DNA of 64,000 nt from an uncultured Hyphomicrobium sp. (GTDB lineage Bacteria > Pseudomonadota > Alphaproteobacteria > Rhizobiales > Hyphomicrobiaceae), in NCBI RefSeq assembly GCF_902826555.1, contig NZ_CADEFI010000004.1:28768-92767 (forward strand). Reading direction: 5' to 3'. A model generated the notes under the pieces. The model did not search any database and was not told the origin of the DNA. It worked only from the letters and a program-made list of their open reading frames with translations. Position 1 is the stretch's first letter. Every line of letters begins with the position of its first letter. Shown here in pieces: positions 1 to 64,000 of this stretch. The translations under genes were made by a program, and so were the position numbers.

Positions 1-219
1 TCCTAGCGCAACGTGCGCCGGCGTCGATCGATAGAGCCATAACGACTTGTCGGTGCGCATCACCTACGCCTCCGTTTGCAACGTTCTCCTTTGCAAACAA
101 CCGGTCATCCGCGTGGCGCGTTCCATCAATTGCACGCGGCGCGCGTTTTCGGGCCTCGGAACAAACATCAGCGTTCGGAATTCTTAAGACAAGAAGAACA
201 ACAAAACCGGAGCCGTCTG
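1..219. other. Upstream stretch with no recognised gene
   Basis: I see no convincing coding frame, RNA gene or repeat here. The part just before position 220 should hold the promoter and ribosome-binding site of the small gene that follows; a CGGAG-like stretch lies 8-12 bases before its ATG. Confidence 0.4.
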
Positions 220-426
220 ATGTATGAGCTCATTTTCACGGTCTGCTCGGTTGTAGCCGGCGCCGCGTGTCGCGAAGCCAACCCCATTCCTCTCGAACAG
301 CATGTCGGATTGATGGGGTGCCTCATCGCCTCTCAAGTCGAAGGCGCGAAATGGGTCGAGACGCATCCAAACTTCTACGTCTCGAAATATACCTGCCAGC
401 CGGCCAGGACATTCGCCCGCATTTGA
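220..426 (+). CDS. Small conserved hypothetical protein (68 aa)
   Basis: A 68-residue protein starting with MYELIF and ending in a Cys/Trp-containing segment around WVETHPNFYVSKYTC. The start at 220 is chosen over the longer frame from 76 because a purine-rich CGGAG lies just upstream and because the protein then resembles the small alphaproteobacterial proteins I recall that begin MYELI and end in a WxxxHPxW...C pattern. Three cysteines (about residues 15, 33 and 59) are present. There is a weakly hydrophobic N-terminus but no clear signal peptide. Function is unknown, and it stands alone upstream of a cytochrome c gene. The family assignment is from memory; a homology search would settle it. 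Confidence 0.6.
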   Translation: MYELIFTVCSVVAGAACREANPIPLEQHVGLMGCLIASQVEGAKWVETHPNFYVSKYTCQPARTFARI

Positions 427-546
427 TGTCCGCGCGCTTCGCGAAGACCCGGGTTACCCGTCCACCTCGGTAATCGGTTCCCGGGAACTGGTCCCGGACG
501 GTAGCGTTTCAGCGCCAAGCTCCTCTCTTAGAAAAGGACGCCGCGA

Positions 547-969
547 ATGAAACATCACACGACTAAGCACCACGCCGTTCGTTCGGCTGTAGCCGCAGGA
601 TGTCTCGCACTCCTCCCGCTGCCGGCGGCGGCTGGAGGCGCTGCTCCGACTGACAACGGCGAAGACGCCGGGCAGGTCGCATTCAACACCCACTGCCGCA
701 GCTGCCACTCCGTGAAACCCGAAGACAATCGCCTGGGTCCAACGCTGCATGGCATTTTCGGCGCATCCGCGGGACAAGTAAAAGGTTTTGCCAATTACTC
801 CGGAGGCCTGACGCCCGAGATCAAATGGGACGAGGCAACCCTCGACAAATTCCTGACCGACCCCAAGGCCCTAGCGTCGAATACCACCATGACGCCGTTC
901 GGCGGTATCAAGGACGCCGATCAGAGAAAACTGATCATCGACTATTTGAAGACACAGGGCGCATCCTGA
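547..969 (+). CDS. Secreted class I cytochrome c (c2/c550-like)
   Basis: A 140-residue soluble electron carrier of the periplasm. Residues 1 to about 31 form a signal peptide (basic start, then an Ala/Leu-rich core ending in AAAGG). The haem-attachment motif CRSCH is at residues 50-54, with His54 as proximal ligand. A downstream NTTMTPF segment supplies the likely distal Met at about residue 115. Length and the LGPTLHGIFG segment fit the cytochrome c2/c550 class that shuttles electrons to a terminal oxidase or a dehydrogenase. An AAGGA ribosome site lies just before the ATG. The gene is monocistronic. Its electron partner cannot be read from the neighbours. Confidence 0.93.
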   Translation: MKHHTTKHHAVRSAVAAGCLALLPLPAAAGGAAPTDNGEDAGQVAFNTHCRSCHSVKPEDNRLGPTLHGIFGASAGQVKGFANYSGGLTPEIKWDEATLDKFLTDPKALASNTTMTPFGGIKDADQRKLIIDYLKTQGAS

Positions 970-1019
970 CCTCGAAGGTCCGCGTCCCCGCTCGGGTGAA
1001 TTCCGTCGCCTGTTGATGC

Positions 1020-1224
1020 TTACCGCAATTGTAAGGAAGCGGACATGCGCAGGTAATCTTGCGTGCCTAGGGTGCGACTCGGACAGTCAATGAGAGTGTG
1101 CGTCGCTCGCGGCGCTCACAGCCAGCTCCTGAACAATGGTCCCCCCTCAAGGGCTGTCCCTGGTTGGTACCCACCCCTTGCTGGGTATCTGGAGCCCGAA
1201 CGCCTCGTGCGTTCGGGCTCTTTT
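1020..1224 (+). ncRNA. Candidate structured small RNA or long 3' UTR
   Basis: The 337-base gap between the cytochrome gene and the response regulator has no credible ORF but several potential hairpins: an imperfect one near 1049-1065, one at about 1168-1190 whose arms GGTACCCA and TGGGTATC pair with one wobble, and the perfect terminator stem at 1192-1220. Serial hairpins ending in a Rho-independent terminator are typical of an sRNA or processed 3' UTR. I do not recognise a known family (not tmRNA, RNase P, SRP or an obvious 6S RNA). No promoter was identified with confidence. Confidence 0.3.
1192..1224 (+). terminator. Strong Rho-independent terminator
   Basis: A perfect 12-bp stem, GAGCCCGAACGC pairing with GCGTTCGGGCTC around a 5-base loop, followed by TTTT. 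It ends transcription from the cytochrome gene or from the candidate RNA just upstream. It also insulates the two-component operon that starts at 1307. Confidence 0.88.
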
Positions 1225-1306
1225 CACCTTCGCCATCCGATCTCGGGGCGTGATTTTGGTGCTATAGACCGATAAACCGGATCATGGGCCTGAAGGGAGC
1301 CAAGGC

Positions 1307-1984
1307 ATGCGCCTGCTGCTCGTCGAGGACGACAAGGAGACCGCGAAATTCATCGCCAAAGGCCTCGTCCAAGCCGGGCATACCATCGACGTCGTGGCGG
1401 ATGGTAAAGACGGGCTCGCCCTCGCGATCCGCGAGGACTACGACATCGTCATTCTCGACCGCATGCTGCCCGGATTGGACGGGCTTTCCCTTGCACGCAC
1501 GCTGAGGACCGCCGGCAGCCGCGTTTCGATCCTCTTCCTGACGTCGCTCGGCGGCGTCAACGACCGCGTGCAAGGCCTCGACGTCGGCGGCGACGACTAC
1601 CTCGTAAAGCCGTTCGCCTTCGCCGAGCTTCTGGCGCGCGTCAACGCGCTCGGCCGCCGCTCGCCTCTGCGTTCGGACGGCGACATCCTGCGCGCCGGCG
1701 ATCTCGAGCTCGACATCGAGAACCGCAAGGTCACCCGCGGGCACGAGCGCATAGAGCTGCAACCCAAGGAATTCGTCCTCCTCGAAACGCTGATGCGCAA
1801 CAAGGGCCGCATCGTCACCCGCACCATGCTGCTCGAGCGCGTCTGGGGATTTCACTTCGATCCGCGGACCAGCGTCGTCGAAACGCACATCTCGCGCCTG
1901 CGCGCAAAAATAGACCGGCCATTTGCAAAGGCGCTGATCCATACGGTTCGCGGCAGCGGCTACTCCATCCATGACAGTCCGTGA
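1307..1984 (+). CDS. OmpR/PhoB-family response regulator
   Basis: A 225-residue DNA-binding response regulator. The N-terminal receiver domain (about 1-115) has the acidic pair after LLVE, the phospho-acceptor Asp51 in VILDRMLP and the conserved Lys in YLVKPF. The C-terminal winged-helix domain (about 125-222) shows the usual ELQPKEFVLLETL and TRTMLLERVWG signatures and ends in RGSGYSI. It overlaps the downstream histidine kinase gene by 14 bases, so the two form a cognate pair in one operon. The regulon is not evident. Similarity to the QseB/PmrA/CreB group is likely but cannot be narrowed further. Confidence 0.95.
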   Translation: MRLLLVEDDKETAKFIAKGLVQAGHTIDVVADGKDGLALAIREDYDIVILDRMLPGLDGLSLARTLRTAGSRVSILFLTSLGGVNDRVQGLDVGGDDYLVKPFAFAELLARVNALGRRSPLRSDGDILRAGDLELDIENRKVTRGHERIELQPKEFVLLETLMRNKGRIVTRTMLLERVWGFHFDPRTSVVETHISRLRAKIDRPFAKALIHTVRGSGYSIHDSP

Positions 1985-3371
1985 CCTGTTCAGGCGCACG
2001 CAGGTCCGCTCTGCGCTCGCATTCACGCTAATCATCACGGTGGCCGTCTCTGCGCTCTTCGCTGTCCTCATCGTACGCCTTGCAGATGGCATCGAGGACG
2101 GCGCACGCGCCCGCGTCATCAACACGCGTGACGCGCTCCTCGCCATCGACCGCCGCTATGGCTTCGACGAGCTCGTAAGCGTCGTCACCGACGAGGCCGA
2201 ATCCGTGCGCGATGCCGACAGCATCTTCGCCGTCGTCGATGCGAAAGGTGCCTTTGTGGCCGGCAACATCCGCACCGAGCACCCCTTTGAAGGATGGCGG
2301 GAGCTGAAGCGGTCCAAGCTGCCGGACATTGCCGACGACGGCACCGGCCGCGACCGCTTTTTCGCCGTTTGGACTCCCGTCTCCAAAGGCATGCTGCTGA
2401 TCGGCCGTTCGGATCGCGAGGTGCGTCAGGCGCGCCTCATCCTCACGCGCTCGCTGGGATGGGGACTTCTTGCAACGGCCATTCTTGGCGTAGGATCGGG
2501 CATCTACCTCGCCCGCGGCGCCCAGAGGCGCATCGACGACATCGCCGGCACATTGTCGGCCGTCTCCGCCGGAGAGCTCGACCGCCGCATTCCCGTTGTC
2601 CAGCTCCCCCATCACGACCTCGACGAGGTGGCCGAGCGCATCAATGCCATGCTGACTCAGCTCGAACGGCTGGTCCAGAACGCCAACCAATCCTCGACCG
2701 ACATCGCCCACGATTTGAAACGCCCCATGACGCGCTTGCGCCAGCAGCTCGAAAGCGCAAACGAGATCGCCGATAAAAATCCGGACATCAAGGAGGTGCT
2801 TGAGGACGCCATCGGGGAGGTCGACAGCATCGTATCGACGTTCGAAGCGCTGCTCAATATCGGCCAGCTCGAGGCCGGCGACAGACGCGCCCGCTTCGTC
2901 GATATCGATCTCGCCAAGGCCCTGTCCGACACCGTCGAAGCCTATGCCCCCGTCATAGAGGACAGCGGCTTTTCGCTGGTCTGGAACGCAACGCAGGCAT
3001 CCTCACTCGTCGTGCGCGGCGATCACGAGCTTCTGGTGCAGCTCTTCGCCAATCTCATCGAGAACGCGCTCCAGCATTGTCCGGCCGGCACATCGATCGA
3101 GCTGACGCTCTCCGGATCGACGCGTGGCCCCGTCGCCAGCATCGCCGACAACGGTCCCGGGATCCCCGAGCACGAGCGCGAGAACGTATTCCGCAGGTTC
3201 TATCGCCTCGAACGCGAACGTTCGAGCCCCGGGCACGGCCTCGGCTTGAGCCTCGTACGCGCCATCGCCGATCTTCACGGCGCGAGCGCCACCCTGGCGG
3301 ACAACCAGCCGGGCCTTAAAGTATCGATCGGGTTTCCGCAGCGCCTCGCCGTTCCCCGTCACAGCGCCTGA
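1971..3371 (+). CDS. Sensor histidine kinase with HAMP domain
   Basis: A 466-residue membrane kinase that pairs with the OmpR-type regulator it overlaps. TM1 is at about 14-36, a periplasmic sensor stretch at 37-160, TM2 at about 161-182, then a HAMP linker. The phospho-acceptor is His247 in DIAHDLKRPMTRL. The ATP-binding domain shows the N box (NLIENALQH), the DNGPGIPEHE G1 box and the GHGLGLSLV G2 box. The periplasmic segment is short and has no recognisable ligand-binding fold. The signal sensed is unknown. Confidence 0.95.
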   Translation: MTVRDLFRRTQVRSALAFTLIITVAVSALFAVLIVRLADGIEDGARARVINTRDALLAIDRRYGFDELVSVVTDEAESVRDADSIFAVVDAKGAFVAGNIRTEHPFEGWRELKRSKLPDIADDGTGRDRFFAVWTPVSKGMLLIGRSDREVRQARLILTRSLGWGLLATAILGVGSGIYLARGAQRRIDDIAGTLSAVSAGELDRRIPVVQLPHHDLDEVAERINAMLTQLERLVQNANQSSTDIAHDLKRPMTRLRQQLESANEIADKNPDIKEVLEDAIGEVDSIVSTFEALLNIGQLEAGDRRARFVDIDLAKALSDTVEAYAPVIEDSGFSLVWNATQASSLVVRGDHELLVQLFANLIENALQHCPAGTSIELTLSGSTRGPVASIADNGPGIPEHERENVFRRFYRLERERSSPGHGLGLSLVRAIADLHGASATLADNQPGLKVSIGFPQRLAVPRHSA

Positions 3372-3378
3372 GCGTCCG

Positions 3379-3768
3379 ATGAAGAATATCGACGATGTGC
3401 TGACGGCACTTTCCAGATCGGCGTTTCGTCGTCGTTTCACGCTCTCGGAAAATGACCGCGCCTACGTGGCGGCGAAGGGTTTGGACACGGTTCTCGCCCA
3501 CGCCCGCGGATTTATCGGCCAGCGCCTTGGTCCAGCCGAACCCGCACGCGATGGCAAGCAGACTCCGTTTCGCGGTCACCCGGTGTTCGTCGCCCAACAC
3601 GCCACCGCCACCTGCTGCCGCGGATGCCTCTCGAAATGGCATGGAATCGCCCGTGGCGCGCCCCTCGACTCGGCCGAGCAGGATTACGTCGCAGCCGTCA
3701 TCGAGCGCTGGTTGAGGCGCGAGATCGGTACCGACGACATTGACCCTCAGGAGCCGCGCCTTTTTTGA
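3379..3768 (+). CDS. DUF4186 family protein
   Basis: A 129-residue protein of the DUF4186 family, recognised by the highly conserved block running from PAEPARDGKQTP through RGHPVFVAQHATATCCR and CLSKWHGI. The paired Cys residues followed by a third Cys and a His suggest metal binding, though function is not established. It starts 7 bases after the histidine kinase stop codon, so it may be co-transcribed with the two-component system. There is no signal peptide, so the protein should be cytoplasmic. Confidence 0.85.
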   Translation: MKNIDDVLTALSRSAFRRRFTLSENDRAYVAAKGLDTVLAHARGFIGQRLGPAEPARDGKQTPFRGHPVFVAQHATATCCRGCLSKWHGIARGAPLDSAEQDYVAAVIERWLRREIGTDDIDPQEPRLF

Positions 3769-3924
3769 AGCGCAATTGCTTGTTTGTCTCAAAGCGAGCG
3801 ATGCAGAAAGGCAACAGTTATTAACCGTCTCGTCGCGTTACGGAACAGCCCGAGCTTGCGCGGGACGGGCGTCGAATGCACCTTACCGCCAACGACGCAA
3901 TCGAAAATTCTGGGGGCTTCTCGC

Positions 3925-4527
3925 ATGACGATCGAGCGTTCCATCAAGCGCAGTGCGCGTAAGCTGGAGCCTAGTCGCGGGATCGCGCTCGCCCTTTTGG
4001 CGACGATTTTTGCCGCGATTGCTCCGCTCAAGGCGTGCGCACAGGAAGACCTCTTCTCCTTCCTGTGGGATGGCGGATCGCGCTCCGTGATCAGCTTCAG
4101 CTCGAAATATACCCCGCGCCAGATCATCGTCTCGTTCGGTGACCGCAAGCTCTACTGGATTCATAAGAAAGGCGAAGCGATCAGCTATCCCATCGCCGTG
4201 CCGAGAGAGCAAAGCCGCTGGGCCGGCGTGACGAGCGTCTCCGACAAGCGCGTCAACCCGGCTTGGACCCCGACGCCGACCATGTTGCGCGAGAACCCGC
4301 GGCTCCCAAGCTGGGTGCCGGGTGGCCATCCCATGAACCCGCTCGGCGTGCGCGCCCTCTACCTCGGCTCGTCGGCGTACCGCATCCACGGCACCGACGC
4401 CCCCTGGACCATCGGCACCGCCGCCTCCAAGGGCTGCATCCGCATGTATAACGAGGATGTGCTAGACCTTTATCCGCGCGTTCCGGTGGGCACCAAGGTG
4501 ACCGTCACCTGGCAGCGTTTCAGCTAA
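3925..4527 (+). CDS. L,D-transpeptidase (YkuD domain)
   Basis: A 200-residue exported peptidoglycan-modifying enzyme. An N-terminal signal peptide (about 1-40, hydrophobic core ALALLATIFAAIA) precedes the YkuD catalytic domain. The motif is HGTDAPW...SKGCIRM, with His155 and catalytic Cys171. These enzymes make 3-3 cross-links or attach proteins to peptidoglycan. The longer frame from 3784 would add 47 unlikely residues before the signal sequence, so the ATG at 3925 is preferred. It converges on the acyltransferase gene downstream. Confidence 0.92.
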   Translation: MTIERSIKRSARKLEPSRGIALALLATIFAAIAPLKACAQEDLFSFLWDGGSRSVISFSSKYTPRQIIVSFGDRKLYWIHKKGEAISYPIAVPREQSRWAGVTSVSDKRVNPAWTPTPTMLRENPRLPSWVPGGHPMNPLGVRALYLGSSAYRIHGTDAPWTIGTAASKGCIRMYNEDVLDLYPRVPVGTKVTVTWQRFS

Positions 4528-4647
4528 TCCGAAGCTCGCCGCGCACCCCGAGCCGTGAAGCTCGTCCGCAATCATCGCGACAAACTGCAGCGCAGAGGTG
4601 CGGCTGGCGAACGCGCATTGCACACATGCAGCATCCGAAACGTCCGA

Positions 4648-6576
4648 TCATCGAAAAGGAGGCGGTAAGCGACCTGCCTCGCTGAGAATGTCGAAAACCT
4701 TCTTCGCGCCGTCGTAGCTGAGATGACCGCTGTCTCGATAGAGAATGACGCCATCAATGAGAGTGTGGCAGACCGTCTCGTTACACGTAACGTCGGAAAG
4801 CCTGACAACCGCGGCTCCGGCTTTCGAAGCCGAATCCATGAGGCGGCCGACTCCGACTGAGCCGGCGAAATACAATTCGGCCGACTGCTCGCATTGATTG
4901 GCGTAGGACGCCACTCGCTTCGTCGCCAGACGTTCGTTGCAGACAAGGTTCTCCTCATCGACTCCGGGCGGAGGCGCAACAACGACCACGTGCTTGCCCG
5001 CAAGGCGCAAGCGATGAATCTCGTCGACCAGAATTCTTTCCGTCGTATCGAGATCGGATGCTTCAACACGCGCGGTTCCGGCGCCGTCGCGGCGCATCAT
5101 CTTGAAGCCGGGAACGGTGTATTGCCAGAAGGAAGCAGCGATGATCACGGTTCGGATCGAGCGCTCCTGAAGCACGAACTTCTCGACGCCATCGTTGAAG
5201 GCAATGCAATATTTCGAGACGAGATCGGCGTCATCGCGCGCTGGCGCGTACGGCGCATATCCAATGAACGGCGGGCATGCGCTATATGTCGCCTGCACGA
5301 GTCCGTCGGGCAGATGATACCTCGCGCCGGAGGCGACCGCCATCGCGTATGAATCGCCCCAGATCAGCGCCGTCGGCGCGGCCGATGTTCGACACTCATT
5401 TCGGTTTTCAAAGATGTAATTGTCGCACGCAATATCAAGCCCGTAATTGGGTCGCTTGAGGTGCGCCAGATCTACGCGTCCACGGGCATATGCTTGCGCC
5501 GCAATCTGGACAGCCGCCGCCATCAAGCCAATCAGCATGGCCGTAGAAGCAAGGCGCAGTCGCCGCAGACTCAGCCGTCTGCCTGGCTCCTCAACTGCCA
5601 AATGGAGGCCGGTCGCCAGCGCGATCGACACCACCAGGCCCGAGGCTCGAATTGCAATCGGGGGCTCCATGCCAAACGCGTTGTTCAGGAAAGCGACAAC
5701 CGGCCAATGAACGAGATAGAGCGAGTATGAGATGTCGCCCAGCTTCTGGAGGGTCATTCTGCTCGGATAGGTCTCGACGATTTTCCCCCTCTCCGCCAGG
5801 ATGATGACCAGGGTCGCGAGGCATACGAGAGCGGCGTCGATGCCCGGGTGCGGCATGCCTGTGCCGACGATCGGCACCGCAACAAGGACACCGAGGGCTG
5901 GCCAGTAGGCCACGGACGTCCACCTGGGCCGCGTGGCAATGAGGGCGCCGAATGCACCCAGCATCAATTCCCATGCTCGCGTCGGGAGCAGATAGAACGC
6001 GGTCGTTGGACTGAACGATACGACGCAGAGGCAGGCGATGAAGCTCAAGGCTGCCGCAAGCGCAATCGCGCGGTGCCGATGCCTCTTGGGAACCAGAACC
6101 AGGAAAGCTGGAAATATGATGTAAAACTGCTCTTCGACCGCGAGCGACCAGAGATGGAGCAGTGGCTTGAGACCGGCGGCAACGTCGAAGTAGCCGACCT
6201 GGCTCCAGAGCACGAAGTTGATAGTGTATGTGATCGCGCCCCATGTTTGAGCCGTGAGAGACGCCATCTCGACGGAATCGAGAAACCAGATCGAGGCGAC
6301 GGACGTCAGGATGATCGTGACATACACCGCGGGCAGAAGGCGTTTGGCACGGCGGCTATAGAACTCCGCGAACGAAAATTTACCGGCGTCGATCTCGCTC
6401 GTGACAATCCTGGTGATCAAGAATCCGGATATGACAAAGAATATATCGACGCCGAGAAAGCCCTGGTGAAACGGGCCGATCTTGAAATGGTCCAGCACGA
6501 CGAGGCCGACCGCGATCCCGCGGAGCGCCTGAATATCTGCGCGAATTTTGGTCCTCGCCCCCATTTGGCTGAGCAT
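4648..6576 (-). CDS. OafA/YrhL-type acyltransferase with C-terminal SGNH domain
   Basis: A 642-residue membrane O-acyltransferase. The first ~350 residues form the acyltransferase-3 domain with about ten membrane helices and the signatures ALRGIAVGLVVLDH, GFLGVDIFFVISGFL and LWSLAVEEQFYI. The rest is a periplasmic SGNH-hydrolase-like domain with the GDSYA block and a C-terminal DSGHLS block supplying the Asp-His pair. This architecture O-acetylates cell-surface polysaccharide, LPS or peptidoglycan. It stands alone but lies at the edge of the polysaccharide locus, so a glycan from that locus is a reasonable substrate (inference). A second ATG four codons in (MGARTK) may be the true start. Confidence 0.93.
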   Translation of the reverse strand: MLSQMGARTKIRADIQALRGIAVGLVVLDHFKIGPFHQGFLGVDIFFVISGFLITRIVTSEIDAGKFSFAEFYSRRAKRLLPAVYVTIILTSVASIWFLDSVEMASLTAQTWGAITYTINFVLWSQVGYFDVAAGLKPLLHLWSLAVEEQFYIIFPAFLVLVPKRHRHRAIALAAALSFIACLCVVSFSPTTAFYLLPTRAWELMLGAFGALIATRPRWTSVAYWPALGVLVAVPIVGTGMPHPGIDAALVCLATLVIILAERGKIVETYPSRMTLQKLGDISYSLYLVHWPVVAFLNNAFGMEPPIAIRASGLVVSIALATGLHLAVEEPGRRLSLRRLRLASTAMLIGLMAAAVQIAAQAYARGRVDLAHLKRPNYGLDIACDNYIFENRNECRTSAAPTALIWGDSYAMAVASGARYHLPDGLVQATYSACPPFIGYAPYAPARDDADLVSKYCIAFNDGVEKFVLQERSIRTVIIAASFWQYTVPGFKMMRRDGAGTARVEASDLDTTERILVDEIHRLRLAGKHVVVVAPPPGVDEENLVCNERLATKRVASYANQCEQSAELYFAGSVGVGRLMDSASKAGAAVVRLSDVTCNETVCHTLIDGVILYRDSGHLSYDGAKKVFDILSEAGRLPPPFR

Positions 6577-7117
6577 AAAATCTCAACCTGCGCCGGCCCG
6601 CAAGTGGACCGCCGGCGCGGCAGCCGTCAAGGTTATTCTCGGATCGCCCCCTATTGCACGGCGGAAGCTGGAGTTCCGCATCGATGACCTTCGACGGATG
6701 CCATATGCATAGTGCCATAATGGCTTTTCGGCAAAAGGCCCACCCGTGCGCTCAGGCACCACTGAAATAGGATCGTTTGCGATGCACTTGGCCAAGGCAC
6801 GGAAGAGATCAACCGATCTATCCCTGCTCATTTGCGTGTGCGCATCCGCATGTGCGATGGCAAGCGCTGCACCTCTCGCCGATGACATCGAACGTCGTCT
6901 CGAGCCGGCCATTCTCGGTGTCGGTAACGAGCAGATCCCGCTCCGAGCTATTTCAGAGACGCTCGCAGCAAGGCAATAGGCAAATACTTCTCGCGTACAC
7001 AGGAGTTGAGTGGCGACCTTGCCGAACATTGATCACCGATCTGTATTCTGTGGATTTGTCGCTCGGGACATTTGCCGATCAGTCGCTGCGGCGCCAATCT
7101 CTAAGCTGACGAAAACC
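6577..7117. other. Intergenic region with weak small ORF and inverted repeats
   Basis: This 540-base gap separates divergent genes. Near 6661-6679 is a GCGGAA...TTCCGC inverted repeat and at 6714-6724 the short palindrome GCCATAATGGC; these could be operator sites for the acyltransferase gene. A 65-codon frame at 6782-6979 begins MHLAKARKRS and has a signal-peptide-like stretch (LLICVCASACAMASAAP), but I find no ribosome site or family and do not call it as a gene. Confidence 0.35.
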
Positions 7118-7717
7118 ATGGATCGCGCGATGTTCAGATTCTTGCGGGAAGCCAAGTGCCGGATGCAGATCCGGCCATTGATCGAACAGGCAAAATATCT
7201 CCTGGCCCACCATGCGATCCAAGCGTCACCAGGCGACTGGGACGATCCCTATTTGCTGGGCTACTACAATGGGGCAACGTTAGGCCTGCTTCAGGCAGGG
7301 TCTGAAGGCCTCGTGGACGCCAAAAGCATCGGAGTCGTTCAAGCTTGGGGTTGGGAAGAGCTGACGACTTTGCCGAGAGACCGGTTCCTCGTGCTCACCG
7401 CGAGTTTGTTCCGTACGCACCCCGATGAATGGAACGCCGGGTTTCAGGCTGGCATTCTGTGGTCGACGCTATCGACCGAAGGCATTGACCAATCGGCTCC
7501 GAAGGTTCGGGAAGCACTCGAAGCGAGCCGGACATTGGCAATTCTATCCAGAGCGGGTGGCGATGAACTGCGCAACGCCGCAGCCTTCGTGTTTCAGAGA
7601 GATTGGTTTGGTTACCTTGCAAACAAGGTGGGGGAGTCGGCTCTCTCCGTAGACCTGTTCAAGGGCGAACGGGGCCACGCTCCAATTCCGTTGCCCAGGC
7701 CTGCGGCTCGCGCTTAG
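7118..7717 (+). CDS. Hypothetical protein (199 aa)
   Basis: A protein I do not recognise. It has no signal peptide or membrane helix; its central part is rich in Gly and Trp (YLLGYYNGATLGLLQAG, then VVQAWGWEEL) and the C-terminus is Pro/Arg-rich. The frame is open from 7010, but the first 36 residues look random. The ATG at 7118 or the one four codons later (MFRFLREAK) is therefore the better start; neither has a strong ribosome site. It converges on the methyltransferase gene at 7861. It could be a strain-specific gene at the boundary of the polysaccharide island. Confidence 0.55.
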   Translation: MDRAMFRFLREAKCRMQIRPLIEQAKYLLAHHAIQASPGDWDDPYLLGYYNGATLGLLQAGSEGLVDAKSIGVVQAWGWEELTTLPRDRFLVLTASLFRTHPDEWNAGFQAGILWSTLSTEGIDQSAPKVREALEASRTLAILSRAGGDELRNAAAFVFQRDWFGYLANKVGESALSVDLFKGERGHAPIPLPRPAARA

Positions 7718-7860
7718 GGGTGGTGGCGGCCACGGTTTGTACCTGGCAACCTGTGAAGTATTCCGTCGCCGGTCAAGCGGCGCCGACACCGCCGAAAGCA
7801 GCCGACACAAGATCCTTTCGTGGCGTCACAACCCATGTGATGGGTCCGCATCTCCGATGC

Positions 7861-9486
7861 TCAAGACGAGCGGTCGCGCTCACTAAGTGCCTTGAGATAC
7901 TTTTCCTCTGCGTTTGAACGCTTTTCTTCCAGCGTTCGGTTCTCTTGCATGAGTTGCGCAATGCGCAGCTCATAGTCTGAACGACGCGCCTCGAGATCTT
8001 CGCTCAGCGCCAGTAAGTCGGCAATGCGTGCTCCATCACTCTGTTGACGGGCCTCATAAGATCCGACTTGCTGCTCCAGCCGAAAAATTTGCTCTTCGTG
8101 AGACGCGCGACACGTTTCAAGCCTTTGGGTCAAAGCCAGCAACTCGTGGATGCGCCGCTCGCCAGCGGCCCTCGCCGTCTCCAGGGACTCATTTGTCTCT
8201 AGCAGCTCGCCGGTGCGCGTTTCAGCCCGAGCACGCTTTTCCTCGAGCAAGTTCGCAAGCTCGCTCAGCGATTCAACACGCATGACTTCTTGCGCCCCTA
8301 TAGAAGCGGAAGGTTTGGCGAGCCTTCTCCAGACCGCGTCTCCTTCTCCTTCAAGTTCGACCTGCTTGATGTCGTGCAGGGGAGAGTGAACACGAACAGC
8401 AAAGCCGAATTTCGCCGGAGCGAGCGCGGGCAGGGTGGCCCAGCCATCGTCGTCCCATCGCAGAGCAATGCTCTCCTGCGAAAGAAAATCGTACGCAGCA
8501 GCATCAGCGTTGGGCGTCACGCGAAATCTTCGTGGTAGCCGCGGAAGCAGGAAGACTGTCGAGCCTGATGGCTCCGAGATTACGCGCACGTCACGCCCAT
8601 AAGCGTCAGGATCGACGAGTACGGGCAAAGCAGAGACCGCCAACGCTTGCTGGGGCTCATGCGGTGGAGCCGAAGCGTCCTCTTCCGCCAACATTGGCGC
8701 CCGGGACGACAACTGCTTGTCGAACAGCACGACAATCTCGGAACGCTTCGGCCACTTGATGCGTCCTTCGATTGCAAGACCATAGTGCATGGCCTCGAAC
8801 AGGCGCTCTATCGCGCCATCCATGCGGGCCGGAGAAGGGCGATGGGCAGTTCCGCAACGCGGACATAGTGCATGCTCAAAGGCATAGTTTCGTCCATTGG
8901 CGAGATGAAGCAGCGCAACCACTTGCTCCGAGCTGAAGACCCATCGTCTGCCGCAGAATGCGTGAGCTGCCACACCGGCACGCCCTTCCCACAAGCGGGC
9001 GACGCTGGCCGCGGAGAATGCGCGCTGATGCCAGTGGACGTGATAGCAATGACCGCAACCCGAACACTCGACGGTCGCTACGTCGAGGATTTCATCGTAC
9101 GGAACCGCGACCAGCAGCCAACGCGAAGAAACCCTGAACAGTTCATCGAGAGCCTTCCCGTACATGGCGTCCGGAAGGTGCTCCAGCACGTCGGTTGCCA
9201 ACACCAAGTCGAATTCTTCATCTTCAAATGGAAGATCATGCAGGCTTGATATGCGCGTCTCGCGGCGGACGTGCTTGAGGGCTTCTTCTGAGATGTCGCA
9301 GCCGACCACGCGGCGATCGGAGGGAAGGATATTCGTTATGAAGCCGTTGCCGCAGCCCGCGTCGAGAATGCTTTGAGCGCCTGCCGGCAGAAGGCCGATC
9401 ACCTTGTCGCGCATCTCCACGCTGGAGGAGTCGACCTGGGCGTCGTCCCACAGACTGGACTGCTCATAGTAGGTGCTCGAGTTCAT
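7861..9486 (-). CDS. SAM methyltransferase with C-terminal coiled coil
   Basis: A 541-residue multidomain protein. Residues about 1-240 are a class I SAM methyltransferase: motif I is LDAGCGNG at about 41-48, followed by LATDVLEHLPD. Two Cys/His clusters (CSGCGHCYH near 139-147, and CPRCGTAH later) suggest bound zinc. A middle domain (about 270-395) is rich in beta-type sequence. The last ~140 residues are a long heptad-rich coiled coil full of Glu, Arg and Leu. The ATG directly abuts the wzt stop codon. A methyltransferase with a coiled coil beside a Wzt with a long C-terminal domain recalls WbdD, which caps O-antigen chains and uses its coiled coil as a length ruler. No kinase domain is visible. 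The role in chain termination is inference. Confidence 0.85.
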   Translation of the reverse strand: MNSSTYYEQSSLWDDAQVDSSSVEMRDKVIGLLPAGAQSILDAGCGNGFITNILPSDRRVVGCDISEEALKHVRRETRISSLHDLPFEDEEFDLVLATDVLEHLPDAMYGKALDELFRVSSRWLLVAVPYDEILDVATVECSGCGHCYHVHWHQRAFSAASVARLWEGRAGVAAHAFCGRRWVFSSEQVVALLHLANGRNYAFEHALCPRCGTAHRPSPARMDGAIERLFEAMHYGLAIEGRIKWPKRSEIVVLFDKQLSSRAPMLAEEDASAPPHEPQQALAVSALPVLVDPDAYGRDVRVISEPSGSTVFLLPRLPRRFRVTPNADAAAYDFLSQESIALRWDDDGWATLPALAPAKFGFAVRVHSPLHDIKQVELEGEGDAVWRRLAKPSASIGAQEVMRVESLSELANLLEEKRARAETRTGELLETNESLETARAAGERRIHELLALTQRLETCRASHEEQIFRLEQQVGSYEARQQSDGARIADLLALSEDLEARRSDYELRIAQLMQENRTLEEKRSNAEEKYLKALSERDRSS

Positions 9487-11262
9487 TCAGGAAAGTCGCC
9501 TCCAGTTGGCCTCGTGCAAGTAATCGCCGGTCTCCGTGAAAAAATCCGGCGGCTGGACAACTTTCAAACGAAATCGCCGATCCAAAACGTGCAATGGCTC
9601 TGTTCCGTTTCGATGTTCGTTTTGCAGATTACGGAAGATGCCAACCGAAATAATATAGTCTTTCGGACCGAGGCGTACAGGCTTGAGATCGACCCGATCG
9701 AGATGGGGCCCGCGGTCTCTCGATGACACCGGACTGATGAGTTGTGCGGCACAGCGGCCGTCCATTGTGTAGATGGCGACCACCAGGCGGCAATGGACAA
9801 TCCGTTCCTCGGCCGTCCACTGAACCTCGATTGACAGAGGTTCGCCACAAACAACAACTCTTTGCTCGCTCTTACTCGCATCATCCGGCGCGAAGAACCG
9901 GACACTTCCGATCTGAACCGCCCCCTCTCCGTAAGCATCGCCTTCGACCAAATTGTCTTCAGGGTGTGGGGAAGGAGCATGGGGAGGCCCAAACACCTCA
10001 GCCAATTGCTCAGGGAGATGGAACGTCTCGACCCGCCAATTCCCGGCCTCCGTAGGCGCCAGGACGCCAGCGCAAAAATACGCCTCGCCCGTCGAGAATT
10101 CTATGCGAACTTGATCATCGATCGTGGCGCCGTGCTCAATTTCGACTGTCAATGCCCTGTAGTTGTTGAGCAGCTTCGGCAACCTTATGGCAAACGGTGC
10201 GTGATGGTACGCGCCCCCCTCATCCCTAAATTCTCTCCACGACGGGCTGTCGTTCGAGGACTGGGACGCAGACCAATTTGTGTAACCTGACACGGCTATC
10301 GCGTGGAGGTCCTCCTCGGGATCGTTGTCGCGGGCATCGCCTAAGCGAACGCTCGCTCTTTCCTCGTCGTTGTGCAGCAGCCTCAGCGACCTGATCGGAT
10401 GCCTTCCCTTCGGCGGAGAAGGTGCGCCCGTCACAAGCCGCCCGGTAAGGGTTATGAATTCTCCATCTGATTGAGGTATGCCATGCCCAAAACCCGTTTC
10501 CGATGCTTGAAGGCGAATGTTCTCCTGTTTCCGCGTGGCGGCGACGTACGCCTTGCACACGCTCAACGTATCGCCCTCATCGACAATTCGACCCCGATCA
10601 ATCCATATCGCGCGATCGCACATCATCTGGACTGAGGCCAGATCATGGGAAACGAACAGCAGCGTTATTCCATTGTCGGTCAAGGCCCTCATCCGGGCCA
10701 CGGCCTTGAGTGAAAAATACGCGTCACCGGCACCAAGTATCTCGTCGACGATGAGGATCTCAGGCTCAATAGTCGTGGCAACGGTAAAGGCCAATCGGGC
10801 CTGCATGCCCGAGGAATACGTGCGGAACGGCTGCTCGATGAACTCGCCCAACTCCGCGAACTCCAGCACCTCCCGGGTTTTGACCTGCGCTGCAGCCCCG
10901 GTTACGCCCAGATAAGCCAGCGCTGCCCTTACATTCTGCAGTCCCGTAAGATCGGGATGGAAACCCGTTCCCAGTTCCATCAGGGCTGTCACGCGGCCAT
11001 TGGCCTGAAACTCGCCGCAAGTTGGACGCACCAAACCTGCGACAATCTTCAGTAGCGTGCTTTTGCCGGCGCCGTTGCGCCCGATGAGGCCGACGCGCTC
11101 TCCCCGCCGGACCACCAGATCAATGTCCTTGAGAGCCCAGAAATCCGAGCTCACGTTGTTGGGTACTGGCAAGCCCAACGCTTCCGCAACGCGCCAGCCC
11201 TGAGATCGAAACAAGCGGTATCGCTTGCCCAAGCCGCGCATCGCTATGGCATTGTCAGACAT
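9487..11262 (-). CDS. wzt: ABC transporter ATP-binding subunit Wzt with extended C-terminus
   Basis: The 591-residue ATPase of a polysaccharide exporter. The nucleotide-binding domain occupies about 1-240: Walker A GRNGAGKST (61-69), signature YSSGMQ, Walker B ILIVDE and the His switch in FVSHD. Beyond it lie about 350 residues, much longer than a bare KpsT-type ATPase. The last ~150 resemble the Wzt carbohydrate-binding domain (segments VQWTAEERIVHCRLVVAIY and DYIISVGIF). A further domain of ~150 residues lies between. Such C-terminal domains recognise the modified non-reducing end of the glycan before export. It overlaps wzm by 8 bases and runs directly into the methyltransferase gene. Confidence 0.92.
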   Translation of the reverse strand: MSDNAIAMRGLGKRYRLFRSQGWRVAEALGLPVPNNVSSDFWALKDIDLVVRRGERVGLIGRNGAGKSTLLKIVAGLVRPTCGEFQANGRVTALMELGTGFHPDLTGLQNVRAALAYLGVTGAAAQVKTREVLEFAELGEFIEQPFRTYSSGMQARLAFTVATTIEPEILIVDEILGAGDAYFSLKAVARMRALTDNGITLLFVSHDLASVQMMCDRAIWIDRGRIVDEGDTLSVCKAYVAATRKQENIRLQASETGFGHGIPQSDGEFITLTGRLVTGAPSPPKGRHPIRSLRLLHNDEERASVRLGDARDNDPEEDLHAIAVSGYTNWSASQSSNDSPSWREFRDEGGAYHHAPFAIRLPKLLNNYRALTVEIEHGATIDDQVRIEFSTGEAYFCAGVLAPTEAGNWRVETFHLPEQLAEVFGPPHAPSPHPEDNLVEGDAYGEGAVQIGSVRFFAPDDASKSEQRVVVCGEPLSIEVQWTAEERIVHCRLVVAIYTMDGRCAAQLISPVSSRDRGPHLDRVDLKPVRLGPKDYIISVGIFRNLQNEHRNGTEPLHVLDRRFRLKVVQPPDFFTETGDYLHEANWRRLS

Positions 11263-12061
11263 AATCTGCCGCCAGCGTCTTCAATCGGGAAATGAGATGG
11301 AAGCCGGCAACAAATAATAGCAGTGAGAATGACCCAAACAGGAAGCCGTACTCCCAAGGTATGACCCCGTGGTGGATCACGTCGCGATAAATCGAAATCA
11401 TGTAATATAAGGGATTCACCGCAAGAATAGGCATCATGCTGTCCGGCACCATGTCCTTGGTATAGCCGATAGGGGACACGAGCATCAAAAACAGGATGAG
11501 CGGCGACACCAGATTGCCGAGATCGCGAAAAAATACGTTCAAGATCGACAGCGCCCACACCAGACCTATCGAAAAGAGCCATTGTATTGCAATGGCAAAA
11601 GGCAGCGCGACGATCGAAAGGTGCAACTCGCCGCGAACGCCCAAAATCAAGATCAAAATGCAAAGACCGACCACCATCGTCACGGAGGACACGATCACCG
11701 TTTTTACTGCGATGAGCTCGACAGGGAATATCGCGCCCTTCAAGAACGACCTATTCTCTATCAGGCTGCCTACGCCCGAGGAAAGAGACTCCGTAAACCC
11801 AAGAAACGGAATGAGTCCCGAGAAAATAATAAGAGTGTACTCGAATGAGCTCTTTTCCGGCACGCGAACTTGCAGAATGAGCGTAAAAACCAGACTATAA
11901 AGTCCCAAAAAAATCAGCGGAAAGAGGAACGTCCACAGCAATCCGAACGTGCTGGCTTGATACCTTTGGCGCAAGTCGTGAAGACTTGTGGCGACCACAA
12001 CTCCGCGCTTGTCCCAAATGAGCCGAAAGGGCATCGCGATCGCCATAATCATATGCCGCAT
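11255..12061 (-). CDS. wzm: ABC-2 type polysaccharide exporter permease Wzm
   Basis: A 268-residue inner-membrane permease with about six helices, partner of the Wzt ATPase. The N-terminal amphipathic segment and DLRQRYQASTFGLLW block followed by hydrophobic helices are typical of the Wzm/KpsM/TagG family. The start at 12061 (MRHMIM) is chosen because its ATG shares one base with the TGA of the glycosyltransferase gene before it. The longer frame from 12130 would overlap that gene by 70 bases. The DNA is visibly richer in A and T than the flagellar genes, which suggests horizontal transfer. Confidence 0.92.
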   Translation of the reverse strand: MRHMIMAIAMPFRLIWDKRGVVVATSLHDLRQRYQASTFGLLWTFLFPLIFLGLYSLVFTLILQVRVPEKSSFEYTLIIFSGLIPFLGFTESLSSGVGSLIENRSFLKGAIFPVELIAVKTVIVSSVTMVVGLCILILILGVRGELHLSIVALPFAIAIQWLFSIGLVWALSILNVFFRDLGNLVSPLILFLMLVSPIGYTKDMVPDSMMPILAVNPLYYMISIYRDVIHHGVIPWEYGFLFGSFSLLLFVAGFHLISRLKTLAADYV

Positions 12062-13329
12062 CAGTGCACCCGCTCGCCACGCCGAATATTGCCGTACGCC
12101 GTAACAAGCTTTCGACCTTCCACGCCCCAATTTAACAGCTCTGCCGCACGCCGGGCGGCGGCACGCAGCTCGGAAATGCGCTGATCGTCCCTCACCACAT
12201 TGACGATCGCGGCCGCCGCTGATTCAGGCGTGCTGAGATCAGCGATAGCTCCGAAGCCGTACGTATCGACGACTTCTCTCAGGTAGGGCAGATCGTTGGC
12301 CAGGAACGGAAGCTCGGCGACCGCATATTCGAAAAGCTTGTTGGGACTGCAATAGAGATGGTTCAGATCGACGGCTTTGTAGGGAATGATCCCCAGATCG
12401 GCCTGCGCCGTGAGAACCGACAACTCCTTCGGTTCCATTCGCCCCAAAAATAGAACGCGCCCGTCGTCCGTTCCTTGTTGTCGACTGATCGACACCAAAT
12501 CCGCTTCGCAAGCACCGTAGCCGACAAGCACCAATCGGACGTCATCGGGAAAATGCCTGGCCGACTTCACGAGAACGTCGATACCGCGCTCAGGTGACAT
12601 CCAGCCCTGATAGAGCACGACACGATCGGTAGACCGAATTCCGAAGTGCTGCCTCAACTCGGCATCTCGCTTGCCGATTTTGGGAGCTTGAGGAGCCGCG
12701 TTTAAAATGACCATCGGCGCCTTGCATGCATAGTCGCGCGCCATGATGCCCGCAATGTAGGGGTTCACCGTTATCGATAGGTCCGCAGCCCCTATGAACT
12801 TGCGCTCCAAGCGCCGATACCGTCGGCGGATGGCAGATGGAAGCTGGGCTTGCGCATGATAAAGTTCGTGAGCATCGTAGACAAGGGCACACCCACGCCG
12901 CTTTTTGACCTCCGCCCCAACGCGCAACAACGGAAAATCATGCACGTGGAGAATGTCGAACTCTCGCCGCATGACGTGGCTCAGGACAAAGTGTTCAAAG
13001 CTTGAGATGCCCGTCGCCAACGAGACCGCCCGACGCGTACCGCGCCAGAGATATGGCCACCACCAAGCGGTTCGCGCGGTAATAGAGTGTAAGATGCGGG
13101 CGACGCGGGCATCGCTCCAATCGAACACAAAGCGGGAGATTGGGATGCCGTGATGGTCATAGCCGGAACTCTGCGCGCATTCGAAGCCAGCAAGAATCTC
13201 GACAACGAAACCCGCGTCTCGCAGGCTTTCTGCTTCTTGAAGGATTCGCCGATCGATCATGAGGTGATCGGTCGTGATCATTAGGACCTTCAAGCGACAC
13301 CTATCGGACCGTTCTGCAGACCGTGGCAT
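12061..13329 (-). CDS. GT4-family glycosyltransferase
   Basis: A 422-residue GT-B fold glycosyltransferase. The N-terminal acceptor domain has DILHVHDFPLL and LVYDAHELYH; the C-terminal nucleotide-sugar domain has VLYQGWMSPERGIDVL, LVLVGYG and the E-x7-E region in SPNKLFEYAVAELPFLAND. It adds one sugar to the polysaccharide on the cytoplasmic face. Donor and linkage cannot be deduced. It overlaps both neighbours by single bases (TAATG upstream, TGATG downstream), so it is translationally coupled in the operon leading to wzm-wzt. Confidence 0.9.
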   Translation of the reverse strand: MPRSAERSDRCRLKVLMITTDHLMIDRRILQEAESLRDAGFVVEILAGFECAQSSGYDHHGIPISRFVFDWSDARVARILHSITARTAWWWPYLWRGTRRAVSLATGISSFEHFVLSHVMRREFDILHVHDFPLLRVGAEVKKRRGCALVYDAHELYHAQAQLPSAIRRRYRRLERKFIGAADLSITVNPYIAGIMARDYACKAPMVILNAAPQAPKIGKRDAELRQHFGIRSTDRVVLYQGWMSPERGIDVLVKSARHFPDDVRLVLVGYGACEADLVSISRQQGTDDGRVLFLGRMEPKELSVLTAQADLGIIPYKAVDLNHLYCSPNKLFEYAVAELPFLANDLPYLREVVDTYGFGAIADLSTPESAAAAIVNVVRDDQRISELRAAARRAAELLNWGVEGRKLVTAYGNIRRGERVH

Positions 13330-14528
13330 TACGACAATAACAACTCAGCGTAGATCTGGAATAGACGCTCAGCAACCGCGTCCCAAGTGCGACTCTGCAA
13401 GACCTCCTCTGCGATCGAGCGCCCATCATAGCCAGAATAGGTCTGGCTCATTCTTAGTATTCCGTCGAGCAGGCCGCCTTCGGTGTTGCCGACAATCATG
13501 CCGTTGTGCCCTGACACCACGTAATCCTCGGGGCCCCCGCAAGTCGTTGTCAACACAGGGCGCCCGCACGCCAGAGACTCGAGCCCGGACAAGCTGAAGG
13601 TTTCCTTGTAGCTCGCCACAACGATAAAATCGTGATCGGAAATCGCCGCTGAAATACCTTTCCTATCAGCCATGGGAAGGAAATGAATGGTACCCGCGGC
13701 TCCTCCCAGCTTTTCAAATTCGACAGCGACCTCCCGATGCACGGACGGCGATCCAAGAACACTTAATTCAACCGATGCTCCTTGTTTGAGTGCAGCAGCG
13801 AAAGCTGCAACCAGCCTTTTCCCGCCCTTGACTTCGCCTCCCGCGCCGGCGAGCCAAAGCATCTGTGCCGGGCGATGGACCCGGACGGGATGAGTCCGGA
13901 GTTGAAAAATCTGCGGGTCGAACCCGTTGCCGAGAATTTGCACCTGCTCGGCGTCCGATCCAAGCTCGGCCAGCATGTCCCTTTTGAGGGCGTGGCTCAC
14001 TGCGAGAACACGGTCGGCTGAACGAACAGACTTTCTCGTGAAATGTTTCAGGATCCCATTGCGCGTGAGTAGAGAAAATGGGCCCATGTGCTCGGTCAAG
14101 ACAACCCTGCGGCCGAATTTCTTCCCGAGTTTTATTGCCGAGTACCCGTCCAGAAAAGATGTGTGGGCGTGAACGATATCGAACGGAAATCGAGCCCTTA
14201 TCATCTCGATGACGCGTCGGACCCCGTGCCAATAACTCAGCGCATGAAGGGGATGACGAAAGTAACCGCCTACGCAGTAAGGGAAGTAGACGATTGGAAC
14301 GCCCTCTCTCACCCGCCAACGAAATGGTTCTTCCAAATAAGCTTGAAGAGCCCGCGACACCTTCCGGAAATCATATGTCGATATCCAGAACGGCTCGCCA
14401 CTCAGAACTGCAACACTTGCGCCTCGCCTTATGAGAGCTTTGGCTTGTTCTTGAACAAAAACCCCACCCGCTGGGTAATATTCGCGCGGATACATGTGCG
14501 AAAGCACGAGCACTCGCAGGCCGTCCAT
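13329..14528 (-). CDS. GT4-family glycosyltransferase
   Basis: A 399-residue GT-B glycosyltransferase. The N-terminus (LSHMYPREYYPAGGVFVQEQ) and FDIVHAHTSFLDGYSA are typical of GT4 enzymes acting on cell-surface glycans. The C-terminal donor domain contains LWLAGAGGEVKGGKRLV and the E-x7-E motif in SLSGLESLACGRPVLTTTCGG. It is co-transcribed with the next glycosyltransferase (TAATG junction) and the ABC exporter. Its ATG follows immediately after a TAG that closes a short open frame from the upstream scar region. Confidence 0.9.
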   Translation of the reverse strand: MDGLRVLVLSHMYPREYYPAGGVFVQEQAKALIRRGASVAVLSGEPFWISTYDFRKVSRALQAYLEEPFRWRVREGVPIVYFPYCVGGYFRHPLHALSYWHGVRRVIEMIRARFPFDIVHAHTSFLDGYSAIKLGKKFGRRVVLTEHMGPFSLLTRNGILKHFTRKSVRSADRVLAVSHALKRDMLAELGSDAEQVQILGNGFDPQIFQLRTHPVRVHRPAQMLWLAGAGGEVKGGKRLVAAFAAALKQGASVELSVLGSPSVHREVAVEFEKLGGAAGTIHFLPMADRKGISAAISDHDFIVVASYKETFSLSGLESLACGRPVLTTTCGGPEDYVVSGHNGMIVGNTEGGLLDGILRMSQTYSGYDGRSIAEEVLQSRTWDAVAERLFQIYAELLLS

Positions 14529-14760
14529 CTAATACTCCACGTCCCCCGTCCCCGCGCCAATCCGCACAGAATGGTTTGGCCAGCGAGAGTCGCCGCTTGC
14601 CCACAGCCTTTCCTTCAAGACCAATGGTTGCAAGTGCAGCGCACTGACGAAGTCCTATTAGGTGAGATGCAGGAATGTCAACTAGTTGAATGAAACTGTA
14701 AAGGTTCGCTACGAGGACGGTCAGACTCGCGCGTCCTGCCCCGGAAAGTATTCGCTCCAT
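14529..14760 (-). pseudogene. Possible scar of lost polysaccharide gene(s)
   Basis: Between the epimerase and glycosyltransferase genes lie about 265 bases that do not encode an intact protein but look like gene ends. From 14760 a frame starts MERILSGAGRASL then VLVANLYSFIQLVDIPA, which resembles the first helix of Wzx-type flippases. In another frame an open stretch of about 41 codons ends with IGAGTGDVEY and a TAG that abuts the ATG of the next gene, as a normal operon junction would. A deletion fusing the start of one gene to the end of another would explain both. The flippase resemblance is weak and from memory; the frame also runs into the glycosyltransferase gene. Confidence 0.3.
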
Positions 14761-14793
14761 GGCCGATTTTAGCTGCCAAGATTAGACGCCGGG

Positions 14794-15837
14794 TCAAACG
14801 CGATAGTAGTCGCGATACCATTTGACGAACCGGCGCACGCCCTCCTCGATCGGCGTTTGCGGCTTGAAGCCCACGTCGCGCACGAGATCGTCCACATCTG
14901 CGCACGTTTCCGGCACATCTCCCGGCTGCAACGGCAGCATGACTTTCTGCGCCTCCCGGCCGAGCTCCGCCTCGAGGCAGCCGATCAGGCTCATGAGTTC
15001 GACGGAGTTGTTGTTGCCGATGTTGTAGATCCGATAAGGCGCGGAGCTCGTGCCCGGATCGGGCTCTTCACCATCCCAATGCGGGTTCGCATCCGGGATC
15101 GTATCGCTCGTCCTCAGCACGCCCTCGACGATGTCATCGATGTACGTGAAATCCCGCCGCATCTTGCCGTGATTGAAGACGTCGATCGGCTTCCCTTCGA
15201 GGATCGCTTTCGTGAACAGGAAAAGCGCCATATCCGGACGACCCCAGGGGCCATAGACAGTAAAAAACCTGAGACCGGTGGTCGGCAGTCCGTAGAGGTG
15301 GCTGTAGCTATGCGCCATCAGCTCGTTGGCTTTCTTTGACGCCGCATAGAGGCTGACGGGATGATCGACGTTCTGGTGCACCGAGAACGGCATGCTCGTA
15401 TTGGCGCCGTAGACGGAACTCGAAGAAGCGTATGTGAGATGCCGGACACCGTTGTGCCGGCACCCCTCCAGAACGTTCAGAAACCCGACGAGATTGGCAT
15501 CTGCATAGGAATGCGGATTGATGATCGAGTAGCGCACACCGGCTTGAGCAGCGAGGTGGATGACGTAAGCCGGCTTCAGCCGCGCGAACAGCTCGGACAT
15601 GTCGTCCCGCGCGGCGATATCGATCTTTTCGAAGGAGAACCCGTTGCGCCCCGAAAGCTGCGCGAGACGCGCCTCCTTGAGCGCCAGGTCGTAATAGTCG
15701 TTGAGGTTATCGATGCCGTAGACTTGGCTCCCGCGGTCCAGGAGAGCGCAAACCACATGAAAGCCGATAAACCCGGCAACGCCTGTTACGAGAACGGGAC
15801 CGGAGCCCGGCGATTGCGCCATGTCTGTCAAAACCAT
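14794..15837 (-). CDS. NAD-dependent UDP-glucuronate 4-epimerase-like protein
   Basis: A 347-residue extended short-chain dehydrogenase. The Rossmann motif is VTGVAGFIG near the start; the catalytic Ser is in [11 protein letters not shown] and the Tyr/Lys pair in YAASKKANE. The segments [16 protein letters not shown] and [13 protein letters not shown] are typical of the LpsL/CapI/uge group that converts UDP-GlcA to UDP-GalA. Length fits. An internal ATG five codons in (MAQSPG, 15822) is an alternative start. It heads the minus-strand unit ending in the exporter and methyltransferase, and supplies a uronic acid donor. Substrate is inferred from family. Confidence 0.88.
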
Positions 15838-16040
15838 CCACCCGGATCATCGGGTTCGATGATCCCCGCTGCACGGATGTGAAGACAAACCGGTGCGAGC
15901 CGCTGAAGATCAAGTCGCATCCGCCGGTCCCATCAGGACAGCGGCCACTTGGCATCGGCCGTACGCCGGCCGCGCAAAGATGCAACATCCTCCGCACGGA
16001 TTGCAAACGCTTTATCGGGCAGGCGACCCGCCGGAGCAGC

Positions 16041-16247
16041 TCAGGCCCGGCTGGTCTTTTTGACTCTGATCATCTCGTTGGCGCGATCCACGAACAAACG
16101 GAAGCCGTTCTCCTCCGCCCATCGATCGAGCACAGCAGCGCCGGAATCGCTATCGACATTAATCAAAGTAAACATCTGCAGATCTTCGAAGGACAGCACG
16201 CCGACTCCAGCGTCGTTGATCAATTGCTCCAATTCGATGAGATCCAT
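16041..16247 (-). CDS. Small hypothetical protein (68 aa)
   Basis: A 68-residue acidic protein starting MDLIELEQLI and ending in a basic tail (RVKKTSRA). The start at 16247 is supported by a GGGGGG ribosome site six bases before the ATG, whereas the frame upstream looks non-coding. A TTGACA-like -35 box lies at 16304-16309 on this strand but no good -10 was found. No domain is recognised. Alternating helix and strand propensity suggests a small folded domain. It may be the first gene of the minus-strand polysaccharide unit, about 200 bases ahead of the epimerase. Confidence 0.6.
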   Translation of the reverse strand: MDLIELEQLINDAGVGVLSFEDLQMFTLINVDSDSGAAVLDRWAEENGFRLFVDRANEMIRVKKTSRA

Positions 16248-16827
16248 CTTTACCCCCCAAAACATCGCACAACTGAAACACGGTCTTTTTTGGCGGATCG
16301 TAGTGTCAATCTGACTCGAGGAAACTGACGACGAGCAGCCTCCGTCACATGGGAAAAAGAAAATTACATCCGCACAATTCTTCAAAATGATCTCGCGAGA
16401 GTACAACTTCTGCCGACGAACAGCTGATGGCGTCGTGCTGGCGAAGCCAATTGAACTCCCACTGTGTCGTCCGGAGCACACGCCACGGACGATGTCTTTC
16501 AAGCTACGTCGACGACGTACGACTCTCGGCCTCAGTATTATCAGAATACGGCCGAGAATATATGGGCAGCATCCAGCCTCGTCCCCAAAAGAATGGGATA
16601 TGGGTTCGTCACCAATCACGGCTGCAGTTTGCTCGGCGCATCGTGAGCGGTTCGGATCTTCCGGCGACACCAAACCGACGCCGGCCACCGATTCCCCAGG
16701 CCGCACGCAGGGTTACGGCAAAGGGGCTGGATCGCGGCCCACGCCCTTGCTATGAAGCCCTGCCGCAACGGGAAATTGCGCTCGGAGGCGGGCTTGGGGA
16801 CCCAAGCGGGAGGACCGCGATATCGTC
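16248..16827. other. Divergent regulatory region of the polysaccharide locus
   Basis: This 580-base stretch lies between divergent transcription units and is locally A+T-rich around 16330-16400. It should carry promoters for the small gene to the left and wbpA to the right. A GGGAGG sequence sits about 14 bases before the wbpA start. A 60-codon frame with a GTG start (16464-16646, plus strand) has reasonable codon use but no recognised family or ribosome site, so it is only mentioned. Confidence 0.4.
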
Positions 16828-18123
16828 ATGAATTTGGACAAAGAAGTAATTTCCGTCATTGGCCTCGGCTATGTCGGACTGCCCCTGGCTGTTGAGTTCG
16901 GCAAAAAACGCCCTGTCGTAGGATTCGACATCAACACGGCACGCGTCGCAGAGCTTAAGAGCGGTCACGATCGCACGCTCGAAGTGGAGGACGCCGAGCT
17001 GTCCGCCGCCGGTCAGCTCACCTATACGAGCGACCCCAAAGACCTCGGCCGCTGCAAGGTGTTCATCGTCACCGTGCCGACGCCGATTGACGAGGCGAAC
17101 CGGCCGGATCTCACGCCCCTCATCAAGGCTTCCGAAGCCATCGGATCCGTGATGCCCAAGGGATCGGTCGTGATCTACGAATCGACGGTTTACCCCGGCG
17201 CAACCGAGGAAGTCTGCGTGCCCGCCCTCGCTCGGGCATCGGGCCTCACCTTCAACAAGGACTTCTTCTGCGGCTACAGCCCGGAGCGCATCAATCCTGC
17301 CGACAAACAGCACAAGCTGCCGACCATCAAGAAGGTGACGAGCGGTTCGACGCCTGATGTGGCAGAAGCAGTCGACAAGCTCTACCGCGAGATCATCACC
17401 GCCGGCACCCACAAGGCCAGCAGCATCAAGGTCGCCGAAGCCTCGAAGGTGATCGAGAATACCCAGCGCGATCTCAACATCGCACTGATGAACGAGCTGG
17501 CGGTCGTATTCGCCCGCATCGGCATCGATACGGCCGAAGTGCTGGCAGCCGCCGGCACCAAATGGAACTTCCTGAACTTCCGGCCCGGCCTCGTCGGCGG
17601 CCACTGCATTGGCGTCGACCCCTACTATCTGACCCACAAGGCCGAGCAGCTTGGCTACATCCCGCAGGTCATCCTCGCCGGACGGCGCATCAACGACAAC
17701 ATGGGCCGCTACGTGGCGCGCAACACCGTGAAGCTCATGCTGAAGCAGGGCATTGACGTCGCGCGCAGCCGCATCGGCGTCATGGGCATCACCTTCAAGG
17801 AGAACTGCCCGGACATCCGCAATTCCAAAGCCGTCGACATCGTGAAGGAGCTTCGCGACCACGGCGCCGAGGTGTGCGTCACCGACCCGAAGGCAGATCC
17901 CGACGAAGTAAAGCACGAGTACGACATCGCCCTTGGTGAGATTTCCGCCAAGGCGCCAGTCGATGCGCTCATCGTCGCCGTCGGCCACGACGAATATCGC
18001 CGCATGACGCCTGACGAGCTGCGCCGGCTGGTTCAGGGCGAAAAGCCGCTGCTCGTCGACGTGAAAAGTCTGTTCGATCGCCATGCCTGCACCGACGCGG
18101 GCTTCAAGGTCTTCCGGCTATAG
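16828..18123 (+). CDS. wbpA: UDP-N-acetylglucosamine 6-dehydrogenase (WbpA/TviB type)
   Basis: A 431-residue nucleotide-sugar dehydrogenase that oxidises UDP-GlcNAc to UDP-GlcNAc-uronate in two NAD-dependent steps. The Rossmann motif is IGLGYVGLPLA near the N-terminus and the catalytic Cys260 is in GGHCIGVDPYYL. The family features VPTPID, STVYPGATEE and GYSPERINPAD are intact. The Vi/WbpA subtype rather than UDP-glucose dehydrogenase is assigned mainly because wbpB, wbpD and wbpE homologues follow directly. It starts the plus-strand operon; wbpB follows after 11 bases. Confidence 0.93.
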   Translation: MNLDKEVISVIGLGYVGLPLAVEFGKKRPVVGFDINTARVAELKSGHDRTLEVEDAELSAAGQLTYTSDPKDLGRCKVFIVTVPTPIDEANRPDLTPLIKASEAIGSVMPKGSVVIYESTVYPGATEEVCVPALARASGLTFNKDFFCGYSPERINPADKQHKLPTIKKVTSGSTPDVAEAVDKLYREIITAGTHKASSIKVAEASKVIENTQRDLNIALMNELAVVFARIGIDTAEVLAAAGTKWNFLNFRPGLVGGHCIGVDPYYLTHKAEQLGYIPQVILAGRRINDNMGRYVARNTVKLMLKQGIDVARSRIGVMGITFKENCPDIRNSKAVDIVKELRDHGAEVCVTDPKADPDEVKHEYDIALGEISAKAPVDALIVAVGHDEYRRMTPDELRRLVQGEKPLLVDVKSLFDRHACTDAGFKVFRL

Positions 18124-18134
18124 AGGCAACAACC

Positions 18135-19190
18135 ATGACCCATCCGGCCATCAGTGGACGAAAGGTGAGGTTTGCATTGGTCGGCGCCGGCCGAATTGCA
18201 GCCAACCATTTCGGGGCCATCGAGAAGCATGCGGACCGCTGCGAGCTTGTCGACGTCTGCGATGTTGTGCCCGACGCTCTCAAGGCCGCCACAGAGCGCA
18301 CGAAAGCGACCGCTCACACGTCGCTCGCCGGGTTGCTTGAGAAGACCACCGCCGACTGCGTCATCCTGACGACCCCCAGCGGCTTGCACCCGAGCCAGGC
18401 CGTTCAGGTCGCGAGAAGCGGGCGCCACGTGATGACTGAAAAGCCGATGGCGACCCGCTGGAAAGACGGTCTCGCCATGGTGGAAGCCTGCGACGCCGCG
18501 GGCGTGCACCTCTTCGTCGTCAAGCAGAACCGCCGCAACGCCACGCTACAGCTCGTCAAGCGCGCCATCGAGCAGGGCCGCTTCGGCCGCATCTATTCCG
18601 TCGCCATCAACGTCTTCTGGACGCGCCCACAGGACTACTACGACAGCGCCAAGTGGCGCGGCACATGGGAGTTCGACGGCGGCGCCTTCATGAACCAGGC
18701 CAGCCACTACATCGATCTGCTCGATTGGCTGATCGGCCCCGTGGAAAGCGTGATGGCCTTCACCGCCACGTTGGCGCGCAATATCGAGGTTGAGGACACG
18801 GGCGTGGCGGCGTTGCGCTGGCGCAGCGGAGCGGTGGGAACGCTCAACGTGACCATGCTCACCTATCCGAAGAACCTCGAGGGCAGCGTCACCATCCTCG
18901 GTGAAAAAGGCACCGTCCGCATCGGCGGCCTCGCTGTCAACGAGATCCAGCATTGGGAGTTCGCCGACAAGCGCCCCGAGGACGAAAGCGTAAAGCAGGC
19001 CAACTACGAGACGACCAGCGTCTATGGTTTCGGCCACCCGCTCTACTACGACAACGTCATCAAGACGCTGCGGGGCGAGGCGGAAGCCGAAACCGACGGC
19101 CGTGAAGGCTTGAAGTCGCTCGAGTTGCTGATCGCCATGTATCTCTCGGCGCGAGACGGCACGCGCATCTCTCTTCCGTTGGAGTATTGA
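18135..19190 (+). CDS. wbpB: UDP-GlcNAc-uronate 3-dehydrogenase (WbpB, Gfo/Idh/MocA family)
   Basis: A 351-residue NAD-binding oxidoreductase of the Gfo/Idh/MocA family. The dinucleotide motif is [10 protein letters not shown], and the [14 protein letters not shown] block with the catalytic Lys matches WbpB. It oxidises C3 of UDP-GlcNAc-uronate to the 3-keto sugar, which WbpE then aminates; in characterised systems the NADH is recycled with 2-oxoglutarate. It sits between wbpA and wbpD with short gaps (11 and 4 bases), so the operon is tight. Family and neighbourhood agree. Confidence 0.92.
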
Positions 19191-19194
19191 GGTC

Positions 19195-19779
19195 GTGACC
19201 GCCGCAACCGTTCACCCGACCGCGATCGTCGATGCTGGCGCCACGATCGGCGACGGCACGCGCATCTGGCATTGGGTCCACGTAAGCGGCGGCGCTCGCA
19301 TCGGACGCGACTGCTCGCTCGGACAGAACGTTTTCGTGGGCAACAAGGTCACCATCGGCAACAACGTCAAGATCCAGAACAACGTCTCCGTCTACGACAA
19401 CGTCACGCTCGAGGACGACGTGTTTTGCGGCCCGAGCATGGTCTTCACCAACGTCTACAATCCGCGCTCTCACGTCTCGCGCAAGAGCGAGTACCGGGAC
19501 ACGCTTGTGAAACGCGGTGCCACGCTCGGCGCCAACAGCACCATCGTTTGCGGCGTCACCATCGGCGAGTTTGCCTTCATCGGCGCCGGCTCCGTCGTCA
19601 ATCGCGACGTTCCCGCCTACGCGCTGATGATCGGCGTTCCAGCTCAACGCATCGGCTGGATGAGCGAGCACGGCGAGCGCTTGAACCTGCCCGCTGAGGG
19701 CAACGGCGAAGCCACCTGCCCGGCCACCGGCCGGCGCTACGTTCTCGAAAACGACATCTGCCGTCCCCATTCGGACTAG
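19195..19779 (+). CDS. wbpD: UDP-GlcNAc3N-uronate N-acetyltransferase (WbpD)
   Basis: A 194-residue left-handed beta-helix acetyltransferase. Hexapeptide repeats run through most of the protein (for example [16 protein letters not shown] and [18 protein letters not shown]), followed by a short C-terminal extension with a Cys ([10 protein letters not shown]). It acetylates the 3-amino group of UDP-2-acetamido-3-amino-glucuronate. The start is a GTG four bases after the wbpB stop; the GAGG before it serves as ribosome site. It acts with WbpE, whose gene follows 7 bases downstream. Confidence 0.92.
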
Positions 19780-19786
19780 GGATCCA

Positions 19787-20932
19787 ATGCAGTTCATCGA
19801 TCTGAAGGTGCAGCAAGCGGCCATCAAGCCGGATCTGGACAGGCGCATCGCTGCCGTGCTCGCACACGGCCAGTACATCATGGGGCCGGAGGTCGCCGAG
19901 CTCGAGGCGGCACTCGCCGCCTATGTCGGCGCCAGGCACTGCGTCACGGTCGCGAGCGGAACCGAAGCACTTCTCATAGCGCTGATGGCGCTCGGCGTCG
20001 GACCAGGTGACGAGATCATCACCACGCCCTTCACGTTCGTCGCCACCGTCGAGGTCATCGCACTGCTCGGTGCCACGCCCGTGTTCGTCGATATCGAGCC
20101 CGCAACGACCAACATCGATCCGGCCCTGATCGAGGCCCGGATTACACCGCGCACGAAGGCCATCATTCCGGTCAGCCTTTACGGTCAGGTAGCGGATATC
20201 GAGGCCATCAATGCGGTCGCAGCCCGCCACGGCAACATTCCCGTGATCGAGGACGGCGCACAGAGCTTCGGCGCCACGGCCGATGGGCGGCAGAGCTGCG
20301 GGCTCTCGACCTTCGGCTGCACGAGCTTCTTCCCGTCGAAGCCCCTCGGCTGCTACGGCGACGGCGGCGCGCTCTTCACCAACGACGATGATCTGGCGCG
20401 CGCCTGCCGCGAGATCCGCGTGCACGGCCAGAGCAAGCGCTACGTGCACACGCGCATCGGCGTCGGTGGGCGTATGGACACGCTCCAGTGCGCGATCGTG
20501 CTCGCCAAGCTGACGCGCTTCCCTTGGGAAGCCACCCAGCGCAGCGCAATCGGCGGCCGCTATACGACGCTCATCCATGAACGCGTTCCCGGCGCGAAGC
20601 CGGTCGAGACCCGCGATGTCGGCCAGCCTCTCAGCGGCGTGAGAACGCTCATCCTCAGGCCGGAACGAACGAGTGTATACGCCCAGTACACCGTGCTCGT
20701 GCCGCAGCGGGAGAATGTGCAGGCCAAGCTGCAAGCAGCCGGCATCCCGACCGCTGTTCACTACCCTGTGCCGCTCAACCAGCAGCCTGCCTACAAGGAT
20801 CTGGCGCCGGGCGACGCCACCCCGATCTCCGCATGGGCGGCAGAGCACGTCATGAGCCTGCCCATGGGACCTGATCTCTCGGAGAGCGACCAGGACCGCG
20901 TCGTCGCCGCCTTGGCGACCGCCGTCGCCTAG
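19787..20932 (+). CDS. wbpE: UDP-2-acetamido-3-keto-glucuronate aminotransferase (WbpE)
   Basis: A 381-residue PLP aminotransferase of the DegT/DnrJ/EryC1 family. Asp in IEDGAQSFGA should contact the pyridine nitrogen and Lys185 in FFPSKPLGCYGDGGA forms the Schiff base. It uses glutamate to aminate C3 of the keto-sugar made by WbpB. The set wbpA-wbpB-wbpD-wbpE gives UDP-2,3-diacetamido-2,3-dideoxy-glucuronate. No WbpI-type 2-epimerase is in the window, so the gluco form may be used directly. It converges on the C5-epimerase gene with 25 bases between. Confidence 0.92.
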   Translation: MQFIDLKVQQAAIKPDLDRRIAAVLAHGQYIMGPEVAELEAALAAYVGARHCVTVASGTEALLIALMALGVGPGDEIITTPFTFVATVEVIALLGATPVFVDIEPATTNIDPALIEARITPRTKAIIPVSLYGQVADIEAINAVAARHGNIPVIEDGAQSFGATADGRQSCGLSTFGCTSFFPSKPLGCYGDGGALFTNDDDLARACREIRVHGQSKRYVHTRIGVGGRMDTLQCAIVLAKLTRFPWEATQRSAIGGRYTTLIHERVPGAKPVETRDVGQPLSGVRTLILRPERTSVYAQYTVLVPQRENVQAKLQAAGIPTAVHYPVPLNQQPAYKDLAPGDATPISAWAAEHVMSLPMGPDLSESDQDRVVAALATAVA

Positions 20933-20957
20933 ACCCGAACGACCGCAACATCGGCGA

Positions 20958-22289
20958 TCAGTTTCGGATGATGGACAACGCCTTCATCGCATCCCTGTAG
21001 GTCGATCGATGATGGGCCGGGATATGGCCCTTCGTCGCCTTGAGCGAGATCGCCCCGGCGTCCGTGGAGAAGGACACGCGAACGAAACGCGCGAAGGGAA
21101 GAGATACGGTGCCGCTACCCTTGATGGTGCCGATTTGGCGCCAATCGCCGAAACGATCGGACACGGACACATCGAGCGCACCCGGGCCTGTGGCCGAGAA
21201 CGCCACCTCCGTGGCGGTTCCGCGCGCGAAAATGAGCCAGCCGTCGCAGGACACGCGAAATTCGCCCTCGCCCCTGACCGCGGCGACATGTGTAAGCGCG
21301 CTTCCGAGATTGCAGCGGTTCACGATCGGCGCGTATCGCGCCGAATCCGACCTGTTGATCGGATCGATGAGATTGAACAGGAAGCGCGAAGCCCACTTGA
21401 CGAAGATCTCGTCGCCGGTCGTATCCGCGAGCCACAAGAGCTGGTTGATGTGCCCGAAATGGTAGCTGTCGCGACGCGCACGCAACGGCGCGTGCACATA
21501 TCCCAGCGCATAGAGCGACGTATAGCCGATATCGAAGTCGGCGATATCCTGGCGGACCGCCTCGACGCCACGATCGAAGATATCCTTCCACACGGCAGCG
21601 CCGGTGATCTGATAGAAATCGAGGATACCGGCCAGTCCCGAGATATGGCCGTTCAGGATCTTGAACGAATGGCCTGAGGGATCCGGCGCCTCCTCGATCC
21701 AGATCGTATGGCCGACCGGCGTGGCCACGCCGCCCTGCTCGAGAGGCTTGAGATACACGCCCATCGCCTTTTCGGCAGCGTCGCGGAACTCCTCGCGGCC
21801 CGTCAAGGCATGCGCCCGCGCCAGCACACCGGCAATCCACGATTGGCCAATCCCCGAAATCCATCCCTCCGCCAGGTCGTACTCCTTGTTACGAAAGGGA
21901 TAGGTCCAAACTAGCGTATCCCCGCGCTTGGTCGCGGAATGCAGCAGAAAATCCGCCTGAATGAGAAAGAGGCGCTTCTTGTCGTCGTCCTTGCTTCTCA
22001 GCCATTCGCCGTAAAGAAAATGCGCATACTTGGAAATGAAATACGGATTAGGCCACTTGCCGAGGCCGCCGTATTTTTTTCCGTAGTCATAGACAAGGAC
22101 GCCATCCTCACGCACGGAAAAGCTTTTCGATTTCGCGAAGGCTTCGGCGGATTGCTGCCCGAGATAGGGATGAACACCAATATCGGCAGCGCTGGCGCAT
22201 TCGGTCAACATGCATAGAGAGAGCAAGAGGGCGGAGATATGACGCCAAGCCACTGCAAATACCTTCTGCTGAGAATGACGCCCCATCAT
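20958..22289 (-). CDS. Secreted D-glucuronyl C5-epimerase family protein
   Basis: A 443-residue exported protein. A signal peptide (core ISALLLSLCMLTE, likely cut at ASA-AD near residue 35) precedes an alpha/alpha-toroid domain of the glucuronyl C5-epimerase C-terminal family. Signatures are SGIGQSWIAGVLARA, LNGHISGLAGILDFY and, most telling, YHFGHINQLLWL, which matches the YHxxHINQL block of heparan-sulfate epimerases. Such enzymes flip C5 of glucuronate to iduronate within a polymer. Periplasmic or secreted location implies it acts after export. It is monocistronic and lies next to uronic-acid sugar genes. Substrate is not known. Confidence 0.82.
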   Translation of the reverse strand: MMGRHSQQKVFAVAWRHISALLLSLCMLTECASAADIGVHPYLGQQSAEAFAKSKSFSVREDGVLVYDYGKKYGGLGKWPNPYFISKYAHFLYGEWLRSKDDDKKRLFLIQADFLLHSATKRGDTLVWTYPFRNKEYDLAEGWISGIGQSWIAGVLARAHALTGREEFRDAAEKAMGVYLKPLEQGGVATPVGHTIWIEEAPDPSGHSFKILNGHISGLAGILDFYQITGAAVWKDIFDRGVEAVRQDIADFDIGYTSLYALGYVHAPLRARRDSYHFGHINQLLWLADTTGDEIFVKWASRFLFNLIDPINRSDSARYAPIVNRCNLGSALTHVAAVRGEGEFRVSCDGWLIFARGTATEVAFSATGPGALDVSVSDRFGDWRQIGTIKGSGTVSLPFARFVRVSFSTDAGAISLKATKGHIPAHHRSTYRDAMKALSIIRN

Positions 22290-22461
22290 TCAGGACCGCC
22301 ATGGAAAAATCAACGACAACCCGTCCCTCGGGCTCCCACGCCGGGAACACCTAATACCTAGGGCGCATGAGCAAACGCCCTTGTGACGGCATGACGTTTT
22401 CGGATACCCATCGGCAGCGGAGGCCCGGAGCCGAGCGGCACCGCAAGCTAACGAGCACGGA

Positions 22462-23595
22462 ATGCGCACACCTCAACCCTTCGTTCACGTGACGACCGTC
22501 CATCAGCGACGCGACGTCCGGATCTTTCACAAGGAAGCCCAATCGCTGCGCGCGCTCGGCCAGCGTGTGATTCTTGTCGTTGCCGACGGCATGGGCGACG
22601 AGACCGACGCGCCCGACGGCGTAAGCTTTATCGATATAGGACCCTTTCGGGGGCGCTTGGCGCGTGCCGTGCTCGGAAACTGGCGCGCGATGAGAACCGC
22701 GCTGCGGATCGATCCGGAGATCGTCCACTTCCACGATCCGGAGTTGATCCCCATGGGGTTGCTCCTCAAGCTCCTCGGCCGCAAGGTCGTCTACGACGTG
22801 CACGAGGACCTTCCGCGCCAGATCATGAACAAGCACTGGATCGCGCCGCCGCTGAGGTTCGCTGTTTCCCGGGCCGTCTCGGCGGTCGAGCGCATTGCGA
22901 AATGGTCGTTCGACGCCTTCGTCGTCGCCACGCCTTACATCGGCACGAACTTTCCCCCAGGCTCCACTGCAGTCGTCCAGAACTTTCCGATCCCGTCGGA
23001 GATGATCTCGCCGCAACAGACCACCTACGCGAGCCGACCCCAGAGCTTCGCTTATGTTGGAGGGCTCTCCGAGGCGCGCGGCGCACGCGAGATGGTCGCC
23101 GCCGTGGCCCTGCTTACCGATCGACCGGACGCGCGCTTGCACATCGCCGGCAGCATCTCACCGAGCGCCCTCGAGACCGAGCTCAAACGGCGGCCGGCCT
23201 GGTCCCGCGTCGTCTTTCACGGCCAGGTCGGAAGGCCGGCGGTGGCCCAGCTTCTGGGATCTGCCCGCGCCGGAATGGTGGTCTTCGGTCCGGCGCCCAA
23301 CCACTTGGAAGCCCAGCCCAACAAACTGTTCGAATACATGGCGGCAGGCCTTCCGGTCATCGCATCGGATTTTCCGCTGTGGCGGGAGATCGTCGCGAAA
23401 GCGCAATGCGGACTGCTGGTCGACCCGCGCGACCCGGCTGCCATCGCCGATGCCATGCGATGGATCCTCGATCACCCCGAGGACGCCCAAGCCATGGGGA
23501 CCGCTGGACAGCACGCAGTCGCCACCACCTATTCCTGGCAGAGCGAAGCCGAAAAACTTCTAAAGCTCTATAGGACGCTGCAATCCACGCCGTGA
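22462..23595 (+). CDS. GT4-family glycosyltransferase
   Basis: A 377-residue GT-B glycosyltransferase standing alone on the plus strand. N-terminal features are HVTTVHQRRDVRIFHKEA, VHFHDPELIPMG and VVYDVHEDLPRQI; the donor domain has FAYVGGLSEARGAREMV and the E-x7-E motif in NKLFEYMAAGLPVIASDF. The first block resembles GT4 enzymes that follow initiating transferases, but donor and acceptor cannot be assigned. It converges with the aminotransferase gene, 13 bases apart, so no room is left for a separate terminator. Confidence 0.9.
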   Translation: MRTPQPFVHVTTVHQRRDVRIFHKEAQSLRALGQRVILVVADGMGDETDAPDGVSFIDIGPFRGRLARAVLGNWRAMRTALRIDPEIVHFHDPELIPMGLLLKLLGRKVVYDVHEDLPRQIMNKHWIAPPLRFAVSRAVSAVERIAKWSFDAFVVATPYIGTNFPPGSTAVVQNFPIPSEMISPQQTTYASRPQSFAYVGGLSEARGAREMVAAVALLTDRPDARLHIAGSISPSALETELKRRPAWSRVVFHGQVGRPAVAQLLGSARAGMVVFGPAPNHLEAQPNKLFEYMAAGLPVIASDFPLWREIVAKAQCGLLVDPRDPAAIADAMRWILDHPEDAQAMGTAGQHAVATTYSWQSEAEKLLKLYRTLQSTP

Positions 23596-23608
23596 GAGCA
23601 ACAGCGCC

Positions 23609-24784
23609 CTAGCGCACGGCGCGTCGCATGACGGCGCGCAATGCGGCGCACGTGCGCGAAATGTGCTCGGCCTCGAGCGAAGGGTGCACCAGAAATGCGA
23701 GACTGGTCTCTCCGAGTTCCTTGGCAACGGGCAAGCGCTGTACCGGCCGCCATGGCGTGCCATCGAACGCCTTCTCGAGATAGATCTCACTGCACGACCC
23801 GACGAAGCACGGCACTCCCTCCGCTCGGATCTCATGAATGATGCGGTCACGCGTCCAGCCCTCGGCGAGTGCGTCCGGCTGTACGAAGACGTACGAGCGA
23901 TAGGCGGCCGGCTCTGCCCAGTTCGGCACGCCCGGCACACGCAACCCGGAAATGTCGCGCGCCGCCGCGCTGATCTCGTCGGCATGGCGGCGTCGCAACG
24001 CCGTCCACGCCTCGATCTTGCCGAGCTGAATGCGGCCGACAATCGCCTGCATCTCCAGCATCCGGCCATTGGTGCCGAACCCCTCGTGCACCCAGCGAAA
24101 AGTGGCCTGCGGCTCTTCGAGAGCCATGGCCGCTTCGCTCTTGCCGTGATCCTTGAACGACCACATCCGACGCGCGAGCTCCGGGTCGTTGGTCGTGACC
24201 ATGCCGCCCTCGCCGCCCGTCGTCATGATCTTGTCCTGACAGAACGACCACGCCCCGATATCGCCGATGACGCCAACCGAGCGGCCCTTATAACGCGCGC
24301 CGTGCGCCTGCGCGCAATCCTCGATGATGGCGATCCCATGAGAGCGCGCCAATGCCATCAACGGATCCATATCCGCCGGCATGCCGCCCAGGTGCACGAC
24401 GACGATCGCTTTGGTTCGGGACGTGACAAGAGGCGCCACCGTATCCGCGGAGAGAGCCTGCGTCTCGCGATCCACGTCGGCGAACACCGGCGTCGCGCCC
24501 GCCGTGACCACACTCGACACGGACGCGATAAAGGATCGCGGCGTCACGATCACCTCGTCTCCCGGACCGATATCGAGCGCCCGCAACGCAACCTCGAGCG
24601 CAACCGTGCCGTTCGACAGAGCAATGCCATGGTTCGCCCCCGACCACGCCGCGAACTCACGCTCGAAAGCGCGCCCTTCTCCTCCCGTCCAATAGTTCAC
24701 CTTGTTCGAGGCGAGAACGCGCGCCACGGCCTCCGCTTCCTCCGGCGAAAAGGACGGCCAAATCGGAAACGGCGCGCTCACCAC
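23609..24784 (-). CDS. DegT/DnrJ/EryC1 sugar aminotransferase
   Basis: A 391-residue PLP aminotransferase. Key blocks are SNGTVALEVALRALDIGPGD, the PLP-contacting Asp in IEDCAQAHGA and the Schiff-base Lys in SFCQDKIMTTGGEGGM. It is the last gene of a unit with a PglC-like transferase and a PglD/NeuD-like acetyltransferase, the same trio used for N,N'-diacetylbacillosamine. A role in making a 4-acetamido-4,6-dideoxy sugar is therefore possible (inference). The matching 4,6-dehydratase (PglF) is not in the window. The start is one of two consecutive GTG codons, 4 bases after the previous stop. Confidence 0.9.
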   Translation of the reverse strand: MVSAPFPIWPSFSPEEAEAVARVLASNKVNYWTGGEGRAFEREFAAWSGANHGIALSNGTVALEVALRALDIGPGDEVIVTPRSFIASVSSVVTAGATPVFADVDRETQALSADTVAPLVTSRTKAIVVVHLGGMPADMDPLMALARSHGIAIIEDCAQAHGARYKGRSVGVIGDIGAWSFCQDKIMTTGGEGGMVTTNDPELARRMWSFKDHGKSEAAMALEEPQATFRWVHEGFGTNGRMLEMQAIVGRIQLGKIEAWTALRRRHADEISAAARDISGLRVPGVPNWAEPAAYRSYVFVQPDALAEGWTRDRIIHEIRAEGVPCFVGSCSEIYLEKAFDGTPWRPVQRLPVAKELGETSLAFLVHPSLEAEHISRTCAALRAVMRRAVR

Positions 24785-24788
24785 GGCG

Positions 24789-25448
24789 TCAATCCTTGTC
24801 CAATGTGCGCGCCGGATTGCCGGCGACCGTTACACCCGGTAGCACGTCGCGCGTCACCACGGCTCCCATGCCGACCACCGCGCCGCGCCCGATCGTCAGC
24901 GGCGCACCCGGCCGCCCCTGGCGCAGCATTGCCCCGGCACCGATGTAGGCGTGATCCTCGATGCGCACGTTTCCATTGCAGATGACGCCGGGCGCGAAGG
25001 TCACGAAATCCCCGATGACGCAATCATGCTCGACGATGCTGCCGATGTTGGCGTGAAACTGGCGGCCGATGCGGATGTTGGATGTGATGGTTACGGTCGG
25101 ACTGAGAAGTGCGCCGTCACCGAGAACGACGTCGTCCATGATGACGACACTGCTCGCACGCACCGACCACGGTTGCACATCGTCCGCTTGGCACTTGTCC
25201 GCGAGTTTCTCCCGCACGCCGCTGTCGGCGACGGCGAGCGCCGCGAAGCGCTCCGGCGCCGGAATCGCCAGGAACGCCTGGTACGTCAGAACACGATGGC
25301 CATTCAGCACTTCGGCCGGCGGCTTGTCGTCGATGAACACCAGACGATCGGCTGACACGCCGGCCGCGGCAAGCATCTCGCGCGCGAGCGGAAGGATGCC
25401 TCGCCCACAACCACTCGCGCCGTAAATGCCATAAAAAGGACCCGTCAT
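24789..25448 (-). CDS. PglD/NeuD-family sugar acetyltransferase
   Basis: A 219-residue acetyltransferase. The N-terminal ~90 residues form a Rossmann-like nucleotide-sugar binding domain (IYGASGCGRGILPLA, then VFIDDKPP); the C-terminal half is a left-handed beta-helix of hexapeptide repeats with the catalytic His in GSIVEHDCVIGDF. The family N-acetylates UDP-4-amino-6-deoxy-GlcNAc (PglD) or O-acetylates sialic acid (NeuD). With a DegT aminotransferase directly downstream, the PglD role is favoured. It overlaps the sugar transferase gene by 4 bases. Confidence 0.88.
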   Translation of the reverse strand: MTGPFYGIYGASGCGRGILPLAREMLAAAGVSADRLVFIDDKPPAEVLNGHRVLTYQAFLAIPAPERFAALAVADSGVREKLADKCQADDVQPWSVRASSVVIMDDVVLGDGALLSPTVTITSNIRIGRQFHANIGSIVEHDCVIGDFVTFAPGVICNGNVRIEDHAYIGAGAMLRQGRPGAPLTIGRGAVVGMGAVVTRDVLPGVTVAGNPARTLDKD

Positions 25449-26050
25449 GCGGTCGTACCGTCATTTCCCCCGAAGCGCCCCACCGTGGCCTCGCCGTCTC
25501 CCGTGATCCCTTTGCGCGACAGGACCGCAAGCACGGTCATGAACAGGATGCGCACGTCCAGCCACAACGACTGATGGTCCACATACCACACATCGTAGCG
25601 AAACTTGTCAGCCCATGTCAGCGCGTTGCGGCCGTTAACCTGAGCCCACCCGGTCACGCCGGGCCGCACATCGTGACGGCGCGCCTGCTCGCGCGAATAG
25701 AGCGGAAGGTATTCCATCAGCAGTGGACGCGGGCCAACGAGGCTCATGTCGCCCCTGAGGACGTTCCACAGTTCCGGCAGCTCGTCGAGGCTGGTCGATC
25801 TCAAGAACCGGCCGAATGCCGTGAGCCGCTCGGCGTCGGGAAGCAGCGCTCCATCGGCACCGGTTGCAGTCGTCATGGTGCGAAATTTGACGAGATCGAA
25901 CGGAGCGCCGTGGAGACCAGGGCGCGTCTGCACGAAGAAAACGGGAGACCCGAGCTTCGTGCGCACGACAAGCGCAACCAGCGCCAGAAGCGGCAGCCAC
26001 ACGACGGCGCTCACGAGAACGAGCACGATATCGAAAGCACGCTTTACCAC
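25445..26050 (-). CDS. PglC-like undecaprenyl-phosphate sugar-1-phosphate transferase
   Basis: A 201-residue monotopic phosphoglycosyl transferase. A single re-entrant N-terminal helix (VLVLVSAVVWLPLLALVALVV) precedes the catalytic domain, with the KFRTM block, the Asp-Glu dyad in STSLDELPELWNV and the MSLVGPRPLL and RPGVTGWAQVNGRN signatures. It starts glycan assembly by moving a sugar-1-phosphate onto undecaprenyl phosphate. The short form without extra membrane helices is the PglC rather than WbaP type. The start is GTG, overlapping the preceding glycosyltransferase gene by 7 bases. Confidence 0.93.
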   Translation of the reverse strand: MVKRAFDIVLVLVSAVVWLPLLALVALVVRTKLGSPVFFVQTRPGLHGAPFDLVKFRTMTTATGADGALLPDAERLTAFGRFLRSTSLDELPELWNVLRGDMSLVGPRPLLMEYLPLYSREQARRHDVRPGVTGWAQVNGRNALTWADKFRYDVWYVDHQSLWLDVRILFMTVLAVLSRKGITGDGEATVGRFGGNDGTTA

Positions 26051-27270
26051 GGCTCCCCCGACGAATTGAGCACGCCCGCGAGGCGTCCGGCGAGCGTATC
26101 GAAGTCGTAGTGCGCGGACACGTGCTGACGCGCCGCCGCGCCCATACGCACACGCTCGTCATGCGGAAGCCGCGCCATGGCGACGATGGCATCTGCGAGC
26201 AGCTCCGGACTTTCAGGCGCCACCGTGAGCCCAGCCCCGGCTTCGGCGACCGGATTGTTGAATGCTGCAGCTGCCATAATGATCGGTCGTCCCGCCGCCA
26301 TGTAGTCGAACAGCTTGTTCGAGCTGATCCCGTACTTGAACACGGCAACATCAGCGAGATTGAATACGAACGCATCGGCCTCGGCCGCCAGCGCCGGAAT
26401 GGCCGACTTGGCCACCGGATTCTCGAACTCTACGCTGGAAAGCTGCCAATCGCGCGCCATGGCCTGGAGCGACGCCTTCAACGGACCGTCTCCGATCAGC
26501 CGCAGGCGGATGGCGCCGGCTTCGCGGCGGTCCTTGAGGAGGCGCATGGCACGCAGCACGTTCTCGAGCCCGTTCGCCGCGCCATGGGCACCGAAATACA
26601 TGAGCGTGAAGGTCTCCGACGGCACGGCCGGCCCGACGGACCGGTAGGTATCGAGATCGACTCCGTTGGGAATCCAGATGACCTTGTCCCGCGGAATCCC
26701 GAGGCTCTCGATGTAGTCTCCGGCCTTCGGAAGCAGAACCACAATGCTCTTGGCTTCGCGATAGAGCCGGGTCTCGAGACCGCGCAGAGCGCGCGTCACC
26801 GTGCTGTTCGGCTTGAGCCGCCCCATATCCACCAGCGTCTCAGGCCAGAGATCGCGCACTTCGAAAAAAAACGGCACGCGATAGCGCCGCGCAAGACGCG
26901 CTCCCGCCCAGGCAGCCAGAGGGTGCACGCTCGAGCCGATGATGGCATCGGGCGGCGCAAGCGCCTCCACAGCCGACCGATCCAGCGCACGTCGCGTGTA
27001 ATCGAGCATGTTACGGACGCGCGCGATGCCATTGCCCGCGTAAGGCGTCGTCCTGAGCCACAGGAAAGGCGTCCCGGCGATCACGTCGAGGCGCTGCTTG
27101 ACACCTGCGGGCAGCCGGTCTCGTCCGGTTCCGTGTTCGACGCTCGCAGCAATGATGGTCGCCTGCCAACCGTGCTTGGTTAACTTCTGGGCCAGCGAAA
27201 AATGCCGTGTCCCGCCCGGACCACCGGGCTCCTGGGCATAATGGTTGAGAATCCAGACAGTGCGCATCAT
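26044..27270 (-). CDS. GT4-family glycosyltransferase (WbuB-like)
   Basis: A 408-residue GT-B glycosyltransferase first in a unit with the PglC-like transferase. The N-terminus WILNHYAQEPGGPGGTRHF and FEVRDLWPETLVDMG are typical of the WbuB group, which adds the second sugar to the lipid-linked acceptor. The donor domain has LMYFGAHGAANGLENVL and NKLFDYMAAGRPIIMAA. The frame is open for another 100 codons upstream but that part shows no family features; the ATG pair at 27270/27267 is the likely start. Confidence 0.9.
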   Translation of the reverse strand: MMRTVWILNHYAQEPGGPGGTRHFSLAQKLTKHGWQATIIAASVEHGTGRDRLPAGVKQRLDVIAGTPFLWLRTTPYAGNGIARVRNMLDYTRRALDRSAVEALAPPDAIIGSSVHPLAAWAGARLARRYRVPFFFEVRDLWPETLVDMGRLKPNSTVTRALRGLETRLYREAKSIVVLLPKAGDYIESLGIPRDKVIWIPNGVDLDTYRSVGPAVPSETFTLMYFGAHGAANGLENVLRAMRLLKDRREAGAIRLRLIGDGPLKASLQAMARDWQLSSVEFENPVAKSAIPALAAEADAFVFNLADVAVFKYGISSNKLFDYMAAGRPIIMAAAAFNNPVAEAGAGLTVAPESPELLADAIVAMARLPHDERVRMGAAARQHVSAHYDFDTLAGRLAGVLNSSGEPW

Positions 27271-27736
27271 CGGCGGTTTGCGCTTGAAGCGGCCACGGCA
27301 AGCCGAGCGGGGCGGGCTGACATGCCCCAGCAGTGACGTTGACCTGCCGTCTTTGTCAAGTCGGACGCCCGCCGAACCTGGATCCGCAAGGATGGCCGCG
27401 ATCTTGCGGTGGCATGTCCATGACATCGCCCACAAGATGGCAATGCGCGAGCCCCTCGCGCGCCTACCCAGCACCAAGGCGTTGCCCCGCCCGAATGGGT
27501 GCAGCAACCATACGGTGGGGGATACCGGCCACAGAACGCCACGGATCGGTGTCCCCAAGTTGTAGCACACCTACATGCACAAGCTTCGCTCAAGGCAAAT
27601 CGCGGAAGCCTTTAGGCTGGCCTTCAAGCGCAAAAAGCATTGGCAGCACATTGCGTTGTATGGCCCTGAAGCGATTTGAGCGACCGTACGCAGGCGGACC
27701 CGGCGACGTCTCCAACAATGGCACCTTGAGCGACGG
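27271..27736. other. Intergenic region between polysaccharide and flagellar loci
   Basis: About 470 bases between divergent genes, at the boundary of the two large functional regions. The minus frame is open through 27271-27570 as an extension of the glycosyltransferase, but the residues look non-coding. Promoters for the glycosyltransferase unit and for fliG-fliM are expected here. A near-match to a sigma-54 site at 27640-27654 has one base too few between its GG and GC elements. Confidence 0.4.
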
Positions 27737-28780
27737 ATGACCCAGGCGCAGGCCGAGAGACGACCGAGCAGGGGCTCGGAGCCGCAAGAGCCGTTGGAGC
27801 TGAGCGGCCCCAAGAAGGTGGCCGCGCTCCTCCTCTCCATGGACAAAAAGGTCGCCTCCCGCATTCTGAAGCACTTCGACGAAGACGACATCAAGCTCAT
27901 CGCACAGACGGCGACCGATCTCGGAGCAGTCACGAAGGACACGCTCGACGGCCTCATCGAGGAATTCGCTCAGCACCTGCGCACCGGCGGTGATCTCGTC
28001 GCGACCGCCCATGAGGTTGAGGCGCTTCTCGCCGGCGTCGTGCCGCCCGAGCAGATCGCCGAGATCATGACGCAGGTCCGCTCGAAGTCCCTGCAATCGA
28101 TCTGGATCAAGCTCGGAGAGGTCCCCGAGCTCAGCACCGCCCAATACCTGACGAAAGAGCACCCACAAGTCTCGGCGCTGGTGTTGTCGCGCACGCCGCC
28201 GGCTTACGCCGCCGCAACTCTCAAGATGCTGCCCGCACCGCTGCGCAACGAGATCATGCGCCGCATGCTGGCGCTCAAGGTGGTGCTCGAACGGCCCATC
28301 CAGCTGCTGGAAGGCGCCGTCAAGGAGGAGCTGCTTTACAAGAGCGCCAAGAACACCGGCCCGACCATCCACGCGCGCCTCGCCGACATCATCAACAAGA
28401 TGGAACGCAGGCAGATGGACGAGATCCTGACCGATCTCGATCAGCATCGGCCGAAGGAGGCGGAGCTTGTCCGCAGCCTCCTGTTCACGTTCGACGACCT
28501 CCAGCGCCTCTCGCAGCCCGCTCTTGTCACGCTGTTCGACGGCGTGCCGGCAGATCGCACGATCAATGCGCTGTTCGGCGCCGAGCCGAGAATGATCGAC
28601 TTAATTCTCGAGGCGACCCCGGCCCGCGCGCGGCGCATGATCGAGCAGGAACTCGCGACCGGCAAAAAGCCGAGCACGAAAGAGGTTCAGAAGGCGCGGC
28701 GCGCCATTGCCGATGCGGCCATGGAGATGATCGAGAAGGGCATCATCGAGATCGGCAACAACGAGGAGGATGAGGAGTGA
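27737..28780 (+). CDS. fliG: Flagellar motor switch protein FliG
   Basis: A 347-residue C-ring protein that couples the MS ring to the stator. The N-terminal domain (KKVAALLLSMDKKVASRILKHF) binds FliF; the middle domain contains the EHPQ motif in TKEHPQVSALVLS; the C-terminal torque helix follows VRSLLFTFDDL, with charged residues facing MotA. The tail is acidic (EDEE). It overlaps fliM at a TGATG junction. Placing fliG and fliM beside the chemotaxis genes, about 28 kb away from fliN, is unlike rhizobia in which fliM, fliN and fliG are clustered. Confidence 0.95.
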   Translation: MTQAQAERRPSRGSEPQEPLELSGPKKVAALLLSMDKKVASRILKHFDEDDIKLIAQTATDLGAVTKDTLDGLIEEFAQHLRTGGDLVATAHEVEALLAGVVPPEQIAEIMTQVRSKSLQSIWIKLGEVPELSTAQYLTKEHPQVSALVLSRTPPAYAAATLKMLPAPLRNEIMRRMLALKVVLERPIQLLEGAVKEELLYKSAKNTGPTIHARLADIINKMERRQMDEILTDLDQHRPKEAELVRSLLFTFDDLQRLSQPALVTLFDGVPADRTINALFGAEPRMIDLILEATPARARRMIEQELATGKKPSTKEVQKARRAIADAAMEMIEKGIIEIGNNEEDEE

Positions 28781-29736
28781 TGCGCGAGGAGTATGCGGAA
28801 ATCCGCGACTCCGGCGGACAGCCGGCGACAGACAAGCTCCTCGAGCCCCCGAAGCTCGAGGTGGAGCGCCTTCACGTGCTCAAGGGCGTTCTCGAACGCC
28901 TGGTTACAACATTGTCCGAGCGGTTCCGCGACTATTGCAACGTGCCGTCCTCCTTCTTCGTCAACCAGATGGAGAGCGGCAATTCCTGGGATGTGCTTGA
29001 GTCGTACGAAGACAGCATCGCCGGCATCTATTATTGCCGCCAATGGGACAGCAAGATCGTCGTCGGCCTCGACCGCCGCTTCATCTTCTCGCTGATCGAT
29101 GCCGCCTTCGGCGGCGACGGCAGTATGCCGCCGTTCGAATCCGACCGCCCGTTTACATCCCTCGAAGCCCGTTTGGCGCGCAGTGTCTTTAGCATCGTCA
29201 TTCCCGAGTTCGAAGATCTTCTCACTCCGATCACTCCGGTGAACTTCGATCTGGAAAAACTCGAAACCAAGCTCGATTTCCAGATTCTCGGCCAGACCGA
29301 TATCCCCGTCATCGCCGTTCAGATTCTGTTTCAGATTCTCGACAACGGCGGACGCATGTTCATGATCATCCCGCAATCCGCGTTGCATCCGATCCGCAAG
29401 CAGCTCGAGAGAACGCGCGCTCTGGACGGCACGACCGTCGACCCGGAGTGGCAGAAGAAGATGCAGGATGGCCTCGCGTCATCGGACATGATGCTCAAGG
29501 GCACCCTGGAGGGACCCGAGATGACGCTGGACCAGATCGCCGCCCTTGAGCCCGGCCAGATTCTCCGGCTGAACCTCGATACCAAGAGCCTGATTGCTCT
29601 TGAATGCCAGGACGAGCGCATCTTCATGTGCCGCTTGGCCCAGTCGAAGAGCCAGTTCGCACTGGTCGTAGAGCATCCTGTCGATCGCCAGAAAGAGCTC
29701 GTCGCCGACCTCATATCCGGCTCTCAGACGCGCTGA
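28780..29736 (+). CDS. fliM: Flagellar motor switch protein FliM
   Basis: A 318-residue C-ring protein. The central CheC-like domain runs from about 30 to 210 (LERLVTTLSERFRDY through GRMFMIIPQSAL) and the C-terminal SpoA domain from about 235 to 305 (KGTLEGPEMTLDQIAALEPG). CheY-P normally binds an N-terminal LSQ(A/D)EIDALL-type peptide; here the N-terminus begins MREEYAEIRDSGG, so that motif is not recognisable. The ATG at 28780 shares a base with the fliG stop; a GTG one codon earlier is also possible. Confidence 0.92.
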   Translation: MREEYAEIRDSGGQPATDKLLEPPKLEVERLHVLKGVLERLVTTLSERFRDYCNVPSSFFVNQMESGNSWDVLESYEDSIAGIYYCRQWDSKIVVGLDRRFIFSLIDAAFGGDGSMPPFESDRPFTSLEARLARSVFSIVIPEFEDLLTPITPVNFDLEKLETKLDFQILGQTDIPVIAVQILFQILDNGGRMFMIIPQSALHPIRKQLERTRALDGTTVDPEWQKKMQDGLASSDMMLKGTLEGPEMTLDQIAALEPGQILRLNLDTKSLIALECQDERIFMCRLAQSKSQFALVVEHPVDRQKELVADLISGSQTR

Positions 29737-29951
29737 ATTAGGATCTCGTTAAAAATTGCCGCCACAACTCCGCGTCGGCGTCACGCCGAGCGAAGGGCTG
29801 TATCTCATCTCAGTCCAGAAGAGCGAGGCGCACCGGAAGTGGCGAAATAGCCAGGGGCTGGTCTTTTGTACCGACCGTAAACTGATTTTTAGCCAACGCC
29901 GTAGAGTATCGTCCATTAATTCGACGAAACTTCAAGCGCGGGCGGCAAAAA

Positions 29952-30479
29952 ATGACAACCAATCAAGCGGGTATAGCATCACAAGAAAGCGGCAGCTTGG
30001 AAGAGCGTGCGGCGAGCTTGGTGAACCCAGCGTCCGGCATTGCAAACGACTATCTGAATCACTTCAACGAGGTCCTCCTTCTGATCGAGAACCTTCCGAC
30101 CCTGCTGCCCGAAATGCTCGACGAGCTGCTCGAATAGCGCCCCGTCACCTATCGCGAATACTTCGCAAAGTCACTGTTGCCCGGCAGCGCGGCAGCGCTC
30201 GAGATCTACGAAGGCCTCGATGACGGCTTCCGTCGCGACTTCGAAAGCATCATCGACGGCGTCAACGCCATGGCCACCGCCTCGATCGATGTCATCCGCG
30301 CCCACCGTGGCCCCGATGGTGAGGTCGACCCGTCCCGCGTTTCCGACTTCTGCGAGAACGCCTCGTGCGCCATCCGGAGTGCTCTCAACCGCGCATCCGA
30401 TCTCGTCAACAACGGACGGGAAACGGTAGGCGAAACGCCTCAGGGAATGGCCGATCGCCTGATTCCGTGCGTCGCGTAA
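29952..30479 (+). pseudogene. Small chemotaxis-operon gene interrupted by in-frame TAG
   Basis: Two open stretches in the same frame, 29952-30134 (61 codons) and 30138-30476 (113 codons), are separated only by a TAG at 30135-30137. Read through, they form one protein of about 175 residues: MTTNQAGIAS..., then NDYLNHFNEVLLLIENLP, the stop, then RPVTYREYFAKSLLPG and a helical remainder. I recall small proteins beside cheA in related bacteria with a DYLNRFNE...WxPxxYREHF pattern, where a Trp sits at the stop. A TGG-to-TAG change would explain it. The rest shows no frameshift, so the mutation is recent, a sequencing error, or suppressed. Function is unknown. Confidence 0.75.
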
Positions 30480-30518
30480 TGAAAGCAACGGACCGCTGGA
30501 CGCCGAGGGGGACTTCCA

Positions 30519-33152
30519 ATGGATGAGCTGCTGAGAGATTTTCTCACAGAAACGACGGAACATATCGAAGGCGCGGAGACGCAGCTCGTTCATTTCGAGC
30601 GCAACCCGAGCGACGCTTCGCTGATCACCAGCATTTTCCGTCTCGTTCACACGATCAAAGGTACATCGAGCTTCTTGGGTCTCGAACGCCTCGAGCGCGT
30701 CGGCCACGCGGCCGAATCTGTGATGGGCATGCTGCGCGACGGCGTCCCGCCGACGCAGCATTCGGTCAGCATCATTCTCGCCGCAATCGACCGCATCAAA
30801 ACCATTATTGAGGAAATCGGCCGCCACGGTTCCGAACCGCCCGGCGACGACAGCGCCATCATCAACGCGCTCGAAGCTTATTACGCGGCGGGCTCTGAAG
30901 CCGCGACCGCAGCAGCGGCCGCAGAAGCCAGCGCGAAAGCCCCGGTGGCAGCCGCCCCCAGCCAGCCCGAAGCCCCGGCACCTGCCGTGCCGGCTCCGGC
31001 CGCACCTACCGCATCCGCTCCCGCTGTCGAGGCTCCCGCCAAAGCCGAGCCCGTCGCATCCAAAGAGCCTGCCAAATCCGCAGAGCCCGCTCAGCAATCC
31101 AAGTCTCAGGGCGGCTCGACCTCGAACCAGGAATCCATTCGCGTCTCGGTCGATACCATCGAGCGCATGATGCAGCTCGTGTCCGAGCTTGTCCTCTCTC
31201 GCAATCAGCTGCTCGAGCTTGCGCGCCATCGCGAAGACGACTCCATCAAGACACCGCTTCAGCACCTCTCGACGCTGACCAGCGACCTCCAGGACGCCGT
31301 CATGCGCGCCCGCATGCAACCCGTGGGCCGCCTCTACGCCAACCTGCCCCGCCTCGTACGCGAGCTTTCGACGAGCCTCGGCAAGAGCATCGATCTCGTG
31401 ACCGAAGGCGCCGACACCGAGCTCGATCGCCAGCTCATCGAGGTCATTCGCGATCCGCTGACCCACCTCATCCGCAACTGCGCCGATCACGGCATTGAAA
31501 GGCCGGAAGAACGCGTCGCTAAGGGCAAGCCCGAGCGCGGCGAGATCCGCGTCTCTGCCGCCCACGAAGCTGGCCAGATCACCATCGACATCGCCGACGA
31601 CGGCAAGGGCCTCGACACCGAGCGCATTAAGCAGAAGATCGTCTCCCAGGGGCTTGCAACGGAGCAGGATCTCCGTGCGATGAGCAACGAGGAGATCTAT
31701 CGCTACATCTTCGAGCCCGGCTTCTCCACGGCCCAGGTCGTGTCCAACGTCTCCGGGCGCGGCGTCGGCATGGACGTCGTCCGCTCCAATATCGAGGCCA
31801 TCGGTGGTTCCGTTTCGCTCTCCTCCATAGAGGGCAAGGGCAGCCGCTTCTCGCTCCGCATTCCGCTGACACTGGCAATCGCACCCGCCCTCATCATTGA
31901 GGTTGCAGGCCAGCGCTTCGCCCTGCCGCAGACGTCCGTTGTCGAGGCGGTGAGCCTCGGCACCAGCTACAAGGATCTCATCCAGAACGTCCAGAACGCC
32001 CTTGTCCTCAAGCTTCGCGAGGAGGTCATTCCGGCCGTCGAGCTGCGCGAAATGGTCGGCCTTGCTGCCGAAGGCGACGAGACGAGCGAGAAGCTGGCCG
32101 TCGTCATGCGCGTTGGCACGGAATCTTTCTGCATCATCGTCGACGGCGTCGCCGACATCCAGGAAATCGTGGTCAAGCCGCTCTCCGCCTCGCTGGCGCA
32201 CCTCAAGGTGTTTAGCGGACACACGATCCTCGGCGACGGATCGGTCGTGCTCATCCTCGATCCCTCGGGCCTCGCCGCCAACCTCGGCATCGAGAAATCC
32301 ACCGACAAGAAGCGCTCCGAGGCCCGCGATCAGAACGCTCTCGAGCGTCGCCGCCTTGTCATGTTCAAAGCCGGCTCCGGCGCCTCGAAGGTTCTGCCGC
32401 TGTCCCTCGTCTCGCGCATCGAAATGGTCGAGACCAATCGCATCGAGAGCTCGGATGGCCGCTTGATGGTCCTTCTCCAGGGCCGCCTGATGCCCATCGT
32501 TCCGATCTCCCCCGAGATCGACATGTCGCGCCCCGCATATCCGGTGCTCGTCGTTGCCAACGAAAGCCGCGCCATCGGCCTCATGGCCGACGAGATCGTC
32601 GACATTCTGGAAGAGAAGCTCGAGATCCAGCTCGCCAGCTCCAATTCCGAGCTGGTCGGCTCCGCGGAAATTCGCGGCGAGGCGGTCGAGCTCATCGACG
32701 TTTCGCACTTCATCCGCCTCGCCGATCCCGGCAAGGGCAGCGCGACGCCGCAACGGATCCTTTTCGCCGCCGACGACCAGCTTGTCCGCGATATGTTGTG
32801 TCCCGCTCTCTCGGCCGCCAGCTACAACCTGGTCGCTACAGCGATCCCCGACGATATCGGCGAACTGATCACTCAGATCGCATCGTTCGACGCAGTGATC
32901 CTCGATGCCGACGCTCCGGCCCTGTCGTCACCCGCCTTCCTTCGCGCTCTGAAGGAGAGAAAGGACGCGGCGCGCATACCCGCTATCGGCGTCAGCAGAA
33001 ACCCGACACCGCGCACGTCTCGCCTCGCGACGGAGAACGGTATGACTTCGCTCGTCAGCAAGCATGACCGCCATACTCTGCTCGAAACCATCGCCTACGC
33101 CCTCGACGCCGCGGCTGACGCCAAAGCCCAGAGCATGGAGCTCGCCGCATGA
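30519..33152 (+). CDS. cheA: Chemotaxis histidine kinase CheA with second CheW-like region and receiver domain
   Basis: An 877-residue hybrid CheA. The Hpt domain (about 1-110) has phospho-accepting His44 in LVHTIKGTSSF. An Ala/Pro-rich linker follows (about 125-200), then dimerisation (VSVDTIERMMQLVSEL) and ATPase domains with LTHLIRNCADHGIE and DIADDGKGLD. Beyond these lie two successive CheW-like regions (about 460-600 and 610-735) and a C-terminal receiver-like domain (about 745-870) with ILDAD and SLVSKHD supplying the likely acceptor Asp and Lys. Classical CheA ends after one CheW domain. The extra receiver may act as a phosphate sink. It overlaps cheW by 4 bases. Confidence 0.93.
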   Translation: MDELLRDFLTETTEHIEGAETQLVHFERNPSDASLITSIFRLVHTIKGTSSFLGLERLERVGHAAESVMGMLRDGVPPTQHSVSIILAAIDRIKTIIEEIGRHGSEPPGDDSAIINALEAYYAAGSEAATAAAAAEASAKAPVAAAPSQPEAPAPAVPAPAAPTASAPAVEAPAKAEPVASKEPAKSAEPAQQSKSQGGSTSNQESIRVSVDTIERMMQLVSELVLSRNQLLELARHREDDSIKTPLQHLSTLTSDLQDAVMRARMQPVGRLYANLPRLVRELSTSLGKSIDLVTEGADTELDRQLIEVIRDPLTHLIRNCADHGIERPEERVAKGKPERGEIRVSAAHEAGQITIDIADDGKGLDTERIKQKIVSQGLATEQDLRAMSNEEIYRYIFEPGFSTAQVVSNVSGRGVGMDVVRSNIEAIGGSVSLSSIEGKGSRFSLRIPLTLAIAPALIIEVAGQRFALPQTSVVEAVSLGTSYKDLIQNVQNALVLKLREEVIPAVELREMVGLAAEGDETSEKLAVVMRVGTESFCIIVDGVADIQEIVVKPLSASLAHLKVFSGHTILGDGSVVLILDPSGLAANLGIEKSTDKKRSEARDQNALERRRLVMFKAGSGASKVLPLSLVSRIEMVETNRIESSDGRLMVLLQGRLMPIVPISPEIDMSRPAYPVLVVANESRAIGLMADEIVDILEEKLEIQLASSNSELVGSAEIRGEAVELIDVSHFIRLADPGKGSATPQRILFAADDQLVRDMLCPALSAASYNLVATAIPDDIGELITQIASFDAVILDADAPALSSPAFLRALKERKDAARIPAIGVSRNPTPRTSRLATENGMTSLVSKHDRHTLLETIAYALDAAADAKAQSMELAA

Positions 33153-33649
33153 CCAGCATGCCGAACATGAACAGCATGAGCTCTGCGGTTTCCATTCAGT
33201 CGGCCTCCGACGTCCCGACCGCCGGCGAGGAAAGCTACTTCACGGTTTTTGCCGGAGGCGAAGCTTTCGGCCTTTCGGTCTTGCACACGCAAACGATTTT
33301 CCGCATCGCCAGCGTGACCCCGATTCCGCTCGGACCGGCCGACATCGTCGGCCTGGTTAACCTTCGCGGCAAGATCGTGACGGCAGTCAGCCTGCGCCGT
33401 CGTCTCGGCATCCCCGTCGACGAGGTGCAGAACTCTCTCGCCATCGGAATCGAGCACAAGGGCGAGAACTTCGCACTCATCGTCGATGAGGTAGGCGATG
33501 TTCTCACGCTTGACGCTTCGATGAAGGTTCCGATCCCGGCCCACTTCGATGCGACGCGCTCGCGTTTCATGGCCGGCCTCTACAAAGTCGGCAATCTTCT
33601 CGTCCCTGCTCTCAACATCGGTGCTCTCTTCGACTTTGGTGTCCATTAA
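33149..33649 (+). CDS. cheW: Chemotaxis coupling protein CheW
   Basis: A 166-residue adaptor linking receptors to CheA. The CheW beta-barrel covers about residues 27-160, with GEAFGLSVLHTQTIFRI and the conserved VGLVNLRGKIVTAVSLRRRLG block. The N-terminus (Met/Ser-rich) is a flexible tail. It is translationally coupled to cheA through an ATGA overlap; cheY follows after 18 bases. No chemoreceptor gene is in the window, so receptors must be encoded elsewhere. Confidence 0.95.
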   Translation: MTSMPNMNSMSSAVSIQSASDVPTAGEESYFTVFAGGEAFGLSVLHTQTIFRIASVTPIPLGPADIVGLVNLRGKIVTAVSLRRRLGIPVDEVQNSLAIGIEHKGENFALIVDEVGDVLTLDASMKVPIPAHFDATRSRFMAGLYKVGNLLVPALNIGALFDFGVH

Positions 33650-33667
33650 GCGTAATAGGTGAGTGAC

Positions 33668-34033
33668 ATGAAAAAAGCGCTCGTCGTGGATGACTCTGCT
33701 TTCATCCGCAAGATCGCACGGCAGATCCTCGAGAACATGGGCTTCGAGGTCACCGAAGGCAAAGACGGGGCCCACGCGCTCGAGCAGTGCGAGCTCGGCC
33801 TCCCGGATCTTGTTCTGCTCGACTGGAACATGCCCGTCATGAGCGGGCTCGAGTTTCTGACCAAGCTTCGAAAGATGCCGGGCGGAGAAGAGCCTCAAGT
33901 GGTCTTCTGCACCACCGAGAACACGCGCGACAAGATTATGACCGCGCTTGAGGCCGGTGCCACCGAGTACATCATGAAGCCCTTCGACCAAGAGATCATC
34001 CGCTCGAAACTCGAGCAGATCGGAATGGTCTAA
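33668..34033 (+). CDS. cheY: Chemotaxis response regulator CheY
   Basis: A 121-residue single-domain receiver. Asp8/Asp9 (VVDDS), acceptor Asp52 (LLDWNMP), the Thr in CTTEN and Lys104 (YIMKPF) are all present. CheY-P binds the switch to change rotation. The ATG at 33668 is preferred over the GTG three codons earlier since AGGTGAG lies just upstream. There is no cheZ, and no cheB or cheD in the cluster; signal decay may use the CheA receiver or a second CheY (inference). Confidence 0.95.
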   Translation: MKKALVVDDSAFIRKIARQILENMGFEVTEGKDGAHALEQCELGLPDLVLLDWNMPVMSGLEFLTKLRKMPGGEEPQVVFCTTENTRDKIMTALEAGATEYIMKPFDQEIIRSKLEQIGMV

Positions 34034-34102
34034 GTACTTCGAGGCTCGGCGGGCGTTTTTCGCCGCAATCGGCCCAACCATTTTTAGGTAGTGACCTGTA
34101 TC

Positions 34103-35026
34103 ATGTCCCAAGCGTTCGATACACTTTGCGAATACCTGCGCCGCAACTCCGGCCTCGTAATGGAGCAAAGCAAGAAATATCTAGTCGAAAGCCGCGTCAT
34201 GCCGATCGTCAGGCGCGAGAAGCTATCTGGGCTCGAAGAGCTCGTCGCTCTGCTTCAGAAGGGACAGTCCCCGAAGCTCGCCAAGGACGTCATCGAAGCG
34301 ATGACGATCAACGAGACCTACTTCTTCCGTGACAAGTCGCCCTTCGACCAGTTCCGCACTGTCATGCTGCCGGCTATGCTGGCCGCGCGCCAGAACGAGA
34401 AGCGTCTTCGCATCTGGTCGGCCGCTGCCTCGACCGGTCAGGAGGCTTACTCCATCGCCATGATCCTCGACGACTTCGCCGCCCGCATACCGGGGTGGAA
34501 AGTCGAGATCGTTGGTACCGATCTTTCCGAGCAAGTGCTCGAGAAGGCGCGCAAAGCCACCTACTCGCAGTTCGAGGTCCAGCGCGGCCTGCCCGCGCCC
34601 ATGCTGCTTCGCCATTTCAACCAGATCGGCGAAAGCTGGCAGCTCTCGGACCACATCCGCTCCAAGGTCACCTTCCGCCCGCTCAATCTGCTCGCGGACT
34701 TCACGACCCTCGGCCGCTTCGACATCATCTTCTGCCGCAACGTGCTGATCTACTTCGACGCCGTCCGCAAGACGGATATCCTCGCGCGCATGACGCGTGT
34801 CCTTGCCCCCGATGGCTTCGTGACCCTCGGCGCGTCCGAAAGCCTGATCGGCCTCAAAACCGACCTGGTGGGCCACGGCGAGCACAGGGGCATCTTCATG
34901 CGGGCAGGGGCTGCACCCGCGGTTGAGCAATCAGCCATGCGCGTGGCACCACAGCCGAGTGCGACATTGCCGATCGGCTTTGGCGCGGCCGCCATGTCGG
35001 CCAGCCGTCTCCGGACGACGGGTTAG
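34103..35026 (+). CDS. cheR: Chemoreceptor methyltransferase CheR
   Basis: A 307-residue SAM-dependent glutamate methyltransferase acting on chemoreceptors. The N-terminal helical domain (about 1-80) precedes the catalytic domain with MTINETYFFRDKSPF, motif I in RIWSAAASTGQEAYSIAM and DIIFCRNVLIYFD. A short variable tail follows GASESLIGL. It has no beta-subdomain pentapeptide-binding extension beyond the usual. It ends the cheA-cheW-cheY-cheR run. The partner methylesterase cheB is not in the window. Confidence 0.94.
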   Translation: MSQAFDTLCEYLRRNSGLVMEQSKKYLVESRVMPIVRREKLSGLEELVALLQKGQSPKLAKDVIEAMTINETYFFRDKSPFDQFRTVMLPAMLAARQNEKRLRIWSAAASTGQEAYSIAMILDDFAARIPGWKVEIVGTDLSEQVLEKARKATYSQFEVQRGLPAPMLLRHFNQIGESWQLSDHIRSKVTFRPLNLLADFTTLGRFDIIFCRNVLIYFDAVRKTDILARMTRVLAPDGFVTLGASESLIGLKTDLVGHGEHRGIFMRAGAAPAVEQSAMRVAPQPSATLPIGFGAAAMSASRLRTTG

Positions 35027-35055
35027 CCGGAAAATCTCTATGACCGGGACGGACG

Positions 35056-35084
35056 CGCGGCGGCTCACACCCGCCGCGTTTCGT
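35056..35084 (+). terminator. Probable Rho-independent terminator after cheR
   Basis: An 8-bp GC stem (CGCGGCGG with CCGCCGCG, 7-base loop) followed by TTTCGTT about 30 bases past the cheR stop. It would end the chemotaxis operon; it overlaps the last codons of the convergent lysozyme gene. Confidence 0.5.
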
Positions 35085-35856
35085 TATCCGCCCTATCCCT
35101 GTCGGACCGGGCGAGCTCGCTGCCACGCCCGAGTTGGGCCAGCCGCACGACCTCCGCGGCCGCGGCACCCTTGAGATCGGCATCGACGAGAGCAGCCAGC
35201 GTTTCGCTCGCCAGCCGGCTGGAGAGCCCGCCGGAGAGTGTGGAGCGCTCCGTTGGCGGTCCCCGCTCGAACACCGCAGCTTCGCGTACGCCAGGCGCAT
35301 TGACCGATGAGGGTGCCCCGCGCGCACGGATCATCTCGGCCACCTCGCGCACACTCTGATCCCGGTCGACGACAACCGGCGGCATCGCTACCCCGCCACC
35401 CTCGGAAGCGGCGGCGACAGCGAAAGTGTTTCCCGATCCGACAGCGTCCGGGTTGCCGATCCACTGCGCTTCCTGCGCACGCCTGTTGACAAGTCCGGGC
35501 AGCACCTCGCCACCCGCCTTGTTGTATTTCTGGAAGATGTCGCGGGCGGCATCGATATCGCCCCGCCGGACCGCGTCTCCAAGACCGCTCTCGATCCAGG
35601 ACGTCCCGGCGTTGTATGTGAGCGATGTCAGCGCCGCCTTGGTACCGTCATCGACGTTTGGCGCCGCCTTCTCCACGATCGAGCGCGCAGCCGAGACCTC
35701 GTGCTGAAACCGGCGCTCCGCTTCGACTTGATCGATCACCTCGCCCTGAAAACGGGCTCGCGTGCCATATCCGTTCGAGAACTGCGCATAGTCCCAGGAA
35801 GCCTGGGGGGTGAAACCCTCGAAGTTGCGGATCGCATCCAGATAAAAGCTGTGCAT
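35065..35856 (-). CDS. Lysozyme-like muramidase (GH24-type) with long C-terminal tail
   Basis: A 263-residue protein. Residues about 1-130 form a phage-type lysozyme domain: catalytic Glu13 in RNFEGF, a downstream Asp and the NGYGTRA block, then ALTSLTYNAGTSWIESG and a PGLVNRRAQEAQW end. The C-terminal half is low-complexity and probably disordered. No signal peptide is seen from the ATG at 35856; the frame extends to 35940, but the added residues look random. It lies inside the motility region, where the rod protein FlgJ has no muramidase domain, so a role in opening peptidoglycan for the rod is possible (inference). A phage remnant is the alternative. Confidence 0.8.
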   Translation of the reverse strand: MHSFYLDAIRNFEGFTPQASWDYAQFSNGYGTRARFQGEVIDQVEAERRFQHEVSAARSIVEKAAPNVDDGTKAALTSLTYNAGTSWIESGLGDAVRRGDIDAARDIFQKYNKAGGEVLPGLVNRRAQEAQWIGNPDAVGSGNTFAVAAASEGGGVAMPPVVVDRDQSVREVAEMIRARGAPSSVNAPGVREAAVFERGPPTERSTLSGGLSSRLASETLAALVDADLKGAAAAEVVRLAQLGRGSELARSDRDRADNETRRV

Positions 35857-36006
35857 GGCAGGGATCAATGGCCTCCGGCCAGCCTTGTTAACGCGAGGCC
35901 CTTGCGCAAAGCTGACCCCCGCTCGCCATCCTCGCCACAAGGCTTAAGGCCGCGGGCTTGGCACGCCAGTTGCGTAAAACGGATTGTGTCTTCGTTTGGT
36001 GCAACC

Positions 36007-36279
36007 ATGCAGCTTTCCGCTAACCTTCGCGCAAGAATATCCGCCCTCGGCGAGCTTTCACGCCCGCTGGGAGATACCCGCGCAGCGGCGCTCGCCCGCG
36101 CGCTTGCCAATGCCGTCGCCGTGGACGTCGCCCAGGGCCGCAATCCCGACGCGACCATCGACGGTTGGATTCGCCGCATCGCCTCTGAGATCGCCGAGAA
36201 GGCTCCCGCCGAAGCCGCACCTGCCAGGAAGCCCGCCGGCACCCGCCGCATCGGCGACGTTCTGCCCGAGATCCACTGA
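36007..36279 (+). CDS. Small hypothetical protein (90 aa)
   Basis: A 90-residue Ala/Arg-rich protein starting MQLSANLRARIS and ending RRIGDVLPEIH. It is predicted mostly helical with no membrane segment. The start at 36007 is chosen because the frame upstream lies opposite the lysozyme gene. I do not recognise a family. Similar small helical proteins are frequent beside flagellar genes in this order but the link is not proven. Confidence 0.5.
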   Translation: MQLSANLRARISALGELSRPLGDTRAAALARALANAVAVDVAQGRNPDATIDGWIRRIASEIAEKAPAEAAPARKPAGTRRIGDVLPEIH

Positions 36280-36487
36280 CCGCCGCCCCAAAGCAGGCCG
36301 CAGGACTGTCCAATATCTTGAAAATGGCTTGCGTTCCGTCCCACTGTGGAACGGTGAAACCCGTAAAATTTGAACTTACTTTTCGCAGGCCCTCTAAGCC
36401 GCCCTCAAGGCACCCTGCGGTACAAAGGCAATGCTCGCGCTTCCCGAAAAGCGGAGCCTAGAAAAGCAGGGTCAGGGTCAGTTCAGA

Positions 36488-36712
36488 ATGTCGCAGAAAT
36501 CAAAAGTGTCAGTGCTCCTTCAGCGTCGCGACAACATCCGCGAGTGGCTTGAGGAGGAAGCGCCGTATACCGAGGTCGACCAGCGTCACCTCGATGCCCA
36601 CACGCCCGAGCGCGCCTATTGGCACCATGGGTATCAGTCTGCCCTGACCGACATCATGGCTATGCTCGCCCTTGAAGACGGAAAAACCGGCACCTCGGGC
36701 ATTCCCAATTAG
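36488..36712 (+). CDS. Small hypothetical protein (74 aa)
   Basis: A 74-residue protein starting MSQKSKVSVLLQ with a central acidic and aromatic part (EWLEEEAPYTEVDQRHLDAH). An AGGGTCAGGG stretch before the ATG may serve as ribosome site. Its last 53 bases overlap the convergent gene at 36660. It has the look of a conserved alphaproteobacterial orphan, but I cannot name the family and suggest no function. Confidence 0.6.
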   Translation: MSQKSKVSVLLQRRDNIREWLEEEAPYTEVDQRHLDAHTPERAYWHHGYQSALTDIMAMLALEDGKTGTSGIPN

Positions 36713-37019
36713 TGCCCGCGCTGCGGTCCGGATGCATGCGGTTTCCCGGCGGCTGGAAGTCGTGGAACAACTCGCACTCGGCGTGAAAGGCTGCTTCGCT
36801 CGTCGTCACGCATCTATACTTGAACAGATTGCCTGACCCGATGAGCGTTAGAAGCTTGTCTTTCACGTCGCTGTCCGCCCGCCCCACATAGTCGATGTAG
36901 AAGCGACCATCGGGGCCTTTGTGGCCGAGCACGAAGGCGCCGGGCGCAACACGCGGAATGGCGTTGCTGATATCGTCGTATGCGAGCCTGAAGGGCCCGA
37001 GAAGTCCTGTGCTGGTCAT
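36660..37019 (-). CDS. GIY-YIG-like domain protein
   Basis: A protein of about 119 residues with the pattern APGAFVLGHKG...FYIDYVGRAD, followed by EAAFHAECELFHDF and the C-terminal HPDRSAGTNWECPRCRFF. This is the layout of small GIY-YIG-related proteins, with YVGR in the core and a CxxC at the end. Nuclease activity is not shown. Several starts are possible (37019, 37064, 37079); 37019 has a modest GAG-rich site upstream. The 3' end overlaps the convergent small gene. Confidence 0.65.
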   Translation of the reverse strand: MTSTGLLGPFRLAYDDISNAIPRVAPGAFVLGHKGPDGRFYIDYVGRADSDVKDKLLTLIGSGNLFKYRCVTTSEAAFHAECELFHDFQPPGNRMHPDRSAGTNWECPRCRFFRLQGRA

Positions 37020-37099
37020 CGCTCTCGCCGCTCGTCTGACAGTCGATAGATAGATCACGCCCATAGCAAACTCACGCACGCGACAACTCTTACCCGGTC

Positions 37100-38635
37100 T
37101 TAGACATAGAGGCCTTCCGCACCTCTGCGAACACCGCCCGCGTTGGTATCCTTAGCATCGGCCGGAGCCCGCTGCCCGGAATATCCGGGCCCGGCATGGC
37201 CGGAACGCGCTTGCCCCCCCGCCGAGTTCCCCAGTCCCTGGCCCTGGCTGGCCTGTCCTGAAAGTCCGCCCTGCGTCGCAGAAGAGGAAGAATCCACGCC
37301 CGCGATTTGAGATCCGAGAGGCCGGCTCGCGTCGCTCTGCGGTGCCGCCGTGATGCCTTCGACAGAATAGCCGGCCGACCGCAACGCCCCCACAAGCGCT
37401 TCCCGCTCGCGCTCGATGACGGCAAGAGTGTCATGCCGCTGAGCTTCGAGATGAACGGTTACCGCGTCGTTCTTGAGGGCGATGCGAACCGTCACGCTGC
37501 CGAGATTGGCCGGCTTGAGCTCGATCTTGAGCACCTTGACGACACCGTCGGACGAGACCTCGCCGATACCGTCGGCCCGGAGCTCGGCCCTCACGTGCGC
37601 TGCGATTTGATCGCTGACCGGCTCGGCACCGAAACCGGCGTCCGCCACACCGGGCATGGTACCGGCGGCCTGAGACGACGCACCGGCAAGCATCGACATG
37701 AACGTTGCCGTACCCTGCTGCTGCGATCCGCCGCCGGACGAGCCTCGGCCTTCCGATTGCCGCCCATCCTGCCCGGCAATGCCCTGGTCGGCGAACGCAG
37801 CCCCGCCACGTTGGCTCCACTGGTCGCCGATGGACCCTGCGCGCCCGGCACCCGGTGCGTCGCCCTTGGCATTGGCCTCGACGCCGGAGATTCCATCGCG
37901 CGTCCGCTGGTGCGGCTTGGCGGGCTCGTTGGCGGCTTGCGAGAGCGCAGCGCTGAGAGCAACCACCTTTTCTTCGCCCTCGACCGGAGCCGAAACGGGG
38001 GCCGCGTCCTGGGCCCCAGCGAACATCGTCGCGACATCCGCCCGCGCGGGTGCGAGAGCAAGATGTGTCTCCTGGCCGGCAACGGTGACCTTGACGTCGA
38101 CTTTGTCGATACCGGCACCTTGAGCGGCAGCTCTACCTGACTTCAGCAGAAGCATGAGCTTGTCTGTATCCAGCGGCGCGCTATCCGTGTCTGTCTGTCC
38201 GGGGAGAACCGGCCCTGCCTCGACAACCACCTCTGCGGGAGAGACATCGGAAGATGCCGTCCGCGCCGGAACCATGAATGGTGCTTCTTCCTCGGCGCTC
38301 GCGGACGCACCGCTGAGCTGAGCGAGAATCTGCGAAAGCTCGGCCGCTCCCGTGACGTCCGCCGCCGGCTGCCGGACGCGCTCGCCGTCGCCCGATCGGC
38401 CTTCGTCGCGATCGCCGTCAGACGTCTCTTCTTTGCCGGCGCCGCTGTGCTCCCCAACCCTCTCGGCCGAAGAATCGCGTGACTCCCGTTCCGGCGATTC
38501 ATTGGAGCGCGAGGCCTCGTCGAGCGTATCCCGGAACGACGTATCGCTGCGCTCCGCCGCCGACGCTCCGCTGGAAGAGCGCACGCTGGGCGAAGCAGAC
38601 AACAATCCCGAAGCCAAGGCCTGTGCAGCGCTCAT
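37100..38635 (-). CDS. fliK: Flagellar hook-length control protein FliK
   Basis: A 511-residue secreted ruler that also switches export specificity through FlhB. The N-terminal ~350 residues are low-complexity, rich in Ser, Glu, Ala and Gly, as usual for FliK. The C-terminal domain (about 350-450) has the core LKIELKPANLGSVTVRIAL and the VEREREALVGAL-like helix (here VIEREREALVGALR). It is last in the fliF-fliH-motB-motC-fliK run and overlaps motC by 4 bases. The N-terminus is expected to be poorly conserved. Confidence 0.9.
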   Translation of the reverse strand: MSAAQALASGLLSASPSVRSSSGASAAERSDTSFRDTLDEASRSNESPERESRDSSAERVGEHSGAGKEETSDGDRDEGRSGDGERVRQPAADVTGAAELSQILAQLSGASASAEEEAPFMVPARTASSDVSPAEVVVEAGPVLPGQTDTDSAPLDTDKLMLLLKSGRAAAQGAGIDKVDVKVTVAGQETHLALAPARADVATMFAGAQDAAPVSAPVEGEEKVVALSAALSQAANEPAKPHQRTRDGISGVEANAKGDAPGAGRAGSIGDQWSQRGGAAFADQGIAGQDGRQSEGRGSSGGGSQQQGTATFMSMLAGASSQAAGTMPGVADAGFGAEPVSDQIAAHVRAELRADGIGEVSSDGVVKVLKIELKPANLGSVTVRIALKNDAVTVHLEAQRHDTLAVIEREREALVGALRSAGYSVEGITAAPQSDASRPLGSQIAGVDSSSSATQGGLSGQASQGQGLGNSAGGQARSGHAGPGYSGQRAPADAKDTNAGGVRRGAEGLYV

Positions 38636-39945
38636 TGCGACGGTTCTCCCAGCAGGGCGTTTACCTTTGTTAGAAGCTCCTGCGCGCGGCCGACGGATTC
38701 CGGCTCAGGCTCCTCGTTCTTTGCGGGCGGCACCGGCCATCGGCCGACGGCACCAGCAACCGCGAGCGCAGACTCGCGAATGTCGCGATCGGAAGTATCG
38801 ATCTTCGAGGAATCGACTTCATTGAGCAGCGCGAGACCTTGCTCGAAATCCGGCGTTACCGCGAGCGCTGCACCCTCAAACAGCTTGGCCCGCTGCAGCG
38901 TCCGGCTGTCGGCACGAGAGAGTTCCCGTGCCTTGCCGGCCGCATAGCGCGCGATGTCGATGTTTCCGCCCCGCGTCGCTTCTTCCGCGATCGCCAAATA
39001 AAGCCCCACACGCTCCGCCACCGGCACCTTCATCAGCTCCGTCTCGGTCCGGGAGATCCATTCGGACGCTCGCTTGAAGTTCTGCCGTGCGACACCGGCG
39101 AAGAACTGACGCCGGAAGCTGCGCGCAAACAGCGAATTGGGGAACCGGCGGGAATATTGGGCTGTCAGCAGATCGAAGCGTTCGAGCTCTCCTTCCCGCG
39201 CCAACAGCAGGATCTGCTGTCTTAAAGCCGATTCCTCGATCAACGTTCCGGGTGCAAGAAGACGCGCTTCGTCAAAGAAGCGAATGGCCTTTACGGGATC
39301 TTTCTTGGTGATAAGCGTTCCTTGTATCAGCGCCACGATACCCCCGAGCAGCGGATCAAGCGACCGCGCGTCGAGCTTCTGCAACAGCCCGAGCGCATCG
39401 ACGACACGCCCCTCGCCATAGGCCAGCGCCCCGCGAACCGCGCGCCGCTCCACCGTGGGCAGCATGGCACGCTCGGTAATCGGGCGGAGGACAGTCGGGT
39501 TGCCGCCGGACAGCACGAAGAAGATTGCCGCCCGCACGTTGCGCACATCGTCCCACACGGCCACCGGCATCGCGACCATCTGCGCGCCAAGATCCCGCAT
39601 GAGGTCCCGCTGCTGCTCGTGTGCGCTCGTGCTGCCTCTCGCGACCTGGTCCTGCACCGATCGCAGCGACCGGACCAGTATGTACGGCTGCTTATCCGCC
39701 TCGACCGCCGGCATTTCCGGCCAAAGCTTTAGGGGTGCGGGCGCTTCACCCTCGGCACTCTCCGCACTTTCTGCAGGCTTGGGCGCTTCCGCAGCGTGCC
39801 CATGCGCATCCGCGGGCGTGTCAGCGGCAGCCACGTTGATCAGCGCTATCCCGTCATGGAGTTCTCCCGCGAGCACCGTTCCGGGCGCCCCGGCCGCAAA
39901 AGCGGCAGCGATGACCAGCGCGCGGGATGGCAGGAGCGCGATCAC
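38632..39945 (-). CDS. motC: Motility protein MotC
   Basis: A 437-residue periplasmic protein that, in rhizobia, binds the MotB periplasmic domain and is needed for rotation. A signal peptide (ALVIAAAFAAGAPGTVLAG) is followed by a His/Ala/Glu-rich spacer and then the conserved region starting PYILVRSLRSVQDQVARG with helical repeats. It overlaps motB and fliK by 4 bases each. The chaperone MotE is encoded 10 kb away. Family assignment rests on overall pattern and operon position. Confidence 0.88.
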   Translation of the reverse strand: MIALLPSRALVIAAAFAAGAPGTVLAGELHDGIALINVAAADTPADAHGHAAEAPKPAESAESAEGEAPAPLKLWPEMPAVEADKQPYILVRSLRSVQDQVARGSTSAHEQQRDLMRDLGAQMVAMPVAVWDDVRNVRAAIFFVLSGGNPTVLRPITERAMLPTVERRAVRGALAYGEGRVVDALGLLQKLDARSLDPLLGGIVALIQGTLITKKDPVKAIRFFDEARLLAPGTLIEESALRQQILLLAREGELERFDLLTAQYSRRFPNSLFARSFRRQFFAGVARQNFKRASEWISRTETELMKVPVAERVGLYLAIAEEATRGGNIDIARYAAGKARELSRADSRTLQRAKLFEGAALAVTPDFEQGLALLNEVDSSKIDTSDRDIRESALAVAGAVGRWPVPPAKNEEPEPESVGRAQELLTKVNALLGEPSQ

Positions 39946-41162
39946 GGCTTCGGCCTCAGCATGATCTCGATGCGGCGGTTCTCAGCCGCATTCGGGTCCG
40001 CGGGCATCTTGAGGTCGCGATCGGCGCGACCCTCGATGCTATCGAAGCGCTTCTCGTCAATTCCTCCACGGGTCAGCATGTAGTAGGCCATCTGCGCACG
40101 CGACATCGAGAGCCGCCAATTGTTGTTGCGCTCGGATTTGAACGGACGCGCATCCGTATGGCCCCGGACGACGATCTTGCCTTCGTGCGAGGCGAGCACT
40201 TTGGCGATCTTGTCCATCACCACCACCGTTTCCGGTCTGGGCTCGGCCGACGAGAGGTCGAACATGCCGAAGCGGAAATCGTCCGTAAGGCTGATCAGAA
40301 CGCCTTCGCTGACACGCTTGACCTCGATATTGGGTTTCTTGTCCGGAGAGATGGCAGCGAGCGCTTTGGCAAGCTCGCCTTCGAGATTCTGGATCTCCTT
40401 GTCGCCCTTTTCGGTTTGTGCCGCCTCGTTCGGCTTCTCTGTCGGTCCAGGCTTCACCTCCGCAACGGCCGGTGGCATATCGGCGGCCGTATCCGGCTTG
40501 ATCTCGAGCGGCTTTTCGATTGCAGGCGGTTGCGGATGCGCGCCGGGCTCGTCGAGCGTCATCTGCTCGTGGTCGCTCTGCGCCGTCTTGGGCTGCGCGA
40601 CCTTCTGGTCGGCGAACGGCTCGAAGGGATTGCTGTAGCTGTCGCCACCCGGCAACGCACTGTCGCTCGTCGGCGCGTCGGGTTGCTGCGACATGGAGGT
40701 CTCAGCTTGCGTAGCGAGCCGCGACAGCACGCCATAGGGATCGTTGAACAGCTCCTCTTCGGCGGTTTTCTCCACGCCTTCGGGGAGGTCGCCATCACCA
40801 CCGCGCTTGGAGAAACCATGCCGCTTTCCATCGCTGTCGATATCGCTGGGCTCCGCGCCGTCGACGGGACCGTCGCTCTTTTTTGCAGCTTTTGGGGTCT
40901 CATTCTCCTCTTCCACGCCCTTCACGGTCGGCCGCTTGGAATTGAGCTTGAGCGGATTGAAGTAGGTGGCGATCTGCTGGATCTTCTCTTTGTCAGAGAC
41001 GTTGAGCAGCCACATCACGAGAAAGAACGCCATCATGGCCGTCATCAGATCGGCGAATGCGATCTTCCAGGCACCACCATGATGTCCGTCGTCGCCCTCA
41101 CCCCCGCGTCTGCGGACGATGACGACCTCATGCGGCGTTGTGACTTCGCCGTCCGAGCTCAC
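39942..41162 (-). CDS. motB: Stator protein MotB
   Basis: A 406-residue stator subunit. The N-terminal helix WKIAFADLMTAMMAFFLVMW carries the proton-binding Asp38. A long, charged periplasmic linker (about 70-260) is much longer than in enteric MotB and is the region that in rhizobia contacts MotC. The C-terminal OmpA-like peptidoglycan-binding domain has IVVRGHTDARPF and NRRIEIMLRP. motA is not adjacent but 16 kb away at 57130. Confidence 0.95.
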   Translation of the reverse strand: MSSDGEVTTPHEVVIVRRRGGEGDDGHHGGAWKIAFADLMTAMMAFFLVMWLLNVSDKEKIQQIATYFNPLKLNSKRPTVKGVEEENETPKAAKKSDGPVDGAEPSDIDSDGKRHGFSKRGGDGDLPEGVEKTAEEELFNDPYGVLSRLATQAETSMSQQPDAPTSDSALPGGDSYSNPFEPFADQKVAQPKTAQSDHEQMTLDEPGAHPQPPAIEKPLEIKPDTAADMPPAVAEVKPGPTEKPNEAAQTEKGDKEIQNLEGELAKALAAISPDKKPNIEVKRVSEGVLISLTDDFRFGMFDLSSAEPRPETVVVMDKIAKVLASHEGKIVVRGHTDARPFKSERNNNWRLSMSRAQMAYYMLTRGGIDEKRFDSIEGRADRDLKMPADPNAAENRRIEIMLRPKP

Positions 41163-41767
41163 GGGCCTGCTCCCTTGATGACATCGATCCAGGCGCCGAT
41201 CCGTGTGGCGAGAATTGTCTCATCGGCACTCACGGTGAGATCGCTTCCGGAAGACGCGACGAACGACACGCCGCCGTGACCTGTGTCGATCTGCTTCTCC
41301 ATCGCCTCGAGAAGATCCGCGGGTCCGGAAACGACGATTTTCGCGTAGTCGCCCTTGGACACCATCTCACGCAGCGATTGCGCGAGTTCGGTGACGGCCT
41401 TGTCCTTTGCCTGCTCGCTCAGGAATGATTTCAACACCTCGCCCACGACATTCGAGATCCGCTGCTCGAGATCGTCGAGTCCCGCGGAGATCAATCCACC
41501 GAGACGTTGGCCTTCGTCGCTTGCCCATGTCTGCCGCTCGGACGCAAGCTTTTGCTCCGAGGCGGCCGCCTGAGCCTCGGCGGCGGCGCTGAATTCGGCT
41601 TGAGCCGCAGCGCGGCCTTCGAGCACGCCTCGCGCGTGCGCCTCTTCAAGCTGCGCTTCGATGTCCGACGCCCCATCGTGGCCGAACGCACCAAGAGCAC
41701 GTCCACCGCGACGCGATACCTCTCCCGAAAGCTCCTTGAGATAGTAGGCGACCGGAAGCGCCGTCAT
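41159..41767 (-). CDS. fliH: FliH-like flagellar assembly protein
   Basis: A 202-residue soluble protein likely to regulate the FliI ATPase. It has an Ala/Glu-rich helical region (about 40-110) and a C-terminal globular part (VVGEVLKSFLSEQAKDKAV to the end) as in FliH/YscL proteins. The start at 41767 gives an ATGA overlap with fliF; the longer frame would overlap more. Its position between fliF and motB supports the call; sequence alone is weak because FliH is poorly conserved. Confidence 0.72.
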   Translation of the reverse strand: MTALPVAYYLKELSGEVSRRGGRALGAFGHDGASDIEAQLEEAHARGVLEGRAAAQAEFSAAAEAQAAASEQKLASERQTWASDEGQRLGGLISAGLDDLEQRISNVVGEVLKSFLSEQAKDKAVTELAQSLREMVSKGDYAKIVVSGPADLLEAMEKQIDTGHGGVSFVASSGSDLTVSADETILATRIGAWIDVIKGAGP

Positions 41768-43467
41768 GCGACTCGCTCCCGCATCCATTGCTTAAGGATG
41801 TTGGCGGCCTGCTCCTCATCGAGAGCAACCATCTGCTCGAGCCGCTTCTGCGAGAGGCGCAGCACATCGCCGGTGATGTCCTCGATCAGATTCGGTTCGC
41901 GCCGCTGCTTGATGCCGAGAAGCTCGGCCGTCGCAGCAGATTCTATGGCGGCCACGTCGCCGTCGTCGCTCGACGCCAGCAGCGAGCCGTCGTCGGCCGC
42001 GCCCACGCCTGCGGCGGCCGAGGCGGAGGCGAGCGCTCCGCCCGCAACCTGCTCCTCGCGCTGATCGAGCAGTACGCGCGTCACAGGCCTCAAGCCGAAT
42101 GTCACGACGATGAACACGAGACCGAGCACCGTCAGGGCCTTGATCAAACCCGTGGCGAGACCGATCAGCGGACCCATCAGGCTGGCCGAGGAAAAGCCTT
42201 CGCCAGCTTGCGAATTCTCGGCAAATTCCACAGCAACGACACTGATCTGATCGCCGCGTTTCGTGTCCACGCCCGCCGCCGTGCCGGCCAGGCGCTCGAC
42301 CTCTTTCACACGCGCCTGCACCGCCTCGGGAGTGGCGGACTCGCCGAGCGTCTCGAGCAGCCGCTTGCGATTCAACACCACGGCGATCGTCAGCGCCTCG
42401 ATACGGTAGCCCTCGCTGGTGGTTGAGACGGTCTTCGTATTGAGCTCGTAGTTCGAGAGGTCTTCGCGCTTCTCGTTGGTCCGCTTGGACTGGTCTCCAC
42501 CCGAGCCCTCCGCCCCCTGGTCCGGCACGTTTTGTTCGACACCGACCGGGCTACGGCTTGCCGAATTCTCCTGCTTACCCGACTCCTTCACCACGCGCAG
42601 CGAGCGCTCGACCTTCGAATCCGGGTCGAACGTCGTCTCGTTGGTCTGCCGCTTGTCGAGGTTCAGGCTGGCCGCAACGCTGACCTCGAAGTTGTCGAGA
42701 CCGAGGTAAGGCGCCAGCGTCTTCCTGACGTTGTCGCCGAGGTCCTTGCTGACGGTCTTCTCGAGCTCGATCTTGCGACTGGAGGTCGACGAGCTCGCGT
42801 CCCCCGCCGAGGCGAGAACCGTACCGTCCGTATTGAGAACGCTGATATCGTCCACCGTCAACCCGGGAACGGCCGCCGAGACCAGGTGCCGGATGGCTTG
42901 GGCGGTCGAGGCGTCTGCCGCCATTTCGGTGCGGATGACGACGGAAGCGGTGGCCGGCTGGCGGCCGCGGCGGAAGGAACCCGTCTCCGGCAGCACGATA
43001 TGAACTCGCGCCGCCTTGATCCCCTTCATCGCCTGGATCGTGCGAGCGAGCTCGCCCTCGATGGCGCGGACGCGCGTCACTTCCTGCATGAAGGAGGTAA
43101 GGCCGATCGGACCCAGCTTGTCGAATAGCTCGTAGCCCGCACTCGAGCTGGAAGGCAGGCCCTTCTCGGCCAGGAGCATGCGGGCTTCGGCCGTCTGCTC
43201 GCGGCGGACCATGACCTTGGTCCCCTCCGCGTTGACGTCGAAGCCGATGCCGGCGTCCTTGAGCACAGCGCCGATTCGGCTGACGTCCTGTCCGCTGAGA
43301 CCGGCATAGAGCGTGTCGTAGTCGGACCGGCTGAGGTAGTAGCTCCCGAAGCCAACCGACGCGAACACGGCAGCACCGACAAGACCGAGCGCAGCGAGCC
43401 GCTTGGTCCCGAGGGCCAGCAGATTGCTCCAAAGTTTTTCGAGCTGTTCGAGACCGAGCATCGCCAA
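41764..43467 (-). CDS. fliF: Flagellar MS-ring protein FliF
   Basis: A 567-residue inner-membrane ring protein. TM1 is at about 20-40 (AALGLVGAAVFASVGFG), then the ring-building motifs with YDTLYAGLSGQD, KGIKAARVHIVLPE and VRKTLAPYLGLDNFEV. A second helix (KALTVLGLVFIVVTFGL) precedes the C-terminal FliG-binding tail ending EQAANILKQWMRERVA. It begins the operon with fliH, motB, motC and fliK, which suggests these are made together early in assembly. Confidence 0.96.
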   Translation of the reverse strand: MAMLGLEQLEKLWSNLLALGTKRLAALGLVGAAVFASVGFGSYYLSRSDYDTLYAGLSGQDVSRIGAVLKDAGIGFDVNAEGTKVMVRREQTAEARMLLAEKGLPSSSSAGYELFDKLGPIGLTSFMQEVTRVRAIEGELARTIQAMKGIKAARVHIVLPETGSFRRGRQPATASVVIRTEMAADASTAQAIRHLVSAAVPGLTVDDISVLNTDGTVLASAGDASSSTSSRKIELEKTVSKDLGDNVRKTLAPYLGLDNFEVSVAASLNLDKRQTNETTFDPDSKVERSLRVVKESGKQENSASRSPVGVEQNVPDQGAEGSGGDQSKRTNEKREDLSNYELNTKTVSTTSEGYRIEALTIAVVLNRKRLLETLGESATPEAVQARVKEVERLAGTAAGVDTKRGDQISVVAVEFAENSQAGEGFSSASLMGPLIGLATGLIKALTVLGLVFIVVTFGLRPVTRVLLDQREEQVAGGALASASAAAGVGAADDGSLLASSDDGDVAAIESAATAELLGIKQRREPNLIEDITGDVLRLSQKRLEQMVALDEEQAANILKQWMRERVA

Positions 43468-43561
43468 CTGCTTTGCGCCTGTTTGGAATTGTGCCGATAG
43501 GAGTCTGGAAAATTAAGCTTGCGCGGGTATTGCCGCGCTCGAGGGAAAGCCGGAATTTGGA

Positions 43562-43596
43562 CGAAAAAACAAAAGGCCACGCCGAGGGCGTGGCCT
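43562..43596 (-). terminator. Rho-independent terminator of the first flagellin gene
   Basis: On the minus strand a perfect 10-bp stem (AGGCCACGCC with its complement, 3-base loop) is followed by a T-rich run, TTTTGTTTTTT. It lies 27 bases after the flagellin stop and separates it from fliF. Confidence 0.9.
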
Positions 43597-43622
43597 GCTT
43601 GCTACTCGGGTCTTCCCGAGGC

Positions 43623-44573
43623 CTAGTTCTGGAACAGTCTCAGAATCATCTGCGCCGACTGGTTGGCGATGCCGAGGGCTTGGACGCCGAGCTGCTGGCG
43701 AACCTGCAAGGCCTGTAGCCGCGTCGATTCCTCGTTCATGTCCGCATCGACGAGCTGACCGATACCGGTGTCGATCGAATCCATCAGCTTGTTCACGAAA
43801 TCCTTCTGCAGGCTGGTTCGTGACTTCGCCGCGCCGAGCAATGTGGCCGCGTCCGTCATCGTCTCCATGGCCGCGTCGACGCCATCGACAAGGTCCTCGA
43901 GACCGGCAAGGTCGAGGGGATCGTCGGTGATCGAGGCGATGTTGATGCCTGTCGACAATCCGGCAATGGAGAAGGATTGCGTGCCACTGGCAAACGCATA
44001 GCCGGTGACGGTGTCGAGAATGCCGGCAGCACTACCCGTTCCCGTGTCGAACAGCATCGTTCCGGTGGGCCCGATGTTGACTTCGATCGTGCCGATTGTG
44101 ATCGACCCCGTGCTGTCGCGCGAGAACGAGGCCACGATGGTCTTCGTGAGCGGCCCGGCCGAATCGCCTTGCAGCCAGTTTTCACCGGAGAACACCGCCG
44201 AACCCGCGGTATTCCGCAACTCAGCCTGCAACTCGTTGATCTCACTCTGGATCTTGGTGCGATCCAGGCCCGGCGCACGCGCCGCCACCAGCTTCGCCTT
44301 GATCTTGCCGATGGTCTCGATCGCGCTATTCAATGCAGTAACCGCCACCTCGATGGTGGCGGCGCCCAGGCCCAGCGCATCTTCGACCGTCGAGACGGCC
44401 ATCCGATCGCTTCGCATTGTCGTTGCAATCGACCAGTAGGCGGCGTTGTCGGAAGCATCCTTGACCTTGAGACCCGTCGAAACACGGTTCTGCGTGACCA
44501 ACATCTCTTTGTTGGTCTGGTTGAGGGTCTGCAGCGCGGTCATGGCCGCAATGTTGGTATTTAAGCTGCTCAT
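43623..44573 (-). CDS. Flagellin (copy 1, most divergent)
   Basis: A 316-residue filament subunit. The N-terminal D0/D1 part (LNTNIAAMTALQTLNQ, then NRVSTGLKVKDASDNAAYW) and C-terminal part (ESTRLQALQVRQQLGVQALG) are conserved, with a short central region and no D2/D3 domains, as usual in Alphaproteobacteria. It differs from the other two copies in the N-terminal joins (NKEMLVTQN) and much of the centre. It has its own terminator. No FlaF or FlbT gene is in the window. Confidence 0.95.
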   Translation of the reverse strand: MSSLNTNIAAMTALQTLNQTNKEMLVTQNRVSTGLKVKDASDNAAYWSIATTMRSDRMAVSTVEDALGLGAATIEVAVTALNSAIETIGKIKAKLVAARAPGLDRTKIQSEINELQAELRNTAGSAVFSGENWLQGDSAGPLTKTIVASFSRDSTGSITIGTIEVNIGPTGTMLFDTGTGSAAGILDTVTGYAFASGTQSFSIAGLSTGINIASITDDPLDLAGLEDLVDGVDAAMETMTDAATLLGAAKSRTSLQKDFVNKLMDSIDTGIGQLVDADMNEESTRLQALQVRQQLGVQALGIANQSAQMILRLFQN

Positions 44574-44681
44574 CCCAGCGCCCTTCTACCGATTCGAAGG
44601 ACATTCTTTATGTCGAACCTTGTGTGGGGATTACGGAAGGAGGACGCGGCCAAAAGGGCGCTCGAAAGCAGCCCAGCGAAT

Positions 44682-44721
44682 CAAAAAAGCAAAGCCGCGA
44701 TCCCGAGCGGGATCGCGGCTT
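44682..44721 (-). terminator. Rho-independent terminator of the second flagellin gene
   Basis: A 13-bp stem (AAGCCGCGATCCC and its complement, 4-base loop) followed on the minus strand by a T-rich stretch (TTTGCTTTTTTG). It lies about 31 bases past the flagellin stop codon. Confidence 0.9.
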
Positions 44722-44751
44722 CGCCTTTGGAAGCGGGAAGTGAAGCGCGGC

Positions 44752-45678
44752 TTACTGGAAGAGCCGGAGGATGAGCTGCGCCGACTGGTTGGCCATGCTG
44801 AGCGCCTGCACACCGAGCTGCGAGCGGACCTGCAGGGCCTGGAGCCGTGTCGATTCCTCGTTCATGTCCGCGTCGACCAGCTGTCCGACGCCCGTATCGA
44901 TGGCATCCATCAGGCTCTTTGCGAAGTCCTTCTGGATATCGATGCGCGTCTTGACCGCGCCGAGGCTGGTGGCCGCGTCGGTCATATCCTCGATCGCCGC
45001 ATCGACCGTGTTCACCATGTCCACGATGAGGGCCAGATCGGCGGTATCGTCCGTTAGCGCGGAAATGTCGAGGCTCAACACCGTGTAGGTGGTGGAGCCG
45101 GTCGTCGTCGGCGTGTCGAGAATGCCGCTGGCGCTGCCGCTCGCGGCGGTATCGACGAGCCGCATGGCGTCGAGGTCGACAGTGATGGTGCCGATCTCGA
45201 TCGTGCCGTCTGCCAGGCGCGAGAAAGCCGAAACCAGCGTACGGGTCGTCGTCGCTGCCGTCGCATCCGTGCTCAGCCAGTTCTGGCCGTTGAAGGTTGC
45301 GCCATCAACCGTGCTCTGCAGCGAGGCCTGCAGCTCTTCGATTTCGCTCTGGATCTTGCTGCGATCGACGCCCGGCGTGCGTGCGGCGAGGAGCTTGTCC
45401 TTGATCTTGCCCGCGATCTCGATCGCGCTTTCGATGCCCTTGGCGGCGATCTCCGCGGTGGCCGACCCGAGGCCGAGCGCGTCAGCAACCGTAGAAAGCG
45501 AAGAGCGGTCCCCGCGCATCGTGGTGGCGATCGACCAGTAAGCAGCGTTGTCCGAGGCGTCGTTAACCCGGAAACCGGTCGAAACGCGGTTCTGCGTGAT
45601 CAGCGTTTCTTTGTTCGTCATGCTGAGGCTCTGCAGCGCAGTCATCGCCGCAATGTTGGTATTGATACTTGCGCCCAT
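44752..45678 (-). CDS. Flagellin (copy 2)
   Basis: A 308-residue flagellin with the same domain plan as its neighbours: N-terminal INTNIAAMTALQSLSM, NRVSTGFRVNDASDNAAYW, and C-terminal ESTRLQALQVRSQLGVQALS. It is closest to copy 3 in the segment GSATAEIAAKGIE and KDKLLAARTPGVDRSKIQ. It begins MGAS instead of MSSL. It is flanked by terminators, so it is transcribed alone. Confidence 0.95.
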   Translation of the reverse strand: MGASINTNIAAMTALQSLSMTNKETLITQNRVSTGFRVNDASDNAAYWSIATTMRGDRSSLSTVADALGLGSATAEIAAKGIESAIEIAGKIKDKLLAARTPGVDRSKIQSEIEELQASLQSTVDGATFNGQNWLSTDATAATTTRTLVSAFSRLADGTIEIGTITVDLDAMRLVDTAASGSASGILDTPTTTGSTTYTVLSLDISALTDDTADLALIVDMVNTVDAAIEDMTDAATSLGAVKTRIDIQKDFAKSLMDAIDTGVGQLVDADMNEESTRLQALQVRSQLGVQALSMANQSAQLILRLFQ

Positions 45679-45861
45679 CGTAAAATCCCCTTCCGACTCG
45701 TCTGACCCGCTCCAAGTCGGGCTTCCATGGTCGAAATTAGGATGTGTTGCTTACCGAACAGTTAAGCTGTGTTTCAAAATCACCAAACGGGGGGTCGTCC
45801 GCCTAGGGAACGGGCATCGATCAGCTTCACACAAGCCTGACGTAAGCTTCGGACGGGAAAT

Positions 45862-45892
45862 GAAAAAAGGCCGCGCCCGTGGGGCGCGGCCT
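45862..45892 (-). terminator. Rho-independent terminator of the third flagellin gene
   Basis: A perfect 11-bp stem (AGGCCGCGCCC and its complement, 3-base loop) followed on the minus strand by TTTTTTCA. It lies about 31 bases past the stop of the flagellin gene. Confidence 0.9.
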
Positions 45893-45922
45893 CGTGACCT
45901 GAAAGTCGGAAGAAAAACTCGA

Positions 45923-46843
45923 CTATCTGAACAGCGACAGGATCGACTGAGCCTGCTGGTTGGCGATGCTGAGCGCCTGGATGCCCAGCTGCTGGCGAAC
46001 CTGCAGGGCCTGCAGCTTCGTCGATTCTTCGTTCATGTCCGCGTCGACCAGCTGTCCGACACCCTTGTCGATGGCGGACTTCATGGCGTCTGCGAACTCT
46101 TTCTGGATATCGATTCGCGTCTTGATGGCGCCGAGGCTGGTAGCGGCGTCCGTCATGTCGCTGATGGCCGTATCGACCGTCGACAGCATGTCATCGATCA
46201 CGTCCAGGTCGGCCGTGTCGTCGGTCAGCGACGAGATATCGAGGCTGAGAACCGTATACGACGTGGAACCGCTCGTCTGCGACGTGTTGAGGATGCCGCT
46301 GGCGCTGCCGCTCACCGAATCAACGAGACGGGTGTCGTCGAGGTCGACGGTGATCGTACCGACCGAGATCGAGCCGTCCGAGCCGCGCGTAAACGACGAC
46401 ACGATCGAGCGCGTCGTGGTGGCGTCCGTGCTGTCGCCCGTCAGCCAGTTCTGGCCGTTGAAGCTTGCACCGTCGACGACGCTCTGCAGAGAGGACTGCA
46501 GCTCTTCGATTTCGCTCTGGATCTTGGCGCGGTCAACGCCAGGAGTACGTGCGGCAAGCAGCTTGTCCTTGATCTTGCCGGCAACGTCGATAGCAGTTTC
46601 GATGCCCTTGGCAGCGATCTCGGCAGTGGCCGAGCCGAGTCCGAGAGCGTCCGAAACCGTCGAGATCGAGCTTTTGTCGCCACGCATGGTGGTGGCGATG
46701 GACCAGTAGGCAGCGTTGTCGGAGGCGTTGGCAACTCGCAGACCCGTCGAAATGCGGTTCTGCGTGGTGAGCATTTCGGAATTGGTGTTCCGAAGAGTCT
46801 GCAACGCGGTCATTGCCGCGACGTTCGTATTCAGGCTACTCAT
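45923..46843 (-). CDS. Flagellin (copy 3)
   Basis: A 306-residue flagellin. It begins MSSLNTNVAAMTALQTLRN, has NRISTGLRVANASDNAAYW and ends LSIANQQAQSILSLFR. It shares long near-identical stretches with copy 2 (AEIAAKGIE, KDKLLAARTPGVDR, DAATSLGAIKTRIDIQK-like). Its upstream region (46844-47074) separates it from fliP and should carry its promoter; no sigma-54 or sigma-28 element was confidently seen. Confidence 0.95.
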   Translation of the reverse strand: MSSLNTNVAAMTALQTLRNTNSEMLTTQNRISTGLRVANASDNAAYWSIATTMRGDKSSISTVSDALGLGSATAEIAAKGIETAIDVAGKIKDKLLAARTPGVDRAKIQSEIEELQSSLQSVVDGASFNGQNWLTGDSTDATTTRSIVSSFTRGSDGSISVGTITVDLDDTRLVDSVSGSASGILNTSQTSGSTSYTVLSLDISSLTDDTADLDVIDDMLSTVDTAISDMTDAATSLGAIKTRIDIQKEFADAMKSAIDKGVGQLVDADMNEESTKLQALQVRQQLGIQALSIANQQAQSILSLFR

Positions 46844-47074
46844 TGTGATACTACCCTTACGCTACGCGATAACGGCCGTTACACCGGCCTAGCTACACCG
46901 CGGCAGCGCGCCCGGGCTTACTCCCCCCGAAACCCTATCTGCCACTCCGCAACACATTAGCCCCGATATATTGATCCCGAGTTAAACGGGGCTTGCCGGG
47001 CTCGATAAAATCGTCCGCGTCGTGAGGACCGGTCGGAAGTATCTGCATCTCGATGCCGAGAAGCCGTCCAGCGC

Positions 47075-47818
47075 CTATGGGAACGACCGCACCAGCCCTC
47101 CAATGAGGAGGTTCCAGCCGTCGATGAGCACGAAGAACAACACCTTGAACGGCAAGCTCATCACTGTCGGCGGCAGCATCATCATGCCCATCGACATAGT
47201 GAGTGTCGCCACGATGAGATCGATGACCAGGAACGGCAACACGACCAAAAAGCCCATCTCGAAGCCGCGCCTCAGTTCCGAGATCATGAACGCGGGAATC
47301 AACACCCTGAGCTCGATCTGCGCGTCCGCCGGCCGCGGCCCGAAGCGCTCCTCGGCGAGATCCTGGAACAGCTCGAGATCTTTCGGCCGCGTATTGGCCT
47401 GCATGAACTCACGCAACGGCTGCGTGATTTGCGTATAGGCCTCCTCCTCGCTGATCTTGTTCTCGGCAAACGGCTTGAGCCCGTTCTGCCAGACGCGGTC
47501 GAAGGTCGGTGCCATGACGTAGAAGGTCATGAAGAGCGCTAGGCTGACGAGGATCATGTTGGCGGGCGTCGTCTGCAACCCGAGTCCCGAGCGCAAGAGC
47601 GACAGCACGATCACGAAGCGGGTGAAGCAGGTGACCATCATTAGCAGGCCCGGCGCCACCGACAGCATGGTGATCAATATCACCAGCTGAACCATGCGCC
47701 CGGTCACGGTCTGCTCTCCCGCGGGCAACAGCCCCTCGAGATTGAACCCCTGCGCCAAGGCCGCGCTTGGAAGCAGGACGAGCAGCATCAGCAATGAAAG
47801 GCCGGCCAGCCGCTTCAT
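47075..47818 (-). CDS. fliP: Flagellar export gate protein FliP
   Basis: A 247-residue inner-membrane protein of the export gate. A cleavable signal peptide (LMLLVLLPSAALAQ) is followed by four helices; the blocks TMLSVAPGLLMMVTCFTRFVI and GLQTTPANMILVSLALFMT and the C-terminal MGMMMLPPTVMSLPFKVLFFV are typical. It overlaps fliL by 4 bases and ends the flgB-fliP operon. fliQ and fliR are not adjacent: fliR is at 62545 and fliQ is not seen. Confidence 0.96.
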   Translation of the reverse strand: MKRLAGLSLLMLLVLLPSAALAQGFNLEGLLPAGEQTVTGRMVQLVILITMLSVAPGLLMMVTCFTRFVIVLSLLRSGLGLQTTPANMILVSLALFMTFYVMAPTFDRVWQNGLKPFAENKISEEEAYTQITQPLREFMQANTRPKDLELFQDLAEERFGPRPADAQIELRVLIPAFMISELRRGFEMGFLVVLPFLVIDLIVATLTMSMGMMMLPPTVMSLPFKVLFFVLIDGWNLLIGGLVRSFP

Positions 47819-48312
47819 TCGACCACGATCCCGTGAATGACGACGTCCTTGATGTGCTCGCGATCGCGAATAGCCGCGCGGTCGAGGAAGTCCTCACGCA
47901 AGTTCTGGAACCCGCTCGGCCCCTCGAACTCGGAGAGTGATGCGGTCCTGAGATAGGCAACGAAATCTTCGGCAAGCTGCGCTGCCAGAGAGTCCGTGCC
48001 CTGCACCATTCCCTCCACCAGCATTGAAGCCTCGATGCGAATCCAAGCATCGCGCGGATCGGCGAGATTGACGACGATCGGTGTCAGAGCGACGAGCTTG
48101 GCATCCGCACCTATTGCCTTCTCGCCGGCCTTTGCCGCCGTGGCCTCTTTGTCTTTCGCTTCCGCGACTGCTTCGGCGGGCGCAGGCGCCGTATCGACGA
48201 ACATGCCGAAGCCTGCGCCCAGGCCCAAGGCGAGAAGCGTAACGACGACGAACCCGATCAGTCCGCCGCCGCCGCCACCTTTTTTCCCCTCGGTTTCGCC
48301 ATCGCCGGCCAC
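47815..48312 (-). CDS. fliL: Flagellar basal-body-associated protein FliL
   Basis: A 165-residue single-pass membrane protein. A Gly-rich cytoplasmic start and one helix (GLIGFVVVTLLALGLGAGFG) precede the periplasmic SPFH-like domain (LVALTPIVVNLADPRDAWIR onward), ending IRDREHIKDVVIHGIVVE. FliL forms rings around the stator. It sits between flgH and fliP with a 10-base gap upstream. A second FliL-like protein is encoded at 60831. Confidence 0.9.
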   Translation of the reverse strand: MAGDGETEGKKGGGGGGLIGFVVVTLLALGLGAGFGMFVDTAPAPAEAVAEAKDKEATAAKAGEKAIGADAKLVALTPIVVNLADPRDAWIRIEASMLVEGMVQGTDSLAAQLAEDFVAYLRTASLSEFEGPSGFQNLREDFLDRAAIRDREHIKDVVIHGIVVE

Positions 48313-48322
48313 GGGATTGCTC

Positions 48323-49096
48323 CTAGAAGGGCGTCAGCAGATCGAACAGTTGCTGGCCCACGGCCGGCTGCTGCACTTCCGTGATGCGCCCCCGCCCGCC
48401 GTATGAAATGCGCGCCTCGGCCACTTTGTCGTAGTCCACGGAGTTGTCGGTCGAGATATCGCGCGGCCGCACGATACCGGCGACGCTGAGCTCGCGAACC
48501 TCGAAGTTGACACGCACCTCTTGGCTGCCGCTGACGATCAGGTTGCCGTTCGGCAGCACGCCCGTCACGATGGCGGCGATCAGCAGCTCGATCTTCTCAC
48601 TCCGCGTGATGCCGCCCTTGCTGTCGGTCGAGGTCTCGCCTTCCGCCTCCACATCGACGGAAAGATCACCCGTATGATTGAGTCCGCCCGAGGTCTGGAA
48701 ATCATAACCGAGCTTCGGCTTGAGCTTGGTCGTCGAGTCCCGTGAGCGCTTGGAATTGTTATCCAGTGTCGCCTTGTCCTTGATCGAGATCTTGACCGTG
48801 ACCACGTCGCCAATCTTACGCGCCCTGGGATCGCGGAAGAGATCCGCACTGGCATCCTGCCAGATCGAATTGCCCGGACGATAGGCAGGCTGCGGCAACG
48901 GTTCGGCCGGCAGAGGCACACGATCGGCGAGCAGGCCCGAACCGACGGCGCTGAGTGCCGGCTGGCGGTTGAAATCCGTGATCTCGTTGGCGCAGCCGCC
49001 GGCGGCGAGCGCAAGGCCCGCAATAACGGCAAATGCCGACGCCTTCCAATGCGCCGGCTCGGTCCGGAGGCTGAGCGTCCGGTTGGTCCATCTCAT
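48323..49096 (-). CDS. flgH: Flagellar L-ring lipoprotein FlgH
   Basis: A 257-residue outer-membrane lipoprotein forming the L ring. A signal peptide ends in the lipobox LAAGGC with Cys35. The conserved body includes SIWQDASADLFRDPRARKIGDVVTVKI, SGSQEVRVNFEVRELSVAGIVRP and the C-terminal ISYGGRGRITEVQQP. It overlaps motE by 4 bases and fliL follows after 10. Together with flgA and flgI this operon supplies the bushing through the wall and outer membrane. Confidence 0.95.
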   Translation of the reverse strand: MRWTNRTLSLRTEPAHWKASAFAVIAGLALAAGGCANEITDFNRQPALSAVGSGLLADRVPLPAEPLPQPAYRPGNSIWQDASADLFRDPRARKIGDVVTVKISIKDKATLDNNSKRSRDSTTKLKPKLGYDFQTSGGLNHTGDLSVDVEAEGETSTDSKGGITRSEKIELLIAAIVTGVLPNGNLIVSGSQEVRVNFEVRELSVAGIVRPRDISTDNSVDYDKVAEARISYGGRGRITEVQQPAVGQQLFDLLTPF

Positions 49097-50118
49097 GATC
49101 GCGGGCCCTCCGGAGCTGGCGCATCGCCCTGCGGCTGAGACGCCGCGTTGGCTGGCGCATCGGCAGGCGCGGCCGGAGGAGCCGGCGACCTCTTGTTGGC
49201 CGGAACGTGTCCCGCGCCCGAGATGATCTCGGCAATTTTCGCGGCACGCTCGGGATCCATCTCTCCCATGATCGCGCTCGCCACCTTGGTCTGCAATTTC
49301 ATCACCACCGCCGCTGCCATCTCCTCGTCAACGGTCGCGAGTTGCACCGCCGCCGCATCAGGACGCATGCGGGTATAAAACCCCACCAGCTTTTCGTGAG
49401 CCTTACGCGAGAAGTCGTCGCGCCGTTCCAGCCAGCGCTTGTATTCCTCGGTTTTGGATTCCAGTTCCCGCGCCTTTTGATCGAGCGCGGCTTCCATGTC
49501 CTGGATTTTCTTGGCCTGCCACGCGAAACGCGCATCCGCCGCGCTGTCCGCCGTATTGAAGCAGTATTGCTGCGCAGCGCTTGCGTTCGGCGGCAGCGCA
49601 TCCAGCGGTCCTGGCTTCTTGAACAGCGGCTCGTCCTCCGAAACGGCAGGCGAGGCGCCCGGCGTCGCGCCCGCTTTGACCGCTTCAGCCTTTTCCGGTT
49701 CACCTGCAGCTGGGGCAGCAGCCTGGCGTGGCATCGGTCGCACCGGACTGAGGTCGAGCGGCGCCACAGGGACCCCGGGCCCCCGGGCAGCCGGCCTTTG
49801 GGCAGCATCCGCGCCATCGCCCGCCTTCGGCAATGCCCCCGTCACGATCGGTGACCAAGCGCCTTGGGGAAGAGTATGGCGCACGGGCGGGACTGCTGAC
49901 CGCGGCGAGGGAAAGTAGCGGGGATCGATCTTGGTCGGAGCGCGGTTGAGCGCGCCCGGCATCGGCTCGTTAAGCGTCCCGCCCGGCGAAGTCGCAACCG
50001 TCGGCATCCAGTCCTGCTGTGCGACGACCGGCGAAACGAGAGGCCCCACAGTGAACGCGGCCAGCGCCGCGGCAAGACCCGAAATTTGTATTAGCGATTT
50101 GCAGCCCTGAGCTGTCAT
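49093..50118 (-). CDS. motE: MotE-like protein (MotC chaperone)
   Basis: A 341-residue periplasmic protein. A signal peptide (AAALAAFTVGPLVSPVVA) is followed by a long Pro/Ala-rich part, a coiled coil (about 205-245, DMEAALDQKARELESKTEEY), the FYTRMRPDAAAVQLATVDEE block and VASAIMGEMDPERAAKIAEI, typical of the MgtE-N-like domain of MotE. In Sinorhizobium, MotE is a chaperone for MotC. Family and operon place agree. The Pro/Ala-rich N-terminal part is longer than I would expect. Confidence 0.85.
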   Translation of the reverse strand: MTAQGCKSLIQISGLAAALAAFTVGPLVSPVVAQQDWMPTVATSPGGTLNEPMPGALNRAPTKIDPRYFPSPRSAVPPVRHTLPQGAWSPIVTGALPKAGDGADAAQRPAARGPGVPVAPLDLSPVRPMPRQAAAPAAGEPEKAEAVKAGATPGASPAVSEDEPLFKKPGPLDALPPNASAAQQYCFNTADSAADARFAWQAKKIQDMEAALDQKARELESKTEEYKRWLERRDDFSRKAHEKLVGFYTRMRPDAAAVQLATVDEEMAAAVVMKLQTKVASAIMGEMDPERAAKIAEIISGAGHVPANKRSPAPPAAPADAPANAASQPQGDAPAPEGPRS

Positions 50119-51227
50119 TGCACGACCAGCTCCGCCTGCAAGGCCCCTGACGTCTTGATCGCCTGCAGGATGGCGATGATCCCCGTCGGTTTGAGGCCCA
50201 TCATGTTGAGCCCGCGCACCAGCGTTTCGAGGTTGGTTCCCCCCATGATTGCGAGGTTGGCGCCTTCCTGGTTCACAGTGACGAAGCTTTCCGGAACCAC
50301 CACGGTCTCACCGTCCGAGAACGGCTCGGGTTGCGAGACTTTGGCGCCTTCCGTGATGCGCACCGTGAGGCTGCCGTGCGAAACCGCGACGGTCTGGATC
50401 TGCACATCCCGGCCGATGACCACCGTCCCCGTCCGCTCGTCGATGACCACCCGCGCCGGACCATCGGCTTCCGTGTAAAGCTCGCCGATCTCGGCCAGGA
50501 ACCGGGCAGCGCTGACATCGACGGGCCGTTGCAGCGACACGCTTCTGAGATCTTGCTCCCGCGCGACGGGACGCCCGAAGCGCTGCTTCGCGAACGCATT
50601 GATGGTATCGGTGATGCGCACCGCCGTGCCGAAATCCGGATTGCGCAGTTCGAGCACCAGCGCGCCCTCGTCATCGAGGGCTCCTGCGACTTCCCTCTCG
50701 ACCAGCGCGCCGTTAGGAATGCGTCCCGTCGTCGGCACGTTCTGGCTGACGGATTCCGCCCGCCCCTGCACGCCGAAGCCGCTCACAGCGACCGGACCCT
50801 GACCGACCGCATAGACCGCTCCATCCGCGCCGGACAGCGGCGTCATGACGAGTGATCCGCCGGCGAGAGACGACGCATCGCCAAGCGAGGATACCGTGAT
50901 ATCGATCCGCGAGCCCGCCCCCGCAAACGGCGGCAGATCCGCGGTGACGAGCACCGCCGCGATGTTGCGCGTACGCGGATTCGCCGTGCGAATATTGACG
51001 CCCATCTGATCGAGCATCGATTGCAAGGATTGCTGGGTGAACGGCGAGTTGCGAAGGCTGTCGCCCGTGCCGTTGAGACCGACCACGAGGCCATAACCCA
51101 CGAGCTGGTTGGCCCGCACGCCTTGCACGGCCGTGATGTCCTTGATGCGAACGCCGGTGCTACCGCCGGCGAGTGCCGGCAGGCTTGCCGCAATCGAAAT
51201 AAGGAGCAACGCGAGGGCGCGGTTCAT
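50115..51227 (-). CDS. flgI: Flagellar P-ring protein FlgI
   Basis: A 370-residue periplasmic P-ring protein. The signal peptide (ALLLISIAASLPALA) is followed by RIKDITAVQGVRANQLVGYG, LNGTGDSLRNSPFTQQS and the C-terminal VRGLNMMGLKPTGIIAILQAI. Length and motifs are complete. It needs FlgA as chaperone, whose gene overlaps it by 4 bases upstream; motE overlaps it downstream. Confidence 0.96.
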   Translation of the reverse strand: MNRALALLLISIAASLPALAGGSTGVRIKDITAVQGVRANQLVGYGLVVGLNGTGDSLRNSPFTQQSLQSMLDQMGVNIRTANPRTRNIAAVLVTADLPPFAGAGSRIDITVSSLGDASSLAGGSLVMTPLSGADGAVYAVGQGPVAVSGFGVQGRAESVSQNVPTTGRIPNGALVEREVAGALDDEGALVLELRNPDFGTAVRITDTINAFAKQRFGRPVAREQDLRSVSLQRPVDVSAARFLAEIGELYTEADGPARVVIDERTGTVVIGRDVQIQTVAVSHGSLTVRITEGAKVSQPEPFSDGETVVVPESFVTVNQEGANLAIMGGTNLETLVRGLNMMGLKPTGIIAILQAIKTSGALQAELVVQ

Positions 51228-51745
51228 GGCAGCCCCACCCGTACCGTACCATCGGATTGCACGGTGCCGCGGATCGTCGTCCCGCTTTCCGTGTTGCGCA
51301 GACTGATTAAGTCACCGGCCGACCCGGCCTGCAACGGAACTGCCGTAGCGGAGATGATGAGCGCTCCCGACTGGAAGTAGACGACCGCCGGCTGACCTTG
51401 CTGAATAATGAACGCATCCCGGACAGCGCCTGGATTCACGGGCACGTTGGGCAGCAGCGTTGACCGGGCGACCTTCCCGAGCAAGGCCTCGCGCGTCGCG
51501 GCAATACCCGCCTTCTCGTAATCGCGGCCACGAAACACTTTTTCGACGAGCATGCTCTCTGTGATGACATCGCCGGGATAGACGGTGACGCGCGGCACGG
51601 GCAGCACGACATCGCGCGCCAGCGCGGCCGCCACCGGCAGAAGCGCGGCAAACACCGTCGCCGCTAGCACCCCACACGTCAGAAGCGCGAGCCGTCTCAG
51701 CATTTTCATCGTGACGGGCCCCGTCCCGTGTGCCATCGGCATCAC
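51224..51745 (-). CDS. flgA: Flagellar P-ring assembly chaperone FlgA
   Basis: A 173-residue (or shorter) periplasmic chaperone for FlgI. A signal peptide (LLTCGVLAATVFAALLPVAAALA) precedes an SAF domain (VVLPVPRVTVYPGDVITESML) and a beta-rich C-terminal part. Two closely spaced ATGs 12-14 codons in (MKMLRR, 51709) are more likely starts than 51745 because they sit right before the signal sequence. It lies between flgG and flgI in the rod/ring operon. Confidence 0.9.
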   Translation of the reverse strand: MMPMAHGTGPVTMKMLRRLALLTCGVLAATVFAALLPVAAALARDVVLPVPRVTVYPGDVITESMLVEKVFRGRDYEKAGIAATREALLGKVARSTLLPNVPVNPGAVRDAFIIQQGQPAVVYFQSGALIISATAVPLQAGSAGDLISLRNTESGTTIRGTVQSDGTVRVGLP

Positions 51746-51768
51746 ACTCCCAAGCTAACCGAGCTGCT

Positions 51769-52557
51769 TTACCGCATATTGTTGGCAACCGTGCCGTACA
51801 TCGCATCGACGGTCTGGATCACCTTTGAGTTCATCTCGTAGGCACGCTGCGCGGAGATCAGCTGCGTGATTTCCTTCACCGCGTCGACGTTGGAGTTCTC
51901 AAGATAACCCTGATGGATGCGCCCGAATCCGGGATCTCCCGGCACGCCCGTCACCGGATCACCGGACGACTGCGTCTGCCGGTAGAGATTGCCGCCCATG
52001 GGTTCGAGACCGACTTCGTTCACGAAGTTAGCCAGCGTGATCTGACCCAGGAGCTGCGGATCGACCTGGCCCGGGATCGTGGCGTACACTTCACCCGTCT
52101 CGTTGATGGTGACCTTGGTCGCGTCTTGCGGCACCGTCATCGCTGGCTGCACTTCGTAGCCATCGAGCGTGACGATCACGCCCTGGTCATTCTTGTTGAA
52201 GGCGCCGGCGCGCGTATAGAACGTCTCGCCATCCGCGCCCGTGATCTGGAAGAAGCCGCGACCGTTGATCGCGAGGTCGTAATCGTTGGTCGTTTGCGCA
52301 AGCGAGCCCTGCTGGTGCAGGTTGCGGATGGCGGCCGTGCGCACACCGAGACCGACATAAGCGCCTTCCGGCACGTTGGCTTCGCCACCTCGGGACGGCG
52401 CACCGACGGCCCGCTCCGCCTGATAGAGCAGGTCCGTGAACTCCGCGCGAGCGCGCTTGAAGCCGGTTGTGTTGATGTTCGCGATGTTATTCGCGGTCAC
52501 CTCAAGGTTGGTCTGCTGCGCATTCATACCCGTCGCAGCTATCGAAAGCGCTCTCAT
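51769..52557 (-). CDS. flgG: Flagellar distal rod protein FlgG
   Basis: A 262-residue axial protein. N-terminal motif [28 protein letters not shown] and C-terminal [28 protein letters not shown] are characteristic of FlgG; length matches. It follows fliE after 19 bases. The order flgB-flgC-fliE-flgG matches the rod assembly set. flgF, the other rod gene, lies apart at 58240. Confidence 0.96.
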
Positions 52558-52576
52558 GGATTTGCCCTGCCTGCCG

Positions 52577-52921
52577 CTAGATGCTCATGCGGCTGATTTC
52601 GAGATACGCGGAAACCACCTTGTCGCGAATGGCGATGCTGGCCTGCAGCGTCTGCTCCGAGGCCATGACCGCTTCAACCACCTGCTGCGTCGTCGCCTGC
52701 CCGCGCACGCCTGCGATAGCTGTTTGCTCGCCCTGCTTGAGCGTGCTGATGGCTTCTAGAGTCATCCGGCCCAGCACAGTGCCGAAATCGGTGGGCAGCG
52801 GCTCGGTTCGCAAGGCATTCGGCGTACTGGTGACCGGCGCCGGCTGCGAAAGCGCGTCGGCACCGCCGACGCCACCGACGGAACCATAGGGCGAAACCTT
52901 GTTGACGCCGTCGAGCATCAC
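52577..52921 (-). CDS. fliE: Flagellar hook-basal body protein FliE
   Basis: A 114-residue protein joining the MS ring to the rod. A variable Gly/Pro-rich N-terminus precedes the conserved helical region with [29 protein letters not shown]. It overlaps flgC by 4 bases. Typical size for the family is about 100-120 residues. Confidence 0.93.
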
Positions 52922-53337
52922 GAGCTCCTCAGAAGATCGATGGTCATCGACGACAGCGCCCGGGCCTGCTTCACCACCTGCAGGTTGGCCTCATAGGAGC
53001 GGTTCGATTCGCGCATGTCCGCGAGCTCGACCAGCATGTCGACGTTCGGCAGCTTGACATTGCCGTTCGCATCCGCAGCCGGATGGCTCGGATCGTATTC
53101 GATGCGATAGGGCTTCTTGTCCGTGTCGACCCGGTCGACCTTGACGAGATTTGCCCCCGACATATCGTCGATGACCGACTCGAAGCTCACCGTCTTGCGC
53201 GTGTAGGGCTCGGCGCCCGGCGTGTTGCCCGTCGATGTCGCGTTGGCGAGGTTCTCGGACACGACGAGCATGCGCCGCGACTGCGCCTCGAGTCCCGAGG
53301 AGGCCACCTGGATCGCGACTTTGATCGGATCGATCAT
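52918..53337 (-). CDS. flgC: Flagellar proximal rod protein FlgC
   Basis: A 139-residue rod protein with the N-terminal block SSGLEAQSRRMLVVSENLANATST, and the C-terminal LVELADMRESNRSYEANLQVVKQ. These ends form the coiled-coil rod core. The flgB stop lies 3 bases upstream, and fliE overlaps by 4 bases. Conserved middle LVKVDRVDTDKKPYRIEYDP supports the assignment. Confidence 0.95.
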   Translation of the reverse strand: MIDPIKVAIQVASSGLEAQSRRMLVVSENLANATSTGNTPGAEPYTRKTVSFESVIDDMSGANLVKVDRVDTDKKPYRIEYDPSHPAADANGNVKLPNVDMLVELADMRESNRSYEANLQVVKQARALSSMTIDLLRSS

Positions 53338-53340
53338 GGA

Positions 53341-53721
53341 TTATCCCCGAGACGATGCCAGAAGCATGCGATGGAACGTCTTCATCACGCCGGTATTGCG
53401 GGCATAGGCACCGGAAACCTCACTCGCCTTCAGCATCTGCTCTTCGAGGCTGACGCTGTTGCCCGAGTGCACGACCTGCCATTTCCCTTTTTCTTCGGTC
53501 TCGGCATCGCTTCCCGCTCCGCTGACCGGGCTCATGTGCTGAGCCTCGGTCTTGCTCATCTCGACGCCGGTCGAGTTGAGCACCGCCTCGAAAGGCTCAA
53601 CGTCGAGCGCCTTGTAGCCGGGCGTGTTGACGTTCGCGACGTTCTGCGCCACCACCGACTGACGTACCGAAAGCCAGCGGTTCTGCTGCGAAGCGAGCGA
53701 GAAGAAATTGATCGGTTCCAT
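53341..53721 (-). CDS. flgB: Flagellar proximal rod protein FlgB
   Basis: A 126-residue rod protein starting MEPINFFSLASQQ. The block RQSVVAQNVANVNTPGYKALD and the C-terminal SLEEQMLKASEVSGAYARNT are typical. The start at 53721 is chosen over 53760 because family members begin close to this point. It is first in the flgB to fliP operon; its promoter should lie in 53722-53930. Confidence 0.94.
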   Translation of the reverse strand: MEPINFFSLASQQNRWLSVRQSVVAQNVANVNTPGYKALDVEPFEAVLNSTGVEMSKTEAQHMSPVSGAGSDAETEEKGKWQVVHSGNSVSLEEQMLKASEVSGAYARNTGVMKTFHRMLLASSRG

Positions 53722-53930
53722 GGAAGCGGAGGCTCCACCTAGGCCGCGATCGCTTCTCACCCTAAGGGTTCGAAGTGGGAATCGCCGACCCCATCAAAAC
53801 TCTTGTGCCTCCATCGGTTGTAGGTCTGTTGCCTTGTCCGAAGCTTGTGATTGTCGCCCTGGATGCGCCAAGGCGAGGCGAGAAAGCAACGGTTCCTGAA
53901 AGTGTTAACGCGACGCCGCTTCCGGTAGGC

Positions 53931-54569
53931 TCACGCGCCGGGCCCGATCAGTCCGCTCGCCCCGATGCCGTCGAACAGCGCCTGCACCGCGATCGCCGCC
54001 AGCAGAATGCCGAACACGCGCATCAGGACGCGTTGTGCCGTCACCCCGAGAAAGCGGGTGAGGTCATGGGCGACGAGCAGAAGCACGAGCGTCAGCGCCA
54101 TGACGGTGGCGAGCGCCGCGACCGTCGCCGAGAGCTCGAGCGCATTGCCGTGCGCGTTGGCGGCGAGCAGGATGCCGGCGCTCATGGCGCCCGGCCCGGC
54201 CAGAAGCGGCGTCGCCAGCGGAAACACGGCAAGGTCGTCCTTGCGCTGCGCCTCGGCACCCTCCGAGGGCGTGAGCTTGAAGGCGCTCGTCGGCCTGGCG
54301 AACACCATGTCGAGCGCGATCACGAGCAGGATGATCCCGCCGGCCGTTTGCAGCGCCGGAATCGACACCCCGAGTTGCTTCAGCAGCGGACCGCCGGCAA
54401 GTGTCGAGCCGAGCAGGATCGTGCTTGCGATCAGCGTCGCCCTCAAAGCAATGCGCTGCCGCTCCTGAGACGAGACACCGGGCGTGAGCGTCGCGAAGAT
54501 CACCGCCGCCTCGATGGGGCCGACGGTCGCGAAAAATGTCGTGAAGCTCGTGAGCGCAGCACCCAGCAT
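53931..54569 (-). CDS. MarC/UPF0056 family membrane protein
   Basis: A 212-residue inner-membrane protein with six predicted helices. Signatures are FFATVGPIEAAVIFATLT near the start and PLATPLLAGPGAMSAGIL in the fourth helix, matching the MarC/UPF0056 family. Its function is not established; an early link with antibiotic resistance was withdrawn. Its location amid flagellar operons has no evident functional meaning. Confidence 0.9.
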   Translation of the reverse strand: MLGAALTSFTTFFATVGPIEAAVIFATLTPGVSSQERQRIALRATLIASTILLGSTLAGGPLLKQLGVSIPALQTAGGIILLVIALDMVFARPTSAFKLTPSEGAEAQRKDDLAVFPLATPLLAGPGAMSAGILLAANAHGNALELSATVAALATVMALTLVLLLVAHDLTRFLGVTAQRVLMRVFGILLAAIAVQALFDGIGASGLIGPGA

Positions 54570-54645
54570 CGTCCCCGCTCCGATTGATCGTTGAGCAATC
54601 TAAGGAGAGCCGCTGCCCATCCGCCAGTCAACTTGTTAGCAACGA

Positions 54646-55023
54646 ATGGATATTGCTGCTAAGCATATGATTTTAATGGAAATATTGAAATTTTTCGCGG
54701 CTCGCTATACGCTCTTCTTGTCAACATTGCAACCCTCGGAGCCACCTTTGAGCACCGCCGACACCGATTTCGTCCGCATGCTTGCGGGCTACAGCTTGAC
54801 CACCGCAGAGATCATCTATCGCCTGCCCGATCATCCTCATCTGATGCAGAGCTACATCTGGCAGGACTATGACCTCCACCCACGTCTTCCCAAGCTCAAA
54901 GGCTTTCTCGATTTCTGGGCGCAGAACCTCGAGGGCAAGCTGCATCAGGTGCTGGTCGCGCATGCCGGTCTGATCAAGCCTCGCGAGCTGCGCCTGATCG
55001 GTGCGGAATTCAAACTGCACTGA
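54646..55023 (+). CDS. Usg family protein
   Basis: A 125-residue protein of the Usg family, recognised by AGYSLTTAEIIYRLPDHPHLMQSYIWQDYDLHPRLP (given here only as spaced blocks AGYSLTTAEIIYRLPDHP and YIWQDYDLHPRLPK) and GKLHQVLVAHAGLIKPRELR. Usg proteins are conserved in Alphaproteobacteria, often near the trp operon, with unknown function. The first 34 residues are AT-rich and not family-like; a TTG at 54748 with a weak ribosome site may be the real start. It stands alone on the plus strand. Confidence 0.85.
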   Translation: MDIAAKHMILMEILKFFAARYTLFLSTLQPSEPPLSTADTDFVRMLAGYSLTTAEIIYRLPDHPHLMQSYIWQDYDLHPRLPKLKGFLDFWAQNLEGKLHQVLVAHAGLIKPRELRLIGAEFKLH

Positions 55024-55050
55024 AGCCACCGCTACGGGGTTTCGCCGCCC

Positions 55051-55524
55051 CTAGCCGCGGGCGTCCGCGCCCTTCTCGGTCTTGGAGCGCTTTTTGCGCG
55101 AGACCGGAATGATGCGCGCGTCGTCGATGGCCTCCACCAATCGGGCCGTATTCCGGTCGGGATCCTGCGCGCCGCCCTCGAACGAAAAGTAGCTGATCTC
55201 GATACCGGCATCCAGCGACCGCAGCACCAGCCTGAAGTAGGCCGAGACGTTGAGGTGATGAAACTCCATATCGAGCGCGATCGTCGGCGCGCATCCCCAT
55301 GGCAGATCGACCTCGCCGGACAGGCCGAACGTGATCGTGCCCGGCTTGAAGAACATCTCCGTCGACGAATTGACGAGCGTGCGCAGGTTGCCGAATTGCT
55401 CGGTTCGGATATAGGCGATGAAATCGGCGGGATCGATCAGCCTCAATTCCGATGCGACGTCCCGCAAGCCTTCGGCCAGCGCTTTTTCTCGCTCGCGAGA
55501 ATAGTCTCTGCCCTGCTTCAGCAT
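55051..55524 (-). CDS. Conserved hypothetical protein at the flhB 3' side
   Basis: A 157-residue protein with no membrane helix. Its N-terminal part is helical (REREKALAEGLRDVASELR), then LIDPADFIAYIRTEQFGNLRTLV and a beta-rich part with GEVDLPWGCAPTIALDMEFHH; the tail is basic. I do not recognise a domain. It starts 10 bases after the flhB stop, so it is likely co-transcribed with flhB; a motility-related role is possible but unproven. Confidence 0.7.
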   Translation of the reverse strand: MLKQGRDYSREREKALAEGLRDVASELRLIDPADFIAYIRTEQFGNLRTLVNSSTEMFFKPGTITFGLSGEVDLPWGCAPTIALDMEFHHLNVSAYFRLVLRSLDAGIEISYFSFEGGAQDPDRNTARLVEAIDDARIIPVSRKKRSKTEKGADARG

Positions 55525-55534
55525 ATCTCGATCC

Positions 55535-56617
55535 TCACATGGCCCGTCGCGATTGCTGCCCGCGCTGCGCGAGGAACAGAATGATTCCGGCGACGGCCTT
55601 GTAGAACTCCGGTGGAATCATCTTATCCACCTCGACGCTTGCGTAGAGCGAACGTGCTAGAGAACGGTCCTCGTAGATCGGTATTCCGTTCTGCTCGGCA
55701 ATGAACCTAATTTTTAGCGCGATCAGGTCTTTACCCTTGGCAACAACTACCGGTGCGCCACCCTCCTCGCGCACGTAGCGCAACGCCACGGAATAGTGGG
55801 TCGGATTGGCGACGATCAGTGTCGCCTGCGGAACGGCCGCGATCATGCGTCGCCGAGCACGATCCCTCTGCAGCGATCTCAAGCGCATTTTGATCAGCGG
55901 ATCGCCTTCGACCTGCTTGTGCTCGTCCTTGACCTCTTGCTTGGTCATGCGCAGATCGCGCCGCCAGGAGAACCGGCTCCACGCAAGATCGGCCGCGACC
56001 AGCACCGCCGTGGCCGCCACCACCGCGCTGAGAAACCGCACGCTGAGATTCTTCATCAGCTGCGGAATGGCGCCCGGTTCCATGAACAACGCGTTGTAGA
56101 TGTCCATGTAGGAGCTGCTGAGCGCGAGATAGCCGGCGAAGGCGACGATCGACAGCTTGAAGAAGCTTTTCAGGAACTCGACCTGTCCCTGCAGGCCGAA
56201 AATGCGGCTCCATCCCTTGATGATCGAGATGCGATCGAACTTCGGTTCGATGCGATCGAACACGAATTGGGGCTGATGCTGCAGCACGGACCCGGCGATG
56301 CCGGCCGCGCCGAGCACGACGACGATCGGCGCAATGAACTTCGCACTCTCCAGCGCGACAACCAGCAACAGCGCCATCGCGTCGGCGCCGTTGGAAACGG
56401 AGAAGCTCTCGGGTCGATCGATGAAGCTCTCGAGCGTGAAACTGAGGTTGGCGACGCTGTCGGTGAGCATGAACACGACGGCGATCAGGATGGCAAGCAT
56501 CGACGCCAGCGTCCCGGCCTCGCGCGAATGCGGGACCTGACCCTTGTCCAGCGAGTCGCGGATTTTCTTCTCTGTTGCCTCTTCTGTTTTACTCTCTTTG
56601 TCCGGCGTGTCTGCCAT
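55535..56617 (-). CDS. flhB: Flagellar export switch protein FlhB
   Basis: A 360-residue export apparatus protein. Four membrane helices (about 35-210) are followed by a cytoplasmic domain with the self-cleavage site N271-P-T-H274 in IVANPTHYSVALRY. FlhB cleavage, read by FliK, changes export from rod/hook to filament substrates. A charged N-terminus (DKESKTEEATEKKI) is typical. It follows fliN after about 80 bases. Confidence 0.96.
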   Translation of the reverse strand: MADTPDKESKTEEATEKKIRDSLDKGQVPHSREAGTLASMLAILIAVVFMLTDSVANLSFTLESFIDRPESFSVSNGADAMALLLVVALESAKFIAPIVVVLGAAGIAGSVLQHQPQFVFDRIEPKFDRISIIKGWSRIFGLQGQVEFLKSFFKLSIVAFAGYLALSSSYMDIYNALFMEPGAIPQLMKNLSVRFLSAVVAATAVLVAADLAWSRFSWRRDLRMTKQEVKDEHKQVEGDPLIKMRLRSLQRDRARRRMIAAVPQATLIVANPTHYSVALRYVREEGGAPVVVAKGKDLIALKIRFIAEQNGIPIYEDRSLARSLYASVEVDKMIPPEFYKAVAGIILFLAQRGQQSRRAM

Positions 56618-56697
56618 TTCGGTAAGACCTGCTCAGAAGGAGTAAACCAAGTCTTGGGCAACAGAAGATCGATTGAACGCTCGGGCGGGGCGAGACG

Positions 56698-57075
56698 CTA
56701 GGCGACGCGCGTCGGCGCAGCGCCGGCGCCGAGAACCTCCGTGAGCGAGACGCCGAAGCGAGAGTTGTCCTCGTCGAGCACGACCACCTCACCTCTTGCG
56801 ATGATGCGCCCGTTGACCACCACGTCCACCGGCTCGCCGACCTTGCGATCGAGAGGTACCACCGCGCCGCGGCCGAGCTTCAGCACGCTCGCGACCGGCA
56901 TCGTCGCCGATCCGAGGACGACCTTCACCGACACGGGAATCTGCAGCACGGTCTCCAGATGGCGCGGCTTCTGCCCCGCCTTGGCTCCGCCGTCTGTGGG
57001 AGCGGTCTCGCCCTGGATTGCATCGCCGATCGTCTGCAATTCGGCTGCGGCAGGGCGGATATCTTCTTGGCTCAT
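56698..57075 (-). CDS. fliN: Flagellar motor switch protein FliN
   Basis: A 125-residue C-ring protein. The SpoA domain covers the C-terminal ~80 residues, with VLQIPVSVKVVLGSATMPVA and VDVVVNGRIIARGEVVVLDE; the last residues are Ala/Thr-rich. A variable N-terminal ~40 residues precede it. It lies between motA and flhB, away from fliM and fliG at 28 kb. Confidence 0.93.
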   Translation of the reverse strand: MSQEDIRPAAAELQTIGDAIQGETAPTDGGAKAGQKPRHLETVLQIPVSVKVVLGSATMPVASVLKLGRGAVVPLDRKVGEPVDVVVNGRIIARGEVVVLDEDNSRFGVSLTEVLGAGAAPTRVA

Positions 57076-57129
57076 CTGGGCTGACCTGGTTCGCTGCGAA
57101 TGGGGCTCTGTGTTCCTGAAACGGGCGTT

Positions 57130-58008
57130 TTAAGCGGCTTTCTTGGCCTCGCCGCCTCCGCCGCCGACTGTCTCGGCTTCCACCTCGTCGATGGTCGGCC
57201 GCTCGTAGGCCGAAATCGTCTTGCGTCCATACTCCACGGCCACCTGCGGCATGGCCCCGTTCATGAAGGCGAGCAGCGTCTGCTTTGCGACGATGTATAA
57301 ACGCATCTGCTTTTCGCGGCCGGATTTCACCTTGGTAGCGATCGGGCCGAACACGCCGTAGGAGAAGAAGATGCCCGCGAACGTGCCGACGAGAGCAGCG
57401 CCGATCAGGTGCCCTAGCACCTCCGGCGGCTCCGTGATGGCACCCATCGCCTTCACGACGCCGAGCACGGCGGCGATGATGCCAATCGCGGGAAGTCCAT
57501 CTGCGATGTTGGTAATGGCGTGATAGGCCTTGAGCTTGTCGTGCCGTAGGGTCTGAATCTCCTCGTCCATCAGCGCCTCGACCTCGTGCGTGCGCGCGTT
57601 GCCGATAATAATCAGGCGGCAGTAGTCGCAGATGAAGACCATGAGGTCCTTGTTCTTCAGCACGGTCGCGAACTTCTGGAAGATCGGCGACTCCTCCGGC
57701 AAGTCGATGTGCTTCTCGACCTCGTTGCGCGGCTTACTCCTGAGCTCGCGCATCAGCGAATAGAGAAGCCCCATGACGTCGAGATAATGCCGCGACGTCG
57801 GCGCCGCATTGCCGAACGCCTCACCGAACCCCTTGCCCGTGTCCTTGATCACCTTCATCGGGTTGGCAACGATAAACGTGCCGAGCGAAGTGCCGAGAAT
57901 GATCACGAACTCCCACGGCTGCCACAACACCTCGACGTGCCCGCCCATGGCCATGAAGCCGCCGAGCATGCAGCCGAGCATTACGACAAGGCCGAGAATG
58001 ATCGTCAC
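57130..58008 (-). CDS. motA: Stator protein MotA
   Basis: A 292-residue inner-membrane stator subunit with four helices: the first pair at about 1-52 ([20 protein letters not shown], then [17 protein letters not shown]), the second after [22 protein letters not shown] and [18 protein letters not shown]. The cytoplasmic loop between holds charged residues that contact FliG. The C-terminal tail is Glu/Gly-rich. It starts the motA-fliN-flhB unit. Its partner motB is in another operon. Confidence 0.95.
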
Positions 58009-58239
58009 GAGCTTACCTCGCGTTAAAGGTTGTTAACGCATTTCTAGCGGCGAACGCCTTGCGCGAGCCTGATCTGCAGCCCAACCGCCACCAACTGTTT
58101 CCGGCCTCCCACAGCTCAGTTGCAGAACGAAGTGACGTCAGCCTGAGACAAGCCGGTCCGGCCAAACTGGCCACATGCGGCGGGCGTGCTGAAGCGCCGC
58201 CGAAAACTCATCCCACCGCCCCGAACGCCAGAGGCGCTC

Positions 58240-58965
58240 ATGCAGCCAAGCTTGTATGTCTCCTTGTCCGGCCAGATGGCCCTGATGCGCCGCTTGGATA
58301 CCGTCGCCCATAACGTCGCCAACGTCTCGACGGCCGGCTTCCGGGCCGAGGAGATCAAGTTTGACGAACTCCTGTCCGAAAAGACGGATTCGCCGACCGC
58401 ATTCGTGTCCGCCGGAAGCACATACATCTCGCGCAAGGCTGGCGAGATCACACGTACGGAAAACCCCTTCGACGTCGCCGTCACCGGCGACGCCTGGCTC
58501 GCCTTTCAAGGTCCGGGCGGCCCCGTGTATACACGCGACGGCCGCATGACGATGACGCCCGAGGGCGAGCTGAGAACGCTCAACGGCTATCCTGTTCTGG
58601 ACGTCGGCGGCGCTCCCATTCAGCTCAACCCCACCGCTGGTGCCCCCGCCATCGCCAGTGACGGAACGATCTCCCAAGGCCAGACCCGCGCCGGCGCCCT
58701 CGGCCTCTTCACGATTCCCGACCAGGCGAAGCTCGCGCGCTTCGAGAATTCAGGCGTCCTTCCCGATGTGGCCGCACAGCCGGCCTTGGATTTCAATCGC
58801 GTCGGGGTGATGCAGGGGTTCATGGAGCAGGCCAACGTCAATCCCGTCTCGGAAATCTCGCGCCTGATCCAGATCCAGCGCTCGTTCGATTCCATCAGCA
58901 ACACGCTGACCCGTTCCGAGGAAACACTGTCGTCGGCCGTACGCGCCCTCGGCGAAACGAGCTGA
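58240..58965 (+). CDS. flgF: Flagellar proximal rod protein FlgF
   Basis: A 241-residue rod protein starting MQPSLYVSLSGQ. N-terminal LDTVAHNVANVSTAGFRAEE and C-terminal EQANVNPVSEISRLIQIQRSFDSI mark the FlgF/FlgG-like family. The start at 58240 is supported by AGAGG upstream; the frame to 58186 adds basic residues not seen in the family. It is divergent from motA and precedes fliI by 43 bases. Confidence 0.93.
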   Translation: MQPSLYVSLSGQMALMRRLDTVAHNVANVSTAGFRAEEIKFDELLSEKTDSPTAFVSAGSTYISRKAGEITRTENPFDVAVTGDAWLAFQGPGGPVYTRDGRMTMTPEGELRTLNGYPVLDVGGAPIQLNPTAGAPAIASDGTISQGQTRAGALGLFTIPDQAKLARFENSGVLPDVAAQPALDFNRVGVMQGFMEQANVNPVSEISRLIQIQRSFDSISNTLTRSEETLSSAVRALGETS

Positions 58966-59008
58966 GCGTGGATACGTTCGTGGTCGTTGGCCGGCCTGAG
59001 GACATGCG

Positions 59009-60421
59009 ATGAGCGAGGCTTTGGCCAAGGTCGACGATCAACGACGCGACGCACTGCGGCCTCCAACCGCGCTCGAGCTGCTCGAGCAGCGCGTGGCCCA
59101 TGCAGCATCCGCGCTCCCTTTGACCCGGATCGGCGGCACCGTGACCCACGTTACGCCCGCCTACGTTCAGGTCTCCGGTCTCTCCCGCCACTTGAAGCTT
59201 GGCGACTCCATTGCCTTCGGCCTCACCGCACAACCGCCGCTCGGCGAGGTCGTGCGGATAGACGAAAATGGCGCCACCATCAAGCCTTTCGATGCCAACC
59301 TCAAGATCGGCCCGGGAGAGATCGCCTGGCTGCAGGGCGGGCAATCCCTGCGCCCCGACACGTCGTGGAAGGGTCGCGTTTTGAACGCGCTCGGAGCGGC
59401 GATCGACAGCCAGGGTCCACTGCGCGAAGGCGCGCGCACCTACGACTTCGATGCCGAGCCTCCGGCCGCCATGAACCGCCAGCGCGTCCGCACGCCCTTG
59501 AAATCCGGGGTGCGCGTCATGGACCTTTTCACACCCCTCTGCGCCGGACAGCGCATCGGCATTTTCGCCGGCTCCGGCGTCGGAAAATCGACGCTCCTGT
59601 CCATGCTCGCCCGCTCCCACGGCTTCGATACCGTGGTACTCGCCCTCGTCGGCGAACGCGGCCGCGAGGTGCGTGAGTTTCTCGAGGATGCGCTCGCACA
59701 GAACAAGAGCCGCGCCGTGACGGTCGTCTCGACCGGCGACGAAAGCCCCATGATGCGCCGCCTCGCTCCCAAGACCGCGCTCGCCATCGCCGAATTTTTC
59801 CGCGACCAGGGCGACAGCGTGCTGCTCATCGTCGACTCCGTGACCCGCTTCGCCCACGCCACGCGTGAGGTCGCCCTCGCCGCGGGAGAAGCCCCCGTCG
59901 CACGCGGCTATACGCCCTCCGTCTTCAGCGAGCTCCCGAAGCTGCTTGAGCGCGCTGGTCCCGGCGCCGAGGGCGCGGGCTCGATCACGGGTGTCTTTTC
60001 AGTTCTCGTCGACGGCGACGACCACAACGACCCCATCGCCGATAGCATCCGCGGCACGCTCGACGGCCACATCGTCTTGGACCGAAAGATTGCTGATCAG
60101 GGTCGCTATCCCGCCGTCAATGTCCTGCAATCGGTTTCACGCCTCGCGAACTCTGTCTGGTCGGCGGAGCAGCGAAAGCTCGTCATGATGCTGCGCGCCA
60201 TGATCTCCCATTTCGAGGACACGCGCGACCTCCGCCTCATGGGCGGCTACCAGAAAGGCGCGGACGCCGAGCTCGACAAGGCGATCGACATCGTGCCGAA
60301 GCTGTACGAGGTTATGAAGCAAACGCTGACCGACCCCCAGAGCGCCGATCCCTTCCAGGAAATTGCCCGCGCTCTGACCGAGACCAAGGACGACGGCCAG
60401 AAGGCGCCGCAACAGCGCTAG
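59009..60421 (+). CDS. fliI: Flagellar export ATPase FliI
   Basis: A 470-residue ATPase of the export apparatus. The Walker A is AGSGVGKST (187-195), Walker B is VLLIVDSVTRFA, and the downstream ARGYTPSVFSELPKLLERAG block is typical. An N-terminal ~30 residues should bind FliH. It follows flgF. Its partners are encoded elsewhere in the window: fliH at 41159 and a fliJ-like gene at 62131. Confidence 0.96.
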   Translation: MSEALAKVDDQRRDALRPPTALELLEQRVAHAASALPLTRIGGTVTHVTPAYVQVSGLSRHLKLGDSIAFGLTAQPPLGEVVRIDENGATIKPFDANLKIGPGEIAWLQGGQSLRPDTSWKGRVLNALGAAIDSQGPLREGARTYDFDAEPPAAMNRQRVRTPLKSGVRVMDLFTPLCAGQRIGIFAGSGVGKSTLLSMLARSHGFDTVVLALVGERGREVREFLEDALAQNKSRAVTVVSTGDESPMMRRLAPKTALAIAEFFRDQGDSVLLIVDSVTRFAHATREVALAAGEAPVARGYTPSVFSELPKLLERAGPGAEGAGSITGVFSVLVDGDDHNDPIADSIRGTLDGHIVLDRKIADQGRYPAVNVLQSVSRLANSVWSAEQRKLVMMLRAMISHFEDTRDLRLMGGYQKGADAELDKAIDIVPKLYEVMKQTLTDPQSADPFQEIARALTETKDDGQKAPQQR

Positions 60422-60483
60422 AGTTTCCACGGCCGCGCGGCTATATTCCACGGCTTCGATTTCGATGACGACTGGTGGCCCGC

Positions 60484-60798
60484 ATGCGCGGACGAATGAC
60501 CGTCCTGATGATCCTCGCAACCTCGGTCCAAGCCGGCGCCGAACCTGCATACTGCCCGGCCGACGAGACGGTTGAGGTGAGCGGCTACATCAACGAGATC
60601 GCGCTTACGGACCCCGCCGTCCCCGAGATCATTTTGGAGCAAGCATCGAGCAAATGCACGGTGGACGCCATTCGTATCGAAGGCGCGGTACCGGGAAATT
60701 GTGCCGAAGGTGGCAAAGTTGCAGCGCAAGGCATGATTCAGCAGTCCGGAGACGGCACGTGGACCTGGCTAAACGCCGATGGCGTCAAATGCGAGTAG
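60484..60798 (+). CDS. Small secreted protein, possibly OB-fold
   Basis: A small exported protein (about 104 residues from the ATG at 60484; a GTG three codons earlier is possible). It has a short signal peptide (MTVLMILATSVQAGA) and three or four Cys (CPADETV, SSKCTVD, GNCAEG and the last residue but one). Alternating beta pattern (VEVSGYINEIAL, CTVDAIRIEG, GKVAAQGMI) suggests an OB-like barrel. No family is recognised. It converges with the minus-strand gene at 60831. Confidence 0.6.
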   Translation: MRGRMTVLMILATSVQAGAEPAYCPADETVEVSGYINEIALTDPAVPEIILEQASSKCTVDAIRIEGAVPGNCAEGGKVAAQGMIQQSGDGTWTWLNADGVKCE

Positions 60799-60830
60799 AG
60801 ATGTCGCGAGAGGCGACGTCCGCGTAGGCT

Positions 60831-61289
60831 TCAGCTCTTCCCGCCGCGCATATCCTTTTTTGGAATGTAGGAGAGCTGGTCGATGAGAACCTCCTTCACG
60901 ACCTGCACGCCGAGGCGTTTGTTGACGTTCTCGCCAAGCTTTTTGGCCAACACCGGCAGATCCTGCTTTTTCATGTTCTGGAAGTTGACTTGCTCGCCCG
61001 CATAGATGGTCTTGAACGCCTCGTCGAGGACGTACACTTCGGGGTTCACCTGCATCTTCTTCATCGCTTCTGCATCGACGGTGAACACGAACTGCGCCAC
61101 CATGTAGCCCTGAATGGTGCCTGCGCCGATGATCGGCACGTTGATGGCTTTCGTCCGATACTCCTCGAGTTTCGTTTCGCCGCCCCCCTCCGCGCCGACA
61201 TCGCTGTGCTTATTCCATTGCAGCATCCCGAACGCCGCGCCGAGCGAGACGATCGAAGCCCATATTCCGACCATGAGAAACTTGATCAT
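60831..61289 (-). CDS. FliL-like membrane-anchored protein
   Basis: A 152-residue protein with one N-terminal helix (LMVGIWASIVSLGAAFGML) and a periplasmic domain that includes MVAQFVFTVDAEAMKKMQV and ends LIDQLSYIPKKDMRGGKS. The topology and beta-alpha pattern recall FliL, but the sequence is different from the FliL at 47815. It overlaps the FlgN-like gene by 4 bases and ends the flhA-fliR unit. A second stator or basal-body associated protein is one possibility; the family is not certain. Confidence 0.65.
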   Translation of the reverse strand: MIKFLMVGIWASIVSLGAAFGMLQWNKHSDVGAEGGGETKLEEYRTKAINVPIIGAGTIQGYMVAQFVFTVDAEAMKKMQVNPEVYVLDEAFKTIYAGEQVNFQNMKKQDLPVLAKKLGENVNKRLGVQVVKEVLIDQLSYIPKKDMRGGKS

Positions 61290-61687
61290 GAGCGCCGAGC
61301 AGCCGACGAGATGGCCTGCGTATAGGTCCCGTCAGACTCGGCATTCCGCATCGCATCCGAGATCGTCGTAGAAATCTCGCGCACGGCTTCGAGGTGGACC
61401 TTGAGCACCGCCTGGTTGATCGCCAGCTTGACCTTCAGGTTACCGACCCGAGCTGCCAGCTCCGGATCCGAGCCCGCGCCTTGCATATGACGCAGCGAGC
61501 GGGTGAGCTCCAGCAGCGCCTGGCTCTTGCGATCGTTGAATTCCTTGAGATTGACCGCTGTGCGGGTTCTGAGCGCCAGCGTCTCCTGGTCGACGATCTC
61601 CTCGAGCCTCTGAATCGCCACTTCGAGCATCGGCGCCGCGGCGCTGCGCTGTGCGGCTGAGGGTGGCAGTGAGGACGGCTGCAACAT
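61286..61687 (-). CDS. FlgN-like flagellar chaperone
   Basis: A 133-residue all-helical protein. The central blocks IQRLEEIVDQETLALRT and NLKEFNDRKSQALLELTRSL recall FlgN-type chaperones, which bind hook-associated proteins FlgK and FlgL before export. It is 3 bases after the flgJ stop and overlaps the FliL-like gene. FlgN proteins are poorly conserved, so operon position carries much of the call. Confidence 0.65.
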   Translation of the reverse strand: MLQPSSLPPSAAQRSAAAPMLEVAIQRLEEIVDQETLALRTRTAVNLKEFNDRKSQALLELTRSLRHMQGAGSDPELAARVGNLKVKLAINQAVLKVHLEAVREISTTISDAMRNAESDGTYTQAISSAARRS

Positions 61688-61690
61688 GGC

Positions 61691-62089
61691 TTACTCTCCG
61701 TTTACAGGTTTGACGTCGAGCATACCCGCGACGTCGTTCGTCGCCGTGGTGTGGCTCATCACATCGAGCGGGTTGAACCCGCCGGGCCGAACGGGCACCG
61801 CGTGGCCAGCTCGTATGGTGTCGGCGATGCCGATGTTTCCGCGTGCGGCAACCTGATCGGCAATCTTTTCCGCCATCATGGACTTCCAGAAATCACCCGA
61901 GATTCCCGCCCCGAACACGCTTTCCTGTGTCTCCGGCATCATTTCTTGAATGAAGCTCTGCAGCACGAAGGCTTCGAATTTCTGCGCCGCGTCCCCTGTC
62001 TTGCGCGCAGGCGCCGCGCGGCTTGCAAGCGCTGAGGCACTTGGCGCCTGCGCATCGGAAACGGGACGGACTGTCAGATCTGCGGGCAA
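61691..62089 (-). CDS. flgJ: Rod-binding protein FlgJ, N-terminal type only
   Basis: A 132-residue rod-capping protein. The Rod-binding domain runs from KFEAFVLQSFIQEMMP to GISGDFWKSMMAEKIADQVAARG. It lacks the C-terminal muramidase domain present in enteric FlgJ, as is common in Alphaproteobacteria, so a separate lytic enzyme must open the wall. It lies between fliJ and flgN-like genes. Confidence 0.92.
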   Translation of the reverse strand: MPADLTVRPVSDAQAPSASALASRAAPARKTGDAAQKFEAFVLQSFIQEMMPETQESVFGAGISGDFWKSMMAEKIADQVAARGNIGIADTIRAGHAVPVRPGGFNPLDVMSHTTATNDVAGMLDVKPVNGE

Positions 62090-62130
62090 AATGTGCCCTC
62101 CGCAGGATTTCTATGCATGCGATTAATGAC

Positions 62131-62538
62131 TCAGCGGTCTTGCTTGGAGCTTGCGCCCTGCTGCGCGAATCCCGCTTCGAGCAGGTACTCGAGCTCCCGC
62201 CGCTCGTCGTCGCGGCGCACCTCCACCGCAAGCTCCTCCGCCAAGCGCTCCGAGTTGCGCATGCGCCCCCCGTGCTCGACTAAAATCCGCGCCTGCGCCT
62301 CGATCAACGGCCCGAGCCGGGCCTCTTCCAGCCGCAACGCCTTTAAACGCCGGACCGTCACATCCATAAACAAGCCGGCGAGCGCACCTTCCGCGGAAAG
62401 CGCCTCCGCAATCTCCCGCTGCTCGGTCTGGCAGACGGTAAGATCCTGCTTGAGGCGCGCGAACTTGAGCTCCTCGAGGCTATGCAGGTGCCGCTGGACC
62501 TCGAGAATGCGTTTGAGGCTACGGGCGCGGTCGCGCAT
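62131..62538 (-). CDS. fliJ: FliJ-like coiled-coil protein
   Basis: A 135-residue, highly charged, almost fully helical protein (RSLKRILEVQRHLHSLEELKF at the start; RLAEELAVEVRRDDERRELE near the end). Coiled-coil pattern, length and place between fliR and flgJ fit FliJ, the central stalk of the FliI ATPase. FliJ sequences are weakly conserved so the call rests on pattern and context. fliR is 6 bases upstream. Confidence 0.68.
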   Translation of the reverse strand: MRDRARSLKRILEVQRHLHSLEELKFARLKQDLTVCQTEQREIAEALSAEGALAGLFMDVTVRRLKALRLEEARLGPLIEAQARILVEHGGRMRNSERLAEELAVEVRRDDERRELEYLLEAGFAQQGASSKQDR

Positions 62539-62544
62539 GCAGGA

Positions 62545-63300
62545 TCACCCGTTGGCTAGAAACATCTGAAACCCGGTCATGAACAGCGTCAGTGCCTCGC
62601 CGAACGTGAAGTAGAGGAGGAACAGCCCTCCCGCCATGACGAACGGCGCCGAGATGAAATAGACGGGGATCACCGGCGTCATCTTGTTCATGATCCCGAA
62701 CAGGAAGTTCACGATCATCGAATAGGCGATGAACGGAGCCATGAGCTGCGCGATCAGAATGAACGAATTCGACGCCGCGTCTGTCACTTTTGCGAGGGCG
62801 AACTGCGGATTGAAAAGATCCGTAACCGAGAGAACGGCATACGACGCCAAAAGCGCGCGCATGACCTCGATGTGGAGACCGGTGGAAAAAATCAGCACCG
62901 TCGCGGTGAGCGTCAGCAGGGTCGCAATCGCGGGCGCGGGCTCGTTTTCCTCGATCGGTGCGTCCGCCATGCCGCTGAAGCCGGTAAACATGGTCGCCGC
63001 CGTACCCATGAACTGCAGCGCCAGAAAGAAGAGTCGCGCCATGACGCCGATCATCGCCCCGATCAGCGTTTCCGACGCGATGAGCTGAGCGACTGTCGGA
63101 GGTGTGGCCTTGGCAAGATCACCCTCGACCTGCGGGATCACTAGCGGCGCCAGTGCGAGCGTAATCGAAACCGCGAGAAACAAGCGCACCTGCATCGGAA
63201 TACGCTGACTGCCGAAGCCCGGCATCAGCATCAGACATCCGCCGATGCGGCAAAACACGAGGAAGGTCAGAAGGACCATTCCTGGCGTTATGACGGTCAT
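62545..63300 (-). CDS. fliR: Flagellar export gate protein FliR
   Basis: A 251-residue inner-membrane gate protein with about six helices. Typical blocks are [27 protein letters not shown] near the start (shown here as [15 protein letters not shown] and [14 protein letters not shown]) and the C-terminal [21 protein letters not shown]. It overlaps flhA by 4 bases. FliP lies in a separate operon and FliQ is not seen in the window. Confidence 0.95.
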
Positions 63301-64000
63301 GAGATGTTTCCTAGCGCCTTCACCTGCACGCCTCGCGCGATCTCGAGGTGCGACAGCACCGGCAGCGTCGGGAACAGCCGCTCGGTCACCATACGCACGT
63401 AAGGCCGCGCATCCGGGGCCGAAACGAGCACGAACTGATGCCCTTGATCCAAAAGACCGCGGATGACCTTCGAAGCATCGGCGCCGAACTGCTCGATAAG
63501 CCGCGGGTCGATATCGAACTCAACCACCTCGCCTTTTGCGTCTCGCTTGAGGCTTTGATGGAACGCCAGATCCCAGCGGTTTCCGAGCCGGAGCACCTTG
63601 AGCACGCCGGCGTCCGAAAGATCGCCGCAGATCTGCTGCGCCATGCGCATGCGCACATGCTCGGCAAGCTGCTCCGCGCGGCGCACATGAGGCGCGATCT
63701 CGGCAATGCTTTCCAGGATGAGATGCAGGTTGCGGATCGAGATGCGCTCGGCGAGCAGCAGCTTGAGCACGGCCTGCAGGCCCGAATAGGAAAGCTGCGA
63801 CGGGATGATCTCGTCCACCAGCCGCTTGTACTCGGGTTCCAGCCTGTCGATCAGCGAGCGCATGTCCTTATACGACAGGAGTTGCGCCAGATTTCCGCGG
63901 ATCACCTCGCGCAGATGCGTCAGCATCACCGACATCGGATCGACGGGATTGAAGCCCTCGCGCTTCACCGCGTTGGCAAACATCTCCGAGACCCACAGCG
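63297..64000 (-). CDS. flhA: Flagellar export gate protein FlhA (partial, C-terminal part)
   Basis: The 3' part of flhA, about 233 residues, running off the right edge of the window. It starts within the frame as [15 protein letters not shown] and continues [21 protein letters not shown], the typical start of the last FlhA-C subdomains, then [20 protein letters not shown] and the end [20 protein letters not shown]. This cytoplasmic domain docks export substrates and chaperones. The membrane domain lies outside the window. Confidence 0.93.

Follow-up and report, generated by a model that had tools for sequence, protein, structure and literature searches.

It has long been asked how cells give their surface sugar chains a set length, and one answer is already known in principle: a methyl cap ends the chain, a coiled coil serves as the ruler, and the ABC exporter subunit Wzt reads the cap (PMC11231755, PMC9445017, PMC3482155). 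The coil is reported as an established ruler in two systems, Escherichia coli O9 (O9a) and Klebsiella O12 (PMC11231755). In the terminator WbdD of E. coli O9a and Klebsiella O3, the methyltransferase is located at the far end of the coil, and Wzt reads the cap, as we propose below for the present locus. In the O9a enzyme, residues 211-459 form an additional kinase domain, and the cap is a methyl phosphate (PMC3482155). The sequence of E. coli O8 WbdD has a methyltransferase followed by a coil-like tail and no kinase (PMC3482155), and its gene stands in the order wzm-wzt-methyltransferase/coil.

Several other systems join these parts differently. Klebsiella pneumoniae O7 ORF6 is described as a methyltransferase with further domain(s), a coil and C-terminal glycosyltransferases, which some homologues have and others lack; a 223-aa cryptic kinase and an Ig-like CBM precede its coil (PMC11231755). 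Klebsiella O12 WbbB contains terminator, coil and polymerase glycosyltransferases in one chain, but its cap is Kdo rather than methyl. In Geobacillus stearothermophilus, WsaE is a methyltransferase fused to glycosyltransferases, which forms a 2-O-methyl cap ahead of Wzm/Wzt export; the available text of that paper mentions no coil and describes methylation in vitro as independent of chain length (PMC2943079).

Here we analyze a methyltransferase-coil protein and its adjacent Wzt, encoded in a 64-kb stretch of DNA (the window) from an uncultured Hyphomicrobium sp. The locus shares with E. coli O8 both the gene order and the succession of a methyltransferase and a coil-like tail with no kinase.

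The methyltransferase-coil protein

Both open reading frames lie where a preliminary description of this DNA had placed them, and the wzt stop adjoins the start of the methyltransferase gene (Table 1). In the 541-aa protein, overlapping Pfam methyltransferase models match at about residues 22-130, the best being Methyltransf_11 at residues 41-119, and no other Pfam family scores above its cut-off. The reported fusion of a SAM methyltransferase to a middle segment and a coil of about 140 residues is borne out, with a coiled-coil-like tail of 149 residues.

Table 1. Positions of the module and of neighboring genes in the window
Feature	Position	Strand	Evidence or remark
Methyltransferase - middle segment - coiled-coil protein, proposed chain terminator and ruler	7861..9486	-	541 aa
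Class I SAM methyltransferase domain with split Cys4 site, residues 1-262	8701..9486	-	Pfam Methyltransf_11 9.8e-16; 12-row alignment
First CxxC, Cys141 and Cys144	9055..9066	-	invariant in 12/12 rows
Second CxxC, Cys208 and Cys211	8854..8865	-	invariant in 12/12 rows
Middle segment, residues 263-392	8311..8700	-	alignable to Pseudomonas L092/L093
Proline-free coiled-coil-like tail, residues 393-541	7864..8310	-	149 aa; 21-residue repeats
Wzt, exporter ATPase	9487..11262	-	591 aa; Pfam, PDB match
Wzt nucleotide-binding domain, residues 1-245	10528..11262	-	ABC_tran 6.1e-20; PDB 8dku 5.9e-56
Extra Wzt region, residues 246-438	9949..10527	-	alignable in 10/10 family Wzts (weakly in L008)
Wzt C-terminal carbohydrate-binding domain, residues 439-591	9490..9948	-	profile to 8dku E 2e-6; Pfam Wzt_C barely above cut-off
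Wzm permease	11255..12130	-	ABC2_membrane 9e-11; 50% to L092
GT1, glycosyltransferase (group 1 / family 4 models)	12061..13329	-	relatives fused to coil protein in L011, L008
GT2, glycosyltransferase, GT1-like type	13329..14528	-	relatives fused to coil protein in L092, L093, L006
NAD-dependent sugar epimerase	14794..15837	-	
wbpA, wbpB, wbpD, wbpE homologues, UDP-diacetamido-uronate precursor genes	16828..20932	+	names by similarity
Glucuronyl C5-epimerase-domain protein	20958..22289	-	C5-epim_C 9.1e-35
Aminotransferase, NeuD-type acetyltransferase, initiating polyprenyl-phosphate sugar transferase, glycosyltransferase	23609..27570	-	
Membrane O-acyltransferase with SGNH domain	4648..6576	-	

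Cys141, Cys144, Cys208, Cys211 and His153 are invariant in all 12 aligned rows, the window protein included. The preliminary description had distinguished two zinc-like Cys/His clusters; the four invariant cysteines are better read as one split Cys4 site, which would bind a metal.

Pfam detects no kinase family in the window protein, and none at E<=1 in the six middle segments scanned. A kinase hidden in the middle segment was considered and rejected, as this segment, of about 130 aa, is too short in comparison with the O9a kinase or the O7 cryptic kinase. The lack of a kinase thus stands as an observation but not as a departure from known systems, since O8 WbdD is methyltransferase-only. The middle segment of the window matched no family and no PDB sequence; for the middle segments of the two branches of the family, PDB sequence searches gave a best E of 0.26 in one case and no match in the other.

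No homology to WbdD beyond the generic methyltransferase core was found. The core aligns to O8 WbdD with an hhalign probability of 93.8% over 113 columns, confined to the SAM core, and none of the 25 PDB matches at 1e-5 is named WbdD. By eye, O8 WbdD (477 aa in locus L094) has neither the Cys4 site nor the middle domain.

The long Wzt

The part of Wzt that follows the ATPase comprises about 346 residues (246-591), in agreement with the earlier estimate of about 350. Pfam places ABC_tran at residues 44-174 and Wzt_C at residues 443-570, the latter with 31.0 bits against a cut-off of 30.4. The last domain is homologous, by profile comparison (E 2e-6), to the cap-reading domain of Aquifex aeolicus Wzt (PDB 8dku; PMC9445017), as is the nucleotide-binding domain to its counterpart. 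It also matches O8 Wzt with an hhalign probability of 84%. However, Trp362, which stacks on the methyl group in Aquifex Wzt, is not conserved: the position is Val or Leu in all ten family rows, with a Trp at the next position in L006. Cap reading in this family must therefore differ from that in Aquifex. Trp362 is a feature of the Aquifex cap pocket, not of all Wzts.

Between the two domains lies an extra domain, as the preliminary description had suspected, and it recurs throughout the family (Table 1). The Aquifex Wzt, with 404 aa, does not have this region, and the O8 Wzt, also 404 aa, has no room for it. The region has no Pfam match, and its best PDB sequence match has an E of 0.2. Its origin as a copy of the cap-reading domain is unsupported (hhalign probability 0.1%). 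Comparisons of the extra region with the middle segment of one branch, and of the cap-reading domain with that of the other branch, revealed no similarity. The extra region may allow Wzt to read more than the cap.

Gene neighborhood and glycan

The predicted glycan of the window contains uronate, whereas that of E. coli O8 is polymannose. The wbpA, wbpB, wbpD and wbpE homologues presumably constitute the UDP-diacetamido-uronate precursor pathway. No wbpI or asnB homologue was found within the 64-kb window; contig C20 from this genome carries both wbpI and asnB-type homologues, which are located together. A possible parallel, an O-methyl cap in Bordetella hinzii, was considered and set aside. 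The Bordetella O-antigen system was compared by its polymer, which contains a 2,3-diacetamido-uronic acid (PMC2279256).

Distribution of the pair

The scan of genome contigs yielded at least 592 stretches and at least 165 relatives, of which 80 were analyzed. Defined by the Cys4 pattern, the family comprises 7 of these 80 loci (L006-L012). Gene tables were examined for L006-L014 and L032, selected genes were tested in L006-L040, and L041-L085 were inspected for the Cys4 pattern only.

The methyltransferase and the long Wzt recur together in at least nine other loci, with a Wzt identity of 34-43% over the alignment, and wzt directly adjoins the methyltransferase gene in eight of the nine relatives listed, L006 being the exception. 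The check on co-occurrence suggested in the preliminary description thus came out positive. Wzt is present in all nine listed relatives with the middle segment and tail, and the methyltransferase and Wzt trees have their main groups in common. A glycosyltransferase is fused beyond the coil in five of the nine (L006, L008, L011, L092 and L093), unlike in the window, where GT1 and GT2 are separate genes. Such fusions resemble those of known terminators, namely Klebsiella O7 ORF6 and O12 WbbB, the latter comparable to L092 and L011. In L004, the methyltransferase and the middle segment plus coil are themselves encoded by separate genes. Two of the nine, L006 and L008, are metagenome bins.

Two of the seven Cys4 methyltransferases among the matches listed, L007 and L012, lack a coil, and no Wzt lies within about 10 kb of them, indicating that the device occurs in only part of the enzyme family. 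Homologues without wzm/wzt, which the preliminary description would have counted against the proposal, therefore exist for the methyltransferase core, but the device is not refuted by them, as both lack the coil too. Genes for asnB-type amidotransferases accompany all nine listed Wzt-paired relatives, and L007 and L012 as well; they occur near the weaker methyltransferase matches in 1 of 28 loci (L013-L040, several of them short contigs).

Among 298 Pseudomonas genomes, the methyltransferase profile matches four, and a profile built on the extra Wzt region matches the identical four and no other; this agreement is partly circular, because rows of all four are in the Wzt-region profile and one (G751) is in the methyltransferase profile. 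In an untrained test on 72,556 plasmid records, the Wzt tail of the window alone matched a single record, and the best methyltransferase match falls in this record too; partial matches to the methyltransferase occur in two more. The family is rare, occurring in 1 of 398 genomes of a phylum sample. Across 397 genomes of the order, the full protein was found only in the window's own; in one more genome, the match is confined to the methyltransferase domain. Phage records contained no match to the methyltransferase protein. A search of titles and abstract beginnings in the open-licence literature found no description of this methyltransferase-coil/long-Wzt family or of repeat-built rulers, although prior publication is possible. 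The O7 ORF6 orthologues in the supplement of PMC11231755 may overlap this family.

The coil and its repeats

The tail of the window protein contains zero prolines. Its hydrophobic period is 3.51, with a power reached by 14 of 1000 shuffles, and an internal 21-residue repeat (lag-21 identity 0.297, reached by 0 of 5000 shuffles) corresponds to three heptads per repeat. By these three properties, the protein appears to combine an extended coil with an enzyme predicted to modify the chain terminus, as do the coiled-coil terminators of ABC-exported glycans (WbdD, WbbB, O4 ORF7 and O7 ORF6). A C-terminal tail common to four unfused relatives is absent from it.

Across systems with otherwise similar parts, tail lengths span about 57 to 540 residues. 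In L008, merely about 57 proline-free residues precede the glycosyltransferase, too few for a long ruler, and there is no coil period (182 of 1000 shuffles). The hydrophobic period is likewise not significant in L004 (152 of 1000) and L010 (342 of 1000). In one branch (Pseudomonas, Hyphomicrobium), the coil consists of 24-residue tandem repeats (72 bp; 7 turns per 24 residues, about 3.43 per turn), which look expandable. The middle segments of this branch and of the window's branch have no detectable profile similarity, and we do not claim a shared origin for them.

Proposed mechanism and alternatives

How might such a module end and export a chain? We propose that a glycan which contains uronate and is linked to polyprenol receives its cap, at the non-reducing end, from the methyltransferase. 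The coil, presumably oligomeric, would hold the capping site about 22 nm from the polymerase (149 residues x 0.15 nm), so that only chains grown long enough get capped, and GT1/GT2 would dock at the coil end. The C-terminal domain of Wzt, perhaps together with the extra region, would then recognize the capped end, leading to export by Wzm/Wzt. From the gene and domain arrangement, we consider it probable that chain termination is coupled to export by the locus's own Wzm/Wzt, a judgment that covers this part and not the ruler, and that is compatible with a terminator devoid of one. The WbdD-like terminator/exporter of the preliminary description is thus supported by the pairing, the glycosyltransferase fusions and the Wzt domain homology, while the missing kinase is no novelty and the two clusters look like one site.

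A terminator of this latter kind, in which polymerase and methyltransferase compete for the chain end and the coil does no more than oligomerize or tether the enzymes, would accommodate the wide range of tail lengths among otherwise similar systems. We nevertheless think it rather unlikely, because in the tested systems of the kind, O9a and O12, the coil is reported as a ruler (PMC11231755). Alternatively, the methyltransferase might decorate many residues of the chain, by O-methylation of each unit or as a uronate methyl ester, with the coil as a scaffold for methyltransferase and glycosyltransferases and the length set elsewhere. The linkage to asnB-type genes even without Wzt, in L007 and L012, suggests that the enzyme acts on the uronate unit as such, and L008 is without a long coil. 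Against this, all ten loci with the middle segment and tail also carry a long Wzt with a cap-reading-type domain, and wherever a glycosyltransferase is fused, the tail separates it from the methyltransferase, as in proven rulers (PMC11231755); decoration therefore appears improbable. Finally, the rarity of the full protein and the lack of wbpI and asnB homologues in the window could indicate a decayed or idle cluster. The open reading frames of the module, however, are intact and tightly packed, the SAM-motif and Cys residues are kept, and the missing homologues are on contig C20, so that decay seems highly implausible.

Implications

Capping coupled to export is known in principle, and this branch looks, from its sequences, to use parts of its own, with rulers that differ greatly in length. 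Its distinctive features are the split Cys4 site, the extra Wzt domain, the lack of the methyl-holding Trp, the association with genes for diacetamido-uronate synthesis and for amidotransferases, and a coil length of about 57-540 residues.

We tentatively suggest, as a possibility that is less likely than not, a natural family of expandable rulers, in which, in the Pseudomonas and Hyphomicrobium branch, recombination between near-identical repeats changes the copy number of the 24-residue unit. Surface-glycan length would then evolve by repeat number, with the capping enzyme unaffected, and Wzt, with its two domains, would check the cap and a second chain feature before export.

The relatives indicate that there are several ways of splitting or fusing the methyltransferase, the coil and the polymerase, and their coils form a natural series in which the ruler model can be tested by comparison: it predicts that chain length follows coil length across the series. 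If true, the principle would extend to diacetamido-uronate glycans.

Gene organization of the module

We located both open reading frames outlined in the preliminary description, a 541-residue methyltransferase-coil protein and an adjoining 591-residue Wzt; the stop of wzt lies directly before the methyltransferase-coil start. The run is tight and on the minus strand, in the order GT2, GT1 (the two glycosyltransferase genes), wzm and wzt, with the methyltransferase-coil gene at its end. Flagellar genes occupy the window from 27.7 kb onward. The source genome comprises 3.72 Mb in 81 contigs. Searches with a 235-residue ORF beside the module gave nothing in Pfam at E≤0.1 or in NCBIfam at E≤0.01.

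Features of the module and its surroundings in window numbering
Feature	Position	Strand	Basis
Membrane O-acyltransferase	4648-6576		
235-residue ORF	7010-7717	+	ORF
Methyltransferase-coil protein, 541 residues	7861-9486	-	ORF
Wzt, 591 residues	9487-11262	-	ORF
wzm	11255-12130	-	
GT1	12061-13329	-	
GT2	13329-14528	-	
wbpA-, wbpB-, wbpD-, wbpE-like genes	16828-20932	+	
Glucuronyl C5-epimerase-domain protein	20958-22289	-	
Aminotransferase, acetyltransferase, initiating sugar transferase, further glycosyltransferases	22462-27570		

Methyltransferase domain and middle segment

The SAM domain is the sole Pfam finding in the 541-residue protein (best model, residues 41-119, 9.8e-16). Cys141, Cys144, Cys208 and Cys211 are invariant in a 12-row alignment that includes the window protein, as are further residues including His153, Arg155 and Glu250. 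Two zinc-like Cys/His clusters had been described here earlier; we read the two CxxC pairs as one putative metal site, split by 63 residues and hereafter called Cys4. For the middle segment, neither Pfam (residues 265-400 scanned) nor the PDB sequences gave a match at E≤1, and the segment can be aligned with its counterpart in the Pseudomonas loci L092 and L093.

Distribution of the family

The closest named plasmid relative is a Pseudomonas frederiksbergensis locus (L004), where wzm and wzt (591 residues, 37.8% identity to the window Wzt over its full length) are followed by a 291-residue methyltransferase; a gene of its own then encodes a 401-residue protein whose tail is free of proline over 250 residues. 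Among the best 80 of 165 relatives in the genome-contig scan, from which the Cys4 loci were taken, the pattern occurs in seven (L006-L012), five of which (L006, L008, L009, L010 and L011) have a long Wzt within the fetched stretch. L007 and L012 carry the Cys4 methyltransferase with neither a long Wzt in the fetched stretch nor a coil. Homologues with no Wzt in the stretch at hand, which the preliminary description took as evidence against its reading, thus exist, but both also lack the coil.

The methyltransferase occurs in 4 of 298 Pseudomonas genomes, one being that of L009, and this search yielded three further loci (L091, L092 and L093). In all, the methyltransferase, the middle segment with its tail and the long Wzt are found together in nine relatives, so that the proposed pair does recur elsewhere, with the two genes adjacent in eight of the nine (the exception is L006). 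The methyltransferase and Wzt-region profiles match the same 4 of the 298 Pseudomonas genomes. This agreement is partly circular, since sequences of all four went into the Wzt profile; its independent part is that, at the threshold used, the Wzt region does not occur on its own in any of the remaining 294. Each profile matches 1 of 398 phylum-sample genomes, the window's own, and among 72,556 plasmid records the window Wzt tail alone matches 1, that of P. frederiksbergensis described above. Of 397 genomes from the window's taxonomic order, the full protein is present in 1, again the window's own, and a second genome has a match to the methyltransferase domain alone. Sampling of the family is sparse, and metagenome bins supply two of the nine relatives.

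In five of the nine relatives, the methyltransferase, tail and glycosyltransferase form one chain, in the same order in all five: the coil runs into a GT2 relative in L092, L093 and L006 (36.8, 37.7 and 30.6% identity to the window GT2), and into a GT1 relative in L011 (42.0% over 255 residues) and L008 (28.7% over 397 residues). The corresponding window genes are separate, within one run. The unfused L004, L009, L010 and L091 share a C-terminal (M/I)ENRxG tail, which is absent from the window protein. The methyltransferase and Wzt trees agree on the main groups, placing the window with L092/L093 (support 88/95 and 90/89, respectively) and L011 with L004, L009, L010 and L091 (97/97 and 100/100), while the long-branched L007, L008 and L012 are placed unsurely.

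Predicted coils

The coils are predicted from simple statistics, namely proline-free stretches, hydrophobic periods and repeats. The window tail (residues 393-541) is proline-free and repeats every 21 residues, a signal reached by 0 of 5000 shuffles; no tandem repeat was found in its gene at the DNA level. The periods of L004 and L010 are not significant, though the 24-residue repeat of L010 is plain, and L008 has no coil signal.

Coil statistics (length, the longest proline-free stretch after the methyltransferase and before any glycosyltransferase; shuffles, number per 1000 reaching the observed power; units, 24-residue units in unbroken register)
Protein	Length	Period	Shuffles	Units
Window	149	3.51	14	
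L092	196	3.50	0	
L093	198	3.50	0	
L006	107	3.50	4	
L008	57	3.88	182	
L004	250	3.57	152	3
L011	275	3.43	1	9
L091	288	3.45	14	8
L009	461	3.43	0	16
L010	540	3.43	342	14

L004, L009, L010, L011 and L091, whose methyltransferase domains share 51-75% protein identity, form a second branch with 24-residue coil units. The coil DNA contains 11.5 copies of 72 bp in L010 (90% match), 6.2 copies of 144 bp in L009 (78%) and 2.6 copies of 144 bp in L011 (97%). The units of one protein resemble each other more than those of the other four: mean DNA identity is 73% within L010 versus 50-57% across proteins, 66% versus 54-57% for L009, and 62% versus 51-55% for L011. By the same comparison, no higher identity within the protein is seen for L004 and L091. 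Lineage-specific expansion of the coil units is therefore likely in three of the five proteins. On our reading, a 24-residue repeat with about 3.43 residues per turn (L009, L011) would need a three-residue stammer per repeat if the coil is continuous.

A coil duplication is recorded in an O8 WbdD gene on E. coli plasmid pECO-5e72 (NZ_CP026400; L094:2831-4264): a stretch of 156 bp, coding for 52 residues of the coil, stands twice in tandem, identical at 156 of 156 bases. Among 60 listed of 303 matching E. coli records, 59 span 1278 bases and thus lack the duplication, and the 60th is a partial match. The duplication may be a natural variant in ruler length, or else an artefact of assembly.

Proposed cap recognition by Wzt

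The ATPase part of the window Wzt matches PDB 8dku (5.9e-56), which is Aquifex Wzt by the description in PMC9445017. The last 150 residues resemble the cap-binding domain of Aquifex Wzt (profile, 2e-6) and also match the O8 Wzt domain. Residues 246-438, between the ATPase and the C-terminal domain, make up an extra region that can be aligned across the 10 family Wzts, with four invariant columns; the L008 version diverges from the rest and has no GG..HAP motif. The region has no Pfam match in the four members scanned and no PDB match (best 0.2).

In Aquifex Wzt, Trp362 stacks on the methyl group of the cap, and exchanging it for Leu all but abolished LPS binding (PMC9445017). By our own mapping onto that numbering, Val or Leu takes this place in all 10 family rows. 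O8 Wzt has Trp there. An invariant Arg follows three places on, and L006 has a Trp one place beyond the aligned position. Because the domain is kept while this residue is replaced, the cap read by the family should differ from that of Aquifex.

Sugar context

Genes resembling wbpA, wbpE and wbpI are present in seven of the nine relatives (not L006 or L011, within the fetched stretches). An asnB-type glutamine-dependent amidotransferase gene, identified by BLAST against the annotated L004 asnB, is present in all nine, compared with 1 of 28 loci whose methyltransferase matches were weaker (L013-L040, several being short contigs). An asnB-type gene also adjoins the Cys4 methyltransferase in L007 and L012, with no Wzt near, so that the Cys4 family is regularly found near such genes. 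None was seen in the window. On contig C20 of the same genome, a wbpI homologue (57%), an asnB-type gene and two SDR-type sugar epimerases lie within 6 kb (48.8-54.8 kb; L105:6792-12758), and these genes, though outside the window, may supply the missing steps of the same pathway. The window and, by BLAST (with Pfam run on L009 only), five of the nine relatives also encode C5-epimerase-type proteins. Large glucuronyl C5-epimerase-domain proteins lie near the exporter module in L009 (14142-18350), with relatives in L008, L010, L011 and L091; that of L009 also carries a transglutaminase-like core. From this wbp-like, amidotransferase and C5-epimerase gene context, and from what is known of the pathway, the glycan is probably a diacetamido-uronate or uronamide polymer. 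With regard to a possible O-antigen role of this glycan, the Wzy_C/ligase domain, which does not tell ligase from polymerase, has two protein matches in the window's genome.

Proposed mechanism and comparison with known systems

In known systems, as described in PMC11231755, PMC9445017 and PMC3482155, a coil separates terminator from polymerase so that capping is confined to sufficiently long chains, and Wzt reads the cap as the signal for export. By analogy, the methyltransferase would transfer a methyl group to the chain end, the coil would act as the chain-length ruler, and Wzt would read the cap. The protein would work in the manner of WbdD. Its sequence nevertheless sets it apart from the O9a type of WbdD: it has no detectable kinase, and homology was found only in the SAM core. 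The kinase-less architecture proposed in the preliminary description agrees with the Pfam result, but is not a novelty: the O8 WbdD likewise lacks a kinase by its sequence, and a methyltransferase-only homologue suffices in O8 (PMC3482155). Klebsiella O7 ORF6 is likewise a known case of a terminator that also has a CBM-like domain and glycosyltransferases (PMC11231755).

A metagenome contig (L032:2-10654) encodes wzm together with a wzt of reduced length (441-aa ORF). Several genes further along, a 646-aa ORF matches the methyltransferase, but no Cys4 pattern was found; this is possibly another terminator type.

The family departs from the known scheme mainly in L008, which gives no coil signal, and in the absence of the tryptophan from Wzt; in most testable respects, the anatomy read from the sequences fits terminator, ruler and export. 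As far as our limited search of the open-licence literature shows, the new features are the Cys4 methyltransferase family with its middle segments, the extra region in Wzt, the uronate context and the coil built from 24-residue repeats.
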